Positions 1-64,000 of a DNA stretch of 64,000 bases are shown here, piece after piece; positions within the stretch are counted from its first letter, which is position 1; each line of letters begins with the position of its first letter. The notes below the pieces were generated by a model. It saw only the letters and a list, made by a program, of their open reading frames with translations, searched no databases and had not been told where the DNA came from. The stretch is from Tachypleus tridentatus (Eukaryota; Arthropoda; Merostomata; Xiphosura; Limulidae). The translations under genes were made by a program, and so were the position numbers. Location: NCBI RefSeq assembly GCF_004210375.1, contig NC_134830.1:2976001-3040000 (forward strand), written 5' to 3'.

Positions 1-244
1 AAGCCTTAGATAGTTTTTAATGCATAGTATACCTTGCTAATATACTTAAGCTACAAAATGAATTGCGTGTGAGCATTAAACTACCAATAAAATAATTTTT
101 AAAACTCAAATTGAATATCCTACTGATAGATGTTATTCCCTTCCTTACCAAATAATAACGCCACCTTGCAATCACAGATTTTGAATATTTATAAGAATTT
201 TATATATTGTATATACATGAAAAGTACAGAGGAATAAATAAATA

Positions 245-388
245 TTGTTTCTTTGTTTTGTTTTTGAATTTCGTGCAAAGCTGCACGAAGGCTATCTGCG
301 CTAGCCTGAAAGGGCGAGCATGTTTGGTGTAACGAGGACCCTCGGATTACAAATCGAGTGCCTTAACCTCTTGGCCATGCAAGGCCAG
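245..388 (-). mobile_element. tRNA-derived SINE, internally deleted copy
   Basis: Read on the minus strand this matches the head and tail of the SINE seen intact at 9604-9948: a tRNA-like head with GCCATGC-type start, then the CATGCTCGCCCTTTCAG block, then directly the CTAGCGCAGATAGCC tail and the CAAAACAAAG-type end. The central body (the GGCGGTGGGTGGTGATGAC part) is missing, so this copy has lost its middle. Confidence 0.75.
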
Positions 389-1819
389 AAATAAATATTA
401 CCGTCAAGTAATAAGTTAGCAATTGTGGTATACCAAGGGTGGTGTGAGGGGGACGATCCTCCCCCGGTGACAGCCGAGAGAGCAGTTACCATCAGGAGAG
501 TTGAAATACCAGTACAAGTTTTCGAACCAAATGTAAACTTCGCCAACGTAAAAAATAAAATTATAAAACGTTCATACTATTGCAACAGCTTAATGTTAGT
601 TTCTGCTATAAAATATTTTTTTATTTGTATTGCCGATACAAAATTTACAACGAAAAATTAAATATTTGATAAAAATTACATAAAAGAGTCGACAGCTGAC
701 AACTGCATTGGTTCTATAAAGCTCTGCCAAATGGCAAGAGTGTTTTGAGATGATGAATGGTTTACTCTCCATCAAAAGAAAGTTTTTTTTTTTACTGCAA
801 ACTGTTTGCCCTTGATGACAAAAGAATTGAACATCAATCTTTGTCATTGGGTTTCAAGTGTGGTGGAAACTAAACCCAAAGATGTCTGACCGTGATGAGC
901 ATCTCTCATGCCTGGAGAAGCAAAGGACCTTGAGAGTAGGGTTGAAGCTTCAAAATACCATTGATTAAGTTCATCAAGCAGCAATGGACAATGTGAGAAA
1001 GAAATGGGAGGATATTTTACATCGCTTCTTGGACGAAACCTTCTTTCTGGCTCATCAGAATCTTCTATTTTTTGTGTGGTTACAAAGAGAATATTTCATC
1101 AACAAACAAAGGAAACTTCATGAAAGTAGTAGAGTTGCTGTCAAATTATAATCCAGTTTTAACAGAACATTTTGTAAGGTTTAAACATTCTATTCCATGT
1201 GGAATGAGAGTGGCTTCGTATTTATCTTCAAAGATTCAGAATGAGTTCACCTGCCTTTTGAAGAACTATATCAAAGGGAAAATAGTGGCTGATATGAAAA
1301 AAGCAAAAATATTTCGGGATTCTTGTTGACATCACACCAGATGTGTGAAGTGATCAATTACTTCCATAATGAACATGACAAAGTTGAAGTAAAGGAATCA
1401 TTCTTGGGCTTCTTCCCTATTACTGGAAAGACTGCTGCTGAGTTCACAGAGGATATCCTAAGACATCTGTAGAAACCGCCTGAACATAAATCTGTGCCGT
1501 AGTAAACGATATGGCAATGCTTCAACTATGGCTGGGATTCATGGTGATGTTCAGGCAAAAATCATAGAAATTAATTCCAAGGCTTTGTTTGTGCCTTGTA
1601 GAAATCATCCTCTGAACCTTTGCAGAGCGAACTCAGTTGGAAGTATTTATTCATGTGTGACTTTTTAGTAACCTCTGAGAGAGTCTATTCCTTCTTTTCA
1701 GTCTCACCTCATCAACAGGAAATGCTGATGAAGAATGTAGGAACGACAGTTAAAAGATTTTCCCAGACAACATGGAGTGTTCACCATGATTCTGTGAACC
1801 CTGTGAAAGTATCTTTTAA

Positions 1820-1945
1820 GTGTGTGTGTGTTTTTTTCTTTTAGTAAAGCCACATCGGGCTATCTGCTGAGCCCACCGAGGGGAATCAAACCCCTGATTT
1901 TAGCGTTGTAACACCGTAGAGATACCGCTGTACTAGTGGGAGGCC
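1820..1945 (-). mobile_element. tRNA-derived SINE (second family) inside the hAT pseudogene
   Basis: On the minus strand the sequence starts with a tRNA-like head (GGCCTCCCACTAGTACAGCG), has a B-box-like GGTTTGATTCCCCT, continues with GGTGGGCTCAGCAGATAGCC and ends near AAAGAAAAAAACACAC. It is a different family from the one at 9604. It splits the hAT transposase remnant, so it arrived after that element. Confidence 0.7.
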
Positions 1946-2303
1946 AATATGTTTTAAAATCTGACTTCAGTTCTTGAAGTACTGTGCGATCCCAAAGAAA
2001 TATGGATTTAAAAGGATCAGTTCAGAATTTACTGTCTGCTGTATGTGATTTTTCTTTTTCTTTTTTAGTTTTCTTTCTTTCTGGTATGAAGTATTGGAAT
2101 AAATTAATATCACACAAAAGTATTTGTAAGTATTTTGAATCAGTCTTGAAAAGTGCATTGTGAAGCTCCAAGCTCTAAAACTCTTTCTTGAAGATCACTG
2201 CAATGAAACCGTGAAAAGGGCCATTCATTATGTAACTACAAAGTGTGAGGAAATGAACAATTCTATAGAGAGAAGAGAGAGTAAAGCTCTGAAAAAGGAT
2301 ATC

Positions 2304-2517
2304 AGAATAGACGGCAATGTATGCTGGTCTCACATTGTCAGGATAGACGGCAAAAAATGCTGGTCTCACATTGTCAGGATAAAAGGCAAGGGATGCTGGT
2401 CTCACATTGTCAGGATAGACGGCAAGGGATGCTGGTCTCATATTGTCAGAATAGACGACAAGTGATGCTGGTCTCACATTGTCAGGATAAAAGGCAAGGG
2501 ATGCTGATTTCACATTG
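2304..2517 (+). repeat. 36-bp tandem repeat, about 6 copies
   Basis: Copies start at 2304, 2340, 2376, 2412, 2448 and 2484, each built on AGGATAGACGGCAAGGGATG followed by CTGGTCTCACATTGTC. The unit length is divisible by three, so the pseudogene frame stays open as a 12-residue repeat containing CWSHIVRIDGK. It lies inside the transposase relic. Confidence 0.95.
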
Positions 2518-4498
2518 CTGAATAAAGTAAAAAGGGCTATGTTTGAATGTCTTGATCGGTTTCATCAAGAATCAAAGATCCGTTCTAAGGCAATGGATCA
2601 AATTCTGTTCATTTTCGCTGTTATTCAACCAAAGAATTTGGTTATTACAAAAGAAGAAGAACTTCGGAAATGCATTCCAAATTTAACTCAGATTTTCAAT
2701 GAATTATCTGAAGCAAATATCGGTGTGGCAATTGAACAACTTCCAAGGCATTTAGAAGCTGCCAAAATCAATATTGAAGCGGCAAAGAAATGGACAGCAT
2801 TGCAGTTTCTGGAGTTTATTGTGAAATAGGTTTTCTTGACTCTCTAACAAGCTTGTCACTGTTTGAGATTCTTTTTGACTGTCTGTTTATCTATTGCTTC
2901 TGGTAAAAGAAGTTTTCTTTTCAAAATGAAATTGACAAAAAAATTATTTCGCTCGACGACCATGAGTCAGACAAAATCAACAAATCTGGCTTTCCTTTCA
3001 ATTGAACATGAATATCCAAAGAACGTGAATTTCGATGAGGTGGTTGATCAATTTGCAGAAACTAAAGCTCGAAAGCATAAACTGTGAATCCTCTCTATTT
3101 ACGTGTGAAGAATAGTCTGAGTGTTGAGACTGGATTTTCTGTGTGTTTTTTTGTATAAAATAAAATGCAGTATTACCTGTTCACTGAATTTTAATCTCCT
3201 GCATTTTTCTTGTTTCTAATTTGCTTATTACAGTACTGTACTGTTTAAAAATGTACTCGCAAGCAAAGGTGCTATATTTTTCTGTGTGTTTAAATTTTGA
3301 AATTATTTATTGGGGGAGGACTAAAGGAAGGATCTGCCTCGGGTGCCAAATAATTTAGATACACCCTTGGTAAGCAATTAAATCTTATAAGATTTTTAGA
3401 ATTTTAAAAATCGATATTTTCTTTTGTTACTTGACTAGCTAAAGATGATTAGTTGTATTTCCAGTAAATAGTAACCAAAGTTTTCTGCATTCATTAATTG
3501 TCATTAGTAACTGAATTAGTTCGGGCACTATTTTGGTAATTCTTGGTTTGTTTGAAGTACAATTTATCTTATATAAACATTAACCGTTGGCAGGACTTTC
3601 GAAAAGTATATGAACAGTAAATATTACTTTATAAAAGATAAAGGAAACTTAAATTATAAATAAGTTATTTCTAGAACAATGGCCATCGTACACATTTAAA
3701 CTAAAAGACATCACAGTACATATACCCAGAGACAAAATGTTAAAGCCTTTATAATCAAAAGTGCTCATCTTAATACAGAAACAAATAGAACATAAACTGG
3801 TACAAATGAGTATCACATCCATGAGAACAGAATGAAGTGTCTCAAACAGAAGAAAAGCACCAACAAACATAATCACATTTTCTACACATCAGCTGCAGGA
3901 CATCCAAGGTTTTATATCTGAAGGTGTTGTTCTGTGGTACCTGAGATAACTTGGTGTTGCACATTTCAATATGTTGCAGTTTGTAAAGCCCCCACGATGT
4001 GTGAGCTGTGATGAAGACCATCATAACTTAGAACACCCAAAAGAACATAGTAATTCAAATTGGTGTAACTGCCGACAGTAACACATAGTTAATTACAAAG
4101 GATGCCCTAAATATAAGAACATCAAAAATAGAATATACAATAATCACAGTATGTCAAAGCAAACTGAAGCAAACACACACCAAAAATAATCTATAACAGA
4201 AAACCATATAGTTATCTACACAGAACGTACCTGAACAGACTACAATATGCACCTACACTGAAGCAATACGGTCGCAACAACAAAAGTAGAAACCAACAAA
4301 ACGGCCCCAGAAAAAACAAACAGTTACAACATGCAAACAACAAAAGCCCAGTTACGGAAAACCAACAACCAATTAATTTGTAACTGAACCGAAAAGTCCA
4401 TAAACAAATCCTGTGAATGAAGTCGTTAAAAGTACATCACAGATTTCATAGAACAGTACAGAAACCCTCAAACTATTGCAGAAGTATCACACTATAAA

Positions 4499-4610
4499 TA
4501 GAAACAGTTAAACAATACTTCATTCGTGTATTGCCATACTTCATCCGCATTAGATAGAAACAGTTAAACAATACTTCATACATGTATTGCCACACTTCAT
4601 CCGAATTTTT
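4499..4610. repeat. 56-bp direct duplication, two copies
   Basis: The segment beginning TAGAAACAGTTAAACAATAC recurs 56 bp later with a few substitutions (CATTCGTGTATTG versus CATACATGTATTG). Confidence 0.85.
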
Positions 4611-5430
4611 ATGAGCCCCTATATTACACAAACAAATAATTAAGTATCTAAAGCCAAGGAAAATAAAAGTAACCCCATACCACAACGTCACTTACATCAA
4701 CCGCAGGATAAAAATTCATGTACATGGTTCTGATAAAGATAATTTAGCAAAACAAAAAAGAAAGAAACCACTACAAGTCTCTATTATAAGAACATACATA
4801 GAGAGAGGAAGAGACCAAACCACACCTGAACCTTCCAGGTCCACAAAACCAAAAGACCAATGTTGACAAATGAAAGTTCAAATTGAGTTCTTTCTGGCGA
4901 CTATACACACTGGTGTCAACTAAGTACATGCAAGTTGTAAATTTCAAGGATTCGCAAATTTATTTCTCTTTCTCACTGAATACAGTTTTAGGGTTTTGAA
5001 TATTACATACTTAGCGTTGGTATACTCAGGTACGTTACCAGCTTATGCTGCTACGAGTAAACTGCTGCCATAAGTCGAAAAGTTTCAAAATGCGTGTGTT
5101 AGGTGGCACTAAAATAGCAATTTAAATAATTAAAATTTAAACAGCATCAAATATTCAAATTATAACATGCATTATAGTGTTAATTTCATTGATAGTAAAG
5201 TGGTTATTTAAATTTTAAATGTAATGCAGTACCATATACGTACACACATAAAATAAACAGTTATGTTGTGGACAATAGGATTAATCTCACAAGCTCAGGG
5301 CTCGGTCTCAGTACATTTATTCTTTTTCTTTATTTGCACCAATAATGTAAGGAATGGTAAATACATTTGTTAAATTGTTGATGATATTAAGGTATTCGGT
5401 GTTACTAGCTGTGAAGATAATTCTGTTGTT

Positions 5431-5550
5431 ATTATTTGTTATTAAGCGCAAAGTTACACAAAGGATTATATGTTCACCACTTACCACAGGTATCAAACGC
5501 GGTGTCAGTGGTATAAGTCAAGAGACTTACCACTCTGCCACTAGGGGACC
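5431..5550 (-). mobile_element. Degraded tRNA-derived SINE (second family, variant)
   Basis: It contains AAGCGCAAAGTTACACAA, a degenerate tRNA-like block with ACCACAGGTATCAAACGC, and ACTCTGCCACTAGGGGA. The order resembles the minus-strand SINE at 1820-1945 with a variant tail. Divergence is high. Confidence 0.5.
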
Positions 5551-7298
5551 TGTGATGAGAATGCTGCTGCTTTACAAAAGGATTTGGATCATTTAGTTAA
5601 TTGGGCAAATATATGACAAATGGGTTTTATTTATAATAAACGTAAGATATGCATTTGCGTTATTATAGCTTGAGTTATAAGGATAAGTTAGATGGGAATA
5701 ACAAAAACATTGTGTTGTAAGAGAGAGCTCTTCATATAATGGTTTATAGCTCCCTCAAGCCTTTCAATCAGTGTGCAGTTGCTAATAGTAGGGCAAATAG
5801 AATTTTTTGCTTGTATGTACAGAAATATTGAAGACAAGTCTGAAGAGGTTATAATTATAGTTAGTTATATACGCCATTTATTAGATCTCATTCATTGTAA
5901 TGTGTTAAATCCTGAGCTGTTCGTTCTAGAAAGGATGTCGAAATGTTGGAAAAGATCAGAGGAGGGGTTACTATTATCATGTCTGGGATGGAGGATTTGT
6001 CATATGAGGAGACATTGATAACGCTCCTATTATGGAACATTCAAAAACATATGTAAATTTATAGATCATTCATCACAATCTTACCACGTCATATCATTTA
6101 TACAGGTCTACTTCATTGAAAGCTTACTTCGTGATACGTCAATCTTCAAGATTTGTGTTACTTTCCGGCATCAACATACATTGTGACGTCATCAAATAAT
6201 CGAAATAAGAGACTCTCGTCGGCTTTTTTGTAAACTTTTCGAAATGCAAAAGCTTTTGGAAAAGTATGTATCATAACTGTACCTATAATAAAATATATAT
6301 GTATGCAAAAATTCAGTTTGTATACTATAAGTTGTGGTGGTTCGTGGACCACCCCCACCTCACAGGGCTGTGAAACTGAACTCCACTTGATACCTTCAAA
6401 CAGGTCAAACCTTAAATTAATTGTAAGAAAAATTCTGTAGCAAAGATAGCTGCAAAAACCAAGAAACGTCGAGAGATAACTCTATTAAAAAAAAAACTAC
6501 GAGAAGAATAAGCCTAGAGCCTAGTCGATACTTAGTACCAAAGAAAAGCTATGATACAAGTTTGTTTAAAAAATAACTAATAAATCAGGAAGTAGGTACG
6601 AAAGCACCAATAAATAATGAAACAAGGTGTGGGTGAGATAACATTGAAAAACTAGATATTTTTGGACATAATTCAATTTATAATAATTGAGTTTTAGGAT
6701 GTGACAGCCAAGATAGACCAACAGGTCTCTTGTCGTTCCAAAACAAGGTGTTATATTAAAGGAAGTCAAAACACTCGTTCACCAGTACACAATTCATCTA
6801 ATTGGTGAGAGCACTTCGATAATATAAATATTATTGCTTGTGCTGAGTTACAACCCACTTTAAAAAATTAATCAGTCTAGGAACATCATAACTGATATGT
6901 AAGAAACTATGAACACTTTAGATATTTTTTCAATACTCCCTAAGATATGCATATCAGAAAGAAATCTGGAGGTGTTTTTGCTAGCTACCTGATTGTGCAA
7001 ACAAACAGATTTAGATCTTCAAACTAGATCTGAGTCATAAACTGGGAGAGTCATTAGGCCTGTATTTCCGTTGGTCAAAAGACAAAAAACACACAAATAT
7101 TTCAATCCACTAGGTCTCCTTCGAGACAACCTCAACATTAGTAGATTCATCAGATAGAATTGTCGAATGTGGAATTATATTTAAAAAGAACTTCATGGAC
7201 CGTGTGTCAACAATATTTTACTTATTACCATTGTAGCATGTGAAAATACAAACTGTGAGCCCTTTATCATCTCCACCTGTACATTTATAGTGTGGAAA

Positions 7299-7830
7299 AC
7301 TTCCATGGATTATAAAAATAGTGTTAAAGAAACTTCCGTGGATTATAAAAATAGTGTTAAAGAAACTTCCGTGAATTACAAATATAGTATTAAAGAAACT
7401 TCCGTGGATTATAAAAATAGTGTTAAAGAAACTTCCGTGGATTACAAAAATAGTATTAAAGAAACTTCAGTGGATTATAAAAATAGTGTTAAAGAAACTT
7501 CCATGGATTATAAAAATAGTGTTAAAGAAACTTCCATGGATTATAAAAATAGTGTGAAAGAAACTTCCATGGATTATAAAAATAGTGTTAAAGAAACTTC
7601 CGTGGATTATAAAAATAGTGTGAAAGAAACTTCCATGGATTACAAAAATAGTGTTAAAGAAACTTCCGTGGATTATAAAAATAGTGTTAAAGAAACTTCC
7701 GTGGATTACAAAAATAGTGTTAAAGAAACTTCCATGGATTATTAAAATAATGTTAAAGAAACTTCCATGGATTATAAAAATAGTGTTAAAGAAACTTCCG
7801 TGGATTATAAAAATAGTGTTAAAGAAACTT
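7299..7830 (+). repeat. 33-bp tandem repeat, about 16 copies
   Basis: The unit GGATTATAAAAATAGTGTTA followed by AAGAAACTTCCGT repeats with few changes (CCGTGG alternates with CCATGG; GTTAAA with GTGAAA). The unit is a multiple of three and reads YKNSVKETSVD on the plus strand. The opposite strand is also open. No initiation, splice or domain evidence suggests that it is coding. Confidence 0.95.
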
Positions 7831-7833
7831 AAT

Positions 7834-9025
7834 TCTGACAAGAATGTAATCATACAACGTTTGATAAGTTTGTTGACAAACATTTTCATGTGAACGTTCG
7901 TTTCATGTATTTATCATTGTTTGCAATCCACGTGTGAAATAATATAAATAAACACAAAAAATACATCTCATGTTTTCTTTGTTCAGAATGATGATACAGT
8001 ACACACAGTAAGAGAAGTTAAATATTACATTATCTAACAGAGTTTGATCTCATAATGTGTGAAAGATCTACAGATAAAATCTGACAACTCTTGAATACAC
8101 TCATCTATCTCAACTGTACCCCATAGATTCATATAAATTTAACTTACTAGTTCTATCTTAACATACAACCAGTATAATAGCTTTGCCAACTTGAGCCAGG
8201 TCAGCACTTAGATATAACCAGATACCTTCATCATGCCCCCTAACACGATGAACGTGTGGAAATCTTAACTGGGATCTTTAATATCACATGTTTTAGATTT
8301 CTCTTTTCTAAACTTTTATATTAGAGAACTAATATGTGCCTTCAAATTATCATTAGATGAGATAATTGCTCTACATAGGTCATTTAGAAGTGGATATGAG
8401 TGATATTAAAAAGGTGGTTCATTTCTTTTTAAAAGGAAATAAATAAATCATATGACAGTTAAAAAAGACATTGCCTTTATATCATAATAAATATAGATTT
8501 ATATCATAATAATTATAGAGTTAATTGAGAAAATATGATACTTAATACGTTATGTAATGATTTACAAATAACCAGAACTTACCTTCGTGTTGTCCTCACC
8601 AACTAGAAGAACTGAACAGGAGTGAATGAATGTTTCGACTTCCTTTATATACAGAGTTTGCTCACGATAACATAATAAACTTAGAAATTGAACAAACACA
8701 GGCTGATTTCCACGGATTGCTTGTGAAAACCGTCTTGTAATTTTTGGAAAACAGCATCTGGTCACAAGGGCTCGCGTGTTTAATGTTTACCTATTACTAA
8801 AGTACCAACCTTATACATTAGATTAGACAATCGAAGTAGAAACAACACGATTTTTAAGAATTGGTAGCAGAAACATTCTTCTTGAAAGAGTGTCCTCTAA
8901 CGTCAGGGTCTTGTATATTTATTATTGATATTAATTTGATTTGTACTTACATATTAATCATCCGATTAACTAATTGACCTGTAATTCATTATGATAATAA
9001 GCCCATTTGAAGTAAACATGTATCC
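7834..9025. other. Intergenic, one candidate promoter only
   Basis: No ORF of known type. Apart from the TATA/donor arrangement at 8583-8651 (minus strand) and a short direct duplication near 8470-8515 (TTATATCATAATAA twice) I see nothing. Confidence 0.55.
8583..8651 (-). promoter_or_regulatory. Candidate minus-strand promoter and short first exon
   Basis: Reading the minus strand, TATATAAA (8651-8644) is followed about 25-40 bp later by initiator-like TTCACT and TCAGT, then a strong splice donor AAG|GTAAGT (exon end at 8583). This is the arrangement of an arthropod TATA promoter with a noncoding first exon. No downstream exon was recognised at lower coordinates, so it may be chance. Confidence 0.25.
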
Positions 9026-9225
9026 TTTGTTTTGTTTTTGAATTTCGCACAAAGCTACTGGAGAGCTATCTGCACTAGCCGTCCCTAATTTAGCAGTGTA
9101 AGTCTAGAGGGAAGGCAGCTAGTCATCAACACCCACCGCCAACTCTTAAAATACTCTTTTACCAACGAATAGTGTTCAGATTACGAGTCGAACGCCTTAA
9201 CCCATCTGGCCATGCCGTGCCTAAA
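9026..9225 (-). mobile_element. tRNA-derived SINE, partial
   Basis: On the minus strand: degenerate tRNA head with GGTTAAGGCGTTCGACTCGT, then a deletion that removes the B box and the CATGCTCGCC block, then ACTATTCGTTGGTAAAAGAG, GGCGGTGGGTGTTGATGACT, the TAAATTAGGGACGGCTAG tail and CAAAAACAAAACAA. Same family as 9604-9948. Confidence 0.85.
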
Positions 9226-9299
9226 CATGTATCTCAAGACGACTGTATGGGAATTAACACTATTATAATAATGTTTTAGCACCCATATCAGCTGTCTCG

Positions 9300-9500
9300 A
9301 GAATTAACCTGTAATTAATAAACCATTAATTCGATATTACTTATTATTTTGCATATCTTTTATCATCTAATTGAATAGTTAATTAATTAATCTTTGACTA
9401 ATTATCCATTAATTATTAAATTGCGTATAATTTGCAGTTAATTAATTAATCCTTAATTAATAAAGAAGTAATTATACATTAATTATTAATTAACATGTAA
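9300..9500. other. Low-complexity TTAATTAA-rich tract
   Basis: Very AT-rich DNA with repeated TTAATTAA and ATTAATTATT motifs. There are no genes or clear repeat units. Confidence 0.7.
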
Positions 9501-9603
9501 TATGAACCTACAATTGCGTCGCAAAAGTGGCACGCTAACTACTTATTTCACTGCGTCCAAGACCAAAAAGCGAGACATCTGGATCACATCATTACAGAAT
9601 AAT

Positions 9604-9948
9604 TTCATGACAAGGTGGTTAAGGCGTTCGACTCGTAATCTGAGGATCGCTGGTTCGAATCTTGGTCGCACCAAACATGCTCGCCTTTTCAGCCGTGGGG
9701 GCGTTATAATGTGACGGTTAATCTCACTACTCGTTGGTAAAAGAGTAGCCCAAGAGTTGGCGGTTGGTGGTGATGACTAGCTATCTTCCCTCTAGTCTTA
9801 CAATGCTAAATTAGGGACGGCTAGCGCAGATAGCCCTCGATTAGCTTTGCGCGAAATTCAAAAACAAACAAACACTGCTAAATTAGAGACAGCTAGAGCA
9901 GATAGCCCTCGTGAGGCTTCGCGCGAAATTCAAAAAACAAACAAACAA
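9604..9948 (+). mobile_element. tRNA-derived SINE with duplicated 3' tail
   Basis: The best copy in the window. A tRNA-like head has an A box (TGGTTAAGGCG, 9616-9626) and a B box (GGTTCGAATCT, 9652-9662); the anticodon-loop region CTCGTAA suggests a tRNA-Thr(CGT) ancestor. The body carries AACATGCTCGCC, GTTGGTAAAAGAGTAGCC and GGTGGTGATGACTAGC, then a TAAATTAGGGACGGCTAG tail and CAAACAAACA. The tail module (TGCTAAATTAG to CAAACAAACA) is present a second time at about 9873-9948. RNA polymerase III transcription from the internal promoter is inferred from the family type. Confidence 0.9.
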
Positions 9949-9949
9949 T

Positions 9950-10392
9950 TCCCCATTCTAATTGTAAGGCTTAGCGGACTTACAATACCCGTGGTAGGCA
10001 GAGTACAGATATCCAATTGTGTAGCTTTTGTGGTTAACTTTAAACGAATTTACTCTAATTACTTAAGTTCTCATTCCAATCACTGAACTAACCTTATCAT
10101 CACTCGTGTTTATAACAAAATGACCAATTATTTAAATATTAGTCGATATATCCCGATTACTACGCTGTCATTGCGATTAGCTTCTCCCTCTAGCAAGTAT
10201 TAGAAATGTAATTTACAATACATTGCTAACAATCGTGTTCACCTTTACATTGTCTTTACCGTAGTTAATGAAAACTCGATTCAACTTTCCATGATTTGTG
10301 AAAAATTGTTTGTAATATGTAAAAACAGTCGTTTCAAACTTTGTATGTTTTATTTTTAACTCTAATTATGATCCGCCTCTTCCCTAAGTAAG
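9950..10392. other. Upstream flank of CDAN1, nothing recognised
   Basis: AT-rich spacer between the SINE and the candidate promoter. No coding or repeat structure seen. Confidence 0.5.
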
Positions 10393-10425
10393 ATATCGTT
10401 TATATCTATAAACGATATAAAAAGG
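10393..10425 (+). promoter_or_regulatory. Palindrome and TATA box upstream of CDAN1
   Basis: A perfect inverted repeat with 12-bp arms (ATATCGTTTATA at 10393-10404 and TATAAACGATAT at 10407-10418, two-base spacer) overlaps TATAAAAAGG at 10416-10425. The TATA-like motif lies about 115 bp before the CDAN1 start codon, which would leave a 5' leader of about 90 bases. Promoter function is inferred from position. Confidence 0.4.
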
Positions 10426-10538
10426 AAATGTGATTAGACAGATTTATAAATTTTTAATTTTCATAAAATGAAAAAATAATGTTTATGCCTTTTTAATAAA
10501 AGCAGATGGTGCTGTAGTGTTTAATGTGATGGTTCGTG

Positions 10539-13500
10539 ATGGAAGGGATACTGGATATGTTGGTTCAGAAGGTTATAACACCGTCTGAAGTTTTAACGTG
10601 GTTATTAGGTCGTGATTTTAAAGATGATTGTTTTTTAAATAATTTACAAGATCTCAGAGATTTGCGTTTGGAATTTTTGCCGTTTTTCTTGAATTACATT
10701 CGAGAAGAGTGTTCGTGGATCACCCAGAGCACATCTCGAGCTGGCCAAACTCCTATTAAGACCGTACAAAAATCTGAATATAACCGCGGACGGACACACT
10801 GTATTAAAGAAAACAAATGTAGCAAGGTTGTGGTATGTAACCCAAAACTAAAAAGTGATATGAAACAGATTATGAATTCAACTAAAATTAAACAACATAC
10901 AAATAAGAAGGGACATTTGAAATCGCAGAGAGAATTGAAGTTTTCTCCAGTTACCACGTGCCCCAAACCTACTACGACTGCTAACATATATTGTTACAGC
11001 ACAGCAGTTACTGGACTATGTAATTTAGCTATAAATGCAAACAATTCCAATGAACAAGGAAATCAGTCAAGTCAGGTATGTAAAGAACATTCTGTGGCTA
11101 CAAAGCATGATTCAAGATTATCACAAGATAGTTGTAAAAATACCAGAAAGATGCATTTACGTTCACTTTCTGACACAAATAATTTTCTTCATCAAGGCTT
11201 AAACTATTCAAAGGATAATAAATCTCTGCACCTGTTGCACAACTTTAACAACAGCAACAATGTAGGTTTTGAAGAATCTTTACATCATAATGTTGATGCC
11301 AAATCTCAACATAATGTATCTGGAGGAAGCATATCTGGTCACCATAGCCGAAGGGGTGGAAGAAACAGGGAAAGAAAGTTGAATGTTTCTAAAGTAGATA
11401 CCAACCCACCCCCAAATGTCAATGACATGGAAGCATTCCCACCAATGGGTAGTTATAGTTCCATAAGGAATACACCTCGTAGAATCACGGCTATTCAGCT
11501 AACCAACCAGTCATCTACATCAGTAACTGGTTTCACTTCACCATTGTGTACCAATTCTACCTCTGTAATTCAAAATTCAAGTAGTGTATTTAGTGGCACA
11601 CTACTGAAAGGTGAACAAGAGCTGGGATTTGAAAAAGAACACCAGCTTTTAAGAAATGTGCAAAATCATTGTTCAGTTAATCATTTAGAATCACAGTTGG
11701 AACTAGATCAGAATAGTCAGAGTCCTGTAAAAGGCGAGATAAAGTTTTTATCATCAGATTCAACAAAAAATGTATCACCACAGCAAGAGTTTTTAACACC
11801 ACGGTTAGACATGGTCACACATAGAGAAGAGATTTTAGTAATGGTACAACTGTATTCTGGCTGTTTAAGTGAAAATCTTCTACCAAATATAACTGTTGAG
11901 TTGCATTTCCTGTTTCAGTTGCTTTCTCCACGGCTGAAACAGTTGTGTAATGGACAGTCAGAAGTTATGCATGGTGAAGACTTATTTGGCACTGTGCACA
12001 ATTGTGTATTCTTTGCTGTTAATATTTTGGAAAATCAAATACCATTGTTGAGGCTTCTTGACCATGCCACTTTGAAATTACTAGCAGATAATCCAAATGT
12101 CCAGAATTTTTCTTCAAAGTTATTAAGCAAATTACTTCATCTTTACCAAGAAGTGAGTCCGTCCATAAAGCCTCATGTATCTTCTATACAGGGAGTATCT
12201 TTTCAAGCAGAAACAGATAACCGTAAGAATTTTCCCAGTGATCGTTCATTCCACATGTTTAGAAAACAGAGAGATCTCTTTTATGAGCTTTTACGAGATT
12301 GGGAGATCCATCACTTAACACCAGGTTGGACAGAACATGAAAAATTTCGGTTGAGAGTCCATGAGATAGTAAACCTTAACCCTAATCCAGCTAATTATGC
12401 ACATCTTGCTAGATTAATTCACTCTCAGTTGCTCACAACCTGTTTTGGAGATGTTGATTGGAAAGAAGATGATAGCACAGAAGATTTGCTTGCTTCTTTA
12501 AAACGAGCTTTTCCCAAAAAATTTGAAAAGCTGCAAGAAAGATTTACAGCCCCTTCCCAAGTTGGAGGACCTTGTCCAAATCCTAGTTTTCCTTATGCTC
12601 AAGGTTTTTTTCATGATTTTTTAGTGGCTGCTGCCTCTGCTCCCCTTAATCAACATTTACTGGACCAACTGGCATCTAAGATATATGAGGTAAACAGACT
12701 AGAAATTATCCCAGCAGATTCAGAAACTGGGGTTGACCTGGAAATCCGAGAACAGTTTTTTACTGCATTACACACGCTACGTTTACTTGGAAAATTTATG
12801 GGTTTTATTACCTTTCTCCCTTATAGAACTTTAGATTGTCTTCCTGGAGACTTGTTAGTGAGCCAGCAAACTATGAGAAACAAAACATCTCCACAGATTA
12901 ACTTGTTTACAATTGTTGAAAAAGCTTACCTGAAAAGACGTCTTGTATTAACTGTGCCTTGGGTTGTTGAATTTTTAAGTATGATGGATCCAGTTGCTCC
13001 AAAGCTTGACAGCTACAAGTCCACAATTTCATTATTAGTTTGTATTTACAGAGGGGTTGTACCTGGTCACATGAGCATCACATTTAGAAATCACTTGTTT
13101 CTGAGGCTTATGATTGGTTGGTTGTTTGACACACCAAACTTTCCGCAGTCACAATTCTTCACTGAAATCTTAGATATTCTGAGAGATAACTGGAAAAGTG
13201 AAGTTGGGCTTATTCCAAGTGAAAACATATCAAACATCGGAGAAGAACTTGACTGTTTTGATTTGATTGATCATCAGATTATATACTCTTGCTGTCCATA
13301 TCTGAGTGAACTGAAAGTGCTATTAGGAACATTTCTAGCAGGAGTCAGAAGTAAGACGGCTGAAGTAAGGAAAATAACACCAATATCAGCAAGCACCAGT
13401 TCTTTGAGTGGAACAGATAAACATCTTCAGTATCAGTTGGAAGAAAACTTCTTCCATATCCACTCAGCTTCCATGAAAAAGACAGTAGAATTTGTTGGTG

Positions 13501-14579
13501 ATCGAATAGCTTCAAAAGCCATTAAATCTATCAAGAAAAATATTATTCCTAATGAGAAGACCTCCGTGTTAGAAAAACTTAGGAGTTATAACTTGCAAGC
13601 AGATACTGCTGACACATCTAAAGTTTCAACCTGTAAAAAATCTCAAATAGATGAGTTGGCTAAACAGTTTTGTGAAGAAACTCAGGCTAAAGCTATTCAC
13701 ATGTGTCAGAAATACTGTGCAGAAGAAGCTGGTAAAGCAGTTCAAGTACTTTTATCAGAAGACACCTTAGAGTTGGTGTTGGTAATGGCTCAGAAGATAT
13801 CCACTAGGATAGCATTGGATAAAGTGATGCAGTGGGTGAAGGTAAACATCACGCATACCTACACCAGGAGTGATCTTAAAGCTGAATATGATAAACTGCT
13901 CAAATCTCACTTGTCAGAATATGCAAGTTCAAACTTAGAAGAAGATTCATCACATCAGTGCAAAGAATCACTGGACTTCTGCTCCTCACCAGTTGATGTT
14001 ATTAACCAAATAAAAGATGCTGTTAAAAGACTTCTTGTAGGGAATGGATGTGGCAACAGTGACGTTGAAGTGGTTCAATTGATAAAAGCAGTGAGACTAA
14101 CCTTCTTAAAGTGGAAAAGTTTGGTGTCCTCTGCCAAAAAAGCCATAATAGTCTTAACTGTTGACTGGGCAGTTACCTTAGTCACTCATGCTCCTGAAGT
14201 GTGCACAGAGGAAGTTCTGGATATGTTTGCTCAATTCTGGATAGAGGTTCCAGAGTGCACAGCCATAACAAATTTGGTGTGTTCTCGTAACCTGAAGTTG
14301 TTATGCAACTCCAAAGAACCCAAGAAGAGTTGGAAGAGACTAGAAGTGTTATTGTTGAAACTTATGATAGCAGGTAAAATAACTGGTAAACAACTGGAAG
14401 AGAATTGTTTGAAGGTTATGAAACTTGAATGGCCTGAAATAATCCTATCTTACTTTGCTCCCTGTCTCCGTCAAGTGGTGGAAAGCTATAGGAAGCACAA
14501 AGGACCAGAATTGGAAGAAACATATTTTGAACTTATGGAGTGGTTAGCATGGATTTGTGAACCTCTAGAAACATTATGA
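10539..14579 (+). CDS. CDAN1: Codanin-1, complete single-exon gene
   Basis: Codanin-1 is a mainly cytosolic regulator of histone supply. In vertebrates it binds the histone chaperone ASF1 and the nuclease CDIN1, and human mutations cause congenital dyserythropoietic anaemia type I. This 1346-residue protein (human about 1227) aligns from its N-terminus: the first 60 residues include LRLEFLPFFLNYIREE, the counterpart of the vertebrate N-terminal helix. A low-complexity Asn/Ser-rich region follows to about residue 260, then SRRGGRNRERK, EAFPPMG (from residue 298) and PRRITAI (RRI at 314-316), which corresponds to the ASF1-binding B-domain-like motif. The best conserved block starts at residue 554 (SFQAETDNR, then FRKQRDLFYELLRDWE) and continues through LTVPWVVEFLS and CCPYLSELKVLLGTF. 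The C-terminal third is the CDIN1-binding part by homology. ATG 10539 is chosen because an in-frame TGA stands at 10527 and the alignment starts there. There are no introns, unlike vertebrate CDAN1. Confidence 0.95.
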   Translation: MEGILDMLVQKVITPSEVLTWLLGRDFKDDCFLNNLQDLRDLRLEFLPFFLNYIREECSWITQSTSRAGQTPIKTVQKSEYNRGRTHCIKENKCSKVVVCNPKLKSDMKQIMNSTKIKQHTNKKGHLKSQRELKFSPVTTCPKPTTTANIYCYSTAVTGLCNLAINANNSNEQGNQSSQVCKEHSVATKHDSRLSQDSCKNTRKMHLRSLSDTNNFLHQGLNYSKDNKSLHLLHNFNNSNNVGFEESLHHNVDAKSQHNVSGGSISGHHSRRGGRNRERKLNVSKVDTNPPPNVNDMEAFPPMGSYSSIRNTPRRITAIQLTNQSSTSVTGFTSPLCTNSTSVIQNSSSVFSGTLLKGEQELGFEKEHQLLRNVQNHCSVNHLESQLELDQNSQSPVKGEIKFLSSDSTKNVSPQQEFLTPRLDMVTHREEILVMVQLYSGCLSENLLPNITVELHFLFQLLSPRLKQLCNGQSEVMHGEDLFGTVHNCVFFAVNILENQIPLLRLLDHATLKLLADNPNVQNFSSKLLSKLLHLYQEVSPSIKPHVSSIQGVSFQAETDNRKNFPSDRSFHMFRKQRDLFYELLRDWEIHHLTPGWTEHEKFRLRVHEIVNLNPNPANYAHLARLIHSQLLTTCFGDVDWKEDDSTEDLLASLKRAFPKKFEKLQERFTAPSQVGGPCPNPSFPYAQGFFHDFLVAAASAPLNQHLLDQLASKIYEVNRLEIIPADSETGVDLEIREQFFTALHTLRLLGKFMGFITFLPYRTLDCLPGDLLVSQQTMRNKTSPQINLFTIVEKAYLKRRLVLTVPWVVEFLSMMDPVAPKLDSYKSTISLLVCIYRGVVPGHMSITFRNHLFLRLMIGWLFDTPNFPQSQFFTEILDILRDNWKSEVGLIPSENISNIGEELDCFDLIDHQIIYSCCPYLSELKVLLGTFLAGVRSKTAEVRKITPISASTSSLSGTDKHLQYQLEENFFHIHSASMKKTVEFVGDRIASKAIKSIKKNIIPNEKTSVLEKLRSYNLQADTADTSKVSTCKKSQIDELAKQFCEETQAKAIHMCQKYCAEEAGKAVQVLLSEDTLELVLVMAQKISTRIALDKVMQWVKVNITHTYTRSDLKAEYDKLLKSHLSEYASSNLEEDSSHQCKESLDFCSSPVDVINQIKDAVKRLLVGNGCGNSDVEVVQLIKAVRLTFLKWKSLVSSAKKAIIVLTVDWAVTLVTHAPEVCTEEVLDMFAQFWIEVPECTAITNLVCSRNLKLLCNSKEPKKSWKRLEVLLLKLMIAGKITGKQLEENCLKVMKLEWPEIILSYFAPCLRQVVESYRKHKGPELEETYFELMEWLAWICEPLETL

Positions 14580-14965
14580 CACAGTGAAGTAGAGAGCTGA
14601 CTCTAAGAAATCTTATTTTTAAAGTGGCTATGTGAATGATATATTTTGTTTTTTTACACTGTATTTAATGTTGAATTTAGTCAACAAGAAATATTTTAGA
14701 GTCATGGGTTTTGTCATTACTTCTAAATCATATGTTGTGGTGTCATATTTTTTATTGGAGTCTTTGTAGTTATATCATGTGAGATATTGAAATAATTTGT
14801 TATTGGTAACCACTGCTGTGTATTTTCTGTAAATTTGATCTGTTTTGTACTTATGAAATGTAGTACAAATCTGTACTATACTATGCCCATCTGATTACTG
14901 TACTTTTTATTTTAATAGATGAAATTGCTAAAGCAATGCCTTACTATATAGAGTTTTTACACTTT

Positions 14966-15049
14966 AATAAAGTACAGATATGGATGTTATTAATTTGTAA
15001 AGTGAATATATGTTAGTGTAAGCTTACATTTATAATATGGAGAAATAAA
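14966..15049 (+). promoter_or_regulatory. Polyadenylation signals for CDAN1
   Basis: Two canonical AATAAA hexamers, at 14966-14971 and 15044-15049, lie 387 and 465 bp after the CDAN1 stop codon. Both are in the right orientation, and T-rich sequence follows the second. There is no genomic poly(A) tract after either. Confidence 0.6.
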
Positions 15050-17025
15050 GGTTTCAAGTTAGGATTATTTTGAATTAATCAAATTTATTACATGTATGTC
15101 TTTAACACTTGTACCTATTTGTGTGATTTTAAAAACTATTCAAACTGTTGTAACTTTTAGAATATTTGTTAAAAACCGTAACAAAACTCATACTTTCATA
15201 CATTGTGCATCACATAAACCTAAGATGTGTCAGCTTATGATTTTGGTATGTTTTGTTAAATTGGTATGCCATGTAACGTTATTGTTACCATTATACCTTA
15301 AGTGTTACACTTAAATCGTTATCAAAGGTTGTATGTCATGTCAATGATATGAATATATCAGACCAACAAATGTCATATCCATTAATCTCCAGTTTAGACC
15401 TACAATTCTCATTTTCATGTCCCATTGTGCAGATATGAGATTTTCATAGATTTAAAGGTGAGCAAAGTAAACCATCTGAAAACACGCATACAGGAAAATG
15501 TTTTCTTTGTTTGTTACAAAAACTTTGTTGTTGATAGCATGTTATAAGTAACTACACTGAAGTTCATTCTCAGATACTTGTGCTAAAGTGTTCTCAATGA
15601 ATTATCCAATACATAATAAGTTACATTAGAAATGTAATATACTAATTAACCAGAATGGATGTTTTTTTGTAAATCAGCTTACTTAACAACAGACATGTAG
15701 TTTATTCTTTGTTTTCTAACCAAAGTCTATATTAAAATTCTAAAGAAATGGACATTGAAAATAAAATACTGAAGGGTACATTTAATTTATTTCAGTGTAT
15801 TTACAATTTATTCCATATTTTCACTCATGGGCCCTATTTTGTGAAGAATAGCATACAAAATGAAAACTTTCTCAAAACTTAAAGTTTCACTTAACAGTCA
15901 ATAAAACCAATCATTGTGACAAATAAGTATGAAACATTTATATTGTAAAGACATTTTTCTCATAATTTGTAGTTTTTGAAAAGACCATTTCATTGTGTCA
16001 CTTCAGGCTTAGATAAAAATGTAGTAGTAACCTTAATGTAGTAATTTTTAAAATTTCATGCATTATATTCTGGATCTTAATTGAGCTTATTCAATAAATA
16101 TATACTCGGAAATTATAATGATAGAGAATATTTTCAAATTTATGTCAATTCATTTTATGATGTGTTGAACAGTCTAAAATAACTATAATAGAACAGGTGG
16201 CACTGAAAAGTGGAGATTAGCATTTTTTAGAAATTAAATCTATTTGATATTCAGCGAAGAATAATTATCTTGAACGTACGTTAATTCAAATGTTTTTCCA
16301 AATGATGATAAGCATATACTTGATTATAAGATGAAATATATTGCACAGGGTGTTACATCGATCACTCGTCTGGCTATTGTACATATCTGTTAAGTTATTG
16401 GTAGTTTGGTCTTTAATTTTTCTTGAGCAGACTTTCTCATGTGAATATATTTTTGCTTTAACTCAATTTTTCAGCTATATACATTTATATTGAGCAAAGG
16501 TTTTGTGAACCATCTTATACCTGATGTTGGTTTTATATCTTTTAAAAGTATAACATAATCAATTTAATGTTTATAAAACAAATGTTTATATTCTTCAGAT
16601 ACTAATTTTTTATTACCATAGTCATAATGTATATTTTTATGAAATTGTAAGCTAATATGAAAGAAATATAAACAAACTTATATCAAACTATGGGTGTTAA
16701 TTTTTATTTTTCAGACACATACTAAATAATTTTAAAATGTGTTGCACGCCATCACTTAAAAACATTGCTGTGCAAATATTTTTCCACATATATAATCTAA
16801 AACACTGCAATTTGTCATTTTTACATTACTATCAGAATATGTAAAGTGACACATAACATGTTGGTTTTTATAAACATGAGAACAGGATTCATGGACATAC
16901 ATTCAGTGGTCCCCAGGCCTTTTCACAAATGAGCAACAGAGGTAAAATGTAACAGCTTATGTTGGGTGGAATATACATAACATCTGTATGTTAGGTAGAA
17001 TATATGTTTATGTTTAACTCAGGGT
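15050..17025. other. Intergenic, AT-rich, no gene recognised
   Basis: No ORF resembling a known protein on either strand and no clear repeats until the array that starts near 17026. Confidence 0.6.
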
Positions 17026-19740
17026 TACATAAATGTGTATTTTATATTTTCTCTGTAAGCTAGGTATTGTAATTGTCTATAGCTCATGTTGTTTCACTCA
17101 GTGATCCATAAATATATATGTATTTTATATTTTCTGTTTAAGTTAGGTATTGTAACTGTTTCTGTAGTGATCCATAAACTTTTATAGCTCATGTTGTTTA
17201 ACTATATGTATTTTATATTTTCTGTTTAAGTTAGGTATTTTAACTGTTTCTCTAGCTCATGCTGTTTGACTCAGTGATCTATAAATATGTGTATTTTATA
17301 TTTTCTTTTTGGTCTAAATTATGTAAGTGTTTCTGTAGATGATGCTGTTTGACACAGTGATCTATAAATATGCTTGTATTCCATATTCTCTGTTTAAGGT
17401 AGGTATTGTACTGTTTGTGTAGCTCATGTTGTTTGACTCAAGATCTATAAATATATGTGTATTTTATATTTTCTCTGTAAACTAGATATTGTAACAGTTT
17501 CTGTACCTCGTTGTTTGACTCAGTAATTTATAAATATGTGTATTTTATATTTTCTGTTTAAGCTAGATTATGTAACTGTTTCTGTAGATCATGGTTGATT
17601 TAGTGATTATACATATATGCATGTTATATTTTCTATTTAAGCTAGGTATTGCACTATTTCTGTAGCTCATTTTGTTTGAGAAAGTGATCTATAAATATAT
17701 GTGTATTTTTGTTTTTCTGTTTAAGCTATGTATTGCAACTTTCTACAGCTCATTTTGTTTATCTTGGTGATCTATAAATATATGTGAATTTTATATTTCC
17801 TATATAAGCTAGGTATTGTAACTGTTTCTGTCGCTCATGTTGTTTATCTTGGTGATTTATAACTATATGAGTATTTTATATTTTCTGTTTAAGCTAGGTA
17901 TTTTAAATGTTTCTGTAGCTTGTTGTTTGACTCAGTGATCTATAAATACATGTACTTTCTATTTTCTTTTTAATCTAAGTTATGTAACTGTTTCTGTAGA
18001 TGATGTTTGACACAATGATCTATAAATATACGTGTATTTTATATTTTCTGTTTAACCTAGGTATTGTACTGTTTGTGTAGCTCATTTTGTTTGACTCAGT
18101 TATCTATAACTATATGTGTATTTTATATTTTCTGTTTAAACTAGATTATGTAACTGTTTCTGGATATCATGTTGTTTGATTTAGTTATTATAAATATGTG
18201 CATATTTTATTTTTTCTGCTTAAGCTAGGTATTGTAATTGTTTCTGTAGCTTATGTTGTTTAATTCAGTTATCTATATTTATATTTTCTGCAGCTCATGT
18301 TGTGTGACTCGGTGGTCTAGAAATATACATGTATTTTATATTTTCCATACTGTTTCTGTAGCCAATGTTGTTTGACTCACTAATATATGATGATATATTT
18401 TCTGTTTAAGCTGGGTATTTTAACTGTTTCTGTAGGTCATGTTTATCTTGGTGATCTATAACTGTATGAGTATTTTATATTTTCTGTTTCTAAGTATTTT
18501 AACTGTTTCTGTTCATCTTGGTGATCTATAACTGTATGAGTATTTTATATTTTCTGTTTAAGCTGGGTATTTTAACTGTTTCTGTAGGTCATGTTGTTTG
18601 ACTCAGTGATCTATAAATATATGAGTATTTTATATTTTCTGTTTAAGGGTATTTTAACTGTTTCTGGGTCATGTTGTTTGACTCAGTGATCTATAAATAT
18701 AGGTATTTTATGTTTTCTGTTTAAGCTGGGTATTTTAACTGTTTCAGTAGGTCATGTTTATCTTGGTGATCTATAACTGTATGAGTATTTTATATTTTCT
18801 GTTTAAGCTAGGTATTTTAACTGTTTCTGTAGGTCATGTTGTTTATCTTGGTGATCTATAACTGTATGAGTATTTTATATTTTCTGTTTAAGCTGGGTAT
18901 TTTAACTGTTTCTGTAGGTCATGTTGTTTGACTCAGTGATCTATAAATATATGAGTATTTTATATTTTCTGTTTAAGCTGGGTATTTTAACTGTTTCTGT
19001 AGGTCATGTTGTTTATCTTGGTGATCTATAACTGTATGAGTATTTTATATTTTCTGTTTAAGCTGGGTATTTTAACTGTTTCTGTAGGTCATGTTGTTTG
19101 ACTCAGTGATCTATAAATATATGTGTATTTTATATATTTTTTAATCTAAGTTGTGTAACTGTTTCTGTGGATAATGTTTGACACAGTGATCTATAAATTT
19201 ACGTGTATTTTATATTTTCTGTTTAACCTAGGTATTGTAAGTGTTTCTGTAGCTCATGTTTGACAATGCTCTATAAATATACATGTATTTTATATTCTCT
19301 GTATAAGCTAGGTATTGTACTATTTCTGTAGCTCATTTTGTTTGAGAAAGTGATCTGTAAATATACGTGTTTTTTTTTTTTTTTGTTTAAGCTAGTTATT
19401 GCGACTGTTTCCATAGCTGATATTGTTTAACTTCGTTATAAATATATGTGAATTTTATATTTCCTGTGTAAGCTAGGTATTATAACAGTTTCTGTAGCTC
19501 ATGTTGTTTATCTTAGTGATCTATAACTATATGATTGTTCTATATTTTCTGTTTAAGCTAGGTATTGTAACTTTCTGTATCTCGTGTTGTTTCACTCAGT
19601 GATCTGTAAATATGTACGTATTTTATATTTTCTGTTTAAGCTAGGTGTTGTTCTGTTTCTGTAGTTCGTGTTGTTTGACTCGATGATCTATAAATGTACG
19701 TGTGTTTTACATTTTCTGTTTAAGCTAGATATTGTAACGT
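17026..19740. repeat. About 85-bp minisatellite, roughly 32 copies
   Basis: The unit contains GTATTTTATATTTTCTGTTT, AAGCTAGGTATTGTAACTGT, TTCTGTAGCTCATGTTGTTT and GACTCAGTGATCTATAAATA. Outer copies are diverged and vary in length. The centre (about 18400-19120) is nearly identical and mixes two subtypes, one with TATCTTGGTGATCTATAACTG and one with GACTCAGTGATCTATAAATA, as expected if a multi-unit block expanded recently. Confidence 0.93.
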
Positions 19741-20460
19741 TACATCGTAACTGTAATTGTTATGATGTACCACGTTTATTACTCAGTAACTGTAGGTGTT
19801 ATGATGTGTGACATTTATGTTTTCCAGAAAATGTAGAGCTTCTGATGTACCAGATGTTTATTACCCGTAAGTTGCTGGTGACGCTATGTCATATCCAAAG
19901 CATAACAACCTTAATGGATGTTTGTCATAAACCGTCTAGTATATATACATAACAACCTTAATGGATGTTTGTCATAAACCGTCTAGTATATATGAGGACG
20001 ACAATTTGCCAGTACTAGTTTTCACAGTCCAATCACGCAAAGTCCATATGCTCTACAGCATGACCTGAAATAACGTGAAAACAAGTTTTATTTTGTACCT
20101 TCTTGTTGTATGCGACGTTCGAACTGATGTGCATCTTGTATTCGTCTTCGTTATGTTTCTTCTGTTGCCTGGGAAACTTCGATAGCTATAAACACTGGGC
20201 TTTGTTACAAGAAGCCACAACTGGATTACTACAGGTATCTTTTTAATTTTTCTATTGACCGAAATAGGTCCATACTCGTTAAGAACAGGAGTGTCCCGGT
20301 CTTGGAGATTCGTGATTCGCGACCTGAAGACGACCTTATGATCTCAATATATGTGAATATGTTGGTTGATACATCAATTATCAATGTGTTACACTACCTA
20401 TGTAACACCAAACAGTGTTGAAGTATATATAGTTCTAATTTACAAAACCATTTTAGTATT
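19741..20460. other. Intergenic with a 47-bp duplication
   Basis: Holds two tandem copies of a 47-bp segment starting CATAACAACCTTAATGGATG (19901-19947 and 19948-19994). Otherwise no gene or mobile element was recognised. Confidence 0.65.
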
Positions 20461-20738
20461 CGTTTATTTATTGGTTTTTGCACAAAGGTACACGAGAACT
20501 ATCCTGCGCTTCCCATACTTAATGTAGCAGTGTAAGGTTGAAAGGGAGGAGCTAGTCATCATCACCCACCGCCAACTCCTGGGATACTCTTTTACTAACG
20601 AATAGTGGGATTGGCCGATATACTATTGTAACGCCCCAATAACTGAATGGACGAGGATGTTTGATATGATGGGGATTTGAACCCGTGTCCCTCAGATTGC
20701 GACTAAAGCGCCTTCACCACTTGTCCATGTCAGGCCTA
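20461..20738 (-). mobile_element. tRNA-derived SINE, near full length, diverged
   Basis: On the minus strand: GGCCTGACATGGACAAGTGG, an A-box-like GGTGAAGGCGCTT, a B-box-like GGTTCAAATCCCC, ATCAAACATCCTCGTCCATTC, ACTATTCGTTAGTAAAAGAG, GGCGGTGGGTGATGATGACT and a tail ending in AATAAATAAACG. Same family as 9604-9948. Confidence 0.85.
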
Positions 20739-20991
20739 CTACCTATGTAAAGTAATCATACCATATGGATTACTGTATAGATAAAAAAAATATATAGAAA
20801 TTTAAAACTTATTTTTAGGTATATTAGTCTTCTATAAATTGTATTTTTATTTGTCAGAACTGTGTTTGTGTTTATCCTCTCCAAGTAAAGAAAGGAGACA
20901 AACCAGAAACTGTTTCAAATAATCGGTTGGTACATTAGAAAAAAACATACAACCTTTTACACTCAGGAATTTTTCACATGTTGTAACCGAC

Positions 20992-21262
20992 ATGTTTAGG
21001 TGGTTGGAGATTTCGACTAAAAATCTGAAAGGTGCAGGTTCGATTCCCTGTCACACCAAACATGCTTACCCTTTCTCCGTGGACGCGTTATAATCATACG
21101 GTCGATTCCAGTATTTGTTGGTAAAAGAGCAGCTTAATTGTTGGCGGTGGGTGGTGATGACTAGCTTTCTTCCCTCGAGTCTTAGATTGCTAAATTAGGG
21201 ACGGCTAACGCAGATAGACCCCGTGTAATTTAAGCAAAAGTTAAAAAAACATATAAACACTT
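20992..21262 (+). mobile_element. tRNA-derived SINE, near full length, diverged
   Basis: Contains GGTTCGATTCCCTGTCACAC (B box), CAAACATGCTTACCCTTTC, TTGTTGGTAAAAGAGCAGC, GGCGGTGGGTGGTGATGACT, TAAATTAGGGACGGCTAACG and a short A-rich end. It lies 250 bp from, and in opposite orientation to, the copy at 20461-20738. Confidence 0.87.
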
Positions 21263-22216
21263 CGTGTATCAACGTTTCGGTTATGGAGATACCACAGAAC
21301 TGGATCATAATCAATAACAGATTCGTGAAATCTGTTCTTCTTTCTACAGATCATGTGACACAGGGTGGTGACGTGAAACAGTCTAAATGAATAACATATG
21401 TGGTTAATGTTTCGCCTTTTTGAGTAGAAGTACTGAATGAAAGTACGACAATACCCCGACTAATAAATATTCATATTAAGATTTTGATTATATGTTTGTC
21501 TTATGCGTTTCTCAAGACCGTTTACAGGTCGTGGTATATATCGATATATAATTAAGGTTGATTTACTCAACTCACGTGATACACAATACGAATGTTGTTC
21601 TGGCAGAAACTCAAATACTCATTAGATAACCACAAGCTTGAAATAATCGTATTATGTTTTATTCTTTAATATCTAGTAGCACCATGTTTAATTGTTAGAT
21701 CATAAAAATTATCAGAGATTCACATGGACGAACTTTCCTGTAAAACCGAAATTCTGCCTGACAACAAACCATGTTTGTTTCAAAATGTTCGAATTAACTT
21801 GAAAGTGAACGACCTAGCAACCAAAATGTTAAGGTCGTTACCAAGCAACCAAGATCTTTCACGAGCACACCAACGATTGCCTCATTACAAAACGCGTGTG
21901 ACGTCACTCAGACACTACAATATTTCCCTGTTAATTTAAAAACGATTGTACAAAACAAATGTGACTTTACTGTAAGTAGTACTAAAAGTTAAATTTAATA
22001 TCTGTCATTTTAAATATCAAACATGAATCAAACATTTTAATGTCTTCGAATATATTAAGTGAAAATATAATTTCAAAATGTAGAATAATCAGTGTCGCAC
22101 TATGAAAGCAACAAACAAACAACCACAACCTAAAAAAACTTAAAGAATAAACGTTGGAAAAGACTTCAATTTCCAAACAAACACGATACAACCTAAAGAC
22201 AAGGTATTACAGTGCC
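21263..22216. other. Intergenic, no gene recognised
   Basis: A 71-codon ORF at 21724-21939 (+) has no recognisable domain and weak start context. Nothing else stands out. Confidence 0.55.
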
Positions 22217-23822
22217 ACAATATACAACCTACTTTCAGACGAGGCATAGCATCTTAACGTTTCGTTATAGTCATGACATTTGTTTTACTAACTATTACAA
22301 AACTATAATATACCACCTACTCTCGGACAAGGTATAGTATCTTAACGCTAGATTATAGTCCAGACATTTCTTTACTAACTATTATAACAATACTACAATA
22401 TACCACCTACTCTCGGACAAGGTATAGCATCTTAACACCATGTTATAGTCCACACATTTATTTACTAAATATTATAACAATACTACAATATACCACCTAC
22501 TCTCAAACAAGGTATAGCATCTTAACGCTACGTTATAGTCCACACATTTCTTTACTATTTATTATAACAATACTACAATATACCACCTACTTTCAGACAA
22601 GGTATAGCATCTTAACGCTAGGTTATAATCATTACATTTCTTTACTATTATAACAATACTAAAATATACCACCTACTCTCGGACAAGGTATAGCATCTTA
22701 ACGCTAGGTTATAGTCCAGACATTTCTTTACTATTATAACAATACTACAATATACCACCTACTCTCAGACAAGGTATAGCATCTTAACGCTAGGTTATAG
22801 ACCAGACATTTCTTTACTATTATAACAATACAACAATATACCACCTACTCTCGGAGAAGGTATGGCATCTTAAAGCTAGGTTATAGTCCAGACATTTCTT
22901 TACTAACTATTATAACAATACTACAATATACCACCTACTTTCAGACAAGGTATAGCATCTTAACGCTAGGTTATAGTCCAGACATTTCTTTACCAATTAT
23001 TATAACAATACTACAATATACCACTTACTCTCAGAAATGGTATAGTATCTTAACGCTAGGTTATAGTCCAAACATTTCGTTACTAACTATTATAACAATG
23101 CTACAATATACCACCTACTCTCGGACAAGGTATAGCATTTTAACGGTATGTTATAGTCCAGACATTTATTTACTAACTATTATAACAATACCACAATATA
23201 CCACCTACTCTCGGGAAAGGTATAGCATCTTAACGCTAGGTTATAGTCCAAACATTTCGTTACTAAGTATTATAACAATACTACAATATACCACCTACTC
23301 TCGGATGAGGAATAGCATATTAACGCTAGGTTATAGCCCAGACATTTCTTTACTATTATAACAATACTACAATATACCACCTACTCTCGGACAAGGTATA
23401 GCATCTTAACGCTAGGTTATAGTCATTACATTTCCTTACTATTATAACAATACTACAATATACCACCTACTCTCGGACAAGGAATAGCATCTTAACGCTA
23501 GGTTATAGTCCAGAGATTTCTTTACTAAATATTATAACAACACCACAATATACCACCTACTCTCGGGCAAGGTATAGCATCTTAACATTAGGTTATTGTC
23601 CAGACATTTCTTTACTAACTATTATAACAATACTACAATATACCACTTCGTCTTAAATAATGTATGACATCTGAACGTTTGGTTATAGTGCAGACATTTG
23701 TTTTGCTAACGATAATTATCGCACCACAATATACCACATACTCTAGGACAAGGTATAGAATTTTAACGTTTAGTTATAGTCCAGACATTTGTTTTACTAA
23801 CTATTATCACATTAACACAAAA
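22217..23822. repeat. About 83-90-bp minisatellite, roughly 18 copies
   Basis: The unit contains CAATATACCACCTACTCTCG, GACAAGGTATAGCATCTTAA, CGCTAGGTTATAGTCCAGAC and ATTTCTTTACTAACTATTAT. Length varies because TAACTA after TTTAC is present or absent. Both ends of the array are more diverged than the middle. Confidence 0.93.
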
Positions 23823-23828
23823 TGCCAC

Positions 23829-24079
23829 TTATATATGACGCAGTAAGAATGTTGATATGGTCTAGGAACTCTACTCTCTGTATCTATATGACGCAGTAAG
23901 AAAGTTGATATGATATAGGAAGTCTATTCTCTGTATCTATATGACGCAGTAAGAATGTTGATATGGTCTAGGAACTCTACTCTTTGTATCTATATGACGC
24001 AGCAGTAATGTTGATATGGTTTAGGAACTCTAATCTTTGTATCTATATGATTCAGTAAGAATGCTGGCATGGTCTAGAT
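23829..24079. repeat. About 53-bp tandem repeat, 4-5 copies, cut by a hAT insertion
   Basis: The unit has TATATGACGCAGTAAGAATG, TTGATATGGTCTAGGAACTC and TACTCTCTGTATC. The last copy is interrupted at GGTCTAGAT by the hAT element at 24080; sequence after that element (26394 on) resumes with TACTTTAC-like sequence. Confidence 0.9.
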
Positions 24080-26385
24080 CAATGGTTCTTAACCTGGGTT
24101 CAGTCAAACCACAGGGGTTCGGTGAGTCAGTCTCAGGAGTTCGGCGGAGGTCAAAACACATTCACTGTGTGTGTGTCCGTTCCGTTCACTCCACTTGTAT
24201 GATTCGTGACGTCATTCTCCACTTGGCCATCATTGGCTGTGGCTGAACACGTCACATCACTTGGCCTTAATATCTGTGCTTCAGGGAACTTCGTGTGCTT
24301 AGCAGTCGACTTGTGACTGTAGTAATCGTGCGTTATTTGTGATTTTATTCCTAATTTTTCATCCCTTTATACTAATTATGTCGAGCAAAAACAGAAAGTG
24401 GTCGGGCGAATACGTACAATATGGATGCACGTGTATAACGGAACATGATGGGAGTCAGCGTCTTCAATGTATGATTTGCAATGCCAAGTTGAGCAATTAT
24501 AGTCTAGCACCGAAAAACTAAGAGAAAACTCCCTGAAGCTGTATGGAGATGGGAAATACAAGAACACAACGCTTGCTGAATTAAAGGTAAAGAGAGTCAG
24601 GTTCGATGAAAAGGCTACTTTGTTCTTGGCTTTGTACCCATCGACAAACCGATCCTCACAGCATCGTACGAAGTTGCGTACTTGATCACAAAGCAGGTCA
24701 AACGACACACTATTGGTGAAGCACTCGTAAAACCAGCTGCGTTGAAGATGGCGAATATCATGCTGGGAAAAGCTGGTGAAAATAAGTTATCCCAAATTCC
24801 TCTTTCAAATGACACCATCAGCAGCAGAATAGATTACATCTTGGCTCAAGTAGTTGCAGATCGGATTTCAAGCCCAGCAAAATTCAGCCTTCAACTCGAC
24901 GAGACCACCGACGTTTCCAATCTAAGCCAGCTTGTTGTATTCGTGCGCTATGTGATGAACGACGAGATAAAAGAAGATTTTTTACTTTGTAAGCCTCTTG
25001 CAACAACAACTAAGGCAGTCGACGTGAAGAAACTTGTGGATGACTTCTTCAGAGACAACGATCTTTCGTGGGATATGGTTTCTGCACTTTGTTCGGATGG
25101 AGCTCCAGTCATGTTGGGACGAAACTCTGATTTTGGGGCGCTGGTGAAAGCCAATGCACCACACATCATTGTAACGCACTGTGTTCTGCACAGGCATGCG
25201 TTGGCAACAAAAACCTTGCCTTCAAAACTGGCAGAAGTATTAAAAATTGTAGTGGAATGTGTGAACTTTGTGCGAAATAATGCCCTGAAGCACCGCATCT
25301 TCAAAGAGCTGTGTAATGAAATGGGTTCTGAATTCGAGGTACTTCTGTACCATTCTAACGTTATCCCGGGGAAAGGTGCTGAATGGTGTTTTTGCCATGC
25401 TTGTGGAATTAGCCTCGATTTTGCGAGAACTCCAACATTGTCATGCAGATTGCTTCAAAAAATCTGAGTTCATTCTCATTTTGGCGTACATGGCAGATAT
25501 CTTCAATGCTCTCAATCATCTCAATCAACAGATGTAGAGCAGTGGAGTCAAAATCATAGAAGCGGAAGAAAACCTGAAGGCTTTAAAAAAAAAACTACCA
25601 TTATCGAAATGACGAACAGAGAATAATAACTTCGCAAACTTTCCCCTGCTGGACGACTGTGTAAGTAAGATCGAAGATGTGTCTGAAATCGGAGACATTT
25701 CTGTACCCGGGAAACTGAAGCAAGCAATTGCCATGCACTTAGATGAACTCGCAATGTCTCTCGACGGATACTTCCCCACCAGAGAGTCATATCCAGCATG
25801 GGTGAGACAGCCGTTTACGTTTAGTGTTACGACAGCAGATGTCAATGATGAATACCTCGACGAAATCATTGAACTTCAGCAGAGCCAGGTTCGACAGCAA
25901 CTTTTCAGAACAACAATGCTCTCAACGTTTTGGTGTCACCAAATCGTAGCGTACCCTCTTATTGCTAAGAAAGCCCTTGAGATACTCATACCGTTTGTTA
26001 CAACGTATCTATCCTTACGAGCAATCCTTTTCGACTTAAAAACGAAGAAAAGGAACAGACTTTGTTGCGAAAATGATATGAGAGTGGCATTCGCCAAGGT
26101 GAAGTCGCGCCTTTTTGAACTTGTCTCTGAAAGGCAACAGCAAAAGTCACATTGATTTGCAGTAAATATTCATTGGGTTATGTTTTTGTTTTTTGTGAAA
26201 TTCATGTTTTGTTGGTTTTGTTCTTTCAACACAATGATATTGTGTACAACTGATTCATGGTTCATTTTGTGCACTACTAAATTATCTAGTTATGTTTCGA
26301 ATTTGAAAAAAATCATATTTTATTTTTCCAATTACGAAGGGTTCAGTGAATGCAAGTACGAAACTTCCGGGGTTAAGAACCACTG
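24080..26385 (+). mobile_element. Buster-like hAT DNA transposon with TIRs and 8-bp target duplication
   Basis: The left end reads CAATGGTTCTTAACCTGGG; the right end, reverse-complemented, reads CAGTGGTTCTTAACCCCGG. These are typical hAT (Charlie/Buster) termini. The flanking octamers are GTCTAGAT (24072-24079) and GTCAAGAT (26386-26393), 7 of 8 identical. The left octamer has the central TA of the Buster target consensus nnnTAnnn. The element is 2306 bp with one disabled transposase gene. Confidence 0.92.
24378..26155 (+). pseudogene. Disabled hAT transposase, ZBED5/Buster type
   Basis: Starts at ATG 24378 with a BED-zinc-finger-like region (KWSGEYVQYG, then LQCMICNAKLSNYS) that hits a stop at 24519-24521. 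After at least one frameshift near 24630 the long central part is open (about 24682-25467). It carries FSLQLDETTDVSN (first catalytic Asp region), LCSDGAPVMLGRNS (second Asp region) and THCVLHRHALATK (conserved C/H motif). A further frameshift near 25365 and a TAG at 25535 interrupt it. The C-terminal dimerisation region (VAYPLIAKKALEILIPF, then KTKKRNRLC) is at about 25679-26155. Domestic ZBED5 genes derive from this clade, but this copy lies between intact TIRs and is simply a dead transposon. Confidence 0.88.
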
Positions 26386-26393
26386 GTCAAGAT

Positions 26394-26850
26394 ACTTTAC
26401 TACGAAGATCGAACGTTGTTCTCAGTTTATCAGTAAATGTGTTGATGCCCTTACTGACCGTTCAGAGATATAACGTTTCTGTTACGTACATTAGAAATCT
26501 GAGAAAAACATTGTGTTCTGCGCACCACTTTATTCTTGTGGGATAAAAATACACCAGCAAACCATAAAATATTGTTCCAAAGATAGCATATAACGAACAC
26601 TTTGATAAAATACAGCCTTGAACAAGACGATCGTGAAATAAACTCTGTAATATTCTCTAACTTATACATGCTGTGAGTTTAGATTAATACCAAGAAGAGG
26701 GTCAGTAAAAAACAAGGCAGTTTTGTTATAAATTGTGGTACAATGGCCAATGATACGCTAGGGCTCCGTGCCTTAAGAAATGTTGTTTATATACCGTAAT
26801 TTTGAATAACGTAAAAAAAAGATTTAACATAGCTTTTAATGGAACGGTAA
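26394..26850. other. Spacer, nothing recognised
   Basis: Sequence between the hAT element and the 57-bp array. No ORF of known type. Confidence 0.5.
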
Positions 26851-29800
26851 AGTATCCAAAACACAATGAAGCTAAGCCACAAACTTCCTTTTATAACAAA
26901 ACGGTAAAGCACCAAATAAAAAAAGAACCTAAGCCACAACCATACTTTTCTAACACAATGGTAAAGTACTCAATAAAGAAAGAAGCTAAGCCACAACCAT
27001 ACTCTTCTAACACAATGGTAAAGTACTCAATAAAGAAAGAAGCTAAGCCACAACCATACTCTTCTAACACAATGGTAAAGTACTCAATAAAGAAAGAACC
27101 TAAGCCACAACCATACTTTTCTAACACAATGGTAAAGTACTCAATAAAGAAAGAACCTAAGCCACAACCATACTTTTCTAACACAATGGTAAAGTACTCA
27201 ATAAAGAAAGAACCTAAGCCACAACCATACTCTTCTAACACAATGGTAAAGTACTCAATAAAGAAAGAAGCTAAGCCACAACCATACTTTTCTAACACAA
27301 TGGTAAAGTACTCAATAAAGAAAGAAGCTAAGCCACAACCATACTCTTCTAACACAATGGTAAAGTACTCAATAAAGAAAGAACCTAAGCCACAACCATA
27401 CTCTTCTAACACAATGGTAAAGTACTCAATAAAGAAAGAAGCTAAGCCACAACCATACTTTTCTAACACAATGGTAAAGTACTCAATAAAGAAAGAAGCT
27501 AAGCCACAACCATACTCTTCTAACACAATGGTAAAGTACTCAATAAAGAAAGAAGCTAAGCCACAACCATACTCTTCTAACACAATGGTAAAGTACTCAA
27601 TAAAGAAAGAACCTAAGCCACAACCATACTCTTCTAACACAATGGTAAAGTACTCAATAAAGAAAGAAGCTAAGCCACAACCATACTTTCTAACACAATG
27701 GTAAAGTACTCAATAAAGAAAGAAGCTAAGCCACAACCATACTCTTCTAACACAATGGTAAAGTACTCAATAAAGAAAGAAGCTAAGCCACAACCATACT
27801 TTTCTAACACAATGGTAAAGTACTCAATAAAGAAAGAAGCTAAGCCACAACCATACTCTTCTAACACAATGGTAAAGTACTCAATAAAGAAAGAAGCCAA
27901 GCCACAACCATACTCTTCTAACACAATGGTAAAGTACTCAATAAAGAAAGAAGCCAAGCCACAACCATACTCTTCTAACACAATGGTAAAGTACTCAATA
28001 AAGAAAGAAGCTAAGCCACAACCATACTCTTCTAACACAATGGTAAAGTACTCAATAAAGAAAGAAGCTAAGCCACAACCATACTTTTCTAACACAATGG
28101 TAAAGTACTCAATAAAGAAAGAAGCTAAGCCACAACCATACTCTTCTAACACAATGGTAAAGTACTCAATAAAGAAAGAAGCTAAGCCACAACCATACTT
28201 TTCTAACACAATGGTAAAGTACTCAATAAAGAAAGAAGCTAAGCCACAACCATACTCTTCTAACACAATGGTAAAGTACTCAATAAAGAAAGAAGCCAAG
28301 CCACAACCATACTCTTCTAACACAATGGTAAAGTACTCAATAAAGAAAGAAGCCAAGCCACAACCATACTCTTCTAACACAATGGTAAAGTACTCAATAA
28401 ATAAAGAAGCTAAGCCACAACTTTACCTTTCTAACTCAACGGTAAAGAACCCGATAAATAAAGAAGCTAAGCCACAACCATACTCTTCTAACACAATGGT
28501 AAAGTACTCAATAAAGAAAGAAGCTAAGCCACAACTTTACCTTTCTAACTCAACGGTAAAGAACCCGATAAATAAAGAAGCTAAGCCACAACCATACTCT
28601 TCTAACACAATGGTAAAGTACTCAATAAAGAAAGAAGCCAAGCCACAACCATACTCTTCTAACACAATGGTAAAGTACTCAATAAATAAAGAAGCCAAGC
28701 CACAACCATACTCTTCTAACTCAACGGTAAAGAACCCGATAAATAAAGAAGCTAAGCCACAACCATACTCTTCTAACACAATGGTAAAGTACTCAATAAA
28801 GAAAGAAGCCAAGCCACAACCATACTCTTCTAACACAATGGTAAAGTACTCAATAAAGAAAGAAGCCAAGCCACAACCATACTCTTCTAACACAATGGTA
28901 AAGTACTCAATAAAGAAAGAAGCCAAGCCACAACCATACTCTTCTAACACAATGGTAAAGAACCCGATAAATAAAGAAGCTAAGCCACAACTTTACCTTT
29001 CTAACTCAACGGTAAAGAACCCGATAAATAAAGAAGCTAAGCCACAACCATACTCTTCTAACACAATGGTAAAGTACTCAATAAAGAAAGAAGCCAAGCC
29101 ACAACCATACTCTTCTAACACAATGGTAAAGTACTCAATAAATAAAGAAGTTAAAGTTTCACAACTTTACCTTTCTAACTCAACGGTAAAGAACCCGATA
29201 AATAAAGAAGCTAAGCCACAACCATACTCTTCTAACACAATGGTAAAGTACTCAATAAAGAAAGAAGCCAAGCCACAACCATACTCTTCTAACACAATGG
29301 TAAAGAACCCGATAAATAAAGAAGCTAAGCCACAACCATACTCTTCTAACACAATGGTAAAGTAACCAATAAAGAAAGAAGCTATGCCACAACCATACTC
29401 TTCTAACACGATGGTAAAGTACTCAATAAAGAAAGAAGCTAAGCCACAACCATACTCCTCTAACACAATGGTAAAGAACCCGATAAATAAAGAAGCTAAG
29501 CCACAACTTTACCTTTCTAACTCAACGGTAAAGAACCCGATAAATAAAGAAGCTAAGCCACAACCATACTCCTCTAACACAATGGTAAAGAACCCGATAA
29601 ATAAAGAAGCTAAGCCACAACCATACTTTTCTAACGCAATGATAAAGTACTCAATAAAGAAAGAATTAAAGCCACAACCATACTTTTCTAACTCAACGGT
29701 AAAGAACCCGATAAATAAAGAAGCTAAGCCACAACTTTACCTTTCTAACTCAACGGTAAAGAACCCGATAAATAAAGAAGCTAAGCCACAACCATACTCC

Positions 29801-30150
29801 TCTAACACAATGGTAAAGAACCCGATAAATAAAGAAGCTAAGCCACAACTTTACCTTTCTAACTCAACGGTAAAGAACCCGATAAATAAAGAAGCTAAGC
29901 CACAACCATACTCCTCTAACACAATGGTAAAGAACCCGATAAATAAAGAAGCTAAGCCACAACTTTACCTTTCTAACTCAACGGTAAAGAACCCGATAAA
30001 TAAAGAACCTAAGCCACAACCATACTCTTCTAACACAATGGTAAAGTACTCAATAAAGAAAGAATTAAAGCCACAACCATACTCTTCTAACACAATGGTA
30101 AAGCACCCAACAAAAGAAGAAGCTAAGCCACAACACTATTATCTTATTTC
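26850..30150 (+). repeat. 57-bp minisatellite, about 57 copies, open reading frames on both strands
   Basis: The unit contains AAGTACTCAATAAAGAAAGA, AGCTAAGCCACAACCATACT and CTTCTAACACAATGGTA. Since 57 is a multiple of three, the plus strand reads as a 19-residue repeat (YSIKKEAKPQPYSSNTMVK) and the minus strand as another (FIEYFTIVLEEYGCGLASF). A one-base deletion near 27688 and a small deletion that creates TAA near 29362 break the plus frame into three ORFs (to 27704, 27698-29365, 29384-30175). In the distal half a second unit type (NPINKEAKPQLYLSNSTVK) alternates with the first. I see no ATG-led leader, splice signals or non-repeat domain. I treat it as a satellite, with a small chance that it is an exon of a repetitive structural protein. 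Confidence 0.9.
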
Positions 30151-30175
30151 TGTTATAATTTCTAATTACATGTAG

Positions 30176-30494
30176 ATGTTTATAATGTTCTGAAATATTG
30201 ATTATTTATTTGCTATATTACAGAAGTGTTTCAGCAGTTTCATTACGTTTTAATAATAATTATAATTAGTATTCCATTATACTATATCTCTAAGAATAGT
30301 GAGTAATGGTTCTTTACCTATTTTCTGTAGAGGTTTTCTCATAGTGTCTTCACACCTACAACTTGATCGTTTACGCTTTAATATTTTTCTCTTTTCTGCG
30401 CTCTGTGGTCATTGAGTTTCTCTTTCGCTTTCGAAGCACACAAAACCTGATCATGTGACTTGGTAATAGCAAAACTAATTAGACTAGAATTGTG
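30176..30494. other. Spacer between two arrays
   Basis: AT-rich, no feature recognised. Confidence 0.5.
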
Positions 30495-31580
30495 TCTCAA
30501 TGAAGGTATGTTCAAGTGTTAGAGTGGATATTTCTGTCACTAAATGCATGTTCAAGAGTTAGATTGGAACGGAACTGTCTCTCACTGAAGGCATGTTTAA
30601 GAGTTAGCCTTGAACTGTCTCTCACTGGAGGCACGTTCAGGAGTTAGACTGGAATTGTCACTAACTGAAGGCATGTTCAAGAGTTAGACTGGAACTGTCT
30701 CTCACTGAAGGTGGGTTCAAGAGTTAACCTGGAACTGTGTCTCACTGAATGTGGGTTCAAGAGTTAACCTGGAACTGTGTCTCACTGAAGGCACATTCAA
30801 GAGTTATAATGGAGCTGACTCTGACTGAAGACATGTACAAGAGTTAAACTGGAACTGTGTCTCACTGAAGGCACGTTCAAGTGTTAGATTGGAACGGAAC
30901 TGTGTCTGACTGAAGGCATGTTCAAGAGTTAGACTAGAACTGTCTCTCCCTAGAGGCACGTTCAGGAGATAGACTGAAATTGTCTCTCACTGAAGGCATG
31001 TTCAAGAGTTAGACTGGAACTGACTCTGACTGAAAGCATGCTCAAGAGTTAAACTGGAACTGTGTCTCCCTAGAGGCACGTTCAGGAGATAGACTGAAAT
31101 TGTCTCTCACTGAAGGCATGTTCAAGAGTTAGACTGGAACTGTCTCTGACTGAAAGCATGCTCAAGAGTTAAACTGGAACTGTGTATCACTGAATGCACA
31201 ATCAAGAGTTTGACTGGAACTGTTTCAGTGAAGGCATGTTCATGGGTTAGACTGGAACTGTGTCTCACTGAAGGCATGTTCAAGAGTTAGGCTGGAACTG
31301 TCTCTCACTGAAGGCATGCTCAAGAGTTAGACTGAAAAGGAACTGTGTCTGACTGAAGGCATTTTCAAGAGTTAGACTGGAATTGTGTCTTACCGAAGGC
31401 ATGTTCGTGGGTTAGACTGGAACTGCGTCTTACTGAAGGCATGCTCAAGAGTTAGACTGAAAAGGAACTGTGTCTGACTGAAGGCATTTTCAAGAGTTAG
31501 ACTGGAATTGTGTCTTACCGAAGGCATGTTCGTGGGTTAGACTGGAACTGCGTCTTACTGAAGGCATGCTCAAGAGTTAT
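30495..31580. repeat. About 41-bp minisatellite, roughly 26 copies
   Basis: The unit contains CACTGAAGGCATGTTCAAGA and GTTAGACTGGAACTGTCTCT. Longer blocks are duplicated: a stretch with AGACTGAAAAGGAACTGTG, CATTTTCAAGAG and TTACCGAAGGCATGTTCGTG occurs at about 31330-31430 and again at 31450-31560. A second duplicated block holds CTCCCTAGAGGCACGTTCAG (near 30945 and 31065). Confidence 0.92.
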
Positions 31581-31913
31581 AATTCCTGTTCATTGCATCA
31601 AACATAATATCCATTTTTCTCAATCATGTAGAGATTTGTCAAAAAACACGACATGAACGTTTACATAAGTGAATCATTTTTATTGAAATTGGGTAATATT
31701 TTGTTGTGCTTAAAATATCGACAACCACTGGTCATAGATTTCTCTGGACCAGTCGCGACGTGCGAGCATCATCGATAGTTCAAGAACTCACGAGATAAAC
31801 ACCGATGGTGTATACACGGTTAACAGGCCTCATGACTTGTTATCTCTGAATTGAATTTGTTTGTGTGTGCACTTTGACACTATTTTTTTCTTTTCAGAAT
31901 TATTTTCTTCGCT

Positions 31914-32548
31914 ATGGCAACAAGAGGTCATGTGAATGACCCAGAGATATATTATATGTGTGGTAAATTTGATCTAAGTAAGTTTTTTCTTCCCAATTTG
32001 TAAAAACACTTCTTATGTGATAGAAGAAAATGAATATTATTTTCGAAATCTGCATAGCTGTATTATGGAAAATCACTTATTATAACCAATATAACATTCA
32101 TGAAGTTTAACAGTTATCACCAACATAACATTCATGAATTTTAAATTTGCAGGCCTGTGTAATTGGTTTTGATATTAAGTCAGTAAAACTCAAATTTTCT
32201 TGAATGTGTGCAGGTTCTTGTTTTTTTTTTTATAATTATCTTTGTTAAGTGTTCTTGAAGTAAGGCTTCCGATACATAGAAGTTGAAAATAAGAAAATAG
32301 ACTTTGAATAACATAGGAACGTTAGCCAGAGTTGTAATCTACCCCTGCTAAAACAAACAGTTTATCCATATTTCTATGGTGTGAATGGCGACTCTTCTGT
32401 GATATGAAAACATTTACAAGTTTTATACATTCAACACAAATATACAGCCATTAGAAAATCACAAATCAATTTCATGTTGTAATTTAACAAACATTCCATC
32501 TTGTTTTTGTACTTTTTAGAAGTAAAGAAATTCATGGATGACCCCTGA
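31914..32548 (+). CDS. Candidate two-exon micropeptide (30 aa) or first coding exon
   Basis: A polypyrimidine tract and AG (31896-31897) open an exon with ATG at 31914 and donor GTAAGT at 31978; it encodes MATRGHVNDPEIYYMCGKFD and one more Leu, ending in phase 1. A second acceptor (ACTTTTTAG, 32511-32519) is followed by sequence in matching phase that adds KVKKFMDDP and a TGA at 32546-32548. The joined product would be 30 residues, without a signal peptide or membrane segment. I do not recognise the family. The second exon may be wrong, in which case the first exon would belong to a longer protein. The gene would be tail-to-tail with the channel gene ending at 33104. Confidence 0.35.
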
Positions 32549-32755
32549 TTTATTTGCACTTGCTTTTGTTTAGAACGGTATGAGTTGGAAATATGTATAT
32601 TTAATGATATAACCTTAACACTGGGTTCATTTACACAAAGACAGTTCTGTAAGCAAGGAGTTACATTTAGCCCATTAAGAATGTTTTAAAACCGAAGATA
32701 TGAATTACGAACAAATCGACAACAGCAAGTTGTTGCAAGAATAGGGAAAATATAA

Positions 32756-32923
32756 ATAACCTAAACCTTGATCCAATAACACCTAGAAGAATCAGAAGTA
32801 TGAATATAACCTAAACCTTGATCCAATAACACCTAGAAAAATCAGAAGTATAAATATAACCTAAACCTTGATCCAATAACACCTAGAAAAATCAGAAATA
32901 TGAATATAACCTAAACCTTGAAC
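32756..32923. repeat. 50-bp tandem repeat, 3.3 copies
   Basis: The unit has ATAACCTAAACCTTGATCCA, ATAACACCTAGAAAAATCAG and AAGTATGAAT. Confidence 0.92.
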
Positions 32924-33103
32924 AAAAACAAAAAACATTTACAAAAATCAAAAGTTTAAGGATAAATGATGAAAGAGATAATTAATAACAACCGTGAGAA
33001 TAACAATAATATCATTATTTGTGTTGTATCCATGAATAAAGAAAGTATATTGTAGTGTTAAGGAATGACAGTTATTATATCCACACACCTTGAAATGTAG
33101 CGC

Positions 33104-33346
33104 TTAGTACATTCTAGTGAGTAAAACAGGCCAATAAAATGTGTTGAATATGAGGAAGGCCAAGGGAAAAATTATTCGTGCAGCATGGTCAATAGTGACC
33201 ACCCAGTCCACAGACCACGAGGGATGTTTGAACCAATTATGGGGAAAATTGTCCTGCACGGTGGCCGGAATGGTCCAGACTGAACGCGGTTTCTTCAGAT
33301 TCTCTTGACCCTGACCTTTTTCCATATCCGAGACCAGCAGGGGAGT
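33104..33346 (-). CDS. Channel exon H (cytoplasmic loop end, TM4, stop)
   Basis: 243 nt with the stop TAA at 33104-33106 and acceptor TTTTTAG. Encodes TPLLVSDMEKGQGQENLKKP and the TM4 helix with DHAARIIFPLAFLIFNTFYW. Only a short tail follows TM4. An AATAAA on the minus strand lies at 32554-32549, about 550 bp downstream. A further small loop exon between G and H cannot be excluded but is not required by phase. Confidence 0.92.
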   Translation of the reverse strand, partial: TPLLVSDMEKGQGQENLKKPRSVWTIPATVQDNFPHNWFKHPSWSVDWVVTIDHAARIIFPLAFLIFNTFYWPVLLTRMY

Positions 33347-36300
33347 CTAAAAACACAGTTTATATTAAGTTCTGTGAGCACTTTTTATTTTAAATTTATT
33401 TATTTTCAGACCAACAACTCATTCAATAGATATCCACTAAATGGGATAGTTGATAAAATCTCTTATAGAACTAAACTGTGTGTCGTTAAAAAGTGGAAAT
33501 ACTCGTACATTAAACAAACGAGATAGAATTGGAAACTATTTTAGTTCACAGTTTGCCCACCAGGGGTTAAAAGTACGAATCTTGTTAACAACAGAAACGT
33601 GCAACAATAAATTTAACGTAGCAAGTTCCCGTGTTGTTGGAAATGAATTAATGGATTTATAAATTTTAAATAATGAATAATATTAACAATACCTAAAATA
33701 ATCGGAAAGATTGGTTTTATAATTTTAAACTGTTCATAAATAACAATTACTAGAAATGAACTTATTGCAAATATACAACAGACATTTGTGTGTTACGCAT
33801 ACAGTATTACCGCTATATCGAGACCAATGTATATTTACAAGAAAACTAGCAGTGATATTTCAAATCAACACGTCGTTTTCTGATGTTAGGCTATTAAAAT
33901 CCCAATCTGCTTCATTCCCAGCCGCCATATTGGAAGTCAAATATTTCCTTCTAACACTTAACAGCCATCTGCATCAACGTAAGCTTCAATAAAACTTTGC
34001 TTGCTATACAAGTGTTGAGTTCTTTCGACAAAATATACCGAAACTACGACTACTTAGTTTCTCGATATATCTCTCTTTCGCTCATTGATATGATTTACAG
34101 CGTCAGTTGATAAACATTTGTTATTCTTCAACCAAGAATAATGTGAGAACATGACGTCAAATATAGCGGAGTAAACTACAGACCACGTGATATTTTGATT
34201 TAAAAGGAATTAATTGTGTGATACACCAAGAATATCTAATAGCTGTGAACAATTATTTATAAATCTTAACATTATTTGCGATACTTCTTAAAACGTAGTC
34301 AGTTATGGATTTATATATTTATAAAAAATTCAGGTTTTTCCATGTTAAACAACATTAAGATTGAACTACACAACTGTGCTCTTCATAAATTATTGGATTT
34401 TTTTGCCAATATTCTGAGTCCAGAGTTACCCTTGAGTGATTGATGGTTTATAAATGTGACTTCACTGGTGTACATAAACTCTGTTAAGGTTTTTAGAATC
34501 TATAATATAAATAATCAACAAGACTGGTTGTAAAAAAATAAATACAGTAAACCGACATTCGAGAGAATACAAAACTCACATTTTAATAGAAAGCCAACAA
34601 TCACGATGGAAAGTTACTAGAGAAACAAACAAAACATTCACGCCAGACAAGATATCCAACAATCACATTGGGAAGTTACCAGAAAAACAGACAAAGAATT
34701 CATGCCAGACAAGAGATCCAACAATCACATTGGGAAGTTACCAAAAAACAGACAGATAATTCACGCCAGACAAAAGATCCACCAATCACATTGGAAAGTT
34801 ACCAGAAAAACAAAGAATTCACGTCAGACAAGAGATCCAACAATCAGATTGGGAAGTTACCAAAAAACAGACAAATAATTCACGCCAGACAAGAGATCCA
34901 AGAATCACATTGGAAAGTTACCAGAAAAACAGACAAAGAATTCACGCCGGACAAGAAATCCAACAATCACATTGGAAAGTTACAAGAAAAACAGACAAAG
35001 AATTCACACCAGACAAGAGATCCAACAATCACATTGGGAAGTTACCAAAAAAACAGACAAAGAATTCAAGTCTGAGAAGAGATATAAAAGTCAAAAAAGA
35101 AAGTTACAATGGTATAAAAGCCATATTTGAAGAAACGAAAATTTGAAGACATGTCCATCTAATTTAGGGGTTTACACAGGAAACAATCATTGAATTTACC
35201 ACACACGCCAAAAGTCACTGTTATAAGAGTACAATTATTTCTGCCTTGCTTTAGGTGAAAACAACTTGTTAACCTAACTCGCCAGACACAAGACTAACAA
35301 GAAACATCTCTTGCTTCACAGAGAAATTTATAAATATTTAATGTTAAACTTCCTTAACAAACTATCTATCAACAGGAAACACTTCTTACTTTATAAAGAT
35401 TTAATGTTAAACTTCCTTAACAAACTATCCATCAACAGGAAACACTTCTTACTTTATAAAGATTTAATGTTAAACTTTTCTAAAAAACTATCTATCAACG
35501 GGAAACACTTCTTGCTTTATAAAGATTTAATGTTAAACTTTCCTAACAAACAATCCATCACAGGAAACACTTCTTACATTATAACAATTTAATGTTAAAC
35601 TTTTCTAGCAAACTATCCATCACAGGAAACACTTCTTCTTACTTTATAAAGATTTAATGTTAAACTTTCCTAACAAACTATCCATCAACAGGAAACACTT
35701 CTTGCTTTATAAAGATTTAATGTTAAACTTTCCTAACAAACTATCCATCAACAGGAAACACTTCTTACTTTATAAAGATTTAATGTTAAACTTTTCTAAC
35801 AAACTATCCATCAACAAGCAACACTACTTGCTTTATAAATATTTAATGTTAAACTTTCCTAACAAACTATCCATCAACAGGAAACACTTCTTACTTTATA
35901 AAGATTTAATGTTAAACTTTTCTAACAAACTATCCATCAACGGGAAACACTTCTTACTTTATATAGATTTAATGTTAAACTTCCCTAACAAACTATCCAT
36001 CAACAGGAAACACTTCTTACTTTATAAAGATTTAATGTTAAACCTTTCTAACAAACTATCCATCAACGGGAAACACTTTTTACTTTATAAATATTTAATG
36101 TTAAATTTTTCTAACAAACTATCCATCAACAGGAAACACTTCTTACTTCATAAAGATTTAATGTTAAACTTTTCTAACAAACTATCCATCAACAGGAAAC
36201 ACTTCTTACTTTATAAAGATTTAATGTTAAACTTTTCTAACAAACTATCCATCAACAGGAAACACTTCTTACTTTATAAAGATTTAATGTTAATCTTCCC

Positions 36301-39300
36301 TAACAAACTATCCATCAACAGGAAACACTTCTTACTTTATAAAGATTTAATGTTAAACTTTTCTAACAAACTATCCATCAACAGGAAACACTTCTTACTT
36401 TATAAAGATTTAATGTTAAACTTTTCTAAAAAAACTATCTATCAACGGGAAACACTTCTTGCTTTATAAAGATTTAATGTTAAACTTTCCTAACAAACTA
36501 TCCATCAACAGGAAACACTTCTTACTTTATAAAAATTTAATGTTAAACTTTTCTAGCAAACTATCCATCACAGGAAACACTTCTTACTTTATAAAGATTT
36601 AATGTTAAACTTTCCTAACAAACTATCCATCAACAGGAAACACTTCTTGCTTTATAAAGATTTAATGTTAAACTTTCCTAACAAACTATCCATCAACAGG
36701 AAACACTTCTTACTTTATAAAGATTTAATGTTAAACTTTTCTAACAAACTATCCATCAACAAGCAACACTACTTGCTTTATAAATATTTAATGTTAAACT
36801 TTCCTAACAAACTATCCATCAACAGGAAACACTTCTTACTTTATAAAGATTTAATGTTAAACTTTTCTAACAAACTATCCATCAACGGGAAACACTTCTT
36901 ACTTTATATAGATTTAATGTTAAACTTCCCTAACAAACTATCCATCAAAGGGAAACACTTCTTACTTTATAAATATTTAATGTTAAACTTCCCTAACAAA
37001 CTATCCATCAACAGGAAACACTTCTTACTTTATAAAGATTTAATGTTAAACTTTTCTAACAAACTATCCATCAACGGGAAACACTTCTTACTTTATAAAG
37101 ATTTAATGTTAAACTATTCTAACAAACTATCCATCAACAGGAAACACTTCTTACTTTATAAATATTTAATGTTAAACTTTAAACCACATGAATTTGGATA
37201 ACAAATGTCGAGTTTTAAAATATAATTTACGGCTTCTCATAGTTTTATAATATAACACTAGAAACGTAACGTATTCTTAACACTAATAATTGCGTAACGG
37301 AAGTGTTGTATATTTTAAACACAGAGCTATGCTCAGGGCTATCTCTGTTATGCCTACGACAGGGATGCAAGAAACCGATTTTTAGCAATTTAAGTTTTTA
37401 AACATTTCGAAGGTCAACATATTTATATATGAAACGTTACTCACGTTAGTAGCAATTAAGTCAAATTTATTTTACATATAACCGTGTCATTTTACAAAGG
37501 GTTATTGCTAGGCCTAACAAAATACAGAAAAACTTACTGTGACGACACAAGGTTCTTACCAATGTTTGCTTCCTCTGTTGTTGGAAAAACACCTGACGTT
37601 GTTTATCGAAATATTTCACCAGAACAAATTCGGCGAACGAACAAAATACAAATAGCATGCAGGTCGCCATCCAAATGTCAATACCCTGTCCAAAGAGACG
37701 AGTAATGTCCTTCAGATAGTGGACAATATATTCATTCTCTCACTTTATAAAGCTGGAAAGAGATTTAGTTACAAACCTACTTGCTTGGTCTAGAGATATC
37801 TCACAGTATTTAGCGTTACAAATAGCTGCTCTATCTACAGACATTTAATAATATCTATTGTTACAGACAGCTGTTCTGTCTACGAATACGTAATAAGAAC
37901 TAGTGTTACAGGTAGCTGTTCTGTCTGCAGACATGTGATAAGATCTAGTGTTAAATATAGCTGTTCTGTCTACAGACGTAATAGGATCTAGTGTTACAGA
38001 TAATTGTTCTGTCTACAAACATGTAATAATATCTGGTTTTAAAAATAGTTATTCTGTCTACAGACATGTAATAATATCTAGTGGTACAGATAGTTTATCT
38101 GTCTACAGACGTAATAATATCTAGTGTTACAGATAGCTGTTCTGTCTACAGACGTAATAATACCTAGTGTTACAGATAGCTGTTCTGTCTACAGATACGT
38201 AATAAGATCTAGTGTTACAGGTAACTGTTCTGTCTACAGATATGTAATAAGATCTAGTGTTACAGATAGCTGTTCTGTCTACAGACATGTAATAATATAT
38301 AGTGTTACAGATAGTTTATCTGTCTACAGACGTAATAAGATCTAGTGTTAAAGATAGCTGTTCTGTGTACAGACGTAATAGGATCTAGTGTTACAGATAG
38401 TTGTCCTGTCTACAGACATATAATAATATCTGGTTTTAAAAATAGTTATGCTGTCTACAGACATGTAATAATATCAATTGTTACAGATAGCTGTTCTGTC
38501 TACAGATACGTAATAAGATCTAGTGTTACAGACAGTTGTTCTGTCTACAGATGTAATAATATCTAGTGTTACAGACAGTTGTTCTGTCTACAGATGTAAT
38601 AAGATCTAGTGTTACAGATAGTTGTTCTGTCTACAGACGTATGATAACTAACTTATCTGTGTAGCACAGCACAGCTGGTATGAGTATTAACACTTTTAGT
38701 AGTAAATCAAAGAACAAGGTTTCAATCATCTTAGGTTATCTTCAGGTTAACTTATATATTCACCAGGGTTTCTAGTTTAATTTAACTAACACTTCAATAT
38801 TCACTGTAATTTCTATACTGGTAACAAACATATTCTGTTTCATCTCTGTACTATAATATAACTTATGTTCGTGTAGACTTACATTGATGTAAGAGGCAGG
38901 AGGTAACCCCCCTCTGATCCCTGAGAACTGGGTAAAGAGGGACAACAAACTGGTTACAACTAAAGTAACCCTTCCAGGAATGGCATCTATTCCAATCCAA
39001 AAGGAAAACCAGGATAACATGACAATCATGGCACTGGGAGCAAACACTTGCATCAAATGATAAGATATCTGACGCTCCAGAATAAACATCACAGCTATAC
39101 ATGAATACTTCACTGAAAAGGAAATATATAAACTTAGGTTCATATTAGGGTATCCAGAAAATATATAAACTTAGATTCATGTTAGGATTTCCAGAGAATG
39201 CATAAATTATAAATGTAATAGGCGTCCCAACACTATAGGTACACCTAAATATATCAGTAAACCGACAAGTAGAGAGTAATATAGAAAGTTCTAACACATA

Positions 39301-42300
39301 ACATCACCAGCACAACGATTCGTTTACCCACTCGAGACTCGATTTCTCGTGAAGGGTACGAGAGGTAGTCCAATTTGGCTCCATTCTCAAACAAACAAGG
39401 AAAAAAATACACTTCACAGCCTGCTAGAATAATTCATATTAAGAAAAAAACTAAAAACATGTAAACCCAATGTGATATTACTCTATCAGAAAATCTGCTC
39501 ACAGAAATTTGAAGAAAGAAAAGGTTCTACCAGAAGATAGAGATGACATGACATAGGTAAAGAATAATAGTGAAGTTCTGAACTGTAGAAGTGAGGTATC
39601 ATGAGATTTGTGGAAAGACATAAACTAGCCAGTCGTAAAAATGAAGAATATTTGTAACTTACATGTCACTACAACTACCCATAACCATGGATGTAAGCAG
39701 GAGAAATGTACAAAGAAACAGGAGAAACACGTCTCTACTATAGCCTTACTTAACAATGGACACCTGTAGATTCTGATAACAATGTAAACACCGAGAATGA
39801 ACTTATATAAATAAAAGTGAAAATCCCTCTGAGACATACAGGGAATATTAAAACAGCACATGGTTTCATCAGAAGCCAACATACACCCATCGATATACAT
39901 ACCTGGCGGAGATGAATACGTCAGTTCCAAATACTTTAGAGAAACAAAAAAATAACCAAACACATAATCCAGAATCACTGTAAGTACCGGTCTAATTGGG
40001 TATCAGATAATAGATAGAATAATATCAAAATAAAATGGGTTGTAAACGACAGATGAAAATATAAAAGCTTTCTACCTCCATCAAAATAAAAGAACTACTG
40101 ACTGCGTTAAGTTTCTTACATGACCCCTAGGAACTAATACCACAATAAACCTGAAATGTAGAACATTATAATAATATTGTTCTGTCAAGATTAACAATAC
40201 AATTTAATAGTAAGTATAAATTTTCTTTCTTTTAGCACAAAAATCACACATAACCTAACTTCACGATGTACAACGCAGGAAATCGAACCCCTGACTTCAG
40301 CGTTATACGTTGCCGTTAATTTACCATACAATATATGTAATCTACAACGAAAGCTTAATTTATGTAAATGTCATTTATATATTTAAAGACTGCGTTATTA
40401 ATTATATTTTTAGTCCTAGATAAATATCAGTGTGATAGGTATCGAAATGGTCATAACTAGACTTACCAGTATGGTCGAAAATAACTAGACTTACCAGTAT
40501 GGTTGCAAATAACTAGACTTAATCAGTATGGTTGAAAATAACTAGACTTAACCAGTATGGTTGAAAATAACTAGACTTAACCAGTATGGTTGAAAATAAC
40601 TAGACTTACCAGTATGGCTGAAAATAACTAGACTTACCAGTATGGTTGCAAATAACTAGACTTAACCAGTATGGTTGAAAATAACTAGACATTACCAGTA
40701 TGGTTGAAAATAACTAGACTTAACCAGTATGGTTGAAAATAACTACACTTAACCAGTATGGTTGAAAATAACTAGACTTACGAGTATGATTGAAAATAAC
40801 TAGACTTACTAGTATGGTTGAAAATAACTAGACTTAACCAGTATGGTTGAAAATAACTAGACTTAACCAGTATGGTTGAAAATAACTAGACTTAACCAGT
40901 ATGGTTGAAAATAACTAGACTTACCAGTATGGCTGAAAATAACTAGACTTACCAGTATGGTTGCAAATAACTAGACTTAACCAGTATGGTTGAAAATAAC
41001 TAGACTTAACCAGTATGGTTGAAAATAACTAGACTTAACCAGTATGGTTGAAAATAACTACACTTAACCAGTATGGTTGAAAATAACTAGACTTACGAGT
41101 ATGATTGAAAATAACTAGACTTACTAGTATGGTTGAAAATAACTAGACTTAACCAGTATGGTTGAAAATAACTAGACTTACGAGTATGGTTGCAAATAAC
41201 TAGACTTAATCAGTATGGTTGAAAATAACTAGACTTAACCAGTATGGTTGAAAATAACTAGACTTACCAGTATGGCTGAAAATAACTAGACTTACCAGTA
41301 TGGTTGCAAATAACTAGACTTAACCAGTATGGTTGAAAATAACTAGACTTAACCAGTATGGTTGAAAATAACTAGACTTAACCAGTATGGTTGAAAATAA
41401 CTAGACTTAACCAGTATGGTTGAAAATAACTAGACTTAACCAGTATGGTTGAAAATAACTAGACTTAACCAGTATGGTTGAAAATAACTAGACTTAACCA
41501 GTATGGTTGAAAATAACTACACTTAACCAGTATGGTTGAAAATAACTAGACTTACGAGTATGATTGAAAATAACTAGACTTACTAGTATGGTTGAAAATA
41601 ACTAGACTTAACCAGTATGGTTGAAAATAACTAGACTTACCAGTATGGTTGAAAATAACTAGACTTACCAGTATGGTTGAAAATAACTAGACTTAACCAG
41701 TATGGTTGAAAATAACTAGACTTACCAGTATGGTTGAAAATAACTAGACTTAATCAGTATGGTTGAAAATCTCCTCATTAGAGTGGACGTTCAGATACTA
41801 GTCGTTATCAACGGAAGCTTATAAGTGCATAATAATTGTTATGCTAATAGTAACTGAACTAAGTAATAAACAAGTGCGTTATTATCAAATTAAAAGCAAA
41901 CATAATTACTAATCACATAAATAGATGGTTACTTTCAGACGTCCTTGTAACTTAATTCAAACATAGTAACCACTGTAATTAAAACTAACCATTCAGAGTT
42001 TCTACTGTAAACTGTAGTTTCTTCAGTTCCAAATTGTGTTGAAGCAGTTTCAGATGAGGGTTTTTTAGTGGTGAAGAGTCTTTGTCCACCCATTCGTAGT
42101 GGACAGTGTCCATCGGATAAGAATCTAGAAAAAACGTAGACATATCAAACTATAGTCACTACGTAATTAGACATATCAAACTATAGTCACTACGTAATTA
42201 GACATATCAAACTTCATTCACTAGTTAACTAGACATACCAAACTGCAATCACTACGTAACCAGACATACTAAACTATAGTTACTACATAACTAGACATGT

Positions 42301-45300
42301 CAAACTGCATTCACTACGTAACTAGACATACTAAACTATAGTCACTACATAACCAGACATACCAAACTGCAATCACTACGTAACCAGACATACTAAACTA
42401 TAGTCACTACATAACTAGACATGCCAAACTGCAGTCACTACGTGACTAGACATACTAAACTATAGTCACTACATAACTAGACATGCCAAACTGCAGTCAC
42501 TACGTAACTAGACATACTAAACTATAGTCACTACATAACTAGACATGCCAAACTAAAATAACTTTGTAACTAGACATACTAAACTACAGTCATTACATAA
42601 CTAGACATGCCAAACTAAAATAACTTTGTAACAAGACATGCCAAACTGCAGTCAATACGTAACTAGATACGCCAAACTACAGTCACTTCGTAACAAGACA
42701 TGCCAAACTACAATAACTTTGTAACAAGACATGCTAAACTGCAGTCACTACGTAACTAGACATGCCAAACTACAGTCACTACGTAATTAGACATGCCAAA
42801 CTACAGTCACTATATACATAATAATGACATATCCTAACACAGATTATTATGTTATATCCTAAGATACATAATAATGTCATATTCTAACATAGATGATTAT
42901 GTCATATCCTAACACAGTTAATAATGTCATTTTCTTATACAAGTTATTATTTCATATCCTAACATACATAAAAATGTCATATCCTAACACAGTTAATAAT
43001 GCCATATTTTATCAATTGTACGCCGCTTTCTGTTACGACAAAACAAAACTTATGTTCGTTGTTCTCCCATACATATTAAACACACGTAGAAATTCATTCC
43101 ATGTTAACGTCGTGGAACTTTAACAACTCTACACTGACAGACAATTTACAAAGACACGTAATTTTCCATGGAAATGATATTTGAATTCGAACATTTAGAT
43201 ACTAAAATTAGCATAACTAATTTACCTACAGATTCGTTTATAATCTGAAATAATGAAAGCTTATAGGTAGAAAGTCATTTTGTTCTGCAGAGACAGAACA
43301 ACAAGAGATCATGAAAAAAAAAACCGTTTATTATCCATGTCCCATTTACAATAAATAATTGTTTTCATATTTGAAAAGCAAACACATGTCTACTACCTTA
43401 TTATTGTGTTGAGAAAAGGTCAAATACTAGAAATCGCTGTCATTTAAAGTTCTTACACTAGTTGAATAATTAGGAGCAACTTTAAGAAAAATATAATCCT
43501 ATATTGACAACGATGCGCAATGTGGGAAAAAACAACAACATTAGTTATACAAAGACGGGTTATGTGGATGTAGGTGAAGACACATTTCAGCCTTTAAATA
43601 CCGGTTAACACACACAACCACAACTATGAACGGTTGATGTACTCACAACTACGAAAGGTCACAGGACATTGTTGTATGTCCACTGGATAATGTTTGAATT
43701 CCATCTGGCAGCCCACGACAGCAGCAAACCTGACAAACAATAAAACTGTTCTTATTCAAATTTATAAAAACTTCAAACCTTGTTAAATACAATGTTATAT
43801 TTTAATAACTTTATAACAACTTCAAACCTGGTTAAATACAACGTTATATTTTAATAACTTTATAACAACTTCAAACCTGGTTAAATACAACGTTATATTT
43901 TAATAACTTTATAACAACTTCAAACCTGGTTAAATACAACGTTATATTTTAATAACTTTATAACAACTTCAAACCTGGTTAAATACAACGTTATATTTTA
44001 ATAACTTTATAACAACTTCAAACCTGGTTAAATACAACGTTATATTTTAATAACTTTATAACAACTTCAAACCTGGTTAAATACAACGTTATATTTTAAT
44101 AACTTTATAACAACTTCAAACCTGGTTAAATACAACGTTATATTTTAATAACTTTATAACAACTTCAAACCTGGTTAAATACAACGTTATATTTTAATAA
44201 CTTTATAACAACTTCAAACCTGGTTAAATGCAACATTATATTTTAATTACCTTATAACAACTTTAAACCTGGTTAAATACAACGTTATATTTTAATTACT
44301 TTATAACAACTTCAAACCTGGTTAAATACAATGTTATATTTTAATAACTTTATAACAACTTCCAACCTGGTTAAATACAATGTTATATTTCAATAACTTT
44401 ATAACAACTTCAAACCTGGTTAAATACAACGTTATATTTTAATAACTTTATAACAACTTCAAACCTGGTTAAATACAATATTATATTTTAATTACTTTAT
44501 AACAACTTCAAACCTGGTTAAATACATTGTTATCCTTTAATAACTTTATAACAACTTCAAACCTGGTTAAATACAACGTTATACTTTAATAGCTTTATGA
44601 CAACTTCAAACCTGGTTAAATACAACGTTATATTTTAATAACTTTATAACAACTTCCAACCTGGTTAAATACAATGTTATATTTTAATAACTTTATAACA
44701 ACTTCAAACCTGGTTAAATACAATATTATATTTTAATAACTTTATAACAACTTCAAACCTGGTTAAATACATTGTTATCCTTTAATAACTTTATAACCAC
44801 TTCAAACCTGGTTAAATACAACGTTATATTTTAATAACTTTATAACTCAAACCTGGTTAAATACAATGTTATATTTTAATAACTTTATAACAACTTCAAA
44901 CCAACTTCAATCAACTGTAAGTAAACACTGAGTTATTAATAGTGATAAAACACTGTCCATTGAATACTGATAAAATACTGACCAATCAACTGTAACTAAA
45001 CACTGAGTTATTAATAGTGATAAAACACTGTCCATTGAATACTGATAAAATACTGATCAATCAACTGTAACTAAACACTGAGTTATTAATAGTGATAAAA
45101 CACTGTCCAGTGAATACTGATAAAATACTGACCAATCAACTGTAACTAAACACTGACTTATTAATAGTGATAAAACACTGTCCATTGAATACTGATAAAA
45201 TACTCACCAATCAACTGTAATTAAACACTGAGTTATTAATAGTGATAAAACACTGTCCATTGAATACTGATAAAATACTGATCAATCAACTGTAACTAAA

Positions 45301-48300
45301 CACTGAGCTATTAATAGTGACAAAACACTGTCCATTGAATACTGATAAAATACTGACCAATCAACTGTAACTAAACACTGACTTATTAATAGTGATAAAA
45401 CACTGTCCATTGAATACTGATAAAATACTGATTAATCAACTGTAACTGAACACTGAGTTATTAATAGTGATAAAACACTGTCCATTGAATACTGATAAAA
45501 TACTGATCAATCAACTGTAACTAAACACTGACTTATTAATAGTGATAAAACACTGTCCATTTAATACTGATAAAATACTGATCAATCAACTGTAACTGAA
45601 CACTGACTTATTAATAGTGATAAAACACTGTCCAGTGAATACTGATAAAATACTGATCAATCAACTCTACCTAAACACTGACTTATTAATAGTGATAAAA
45701 CACTGTCCATTGAATACTGATAAAATACTGACCAATCAACTGTAACTAAACACTGACTTATTAATAGTGATAAAAACTTTCCATTGAATACTGATAAAAT
45801 ACTCACCAATCAACTGTAATTAAACACTGAGTTATTAATAGTGATAAAACACTGTCCATTGAATACTGATAAAATACTGATCAATCAACTGTAACTAAAC
45901 ACTGAGCTATTAATAGTGACAAAACACTGTCCATTGAATACTGATAAAATACTGACCAATCAACTGTAACTAAACACTGACTTATTAATAGTGATAAAAC
46001 ACTGTCCATTGAATACTGATAAAATACTGATTAATCAACTGTAACTGAACACTGAGTTATTAATAGTGATAAAACACTGTCCATTGAATACTGATAAAAT
46101 ACTGATCAATCAACTGTAACTAAACACTGACTTATTAATAGTGATAAAACACTGTCCATTTAATACTGATAAAATACTGATCAATCAACTGTAACTGAAC
46201 ACTGACTTATTAATAGTGATAAAACACTGTCCAGTGAATACTGATAAAATACTGATCAATCAACTGTACCTAAACACTGACTTATTAATAGTGATAAAAC
46301 ACTGTCCATTGAATACTGATAAAATACTGACCAATCAACTGTAACTAAACACTGACTTATTAATAGTGATAAAAACTTTCCATTGAATACTGATAAAATA
46401 CTGATCAATCAACTGTAACTAAATACTGACTTATTAATAGTGATAAAACACTGTCCAGTGAATACTGATAAAATACTGACCAATCAACTGTAACTAAACA
46501 CTGACTTATTAATAGTGATAAAACACTGTCCAGTGAATGGCGATTACATACTGACCAATGAAAGATGATACACACTGACCTTGCCGTGTATTCCATAATA
46601 CAAGTATCATCAACTTTGCTTATTGTCAAGACTTGGGTCGATGTCACCTTGGATGGGGTTTCAACACTCTTCGCATTAACTATATATGTGTCAGGAATCC
46701 AGAAGAAGGTGAAGTGATTTTTAGAAACTGTAACTTTTTCCGAAATTTCCTTCCAACTTTCTCTTAGTCCTAGTTTCTTTACATTTGTTTCGTATGTTAG
46801 ACAGAAGTTGCCAGTTACATTCCACTGATGCCACAAGAAGAAATCGAGACGAAAGTCCTTAGATAAAGAAACAAATAGTATACAAGCATTTTTCTTTTAA
46901 CAGACGTTCAACTTGTGTTTTCTACAGTCTTCTATGTCCCCAAGATACAAGATAGAGAACGTAGTAATTAAGAAATGTAGTAGACTTAACACTGATGTCC
47001 ACTATATAAATGCAGAAGGTTTAATATTTTATCATGTACATTATCTAAACATGGAAAGTTTAATATTTTAAAAGGTACACTATATATACTCAGAAAGTTT
47101 AGTATTTTACCATGTACACTATTTTAACATTGAAGATTTAATATTATATTGTGTACCCTATATGAACGTAGAAAATTTAATATTTTACCATGTACACTAT
47201 TTTAACATCGATGGTTTAATATTTTCTCTTGTACAATATATAAACTCAGAATGTTTAATATTTTATCACTACACTATCTAAACACAGATGATTTTATTCT
47301 TATGAGGTACACTATTTTAAAACAGAAGGTTTAATATTTTATTATGTACACTATATAAACACAGAAGGTTTAATATTTTACCATGTACACTATGTAAACT
47401 CATAAGGTTTAATATTTTATCATGTGCAACATATAAACTCAGAAGGTTTAATATTACATCACGTACACTAAATAAACACATAACATTTACTATTTTATCA
47501 TGTACACTAGATAAATACAACAGGTTTAATTTGATATTATGTACATTATATAAACACAGAAAGTTTAATATTTTATGATGTACACTATATAATCACAGAA
47601 GATTTAATATTTTATAAGGTACACTATATAACCACAGAAGATTTAATATTTTATAACGTACACTATATAATCACAGAAGATTTAATATTTTATAACGTAC
47701 ACTATATAACCACAGAAGATTTAATATTTTATAACGTACACTATATAATCACAGAAGATTTAATATTTTATAACGTACACTATATAATCACAGACGATTT
47801 AATATTTTATAAGGTACACTATATAACCACAGAAGATTTAATATTTTATAACGTACACTATATAACCACAGAAGATTTAATATTTTATAACATACACTAT
47901 ATAATCACAGAAGATTTAATATTTTATAACGTACAACATATAAACACAGTGTGTAATATTCTATCATGTACACTATATAATCACAGAAGATTTAATATTT
48001 TATAATGTACACTATATAACCACAGAATGTTTCATACTTTATCATGTACTTTATATGAACACAGAAGGTTTACTACTTATCATGTGCACTATTTTAAGAC
48101 AGAAGATTTAATATTTTATTGTGTAACCTATATAAGCATAGAAGGTTTAATATTTTATCATGTACACTATAAAACACAGAATGTTTCATATTTTACCATG
48201 TACACTATAAAACACAGAATGTTTCATATTTTACCATGTACACTATAAAACACAGAATGTTTCATATTTTACCATGTACACTATAAAACACAGAATGTTT

Positions 48301-51300
48301 CATATTTTACCATGTACACTATAAAACACAGAATGTTTCATATTTTATCATGTACACTATAAAACACAGAATGTTTCATATTTTATCATGTACACTATAA
48401 AACACAGAATGTTTAATATTTTATCATGTAAACTATAAAACACAGAATGTTTCATATTTCATCATGTACACTATAAAACACAGAATGTTTCATATTTTAC
48501 CATGTACACTATAAAACACAGAATGTTTCATATTTCATCATGTACACTATAAAACACAGAATGTTTAATATTTTATCATGTACACTATAAAACACAGAAT
48601 GTTTCATATTTCATCATGTACACTCTAAAACACAGAATGTTTCATATTTCATCATGTACACTATAAAACACAGAATGTTTCATATTTTACCATGTACACT
48701 ATAAAACACAGAATGTTTAATATTTCATCATGTACACTATAAAACACAGAATGTTTAATATTTTATCATGTACACTATAAAACACAGAATGTTTCATATT
48801 TCATCATGTACACTATAAAACACAGAATGTTTAATATTTTATCATGTACACTATAAAACACAGAATGTTTCACATTTTACCATGTAAACTATAAAACACA
48901 GAATGTTTAATATTTTATCATGTACACTATAAAACACAGAATGTTTCATATTTCATCATGTACACTCTAAAACACAGAATGTTTCATATTTTATCATGTA
49001 CACTATAAAACACAGAATATTTAATATTTTATCATGTACACTATAAAACACAGAATGTTTCATATTTCATCATGTACACTCTAAAACACAGAATGTTTCA
49101 TATTTCATCATGTACACTATAAAACACAGAATGTTTAATATTTTATCATGTAAACTATAAAACACAGAATGTTTCATATTTCATCATGTACACTATAAAA
49201 CACAGAATGTTTAATATTTTATCATGTACACTATATAAACACAGAATGTTTTATATTTTATTATGTACACTATATAAACACAGAAGATTTATTATTTTAT
49301 CCTATATAGTAAGTAAACACAGATGACGTATTATTTATTAAGGTGTATTATTACCATGTCCAAGGCATTGATAGAATTTACGTCCTCCACATACAGCTGG
49401 GTTTTTATCAACAGAGTTTCTAAATGATACAAGAAATTTGAGTTGTGATTATATCTGTCTAACATTTATACTATAATTTCTAGAAAACTCTGCAAATGTA
49501 TTAAACAAGAGTAGAGTTCTGGACACTCTAACAATTACAGTTATGTTAAAAGTTTGGGTGACATGTGATCTGCCAAACATGTGAAAAAGCTAAGTGCTGT
49601 AGGGTGAATTATAACACAGTTCCTGAGTCAAACAGTTTTAAATGATGGTCAATGCTGTAAGGTAAATTATTACTCAGTGCCAGAGTCAAACTGTTATAGA
49701 TGATGGTCAGTACTCTAGGGAAAAGTGTTACACAGTGCCATAGTGAAACAGTTTTGGATGATGGTCAATGCTGTGAGATGAATTATTACATACTGCCAAA
49801 GACAAAATATTTTACATGATGGTCAATACTCTAAGGTAAATTATTAAACAGTGCCAGTGTCAAAGAATTTTAAATGATGGTCATGCTATAAAGTAAATTA
49901 TTATACAGTGCCACAGCAAACAGTTTTAGAAGATGGTCATGCTATAAAGTAAATTAGTATACAGTACCACAGTCAAACAGTTTTAGAAGATGGTCATGCT
50001 ATAAAGTAAATTATTATACAGTACCACAGTCAAACAGTTTTAGAAGATGGTCATGCTATAAAGTAAATTAGTATACAGTACCACAGTCAAACAGTTTTAG
50101 AAGATGGTCATGCTATAAAGTAAATTAGTATACAGTACCACAGTCAAACAGTTTTAGAAGATGGTCATGCTATAAAGTAAATTAGTATACAGTACCACAG
50201 TCAAACAGTTTTAGAAGATGGTCATGCTATAAAGTAAATTATTATACAGTACCACAGTCAAACAGTTTTAGAAGATGGTCATCCTGTAAGGTAAATTATT
50301 ACACAGTGCCAGAGTAAACATTTTTAAATGATGGTCAATACTGTAAGGTAAATTATTACACAGTGCCAAAGACAATCAGTTTTAGATGATGGTCAATGCT
50401 GTAAACCAAAATTATTACACAGTGCCAGAGTCAAACAGTTTTAGATGATGGTAATGCTCAGGTAAATTATTATACAGTGTCTTGGTGAATACTGTAAGGT
50501 AAATTATTACACAGTTCCAGAGTCAAACAGTTTAAGATAATGGTCAATACTGAAAGCCAAAAGTATTACACAGTGCCAGAGTCAAACACTTTTAAAAAAT
50601 GGTCAATGCTGTGAGGAAAATTATAACACAGTGCCAGAGTCAAAGAAGATTAGATGATGGTTTGTTCTGTAGGTTAAATTATTACACAGTTCCAGAGACA
50701 AACAGTTTTAGATAATAGTTAATGCTGTAATTTCAATTGTTACACATGCCAAAGTCAAAGAGTTTTAGATAATAGTCAATGTTGTAATGTCAATTATTAT
50801 ACAGTGCCAGTGTCAAACAGTTTTAGATAATGGTCAGTCCTGTGAGATAAATTATAACACAGAGTCAGATTCAAACTGTTTTTAATGATGGTCAATAGAT
50901 TAATATGAGTTATTTCAGACTGCAAGAGTCGAATAATTTTAGAAGATGGTCAGTATGTTAAGGTAAATTATTACACAGTAAGGGAGTCAAACAGTTTAGA
51001 AGATGGTCAGTAAGTTAAGGTAAATTATTACACAGTAAGGGAGTCAAACACTTTAGAAGATGGTCAATACCGTAAGGTAAATTACAACAGATTACAAGAG
51101 TCAAACACTTCAGAAGATGGTCAATACCGTAAGGTAAATTACAACAGATTACAAGAGTCAAACAGTTTTACATGATGTTCAATACCGTAAGGTAAATTTC
51201 AACAGATTACAAGAGTCAAGCAGTTTTACATGATGTTCAATACCGTAAGGTAAATTACAACAGATTACAAGAGTCAAACAGTTTTACATGATGTTCAATA

Positions 51301-54300
51301 CCGTAAGATAAATTACAACAGATTACAAGAGTCAAACAGTTTTACATGATGTTCAATACTGTAAGGTAAATTACAACAGATTACAAGAGTCAAACAGTTT
51401 TACATGATGTTCAATACCGTAAGGTAAATTACAACAGAGTACAAGAGTCAAACAGTTTTACATGATGGTCAATACCGTAAGGTAAATTGTTACATGGTGT
51501 CATAATCAAACAGTTTTAGATGATAGTCAATTTTGTAAGATAAATTGTTACATGGTGTCATAATCAAACAGTTTTAGATGATAGTCAATTTTGTAAGATA
51601 AATTGTTACTTGGTGTCATAATCAAACAATTTTAGATGATAGTCAATTTTGAAAGATAAATTGTTACATGGTGTCATAATCAAACAGTTTTAGATGATAG
51701 TCAATTTTGTAAGATAAATTGTTACATGGTGTCATAATCAAAAAGTTTTAGATGATAGTCAATTTTGTAAGATAAATTGTTACATGGTGTCATAATCAAA
51801 CAGTTTTAGATGATAGTCAATTTTGTAAGATAAATTGTTACATGGTGTCATAATCAAACAGTTTTAGATGATAGTCAATTTTGTAAGATAAATTGTTACT
51901 TGGTGTCATAATCAAACAATTTTAGATGATAGTCAATTTTGAAAGATAAATTGTTACATGGTGTCATAATCAAACAGTTTTAGATGATAGTCAATTTTGT
52001 AAGATAAATTGTTACATGGTGTCATAATCAAAAAGTTTTAGATGATAGTCAATTTTGTAAGATAAATTGTTACATGGTGTCATAATCAAACAATTTTAGA
52101 TGATAGTCAATTTTGTAAGATAAATTGTCACATGGTGTCATAATCAAACAATTTTAGATGATAATAAATTTTGTAAGATAAATTGTCACATGGTGTCATA
52201 ATCAAACAATTTTAGATGATAATAAATTTTGTAAGATAAATTGTCACATGGTGTCATAATCAAACAATTTTAGATGATAGTCAATTTTGTAAGATAAATT
52301 GTTACATGGTGTCATAATCAAACAGTTTTAGATGATAGTCAATTTTGTAAGATAAATTGTTACATGGTGTCATAATCAAACAATTTTAGATGATAGTCAA
52401 TTTTGTAAGATAAATTGTTACATGGTGTCATAATCAAACAGTTTTAGATGATAGTCAATGCTAAGGTAAATTATTAAGCACTGCCAGAGTCAAAGAGTTT
52501 TAGATGTTGATCAATACTTTAAAATAAATTATTACACAGTGCAAGAGACACAGTTTTAGATGATTGGGAATGCTGTAGGGTAAATTCCCACACAGTAGGA
52601 GAGTCAAACAGTTTTAGGTGATGGTCAGGTAAGTTATTACACAGTGTCAGAGTCAATGCGTTTTAGATGATTGGGAATGCTATAATGTAAATTATTACAC
52701 AGTGTCAGAGTTAAACAGTTTTGTATGATGGCCAATTCTGTAAGGTAAATTATTACACAGTGTCAGAATTAAACAGTTTTGGGTGATGGTCAATTCTGTA
52801 AGGTAAATTATTACACAGTGTCAGAGTTAAACAGTTTTGGATGATGGTCAATTCTGTAAGGTAAATTATTACACAGTGTCAGAGTTAAACAGTTTTGGAT
52901 GATGGTCAGTTCTGTAAGGTAAATTATTACACAGTGTCAAAGTTAAACAGTTTTAGGTGATAACAAACTAATATACACCACAGTGTGTTAACAAATTAAA
53001 ATATACCACAATGTGTTGACTAATTAATATACACTACAAGTTGAAAAAGACTGCTATACACCACCAGGAATGACGTTACCATTACTTATTAGAATATGGT
53101 AAGAAACAAAATTACGGCATACGGTATATAGAAACTGATGTACACTACCAAATGTTAATAATGTAATATACACCAAAATGTTTTGACAACGTAAGAAACA
53201 CAAAAAGTGTTAACTAACTTACCCCCTTGTGCAAATTAATTGAAACAAGACGGAAAATTACGATTTTTTCAATTTTTCGTTTTATTTCTGAGAATCCAAA
53301 AACTACTCACAAATTAATACATGATATGACCGCCTTTATTTTTCAGAAGATCATTACTCCGCTTTGGCATCGAGTCCACGAGTTGACCACAATCTTTACT
53401 AATTTTTTAATCGTAGTAATCACACCTTAATTATAGCCTCAATTAGCTTATCTTTCAAAGTACAGCCTTTTCCCCAAAGTCTTTCTTTATAAATCGCCCA
53501 AAGATTTTTAATAGGATTTAAGTCCGGAGAGTTTCCAGGCCAGTCCAGCACCTTTATTCGCGTTGTAGTCATAAAATTCTTCACAAGTTTCGATGCTGCG
53601 GCACGGAGCCAGATCTTGCTGAAAAATGTGGAAATCTCTTTTTCAATTCTGGAACGACTCTTCTCTGCAAAACTGCAATGTACTGTGGTCCTCGTATCAT
53701 ACCATCTACGATATATAATAATTGTTCGACGCCATAGTAGCTGAAAAAGCCTCAAAACATCTTCTTCAAGGGATGTTTTACGAACTGGTTGATGTGAGAT
53801 TCTCGAAGTTTCTCACCTGGCGATCTGCGAACATGTATACTTCTTTAACCCTGTACAAAGAAATGAGTCTCGTCACTGAATAACACTTTCCTCCATTGTT
53901 CTTGCGTCCAGTTCTTGTATTTCAGACCCCATTGATACCGTTTTTTCTTCATTGAATTGGTAAGAAGTTGTTTTTTTGACTGGTCTCCTTGCCCTTCTAA
54001 CGCAATTTCGAATGACGTAATATTCCTCAAAATTTCGTCATAGATCCCAAAAATAGATCAGCCGTACTGCAAAACACAGCTAATGACGCCGTCTGTGTGA
54101 AAAAATGACTATTAAAGGAAATCAGAGGGTCCAGCGAGCCTACACCAGCCGCCATGCTGAAAATATTGTAAAATGATCATTTGTTTCAATTAATTTGCAC
54201 AAGGGTGTATATACACAACAAGATGACAGGCAAACAAACAAGGCTTACTATTACGTGTTGGAATATGATTGTACTCCATTCCTAGATTTGTTAGTAAGAG

Positions 54301-54355
54301 AGTTTCCAAAACGTTGGTTAATTCAGAAGCATCAAGATAGTTCATGAGAAAACCA
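33104..54355 (-). CDS. Cys-loop ligand-gated ion channel subunit (anion-channel type), 8 exons, 5' end missing
   Basis: Subunit of a pentameric plasma-membrane channel. Eight exons join in order 54355-54255, 49419-49355, 46857-46580, 43729-43647, 42124-41990, 39112-38883, 37685-37560 and 33346-33104, all with AG/GT borders and matching phases, giving 419 residues without a stop. The extracellular part contains SINALDM joined to DFRLDFFLWHQW, then FFWIPDTYIVNAK and the diagnostic Cys-loop (CQMEFKHYPVDIQQC, 13 residues between Cys). TM1 is around FAPSAMIVMLSWFSFW, TM2 begins after DAIPGR, TM3 is around WMATCMLFVFCSFAEFVLV and TM4 around IIFPLAFLIFNTFYW. The short TM3-TM4 loop (about 70 residues) and the PGR in place of the PAR usual in GABA, glycine and GluCl subunits recall the insect pHCl-2/hodor group (CG11340, CG6927, CG7589). 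That assignment is from memory and the ligand is unknown. The signal-peptide exon was not found; it probably lies above 54355 or outside the window. Confidence 0.9.
33347..34594. other. Unique part of channel intron 7
   Basis: AT-rich intronic sequence without recognised elements; the rest of this intron is two minisatellite arrays. Confidence 0.55.
34595..35080. repeat. 62-bp minisatellite in channel intron 7, about 8 copies
   Basis: The unit has AGAAAAACAGACAAAGAATT, CACGCCAGACAAGAGATCCA and ACAATCACATTGGAAAGTTA. The length is not a multiple of three, so apparent ORFs change frame at each copy. Confidence 0.93.
35306..37180. repeat. 63-bp minisatellite in channel intron 7, about 30 copies
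   Basis: The unit has TTTATAAAGATTTAATGTTA, AACTTTTCTAACAAACTATC and CATCAACAGGAAACACTTCT. The unit is a multiple of three and reads as a 21-residue repeat on the strand opposite to the channel. A block of 15 units is duplicated: the diagnostic order of variants (AAGCAACACTACTTGC, ATATAGATTT and others) at 35657 onward recurs at 36602 onward, 945 bp later. Confidence 0.95.
37316..37400 (-). mobile_element. Very degraded SINE-like fragment in intron 7
   Basis: GAGCTATGCTCAGGGCTATC and AGAAACCGATTTTTAGCAA resemble the tail and tRNA-like part of the second SINE family on the minus strand. Weak. Confidence 0.3.
37560..37685 (-). CDS. Channel exon G (TM3)
   Basis: 126 nt, phase 0 at both ends, acceptor GGACAG and donor GTAAGA. 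Encodes GIDIWMATCMLFVFCSFAEF, VLVKYF and the start of a Gln-rich intracellular loop (QQQRKQTL). Confidence 0.93.
37815..38645. repeat. About 43-bp minisatellite in channel intron 6, roughly 19 copies
   Basis: The unit has AGATCTAGTGTTACAGATAG, CTGTTCTGTCTACAGACGTA and ATA. Some units carry an extra CAT or TAC before GTAATA. A block with GTTTTAAAAATAGTTAT recurs near 38035 and 38435. Confidence 0.92.
38883..39112 (-). CDS. Channel exon F (TM1 and TM2)
   Basis: 230 nt, acceptor TTTTCAG and donor GTAAGT. Encodes KYSCIAVMFILERQISYHL, TM1 (FAPSAMIVMLSWFSFWI), the selectivity region DAIPGRVTL, and TM2 (VVTSLLSLFTQFSGI) ending PPASYIN. An uncommon Gly occupies the middle of the usual P-A-R motif. 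Confidence 0.96.
39113..40451. other. Unique part of channel intron 5
   Basis: No exon-like or mobile sequence apart from a weak SINE-like stretch at about 40232-40322 (AATCGAACCCCTGACTTCAG on the plus strand). The ORF at 39625-39978 shows no family resemblance. Confidence 0.5.
40452..41770. repeat. 29-bp minisatellite in channel intron 5, about 45 copies
   Basis: The unit has AACTAGACTTAACCAGTATG and GTTGAAAAT. Some copies lack one A (ACTTACC). A block marked by CGAGTATGATTG followed by CTAGTATGG occurs near 40780, 41095 and 41555, showing repeated multi-unit duplications. Confidence 0.95.
41990..42124 (-). CDS. Channel exon E (loop C region)
   Basis: 135 nt, acceptor TCTAG and donor GTTAGT. 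Encodes SYPMDTVHYEWVDKDSS through KKLQFTVETLN. It corresponds to the Y..x.xRYxW segment and the approach to binding loop C. Confidence 0.88.
42137..42815. repeat. 31-bp minisatellite in channel intron 4, about 22 copies
   Basis: The unit has AACTAGACATGCCAAACTGC and AGTCACTACGT. Copies with CATACTAAACTATAGTC and copies with CATGCCAAACTGCAGTC alternate, so the effective unit in the middle is a dimer of about 62 bp. Confidence 0.93.
42825..43010. repeat. About 30-bp tandem repeat in channel intron 4, roughly 6 copies
   Basis: The unit has ATAATGTCATATCCTAACAC and AGTTA/AGATT variants. It is unrelated to the 31-bp array beside it. Confidence 0.8.
43011..43646. other. Unique part of channel intron 4
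   Basis: No feature recognised; it precedes exon D on the genomic plus axis. Confidence 0.5.
43647..43729 (-). CDS. Channel exon D (Cys-loop)
   Basis: 83 nt, acceptor GTCAG and donor GTGAGT. Encodes FAAVVG then the C-x13-C Cys-loop CQMEFKHYPVDIQQC and PVTFRS. The P-[IVLM]-D motif at the loop centre (YPVD) is present. Confidence 0.95.
43775..44905. repeat. 49-bp minisatellite in channel intron 3, about 23 copies
   Basis: The unit has AACTTTATAACAACTTCAAA, CCTGGTTAAATACAACGTTA and TATTTTAAT. The copies at about 43830-44220 are nearly identical, while the higher-coordinate half is more variable. Confidence 0.95.
44917..46545. repeat. 75-bp minisatellite in channel intron 3, about 22 copies
   Basis: The unit has CTGACCAATCAACTGTAACT, AAACACTGACTTATTAATAG, TGATAAAACACTGTCCATTG and AATACTGATAAAATA. 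An eight-unit block is duplicated: marker variants (TACTCACCAATC, AGCTATTAATAGTGAC, CATTTAATACTG) occur near 45203-45560 and again 599 bp later. The array runs to within about 35 bp of exon C. Confidence 0.95.
46580..46857 (-). CDS. Channel exon C (ligand-binding core)
   Basis: 278 nt, acceptor CTAAG and donor GTCAGT. Starts DFRLDFFLWHQW, includes GLRESWKE, FFWIPDTYIVNAKS (WxPD signature) and ends IMEYTA plus a split Arg codon. Two extra Cys and an N-linked site (NVT) lie in the WHQWNVTGNFC segment, an insertion compared with typical subunits. Confidence 0.93.
47010..49310. repeat. 38-40-bp minisatellite in channel intron 2, about 59 copies
   Basis: The unit has TTTAATATTTTATCATGTAC and ACTATAAAACACAGAATG. 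The lower-coordinate part (47010-48140) is diverged, with TATAAACACAGAAGG or TATAATCACAGAAGA variants. The part from 48140 to 49220 is highly homogeneous, with ATTTTACCATG, ATTTCATCATG and ATTTTATCATG subtypes intermixed. It fills about nine tenths of the intron. Confidence 0.94.
49355..49419 (-). CDS. Channel exon B (extracellular, first beta strands)
   Basis: 65 nt between an AG at 49420-49421 and GTAATA. Encodes TLLIKTQLYVEDVNSINALD and Met, the strand that carries the V.S.xSIxExxM pattern of the family. Phase joins exon A through a split Gln codon. Confidence 0.85.
49600..52965. repeat. About 55-58-bp minisatellite in channel intron 1, nearly 60 copies
   Basis: The unit has TCAAACAGTTTTAGATGATG, GTCAATGCTGTAAGGTAAAT and TATTACACAGTGCCAGAG. 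Several local subfamilies have expanded separately: GGTCATGCTATAAAGTAAAT copies (49880-50290), CAATACCGTAAGGTAAATTA copies with AACAGATTACAAG (51060-51470), and TTGTAAGATAAATTGTTACA copies with TGGTGTCATAA (51480-52460). Confidence 0.94.
53222..54207 (-). mobile_element. Tc1/mariner transposon, internally deleted, in channel intron 1
   Basis: Terminal inverted repeats CCCTTGTGCAAATTAATTGA (from 53224) and its complement ending CAAGGGTG at 54207 are flanked by TA on both sides (53220-53221 and 54208-54209). At 986 bp it is shorter than a full Tc1 element (usually 1.3-1.7 kb). The part encoding the N-terminal DNA-binding domain is missing. Confidence 0.9.
53420..54040 (-). pseudogene. Disabled Tc1-like transposase remnant
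   Basis: Read on the minus strand: KNWTQEQWRKVLFSDETHFF contains the first catalytic Asp (SDETHF), then a stop. The QDxAxxH-type second Asp region near 53600 is frameshifted (SVPQHRN). The third block reads DWPGNSPDLNPIKNLWAIYK, where the catalytic Glu of NPIENLW is replaced by Lys (AAA for GAA). The DDE triad is therefore broken in more than one place. Confidence 0.85.
54255..54355 (-). CDS. Channel exon A (N-terminal extracellular)
   Basis: Acceptor TTTCAG before 54355 and donor GTAATA after 54255; 101 nt, entering with the last base of a split codon and leaving in phase 1. Encodes GFLMNYLDASELTNVLETLL and ends YNHIPT. It is the start of the mature extracellular domain, matching the xYD..xRP region of Cys-loop subunits. 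Confidence 0.75.
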
Positions 54356-54424
54356 CTGAAATGGTAAAATTGTCATTACAATACAAATAATGATTTACAA
54401 ATAATCAATGTTCACAATTCTGAG

Positions 54425-54713
54425 TTACAGCATTTCATGTAAAAAACACTTTGGGTTGTATATGCCACACAGTACGTTAAAAATTTAGGGTATGTAAAAA
54501 CATTGTACGTCAAAAACATTGGATTATATCTACATCATTGTGTATTATAAAGTTTGGGTTATATCCATATCATTGTCAATTACAAAGTTTGAGTTATAAT
54601 TATAACATTATGTATTACAAACTTTGGGTTATATCTATAACTGTATATCACAAAGTTTGGTATGTATCAATATCATTGTGTATTAAAAAGTTTGAGTTAT
54701 ATCTATAACACAC
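54425..54713. repeat. About 38-bp tandem repeat, left part, split by a LINE
   Basis: The unit has ATATCTATATCATTGTGTAT and TACAAAGTTTGGGTT, diverged. The same array continues at 59532-59725 on the far side of the LINE. Confidence 0.8.
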
Positions 54714-55361
54714 CCTTGGTGTGGATTCCTGTACGTGGTGAGGGGCACTCCCAGGGAAGGTTCTGTTCTTTCAGTTTATCTCTTCCGGGATCAAAACATC
54801 CACTCACGTGTTTGCCGTGCGTGGCAACCCGTGAAGGGGAGGAGAGAATCCTGGTGGTTGAGGGGTCCAACTCTAACACACCATTTAGCCTTGAATTCCT
54901 GTAGACGGGCGGCCTTGGGGTAGCCCCCTTGGGTAAATCGGCTGGTCCACTCGGGCTAGGGTCAACCAAGTACCAGTGTTGGATATTCTCAACAGATATT
55001 GTGGATATTATGTCTGATGCTGGTGTTTGGATATAGTGCTCACGAAACCCTGGCGTTGATGCAGTAGCCTTGTTTGACATTGTAGTGCGTCCCCTCATAG
55101 GGTTCCATGGTGGGCGAGGTTAGTGGACATCGAAATTTCCCTTTCTTTATTGTGGCTACTCCACTTAAAAATCTTAATAAAATAGTGAAAAAAGAGTCTA
55201 TAGGTAAGCGACCACGTTTTGAACATTCTGAACAACAATTCTCGCCATCTGTACCACCTGTTGTACCTCATTTCTTATATCTCGAATAAGGAAAGTAAGG
55301 AAAAAGGACGCAGTCATAAACAGAAGGGTTCTCTGCCCAATTCGCCTACACGTAAATAAAA

Positions 55362-56481
55362 ATGGCCACCCTTATATAATGGAACTGTCGAGGTATACGT
55401 TCTAATCTGGAGGACATCAAAACAATGATTGCTTCATACCATCCTGTTTGTTTCTCCTTACAGGAAACATTCCTGAAACCTGCCGATACAGTCACCTTTC
55501 GGTGGTTTTCTTTATACAGAAATGACAAGTTGTGTGATGAACGAGTGCATGGAGGGGTGGCACTGTTGGTTGATCAGCATGTGCCCACCCTGTCTTTGCC
55601 ACTTGACACACCTTTGGAGGTTGTAATCATCCGTGTTTCCTTGGGTCTTACCATCACTGTTTATTCTCTCCACCTCTCACCTGGAGAGACCTGTGATCAA
55701 TCAGACCTTGATGCTCTCATTGCCGTCTCCCTTTTTCATCCTGGGGGACTTTACTGGACATCATCCCCTCTAGGGATGATAGAATAATTGGTAATTGATT
55801 AGGATAATTGATAGGAGGGGTCGCTCTGTAGAGCATATGCTCTCTGATCACAACCTTTTCAATACTGGCTCTTTTCCTTATTTTTATGCACCTAGTCAGT
55901 CCTTTACCGCTACTGATCTCTCAGTTTGCTCCCCTTCACTATTCTCCCACTTTTCATAGAAAGTTGACAATAATCCACAAGGCAGTGATCATTTTCTTAT
56001 AATTTTGAAAGAGACTGACCGTGGTCGATACTGCACGACCCACATGTTCTGGTGGAAGTTGGATCAGGCAAACTGGCCCTCTTTCACTGCTCTCTCAGAA
56101 CTTGATCCTGCCATTGTCTGTAAGCCATCAATAGACGACTGTGTGGCAGCAATAACTGACTGTATTATACAAGCAGCTGCTCAATGTATTCCTAAAACCT
56201 CTACACGTTTTCCACTATATCCTCGTTCATGGTGGAATCCTGCCTGCCATATGGCACGGAATGCTCAAAAACGAGCCTGGGATACTTTCCACAGATATAC
56301 CACACTCTCGAACTGCATCGCTTTCCAGCGGGCCCGTGCACATTCTCGATGGGTAAGACGTCAAAGCCAGAAGGAATTTTGGAATAAGTTCACAACTAGC
56401 ATATCCTCTACCACCAGTTCCAAAGTCATTTGGACAAGATTCGAAAGGTCAGTGGACAATATAATTCTGTCCCCCTCTTGA
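55362..56481 (+). pseudogene. LINE endonuclease region, disabled
   Basis: The APE-type N-terminus is visible as WNCRGIRSNLEDIKTMIASY, but a TAA precedes the Trp. Further on are CFSLQETFLKP, GGVALLVDQHVP and TITVYSLHLSPGE. Around 55745-55790 the conserved GDFN block is frameshifted, and the frame resumes after about 56005 with the linker domain (FTALSELDPAIVCKPSIDDC, then SWWNPACHMARNAQKRAW). Confidence 0.82.
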
Positions 56482-56499
56482 TCTTGCTCTCTGATGGCC

Positions 56500-58256
56500 A
56501 GGAAGTAGCTGATACATGGAGCATCGCTGATACTCTAGGTGAAAGCTTTTGCCTGGTATCTAGCACTTTGCTTCTTCCACTTTCTTAGCCATCAAGACTT
56601 GGGCAGAGCAGTCACCTCTTTCCTTTCAAGCTGATTGTCTCTATGACTATACTCGTCTCTTTAAACTGGTGGAACTCAAACCAGCCCTTCATCAGTCTGA
56701 CAGTGCATTGGTTGGATCTGATGATGTACACTATGACATGCTGTGCCATCTATCTCCTGTTTCTCTTGCTATTCATCTGGATCTGGCAAGAGAATGGTTT
56801 TCCTGATGCCTAGTGCCAAACCATTGCCCTGCCTTTCTCCAAGCCTGGGAAGGATCCCAAGATTCCTTCTAACTACCGTCCAGTTGCTTTGACGAGCTGT
56901 CTCTGTAAGACCTTAGATTGGATGGTTAATGCTAATCTTGTTTCTCGAATCAAACAACCTCCTCTCGCCTATCCACTGTGGGTTCCCACGACAGTGCTCC
57001 ACCATGGACCACCTGATTCGACTTGAAACGTCAATCAGAAAATGATGTCTTTCTCAAATTACAACATCTTGTATCAATATTCTTTGACATTGAGAAGACT
57101 TATGATACAACATGGGGGTATGGCATTTTGCCTGACCTCCACATGTATGGGTTACGTGGCCATTTGCCCATTTTTATTAAAATGTTTTTAATGGACAGGA
57201 GAATCCGAGTTCGTGTGGTTTCAACACTTAATGATGTGGACCACAGCAAACGGCTTTACCTTCTCTCTCTCTAAAACCGTTTGTATGCACTTTTGTCACC
57301 AATGGTGTATTCATCCTGATCCTGAACTCTCAGTGATGTCGAGTAACCCACTTGTTGAGAAATTTATATGCAAAAACGGCTCGTTTGGGTTGAGAAAATA
57401 TTTTACATAGAAGAGCGAACAACGTTTCGACCTTCTTCGGTCATCGTCAGGTTCACAAGGTTCGTATCCTTTGTGAACCTGACATGACCGAAGAAGGTCG
57501 AAACGTTGTTCGCTCTTCTATGTAAAATATTTTCTCAACCCAAACGAGCCGTTTTTGCATATAAATGATCCTGAACTCTGTATCAGTGAAGTTATACTGC
57601 CTGTGGTCTCTAAGACTAAGTTCTTGGGGCTTATCTTTGACCGTAAGCTGACCTTTATACTACACATCAAGCAGCTACAGGTCAAATGTACAAGAGCACT
57701 GAACATCCTTCGTTTATACTCTATCACCACTTGGGAAGCGGATCGACGTTCTATGCTAAAGATATATCGTGCTCTTATTAGATCAAAACTAGACTATGGA
57801 TCTCTGGTCTATGGCTCTGCCAGATCATCGGCCTTAAGGATGCTAGACCCTATTCATCATCAAGAACTTTGGCTATGCACTAGGGGTTTCTGCACTTCCC
57901 CAGTTCAAAGCTTATACATAGAGTCTCGTGAACCTTCTTTGCACCTCCGCTGTTTGCAACTGTCTTTATTGTATGCTTCGAAACTTCGTTTCTCACCTAA
58001 ACATCCCACCTGGGGTTGTGTTTTCCTTCCTCTATGGGCCTTACTTTTTCAAAACAGACAGTCTGTCATTGCTCCTTTTGTGCTTCGTATCCAGGCAAAG
58101 TTGGATGAATTGGGTCTGTCCTTGGATAACATTGCTGTATCCACTTGTCAACCCATCTCACTATGGCTTCTTACTGTCCCCATTTGTGACCTATCTTTAC
58201 GTCATCTGAGAAAAGTAGATACTCCTGATTGGAAATACTGTCTGTTATTTGCTTAA
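56500..58256 (+). pseudogene. LINE reverse transcriptase region, disabled
   Basis: NYRPVALTSCLCKTLDWMVN is visible near 56868, following LPFSKPGKDPKIPS. Frameshifts follow at 56980-57030. Between RIRVRVVSTL (near 57200) and TTANGFTFSLSKTVCMHF (near 57240) the sequence jumps over the part that should hold the YxDD active site, so the catalytic motif is deleted. The thumb-like region FLGLIFDRKLTFILHIKQ runs from 57600. A foldback insertion (57337-57566) interrupts it. Confidence 0.82.
57337..57566. mobile_element. Foldback insertion with about 96-bp inverted arms (Penelope-like terminal sequence)
   Basis: Left arm about 57362-57458, right arm about 57471-57566, near-perfect reverse complements around a 12-base centre. 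It is flanked by a duplicated target: GATCCTGAACTCTCAGTGA at 57318-57336 and GATCCTGAACTCTGTATCAG from 57567. The arms carry TGAACCTGACGATGACCG and GAAGAAGGTCGAAACGTTG. The same sequence appears as a single copy at 62866-62962. The motif looks like the terminal repeats of Penelope-like elements, some of which hold hammerhead ribozymes; that naming is from memory. Confidence 0.75.
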
Positions 58257-58976
58257 CAGCTTTCAAGCCATCCTTCCATTCCTATTTATACAAATGGTTC
58301 GAAGTCAGGTGACTGTGTGAGCTCTGCCATGATATGTTGTGGTTCGGTGGTTGTGTACAGAATCTCCTGTACAGCTTCTGTGTTCACTGCTGAACTGTAC
58401 GTCATTTCTCTTGCCCTGCATCACAGGGAAGCTAAGCAGTACTCAAATTGTACAATTTATACTAACTGGCTTAGTTCTATACTGGCCCTGGAATCGCTTC
58501 ACGTTAGTTCATACCCTGTTCTTACCAATATTCCAAACCGACTGGCCCATTTCTCTTTAACATCTACTTCTATCCAGTTTTTCTGGATACCAAGCCACGT
58601 TGGTATTCGATGGAACAAGCTCGCCGACACCACAGCTAAATCTATTTGCTCTGGCACTATCACCGCTGTGCCTGTTCCATACATGGACTGTGGTCCTGTA
58701 TTCAAGGCTCGGCTCCGTGCCAGCTGGCAGTCGACTTGTAGTGAGCAACGCGAAAACAAGCTTTTCCAAATAAAACCCTCTATTCTACTTTGGCCGTCTT
58801 TTAACCGTAATGATTTGAAAGAGGAGGTTGTTCTAACTAGCCTGCACATTGGTCACAGTTTTTTAACTCATAGTTTTCTTTTATCTGGAACTGATGCACC
58901 AGTGTGTAGTTTGTGTAACACTCAGAACACAATAAGTCACATTTTACTTTCTTGTCATCATTATGATTCACAATGA
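58257..58976 (+). pseudogene. LINE RNase H domain and C-terminus, catalytic residues altered
   Basis: PIYTNGSKSGDCVSSAMI is the first RNase H block, with Asn where the catalytic Asp (YTDGS) is expected. AELYVISLAL keeps the Glu. NCTIYTNWLSSILAL again has Asn for Asp. FFWIPSHVGIRWNKLADTTA is the last block. A CCHC-like tail (CSLCNTQNTISHILLSCHH) follows. A TGA at 58974-58976 ends the frame where related elements continue to about 59120. Confidence 0.88.
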
Positions 58977-59531
58977 CAGCACCATTTTAAAAATGTTCTG
59001 TCCCAAGGTTTGTCCATAATGTTAAACAGCGTTATTGGTGATGGTGACACTGTGTCCACCTCAGAAATGGTTTTAGTTTTTTTAAAGGCCATTAATCTTT
59101 TTAATGCCATTTACGTTTGTTAATTTATACATTACACATCTTTAATGTGGCTACCTTTTGAAATACCACAGTTCATCTAGTTTGATTTGAAATTAGAAAC
59201 TGACCGTAATATTAAGTAACTCGAAACCAGGACTGGAAAGACAAACTTCAGGTGACTGACGGTTGGTTTTGTACTTACCTGTTAGTCTTCCTGGTGAGTT
59301 ATGATAATTATAGTCACGCTACAGAAAGTCCTTTACAACTTGAATAACTGTAGTTTTTCTCTTTATGTCGTAGACTAAATGTAAACATTGGTTTTATGCT
59401 ATTTATGTTTAACTTTGTTTTGTTTTATCTTAATTTCCTTTCGTGAATTTTACTGAATTTACTTTTACCTTTTTACCAGATGTTTGACACAGATAGGCCT
59501 AGTTGCTTTGTGCCATAAAACAATAAATCAA

Positions 59532-59725
59532 CCAATCTGTAACATTGTGTATCACAAAGATTGTGTTATATCTATATCATTGCATATTACAAAGTTTGGT
59601 TTGTATCTATATCATCGTGTATTGCAAAGTTTGGATTATATCTATAACATTGTGCATTACAAAATTTGGGTTACATCTATAACATTGCTCATTAAAATTT
59701 TTACCGTATATATAGCATTCTGCAT
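59532..59725. repeat. About 38-bp tandem repeat, right part
   Basis: Continuation of the array at 54425-54713, with ATATCTATATCATTGCATAT and TACAAAGTTTGGTTT-type copies. Confidence 0.8.
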
Positions 59726-59744
59726 TTCTGGGTTGTACTATACT

Positions 59745-61690
59745 GTTGTCAGAATAAAGTTTGTCTCTTATAAAGCAACTCGGATGTCTCAGCTAAACTG
59801 TATTATACTGTTGATAGAATATAAATCATACTTTATAAAGCCACTAGGATGTACTATACTGTTGATAGAATATAGATCATACTTTATAAAGCCACTAGGA
59901 TGTACTATACTGTTGATAGAATATAGATCATACTTTATAAAGCCACTAGGATGTACTATACTGTTGATAGAATATAGATCATACTTTATAAAGCCACTAG
60001 GATGTACTATACTGTTGATAGAATATAGATCATACTTTATAAAGCCACTAGGATGTACTATACTGTTGATAGAATATAAATCATACTTTATAAAGCCACT
60101 AGGATGTACTATACTGTTGATAGAATATAGATCATACTTTATAAAGCCACTAGGATGTACTATACTGTTGATAGAATATAGATCATACTTTATAAAGCCA
60201 CTAGGATGTACTATACTGTTGACAGAATGTAGCCTCTAGAATGTACATACTGTTGATACTTTATAAAGCCACTAGGATGTACTATACTGTTGATAGAATA
60301 TAGATCATACTTTATAAAGCCACTAGGATGTACTATACTGTTGATAGAATATAGATCATACTTTATAAAGCCACTAGGATGTACTATACTGTTGATATAT
60401 AGATCATACTTTATAAAGCCACTAGGATTTTATAAAGCCACTAGGATGTACTATACTGTTGATAGAATATAGATCATACTTTATAAAGCCACTAGGATGT
60501 ACTATACTGTTGATAGAATATAGATCATACTTTATAAAGCCACTAGGATGTACTATACTGTTGATAGAATATAGATCATACTTTATAAAGCCACTAGGAT
60601 GTACTATACTGTTGATAGAATATAGATCATACTTTATAAAGCCACTAGGATGTACTATACTGTTGATAGAATATAGATCATACTTTATAAAGCCACTAGG
60701 ATGTACTATACTGTTGATAGAATATAGATCATACTTTATAAAGCCACTAGGATGTACTATACTGTTGATAGAATATAGATCATACTTTATAAAGCCACTA
60801 GGATGTACTATACTGTTGATAGAATATAGATCATACTTTATAAAGCCACTAGGATGTACTATACTGTTGATAGAATATAGATCATACTTTATAAAGCCAC
60901 TAGGATGTACTATACTGTTGATAGAATATAGATCATACTTTATAAAGCCACTAGGATGTACTATACTGTTGATAGAATATAGATCATACTTTATAAAGCC
61001 ACTAGGATGTACTATACTGTTGATAGAATATAGATCATACTTTATAAAGCCACTAGGATGTACTATACTGTTGATAGAATATAGATCATACTTTATAAAG
61101 CCACTAGGATGTACTATACTGTTGATAGAATATAGATCATACTTTATAAAGCCACTAGGATGTACTATACTGTTGATAGAATATAGATCATACTTTATAA
61201 AGCCACTAGGATGTACTATACTGTTGATAGAATATAGCTCATACTTTATAAAGCCTCTAGAATGTACTATACTGTTGATATAATATAGATCATACTTTAT
61301 AAAGCCACTAGGATGTACTATACTGTTGATAGAATATAGATCATACTTTATAAAGCCACTAGGATGTACTATACTGTTGACAGAATGTAGCTCATACTTT
61401 ATAAAGCCTCTAGAATGTACTATACTGTTGATATAATATAGATCATACTTTATAAAGCCACTAGGATGTACTATACTGTTGATATAATATAGATCATACT
61501 TTATAAAGCCTCTAGAATGTACTATACTGTTGATATAATATAGATCATACTTTATAAAGCCACTAGGATGTACTATACTGTTGATAGAATGTAGCTCATA
61601 CTTTATAAAGCCACTAGGATGTACTATACTGTTGACAGAATGTAGCTCATACTTTATAAAGCCACTAGGATGTACTATACTGTTGATAGA
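59745..61690. repeat. 51-bp minisatellite, homogeneous core, about 38 copies
   Basis: The unit has ATAGATCATACTTTATAAAG, CCACTAGGATGTACTATACT and GTTGATAGAAT. Many copies are identical over long runs (60459-61220). The unit is a multiple of three and reads IEYRSYFIKPLGCTILL. Near 60230-60460 there are a few rearranged, shortened copies. Confidence 0.96.
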
Positions 61691-62765
61691 ATATACTTCA
61701 TCTTTTTAAAGGCTACTCGGATGTCTGAGCTAGACTGTATGATACTATACTATTGATAGAATATACATGTAGTTCGTCTCTTATATAGCCAGTCGCCTGT
61801 CACAACCTGGCTTTACTATACTGTTAATAAAATACAGTTCGTGCCTTGTAAAGCCACTCCTATGTCTCAGCTAAAATATATTACACTGTTGAAAGAATAT
61901 AGTTGATGTCTTATGAAGCCACTACGATGTACTATACTGTTTATAGAATATAGTTCATCTGTTATAAAGACACTCGGACGTCTCAGCTAGGCTGTACTAT
62001 ACTATTGATAGAATGTAGTTCACACCTTAAAAAGACACTCGGAAGTCTCAGCTATGCTGTACTAGACTCTTAATAGAATATAGTTCATTTATTATAAAGC
62101 CACTAGGATATTTGTACTAGTCTGTACTATACTGTTGATAGAATTTAGTTAACTCTATTAAAGCCTCTCGATTGTCACAGCAAGGTTGTATTATAATGTT
62201 GACAGAACATAGTTCGTCTTTTATAAAGACACTCGAAGTCTCAGATAGGCTGTACTATGCTCTTGAGAGAATATAGTTCGTTTCTTATATAACTCTCGGC
62301 TGTTAAAACTAGGCTATACTATACTGTTGATAGAATACAGTTTAACTCTTATAAAGCCATTCGGCTGTCACAACTACGTTGTACTACACTGTTCACAGAA
62401 TATAGTTTGTCTCTTATAAAGCCACTCGGATGAGTAAATTGGCTGTACTATACTGTTGACAGAATACATTTCCTATCTTATAATGCCACTAGGCTGTACT
62501 ATAGTGTTTATATATTATAGTTTGTTTGTTATAAAGCCACTCGGTTGTCACAACTAAACTGTACTGTAATGTTCACAGAATATAGTTCGTCTTTTATAAA
62601 CCCATTCGGCTGTCTCAGCTAGGTTGTATTATACTGTTCGTATAATATAGTTCACCTCTTATAAAGACATTCGGTTGTCACAGCTAGGTTTTACTATACT
62701 GTTGACAGAATATAGTTCGTTTCTTATAAAGCCACTCGGCTGTCTCCTCCAGCTTGTATTATCGA
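61691..62765. repeat. Diverged 65-70-bp flank of the 51-bp minisatellite
   Basis: Copies share TACTATACTGTTGATAGAAT and TTATAAAGCCACTCGG but have an additional segment of about 16 bp (CTGTCACAACTAGG-like) that the core unit lacks. They differ strongly from each other. Confidence 0.88.
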
Positions 62766-62865
62766 TGATCAAACCACTCTAAGCACGCCCTCTACATTCC
62801 TATACTCAATTATACAACCCCCCCCCTCAAACATGTGATTAGCTATCGGTCAGTTACCTTTTTCT

Positions 62866-62962
62866 TTCTTTGTGAACCTGACGATGACCGAAAAAGGTCG
62901 AAACGTTGTTGTTCCTCTACATAAAATTTTCTCAATCTATACCAGCCGTTTTTACATATATA
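62866..62962 (+). mobile_element. Single copy of the Penelope-like terminal sequence
   Basis: Matches one arm of the foldback at 57337-57566: TGTGAACCTGACGATGACCG, AAAAAGGTCGAAACGTTGTT, AAAATTTTCTCAA and GCCGTTTTTACATATATA. Confidence 0.75.
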
Positions 62963-63764
62963 GAGAACCAATGTGATACCCAAAATAAAATTTATTGAAT
63001 GAGGTATATAAAACGTACAAGCACAACCGAAAGGCTAAAGTAACGGACTAAGAAGTTACATAAAGCTCTCGAAGCAGAAAAAACAGAACTAATGAACAAT
63101 AAAAACTTAGCATAGAATGTCCAACTTCTCAACATTCACGTTGCATGGTACTAGTGTTTCAGCAATTAGTCTGACGTCAACCAGACGTACGCATTGGTCG
63201 GACAAAGATTGGGCATCTCTCTGTCTTGGCTTGAATGCATGAAGCAAAATTAGAATAAAAGTACGTCATGTTTGGGGTATTAATCATGGAATAGAGGAGA
63301 TAATGCATTTTTATCAATTTATTCAGAAACATTTACTGCAGCTGTTCGTCTCTTCGCAAGGAGGCTCAACTAAAGATTTTGAAAATGTGAAAACAATATG
63401 CAGTCGCGAATATAACACTTCATCAGCTAGTACAAAATACAAACTCATTGAGATAGATTGGTAAAAACACACCATCACTGGAAATAGCTCCAGATAGGTT
63501 GGTCAAAAATATACACTTTTAGTAACTTTCAAGATACGTTAGTGAGAAATGTATTTAAATGTATCGAAATGTTTTAAAGTGTTTTGTGTTTAATTACTAC
63601 CACGACTATAGAAACTAAAGACTTTCATAATTATTATATCACTTCTCATTTCATATGTAGATTATTTTAACTGTAAGGATTATCTTTAGCCCTTATAGCG
63701 AGATTCGCTTAATAGGTCATGACTATAAAGTAAAAATATGCCATGAATCGATTCCTCGTAGAAA
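62963..63764. other. Intergenic or intronic, nothing recognised
   Basis: No ORF or repeat that I can assign. It may belong to the first intron or 5' flank of the channel gene on the minus strand. Confidence 0.45.
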
Positions 63765-63850
63765 CATACGTATTATTACCATGTATAAACATACGTATTA
63801 TTACCATGCAGAAACATATGTATTATGACCATGCAGAAACATCAATTTCC
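63765..63850. repeat. 25-bp tandem repeat, about 3 copies
   Basis: The unit has AGAAACATACGTATTATTAC and CATGC or CATGT. Confidence 0.85.
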
Positions 63851-63908
63851 TCGTGCTAAGATTACAATCCGCTCTGAACGAAACTCGCCTGTTTTACTTC
63901 TTTATTTA

Positions 63909-64000
63909 GGCCCGGCATGGACCAGTGGGTTAAGGCGTGCGACTCGTAATCTGAGGGCCGCGGATTAACATCATTGTCGCACCAAATATGCTCGCCTTTT
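63909..64000 (+). mobile_element. tRNA-derived SINE, cut by the window end
   Basis: Starts AGGCCCGGCATGGACCAGTG, with A box TGGGTTAAGGCG, anticodon region GACTCGTAATCTGAGG, a damaged B box and CACCAAATATGCTCGCC. It is the first-family head; the body lies outside the window. Confidence 0.88.

Follow-up and report, generated by a model that had tools for sequence, protein, structure and literature searches.

What makes one chromosomal neighbourhood prone to tandem arrays? The question is raised by a gene, apparently from a horseshoe crab, lying in a 64-kb stretch of DNA analysed as a whole and called the window below, in which each of seven introns holds a minisatellite of its own. Minisatellite birth is a long-standing open question, since old arrays usually hide their origin. 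In the introns of this gene and its paralogs, many independent arrays of different ages adjoin, and the exons between them serve as fixed landmarks. One array of a paralog keeps the exon/intron boundary from which it was copied. Birth, growth and turnover become countable in this way. Neither 'minisatellite' nor any word starting with 'satellite' was found in the searched text of four horseshoe crab genome papers. The explanation that we consider likely is that the domain is array-prone: single-copy DNA would be tandemly duplicated and amplified in place, and selection on exons and splice sites would be the main limit to this. The introns would then be mostly private repeats because the gene probably lies in a stretch that turns ordinary non-coding DNA into arrays.

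The gene, on the minus strand with eight exons within the window, is predicted to encode a glycine-receptor-like channel, a neurotransmitter receptor. The genome matches the coagulogen family PF02035, which is not known outside horseshoe crabs, in keeping with the presumed source. A phmmer search of PDB with the protein of the final exon model matched GlyR alpha-2 over residues 40-412 (E 1.6e-58). Homology over the extracellular domain and TM1-TM4 places the product among glycine-receptor-like Cys-loop anion channels, with ligand and ion putative. The PF02932 match exceeds the cut-off for exon E6 (4.5e-12), whereas E7 and E8, each on its own, do not reach it.

Tandem Repeats Finder (TRF), run on the whole window, assigned to arrays 70.1% of the 19,991 bp of introns 1 to 7 (71, 92, 99, 58, 49, 70 and 56%, respectively). 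This agrees with an earlier note on this DNA, which had estimated about two thirds and had described a separate minisatellite in every intron, where TRF indeed places them (Table 1). The same note held exons and splice sites to be clean: exon sequence contributes 1 bp to arrays overall and none under a stricter threshold, and the borders of all seven introns are GT-AG. Its unit sizes mostly stood, except for the second unit of intron 4 (25 bp, not 30) and that of intron 6 (about 45 bp, not 43). Short arrays absent from its list are a 28-mer in intron 1 and a 37-mer in intron 5. Intronic units span 25-75 bp; over the window, units of 25-90 bp repeat head to tail in arrays of 0.1-3.4 kb, within the minisatellite range (units of about 10-100 bp, arrays of some 0.1-30 kb). 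When the window was shuffled five times with dinucleotide content preserved, TRF reported zero or one short hit per shuffle, none reaching at least 100 bp with a score of 150. In intron 3, the 49-mer and 75-mer arrays leave just 55 bp uncovered, which shows that very little of an intron may remain as fixed sequence.

Table 1. Exons, tandem arrays and mobile-element relics of the window (positions within the 64-kb stretch)
Feature	Position	Strand	Basis
E1 in window	54255..54355	-	upstream exon required by phase
E2	49355..49419	-	exon model
E3, extracellular domain	46580..46857	-	exon model and PDB GlyR matches
E4	43647..43729	-	exon model
E5	41990..42124	-	exon model
E6, TM1-TM2	38883..39112	-	PF02932 4.5e-12, above cut-off
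E7, TM3 onward	37560..37685	-	PF02932 weak, below cut-off
E8, last coding exon, TM4 and stop	33104..33346	-	open frame, AG acceptor; PF02932 weak, below cut-off
Intron 7	33347..37559	-	56% arrays
Intron 1: 57/58-mer family, ~58 copies	49607..52961		TRF
Intron 1: 28-mer, 3 copies	52957..53039		TRF
Intron 2: 38-mer, 60 copies	46995..49301		TRF
Intron 3: 49-mer, 23 copies	43761..44902		TRF
Intron 3: 75-mer, 22 copies, abuts 49-mer array	44907..46559		TRF
Intron 4: 31-mer, 22 copies, ends 12 nt from E5 acceptor	42137..42812		TRF
Intron 4: 25-mer, ~8 copies	42814..43012		TRF
Intron 5: 29-mer, 46 copies	40453..41770		TRF
Intron 5: 37-mer, 2.3 copies, 9 nt from E6 acceptor	39122..39206		TRF
Intron 6: 45-mer, 19 copies	37811..38638		TRF
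Intron 7: 62-mer, 8 copies	34594..35083		TRF
Intron 7: 63-mer, 29 copies	35327..37180		TRF
85-mer array outside gene	17029..19741		TRF
90-mer array outside gene	22217..23811		TRF
57-mer array 3' of gene, 58 copies	26846..30134		TRF
40-mer array 3' of gene, 27 copies	30479..31579		TRF
35-mer array, part 1	54519..54710		TRF
35-mer array, part 2	59535..59687		TRF
51-mer array upstream of E1	59799..61724		TRF
65-mer array, diverged relative of 51-mer	61921..62762		TRF
Non-LTR retrotransposon-like (LINE-like) element in 35-mer array	54711..59534, limits approximate	+	weak PF03372, PF00075
Tc1/mariner-like relic in intron 1	53230..54205, limits approximate	-	PF13358 DDE_3 4.9e-06

The unit types of different introns are unrelated, as had been claimed. 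An all-against-all comparison of 29 unit consensuses (406 pairs, the 25 best tested with 300 shuffles each) gave three clearly related pairs (scores 112-142), each of which is one array family, and nothing clear was shared by the units past these three. The fourth-best pair, the 90-mer and the 49-mer of intron 3, scored 29 and exceeded 300 of 300 shuffles, as may happen by chance to about one of 406 pairs. Hairpin-prone units were considered as seeds and rejected: folding of tandem dimers from both strands of the 29 units, compared with shuffled units, gave z from -0.9 to 2.1, no excess. A whole-genome search with 13 of the 29 consensuses found 12 at this locus only, among the matches listed, as befits locus-specific minisatellite units, within the limits of a word filter that might hide dispersed copies (the paralog 32-mer and 66-mer were absent from the matches listed even at their own locus). 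The thirteenth, the intron 1 58-mer, has one further place among the matches listed, on C4, with 3.6 copies and no flanks in common with the window array; at least one unit thus moved or was copied. Satellite DNA would show as one family with very long arrays, or with many of them on different chromosomes; among the matches listed, none of the 13 units does so.

The nearest paralog, on another chromosome (C10:123.46 Mb), is likewise packed, with arrays over 68% of introns 3-7, although its intron 6 is array-free. Its units scored at most 30 against those of the window (11 x 29 = 319 pairs), compared with 112-142 for true relatives; two of the 12 best pairs (scores 23-30) beat 300 of 300 shuffles, slightly above expectation for 319 pairs. 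Alignment of the two loci recovered exons and a dispersed SINE-like element only. At its start, the 101-bp unit of paralog intron 3 contains the final 9 nt of exon 3 followed by the donor, and three more full copies come after the first, two of them retaining the GT; this array arose in place from the exon/intron boundary. The independent birth of arrays put forward in the earlier note is thereby supported on three counts: private units for 12 of 13 searched among the matches listed, unrelated units in the paralog and a paralog unit that copies its own exon/intron boundary. At C10:126.9 Mb, a partial inverted copy of paralog intron 7 carries three matching arrays, whose unit counts differ between the two duplicates (1988 vs 2205, 2472 vs 1862 and 536 vs 293 bp, as spans of the matches listed).

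Mobile elements could have brought the arrays in, with amplification only later, an origin described for tandem repeats in human (PMC3389668). The paralog 54-mer, one of eight paralog units searched, does resemble a dispersed repeat, with stretches of 53-63 bp on at least nine contigs at 83-87% identity; the 58-mer has its second home on C4; and a 36-mer array (2302-2517) lies within a transposase-like relic, for whose open reading frame no array-free relative was found in viral contigs. In intron 1 of the gene, a PF13358 DDE_3 match just under the cut-off (53420-53812) marks a candidate Tc1/mariner relic. However, 12 of the 13 window units searched match no dispersed element and appear nowhere else among the matches listed, and the paralog 101-mer stems from an exon/intron boundary. 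Moreover, the LINE-like element (recognised by weak hits to endonuclease PF03372 and to RNase H PF00075 that stay under the cut-off) is flanked by a near-perfect target duplication of about 10 bp, ATCTATAACA / ATCTGTAACA, and the 35-mer array is older than this element interrupting it. For the 12 private units, a mobile origin appears largely refuted by the genome search, unless the word filter hid dispersed copies, and as a general explanation we hold it very unlikely.

Arrays are not specific to introns. Those outside the gene, common at 17-33 kb and 54-63 kb, had been overlooked in the earlier note; the first 14.6 kb of the window is array-poor (11%). With only non-coding, non-TE DNA counted, introns have 0.53 arrays per kb that measure 100 bp or longer, vs 0.48 outside. 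Covered bases reach 73.5% in introns vs 45.3% in the remaining window, and arrays per kb of unique DNA 1.99 vs 0.87, with the stretch 5' of E1 equally rich (66%, 2.46 arrays per kb of unique DNA). If arrays fell at the outside rate, an array in every one of the seven introns would have a probability of about 0.06 on a total-kb basis, rounding to 0 per unique kb. A modest excess in introns stays compatible with these figures.

Arrays approach the acceptors of introns 3, 4 and 5 to 31, 12 and 9 nt, and given the usual spacing of branch points from the acceptor, those of these introns are probably located inside the repeats. Donor-like sites scoring at least 7/9 (real donors score 6-8) recur in the 29-mer and the 62/63-mers, including CTG|GTAAGT on the transcript strand of some intron 5 29-mer copies, and the 38-mer has acceptor-like sites on the transcript strand. 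Together with an array in seven of seven introns, the similarly packed nearest paralog and the higher density per unique kb, this could suggest arrays kept by selection to set intron length or steer splicing, the role also raised in the earlier note. Precedents exist in CeRep25B of C. elegans, for which such a function has been suggested (PMC4039745), and human IFI6 (Turri 1995, via PMC4526556). Against it, arrays are about equally frequent per total kb outside introns, and donor-like sites lack a consistent strand, being on the transcript strand in introns 7 and 5 (few in intron 3) and on the opposite one in introns 1 and 6. The units have nothing in common, intron 6 of the nearest paralog does without arrays, and introns 3-7 of a paralog with 1.3% arrays, of about 0.8, 3.1, 1.2, 0.8 and 3.9 kb, are of similar total size to those of the window (2.9, 1.5, 2.9, 1.2 and 4.2 kb). 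A role of the window arrays in splicing or length is not supported by these sequences, and a selected function has a very slim chance of being the explanation. The idea that splice-like or polyadenylation signals are avoided or used preferentially on one strand was also examined and rejected, the outcome being mixed.

Array-packed introns might also simply be normal for this genome. About 300 kb was read in the array census, with 20 random 10-kb tiles of the 2.17-Gb genome as control. Random tiles hold a mean of 9.9% and a median of 0.7% minisatellite, vs 10-77% in the six tiles of the window, and 16 arrays in 200 kb vs 26, a count in which arrays spanning a tile border may figure twice (Mann-Whitney p 0.0015 for coverage and 0.0006 for count, on same-window tiles that are not independent). 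Two random tiles exceed 70%, and further array-rich places were met on C10, so array-rich places are not unique; yet these two are the only random tiles above 25%, and one long array accounts for most of each value. Among six one-kb samples of kinase-gene introns, one reached the 100-bp array threshold (215 bp of the 6 kb sampled) and another, with an array of 79 bp, fell short of it, and two paralogs on C6 hold 1.3% (28.95 Mb, 11.4 kb read) and 0% arrays (100.01 Mb, 3 kb read). The locus is therefore not made ordinary by a genome-wide norm, and such a reading is very improbable. Conversely, four samples of C6 lying 13-63 kb outside the window, at 2.93, 2.96, 3.06 and 3.10 Mb, are all rich (43, 100, 68 and 40%), which extends the array-rich points over 173 kb. 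Of the two processes proposed in the earlier note to seed tandem repeats, the local one fits these values and the genome-wide one does not.

Within arrays, copies differ from the consensus by about 2-17% on average, depending on the array, in an ordered block structure. Five of nine arrays examined repeat their longest near-identical block (341-639 bp) at a distance of 5-15 units, and the other four at 1-2 units; in the intron 7 63-mer a 409-bp block recurs after 945 bp (15 units) with at most three mismatches, and in the intron 3 75-mer a 639-bp block at 599 bp. Copies decay at the edges relative to the centre in some arrays only (intron 2 38-mer, intron 1 57-mer), and the 38-mer array has a diverged low-coordinate half and a homogeneous high-coordinate half. 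Tandem arrays are difficult to assemble, copy numbers may be wrong and the inverted copy at C10:126.9 Mb may be a misplaced haplotype, but an assembly artefact behind the arrays or behind their lengths is extremely unlikely in view of this divergence and block order, the 35-mer array interrupted by an element with its target duplication, and a paralog of like structure with other units.

We therefore return to an array-prone domain, comprising the sampled points of C6 from 2.93 to 3.10 Mb and most of the window bar its first 14.6 kb. There, small pieces of any single-copy DNA that happens to be in place would be duplicated in tandem again and again. The copies would subsequently be amplified and homogenised, one unit or a block of several units at a time. 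Blocks do repeat within arrays and duplicated arrays do differ in length, and the growth step is most likely misaligned recombination or repair synthesis between copies rather than slippage alone. Birth would be blind to sequence and gene structure, and arrays would persist where harmless, in introns and intergenic DNA and up to 9-31 nt from some splice sites, with purifying selection probably the main filter. Such survival would fill non-coding DNA and keep exons free and, combined with blind birth, would give each intron its own unrelated minisatellite.

A bolder, unlikely extension sees proneness to arrays as an enduring feature of certain chromosomal domains, one that lasts longer than the arrays themselves, both copies staying prone after gene or whole-genome duplication and arrays turning over independently. 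If so, paralogous introns would both be repeat-packed with nothing in common, and introns would amount to a few tens of fixed bp at the splice sites plus turnover DNA. Paralog loci are array-rich in three of five cases vs two of 20 random tiles (p 0.038, window included, inverted C10 copies counted once, some loci covered by 3 kb each). With the window left out, as it had been chosen for its arrays, the ratio of two of four is not significant (p ~0.12), and enrichment was rejected. Codanin-1, a neighbouring gene tried as a link between the neighbourhoods of gene and paralog, gave a single match and hence no second neighbourhood to compare.

Among known systems, minisatellites or VNTRs, such as those of human subtelomeres, combine short units, diverged copies and block-wise duplication. 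The window arrays share these traits and size ranges, and array length here differs between duplicate copies. Unlike human subtelomeric minisatellites, which are GC-rich, they are rich in AT; most of the non-coding DNA in this neighbourhood, the seven introns seen included, is taken up by many private arrays unrelated to one another; and the locus stands 3 Mb from a contig end, with the paralog also interior. Satellite DNA likewise forms long tandem arrays with internal higher-order structure, with one family in megabase blocks; in contrast, each array here is short, and 12 of 13 searched units occur only at their own place among the matches listed. CeRep25B also puts minisatellite DNA in introns of transcribed C. 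elegans genes, but as one dispersed family over-represented near alternative splicing (PMC4039745), where our gene has its own unit per intron and a link to splicing was not found. The human IFI6 (6-16) minisatellite supplies several splice donors, whose use has been reported (Turri 1995, via PMC4526556); the C10 paralog 101-mer similarly repeats the exon-3 donor, whereas the window gene has a single copy of that donor. High tandem-repeat content in arthropod introns is shared with Daphnia pulex, where it is repeats of 1-5 and 7-8 bp that are in excess, while those with units longer than 8 bp occur far less often in introns than in other DNA (PMC3152781); the intronic units described here, in contrast, measure 25-75 bp.

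Within the window, the gene that carries the minisatellites comprises 419 codons followed by a stop; among Protein Data Bank entries its protein matches glycine receptors (GlyR alpha-2, E 1.6e-58). Exon 6 matches PF02932, the Cys-loop channel transmembrane domain, above the cut-off, while exons 7 and 8 give weak matches below it. Exon 1 starts out of phase, so that at least one further 5' exon must exist. The assembly comprises 2,167,478,450 bp on 205 contigs, with the window at C6:2976001-3040000. The coagulogen family PF02035, to our knowledge confined to horseshoe crabs, has 19 matches in it (best 1.5e-25), in keeping with the horseshoe crab proposed earlier. Elsewhere in the window, codanin-1 forms one unbroken 1349-codon frame (PF15296) with one match in the genome; its coding sequence is apparently intronless amid a genome with long introns.

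Tandem Repeats Finder confirmed the observation that each of the seven introns bears its own, different minisatellite. Arrays cover 71, 92, 99, 58, 49, 70 and 56% of introns 1 to 7, and their share of the 19,991 intronic bp, estimated earlier at about two thirds, was measured at 70.1%. Exons and splice sites are as clean as had been described, with 1 array bp in all exons and GT-AG at all seven introns, and five dinucleotide shuffles of the window were essentially without arrays. Among the 406 pairs of the 29 unit consensuses, three stand out, each pair being a single array family; units of different introns are unrelated to one another. Intron 3 consists of two adjoining arrays and 55 bp besides, of which 31 border the acceptor, 20 border the donor and 4 separate the arrays. 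Arrays end 12 nt from the acceptor in intron 4 and 9 nt in intron 5 and, given the usual spacing of branch point and acceptor, the branch point probably lies inside array DNA.

The genome was searched with 13 of the 29 consensus units, in one set of six and one of seven. The 77 matches of the first set all lie at this locus, as do those of the second (164 matches), among the matches listed, except two of the 58-mer of intron 1, the only one of the 13 units with a second home among these matches. That site on contig C4 holds 3.6 copies, about 82% identical, with flanks that are not shared.

The closest paralog, on contig C10, has 64-89% amino-acid identity to the window gene per exon over exons 3-8. 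Its introns 3-7 consist of 64, 72, 58, 0 and 63% arrays, overall 68% of 28.5 kb. The long array of intron 4, more than 11 kb by this count, is a 66-mer array spanning about 12 kb, with more than 170 copies. This 66-mer was absent among the genome matches listed, even at its own locus, which implies that the search filter or listing hides some units. Paralog and window units score at most 30 against each other, compared with 112-142 for true relatives; among the 12 best of 319 pairs, two beat 300 of 300 shuffles, slightly above chance expectation. Between the two loci, the only aligning parts are the exons and a dispersed SINE-like element. The independent birth of arrays in each intron, as proposed in the earlier note, is thus supported as a local process, with 12 of 13 units at one locus only, among the matches listed, and paralog units unrelated.

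One such birth can be followed in paralog intron 3, where the first bases of a 101-bp unit are the final 9 nt of exon 3 plus the donor, TACAGCAAG followed by GTCAGTG; the exonic part counts as 7 nt if the exon is taken to end at its last whole codon. Three more full copies and a partial one come after it, with GT in two full copies and TT in the third and the partial. The corresponding boundary of the window gene, GGCAAG followed by GTCAGTG, is single-copy; the paralog array was therefore made by tandem duplication of conserved single-copy DNA in situ.

Growth was approached in nine window arrays by locating, in each, the longest block that recurs when up to 3 mismatches are allowed. The lag was 5-15 units in five arrays (341-639 bp) and 1-2 units in four (120-801 bp); the long lags suggest that arrays may grow by block exchange or repair-synthesis as well as single-unit slippage. 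One 35-mer array was subsequently interrupted by a LINE-like element, which left a target duplication of near 10 bp.

Coordinates of the features described (C4, C6 and C10 are contigs of the same assembly)
Feature	Position	Strand	Remark
Glycine-receptor-like channel gene	window 33104-54355	minus	eight exons in window
Codanin-1	window 10530-14579	plus	
36-mer array in transposase-like relic	window 2302-2517		
Long ORFs	window 24610-26155	plus	
SINE-like element	window 9606-9876, 20459-20736, 21014-21251		three copies
Closest paralog	C10:123.455-123.485 Mb		
66-mer array, paralog intron 4	C10:123.46-123.47 Mb		
Inverted partial copy of paralog exon 8 and intron 7	C10:126914262-126921934	minus	
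Second site of the 58-mer	C4:35268058-35268267		
Shared 45-mer array and flank	C10:15.88 and 16.08 Mb		sample positions 2244-3000 and 2243-3000

Arrays are not restricted to introns. They occupy 73.5% of intronic and 45% of other non-coding, non-TE DNA in the window, and those of at least 100 bp number 0.53 and 0.48 per kb, with approximate TE limits set by us. Coverage reaches 66% 5' of exon 1 and 57% over 14.6-33.1 kb, both fairly close to the intronic value, and drops to 11% in the first 14.6 kb. When only unique DNA is counted, array densities per kb are 1.99 in introns, 0.87 in the rest and 2.46 5' of exon 1. At the outside rate, the chance of all seven introns being hit is about 0.06 per total kb and about 0 per unique kb. 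This low chance and the higher unique-kb density make a modest intronic excess possible.

The window also holds a transposase-like relic, presumably hAT/ZMYM-like, for which a Pfam search gave no match; the final copy of its 36-mer is in frame with a downstream ORF (KARDADFTL-LNKVKRAM). Other long ORFs, likewise without Pfam match, resemble what we take to be a domesticated or relic hAT-type transposase. The SINE-like element (our own label; about 270 bp) is also present in both paralog genes read.

Four 3-kb samples of contig C6, the outermost lying 46 kb to the left and 63 kb to the right of the window, contain 43, 100, 68 and 40% arrays, placing the gene inside an array-rich, though not uniform, neighbourhood sampled over 173 kb. 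In 20 random 10-kb tiles, at positions drawn by script, coverage averaged 9.9% (median 0.7%), with 16 arrays; two tiles exceeded 25%, each owing mostly to a single long array. Six tiles of the window hold 4, 1, 3, 6, 7 and 5 arrays, and six 1-kb stretches adjoining kinase exons, serving as intron controls, yielded one 215-bp array and one of 79 bp, below threshold. Of the two processes the earlier note had envisaged, the local one accords with the flanking samples, and a genome-wide norm is not supported by the tile median or the kinase introns, mostly without arrays.

The best reading is a domain-level array-prone state. Other paralogs vary: that at C6:28.95 Mb has 1.3% arrays (11.4 kb read), 3 kb of intron sampled at C6:100.01 Mb contain none, and for two inverted copies, at C10:15.88 and 16.08 Mb, the share is 56 and 29% (3 kb each). 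The latter two have a 45-mer array in common which, together with its flank, is 97% identical, indicating that arrays outlast recent duplications. In the inverted copy of the closest paralog's intron 7, which could be a recent duplication or a misplaced haplotype, the same 31-, 70- and 59-mer arrays measure 2205, 1862 and 293 bp, where the paralog itself has 1988, 2472 and 536 bp, all as spans among the matches listed. From these few loci, the array-prone state may outlive its arrays across paralogous loci; leaving the window aside, two of four paralog loci are array-rich against two of 20 random tiles, a difference that is not significant.

A role in splicing or intron length, also raised earlier, is not supported: the arrays of introns 7 and 5 (and, with a few, of intron 3) carry donor-like motifs on the transcript strand, those of introns 1 and 6 carry them on the opposite strand, and the intron 2 array has acceptor-like motifs in transcript orientation. 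Introns 3-7 total about 9.8 kb in the nearly array-free paralog, compared with 12.7 kb in the window gene and 28.5 kb in its C10 paralog. Folding of the units gave no hairpin excess.

Of four horseshoe crab genome papers, two put the mean intron at 3.8 and 4.3 kb; by these figures the introns of the window gene (mean 2.9 kb) are not long. A word search of the four showed no word beginning with 'satellite', and in the library searched 'minisatellite' occurs with 'horseshoe crab' in two papers, by title a mammalian karyotype-evolution review and a centromere review. No earlier description of such an array-rich neighbourhood was found in these searches of open-access papers. The pattern is opposite to that of Daphnia, where, according to PMC3152781, units longer than 8 bp are far scarcer in introns than elsewhere.
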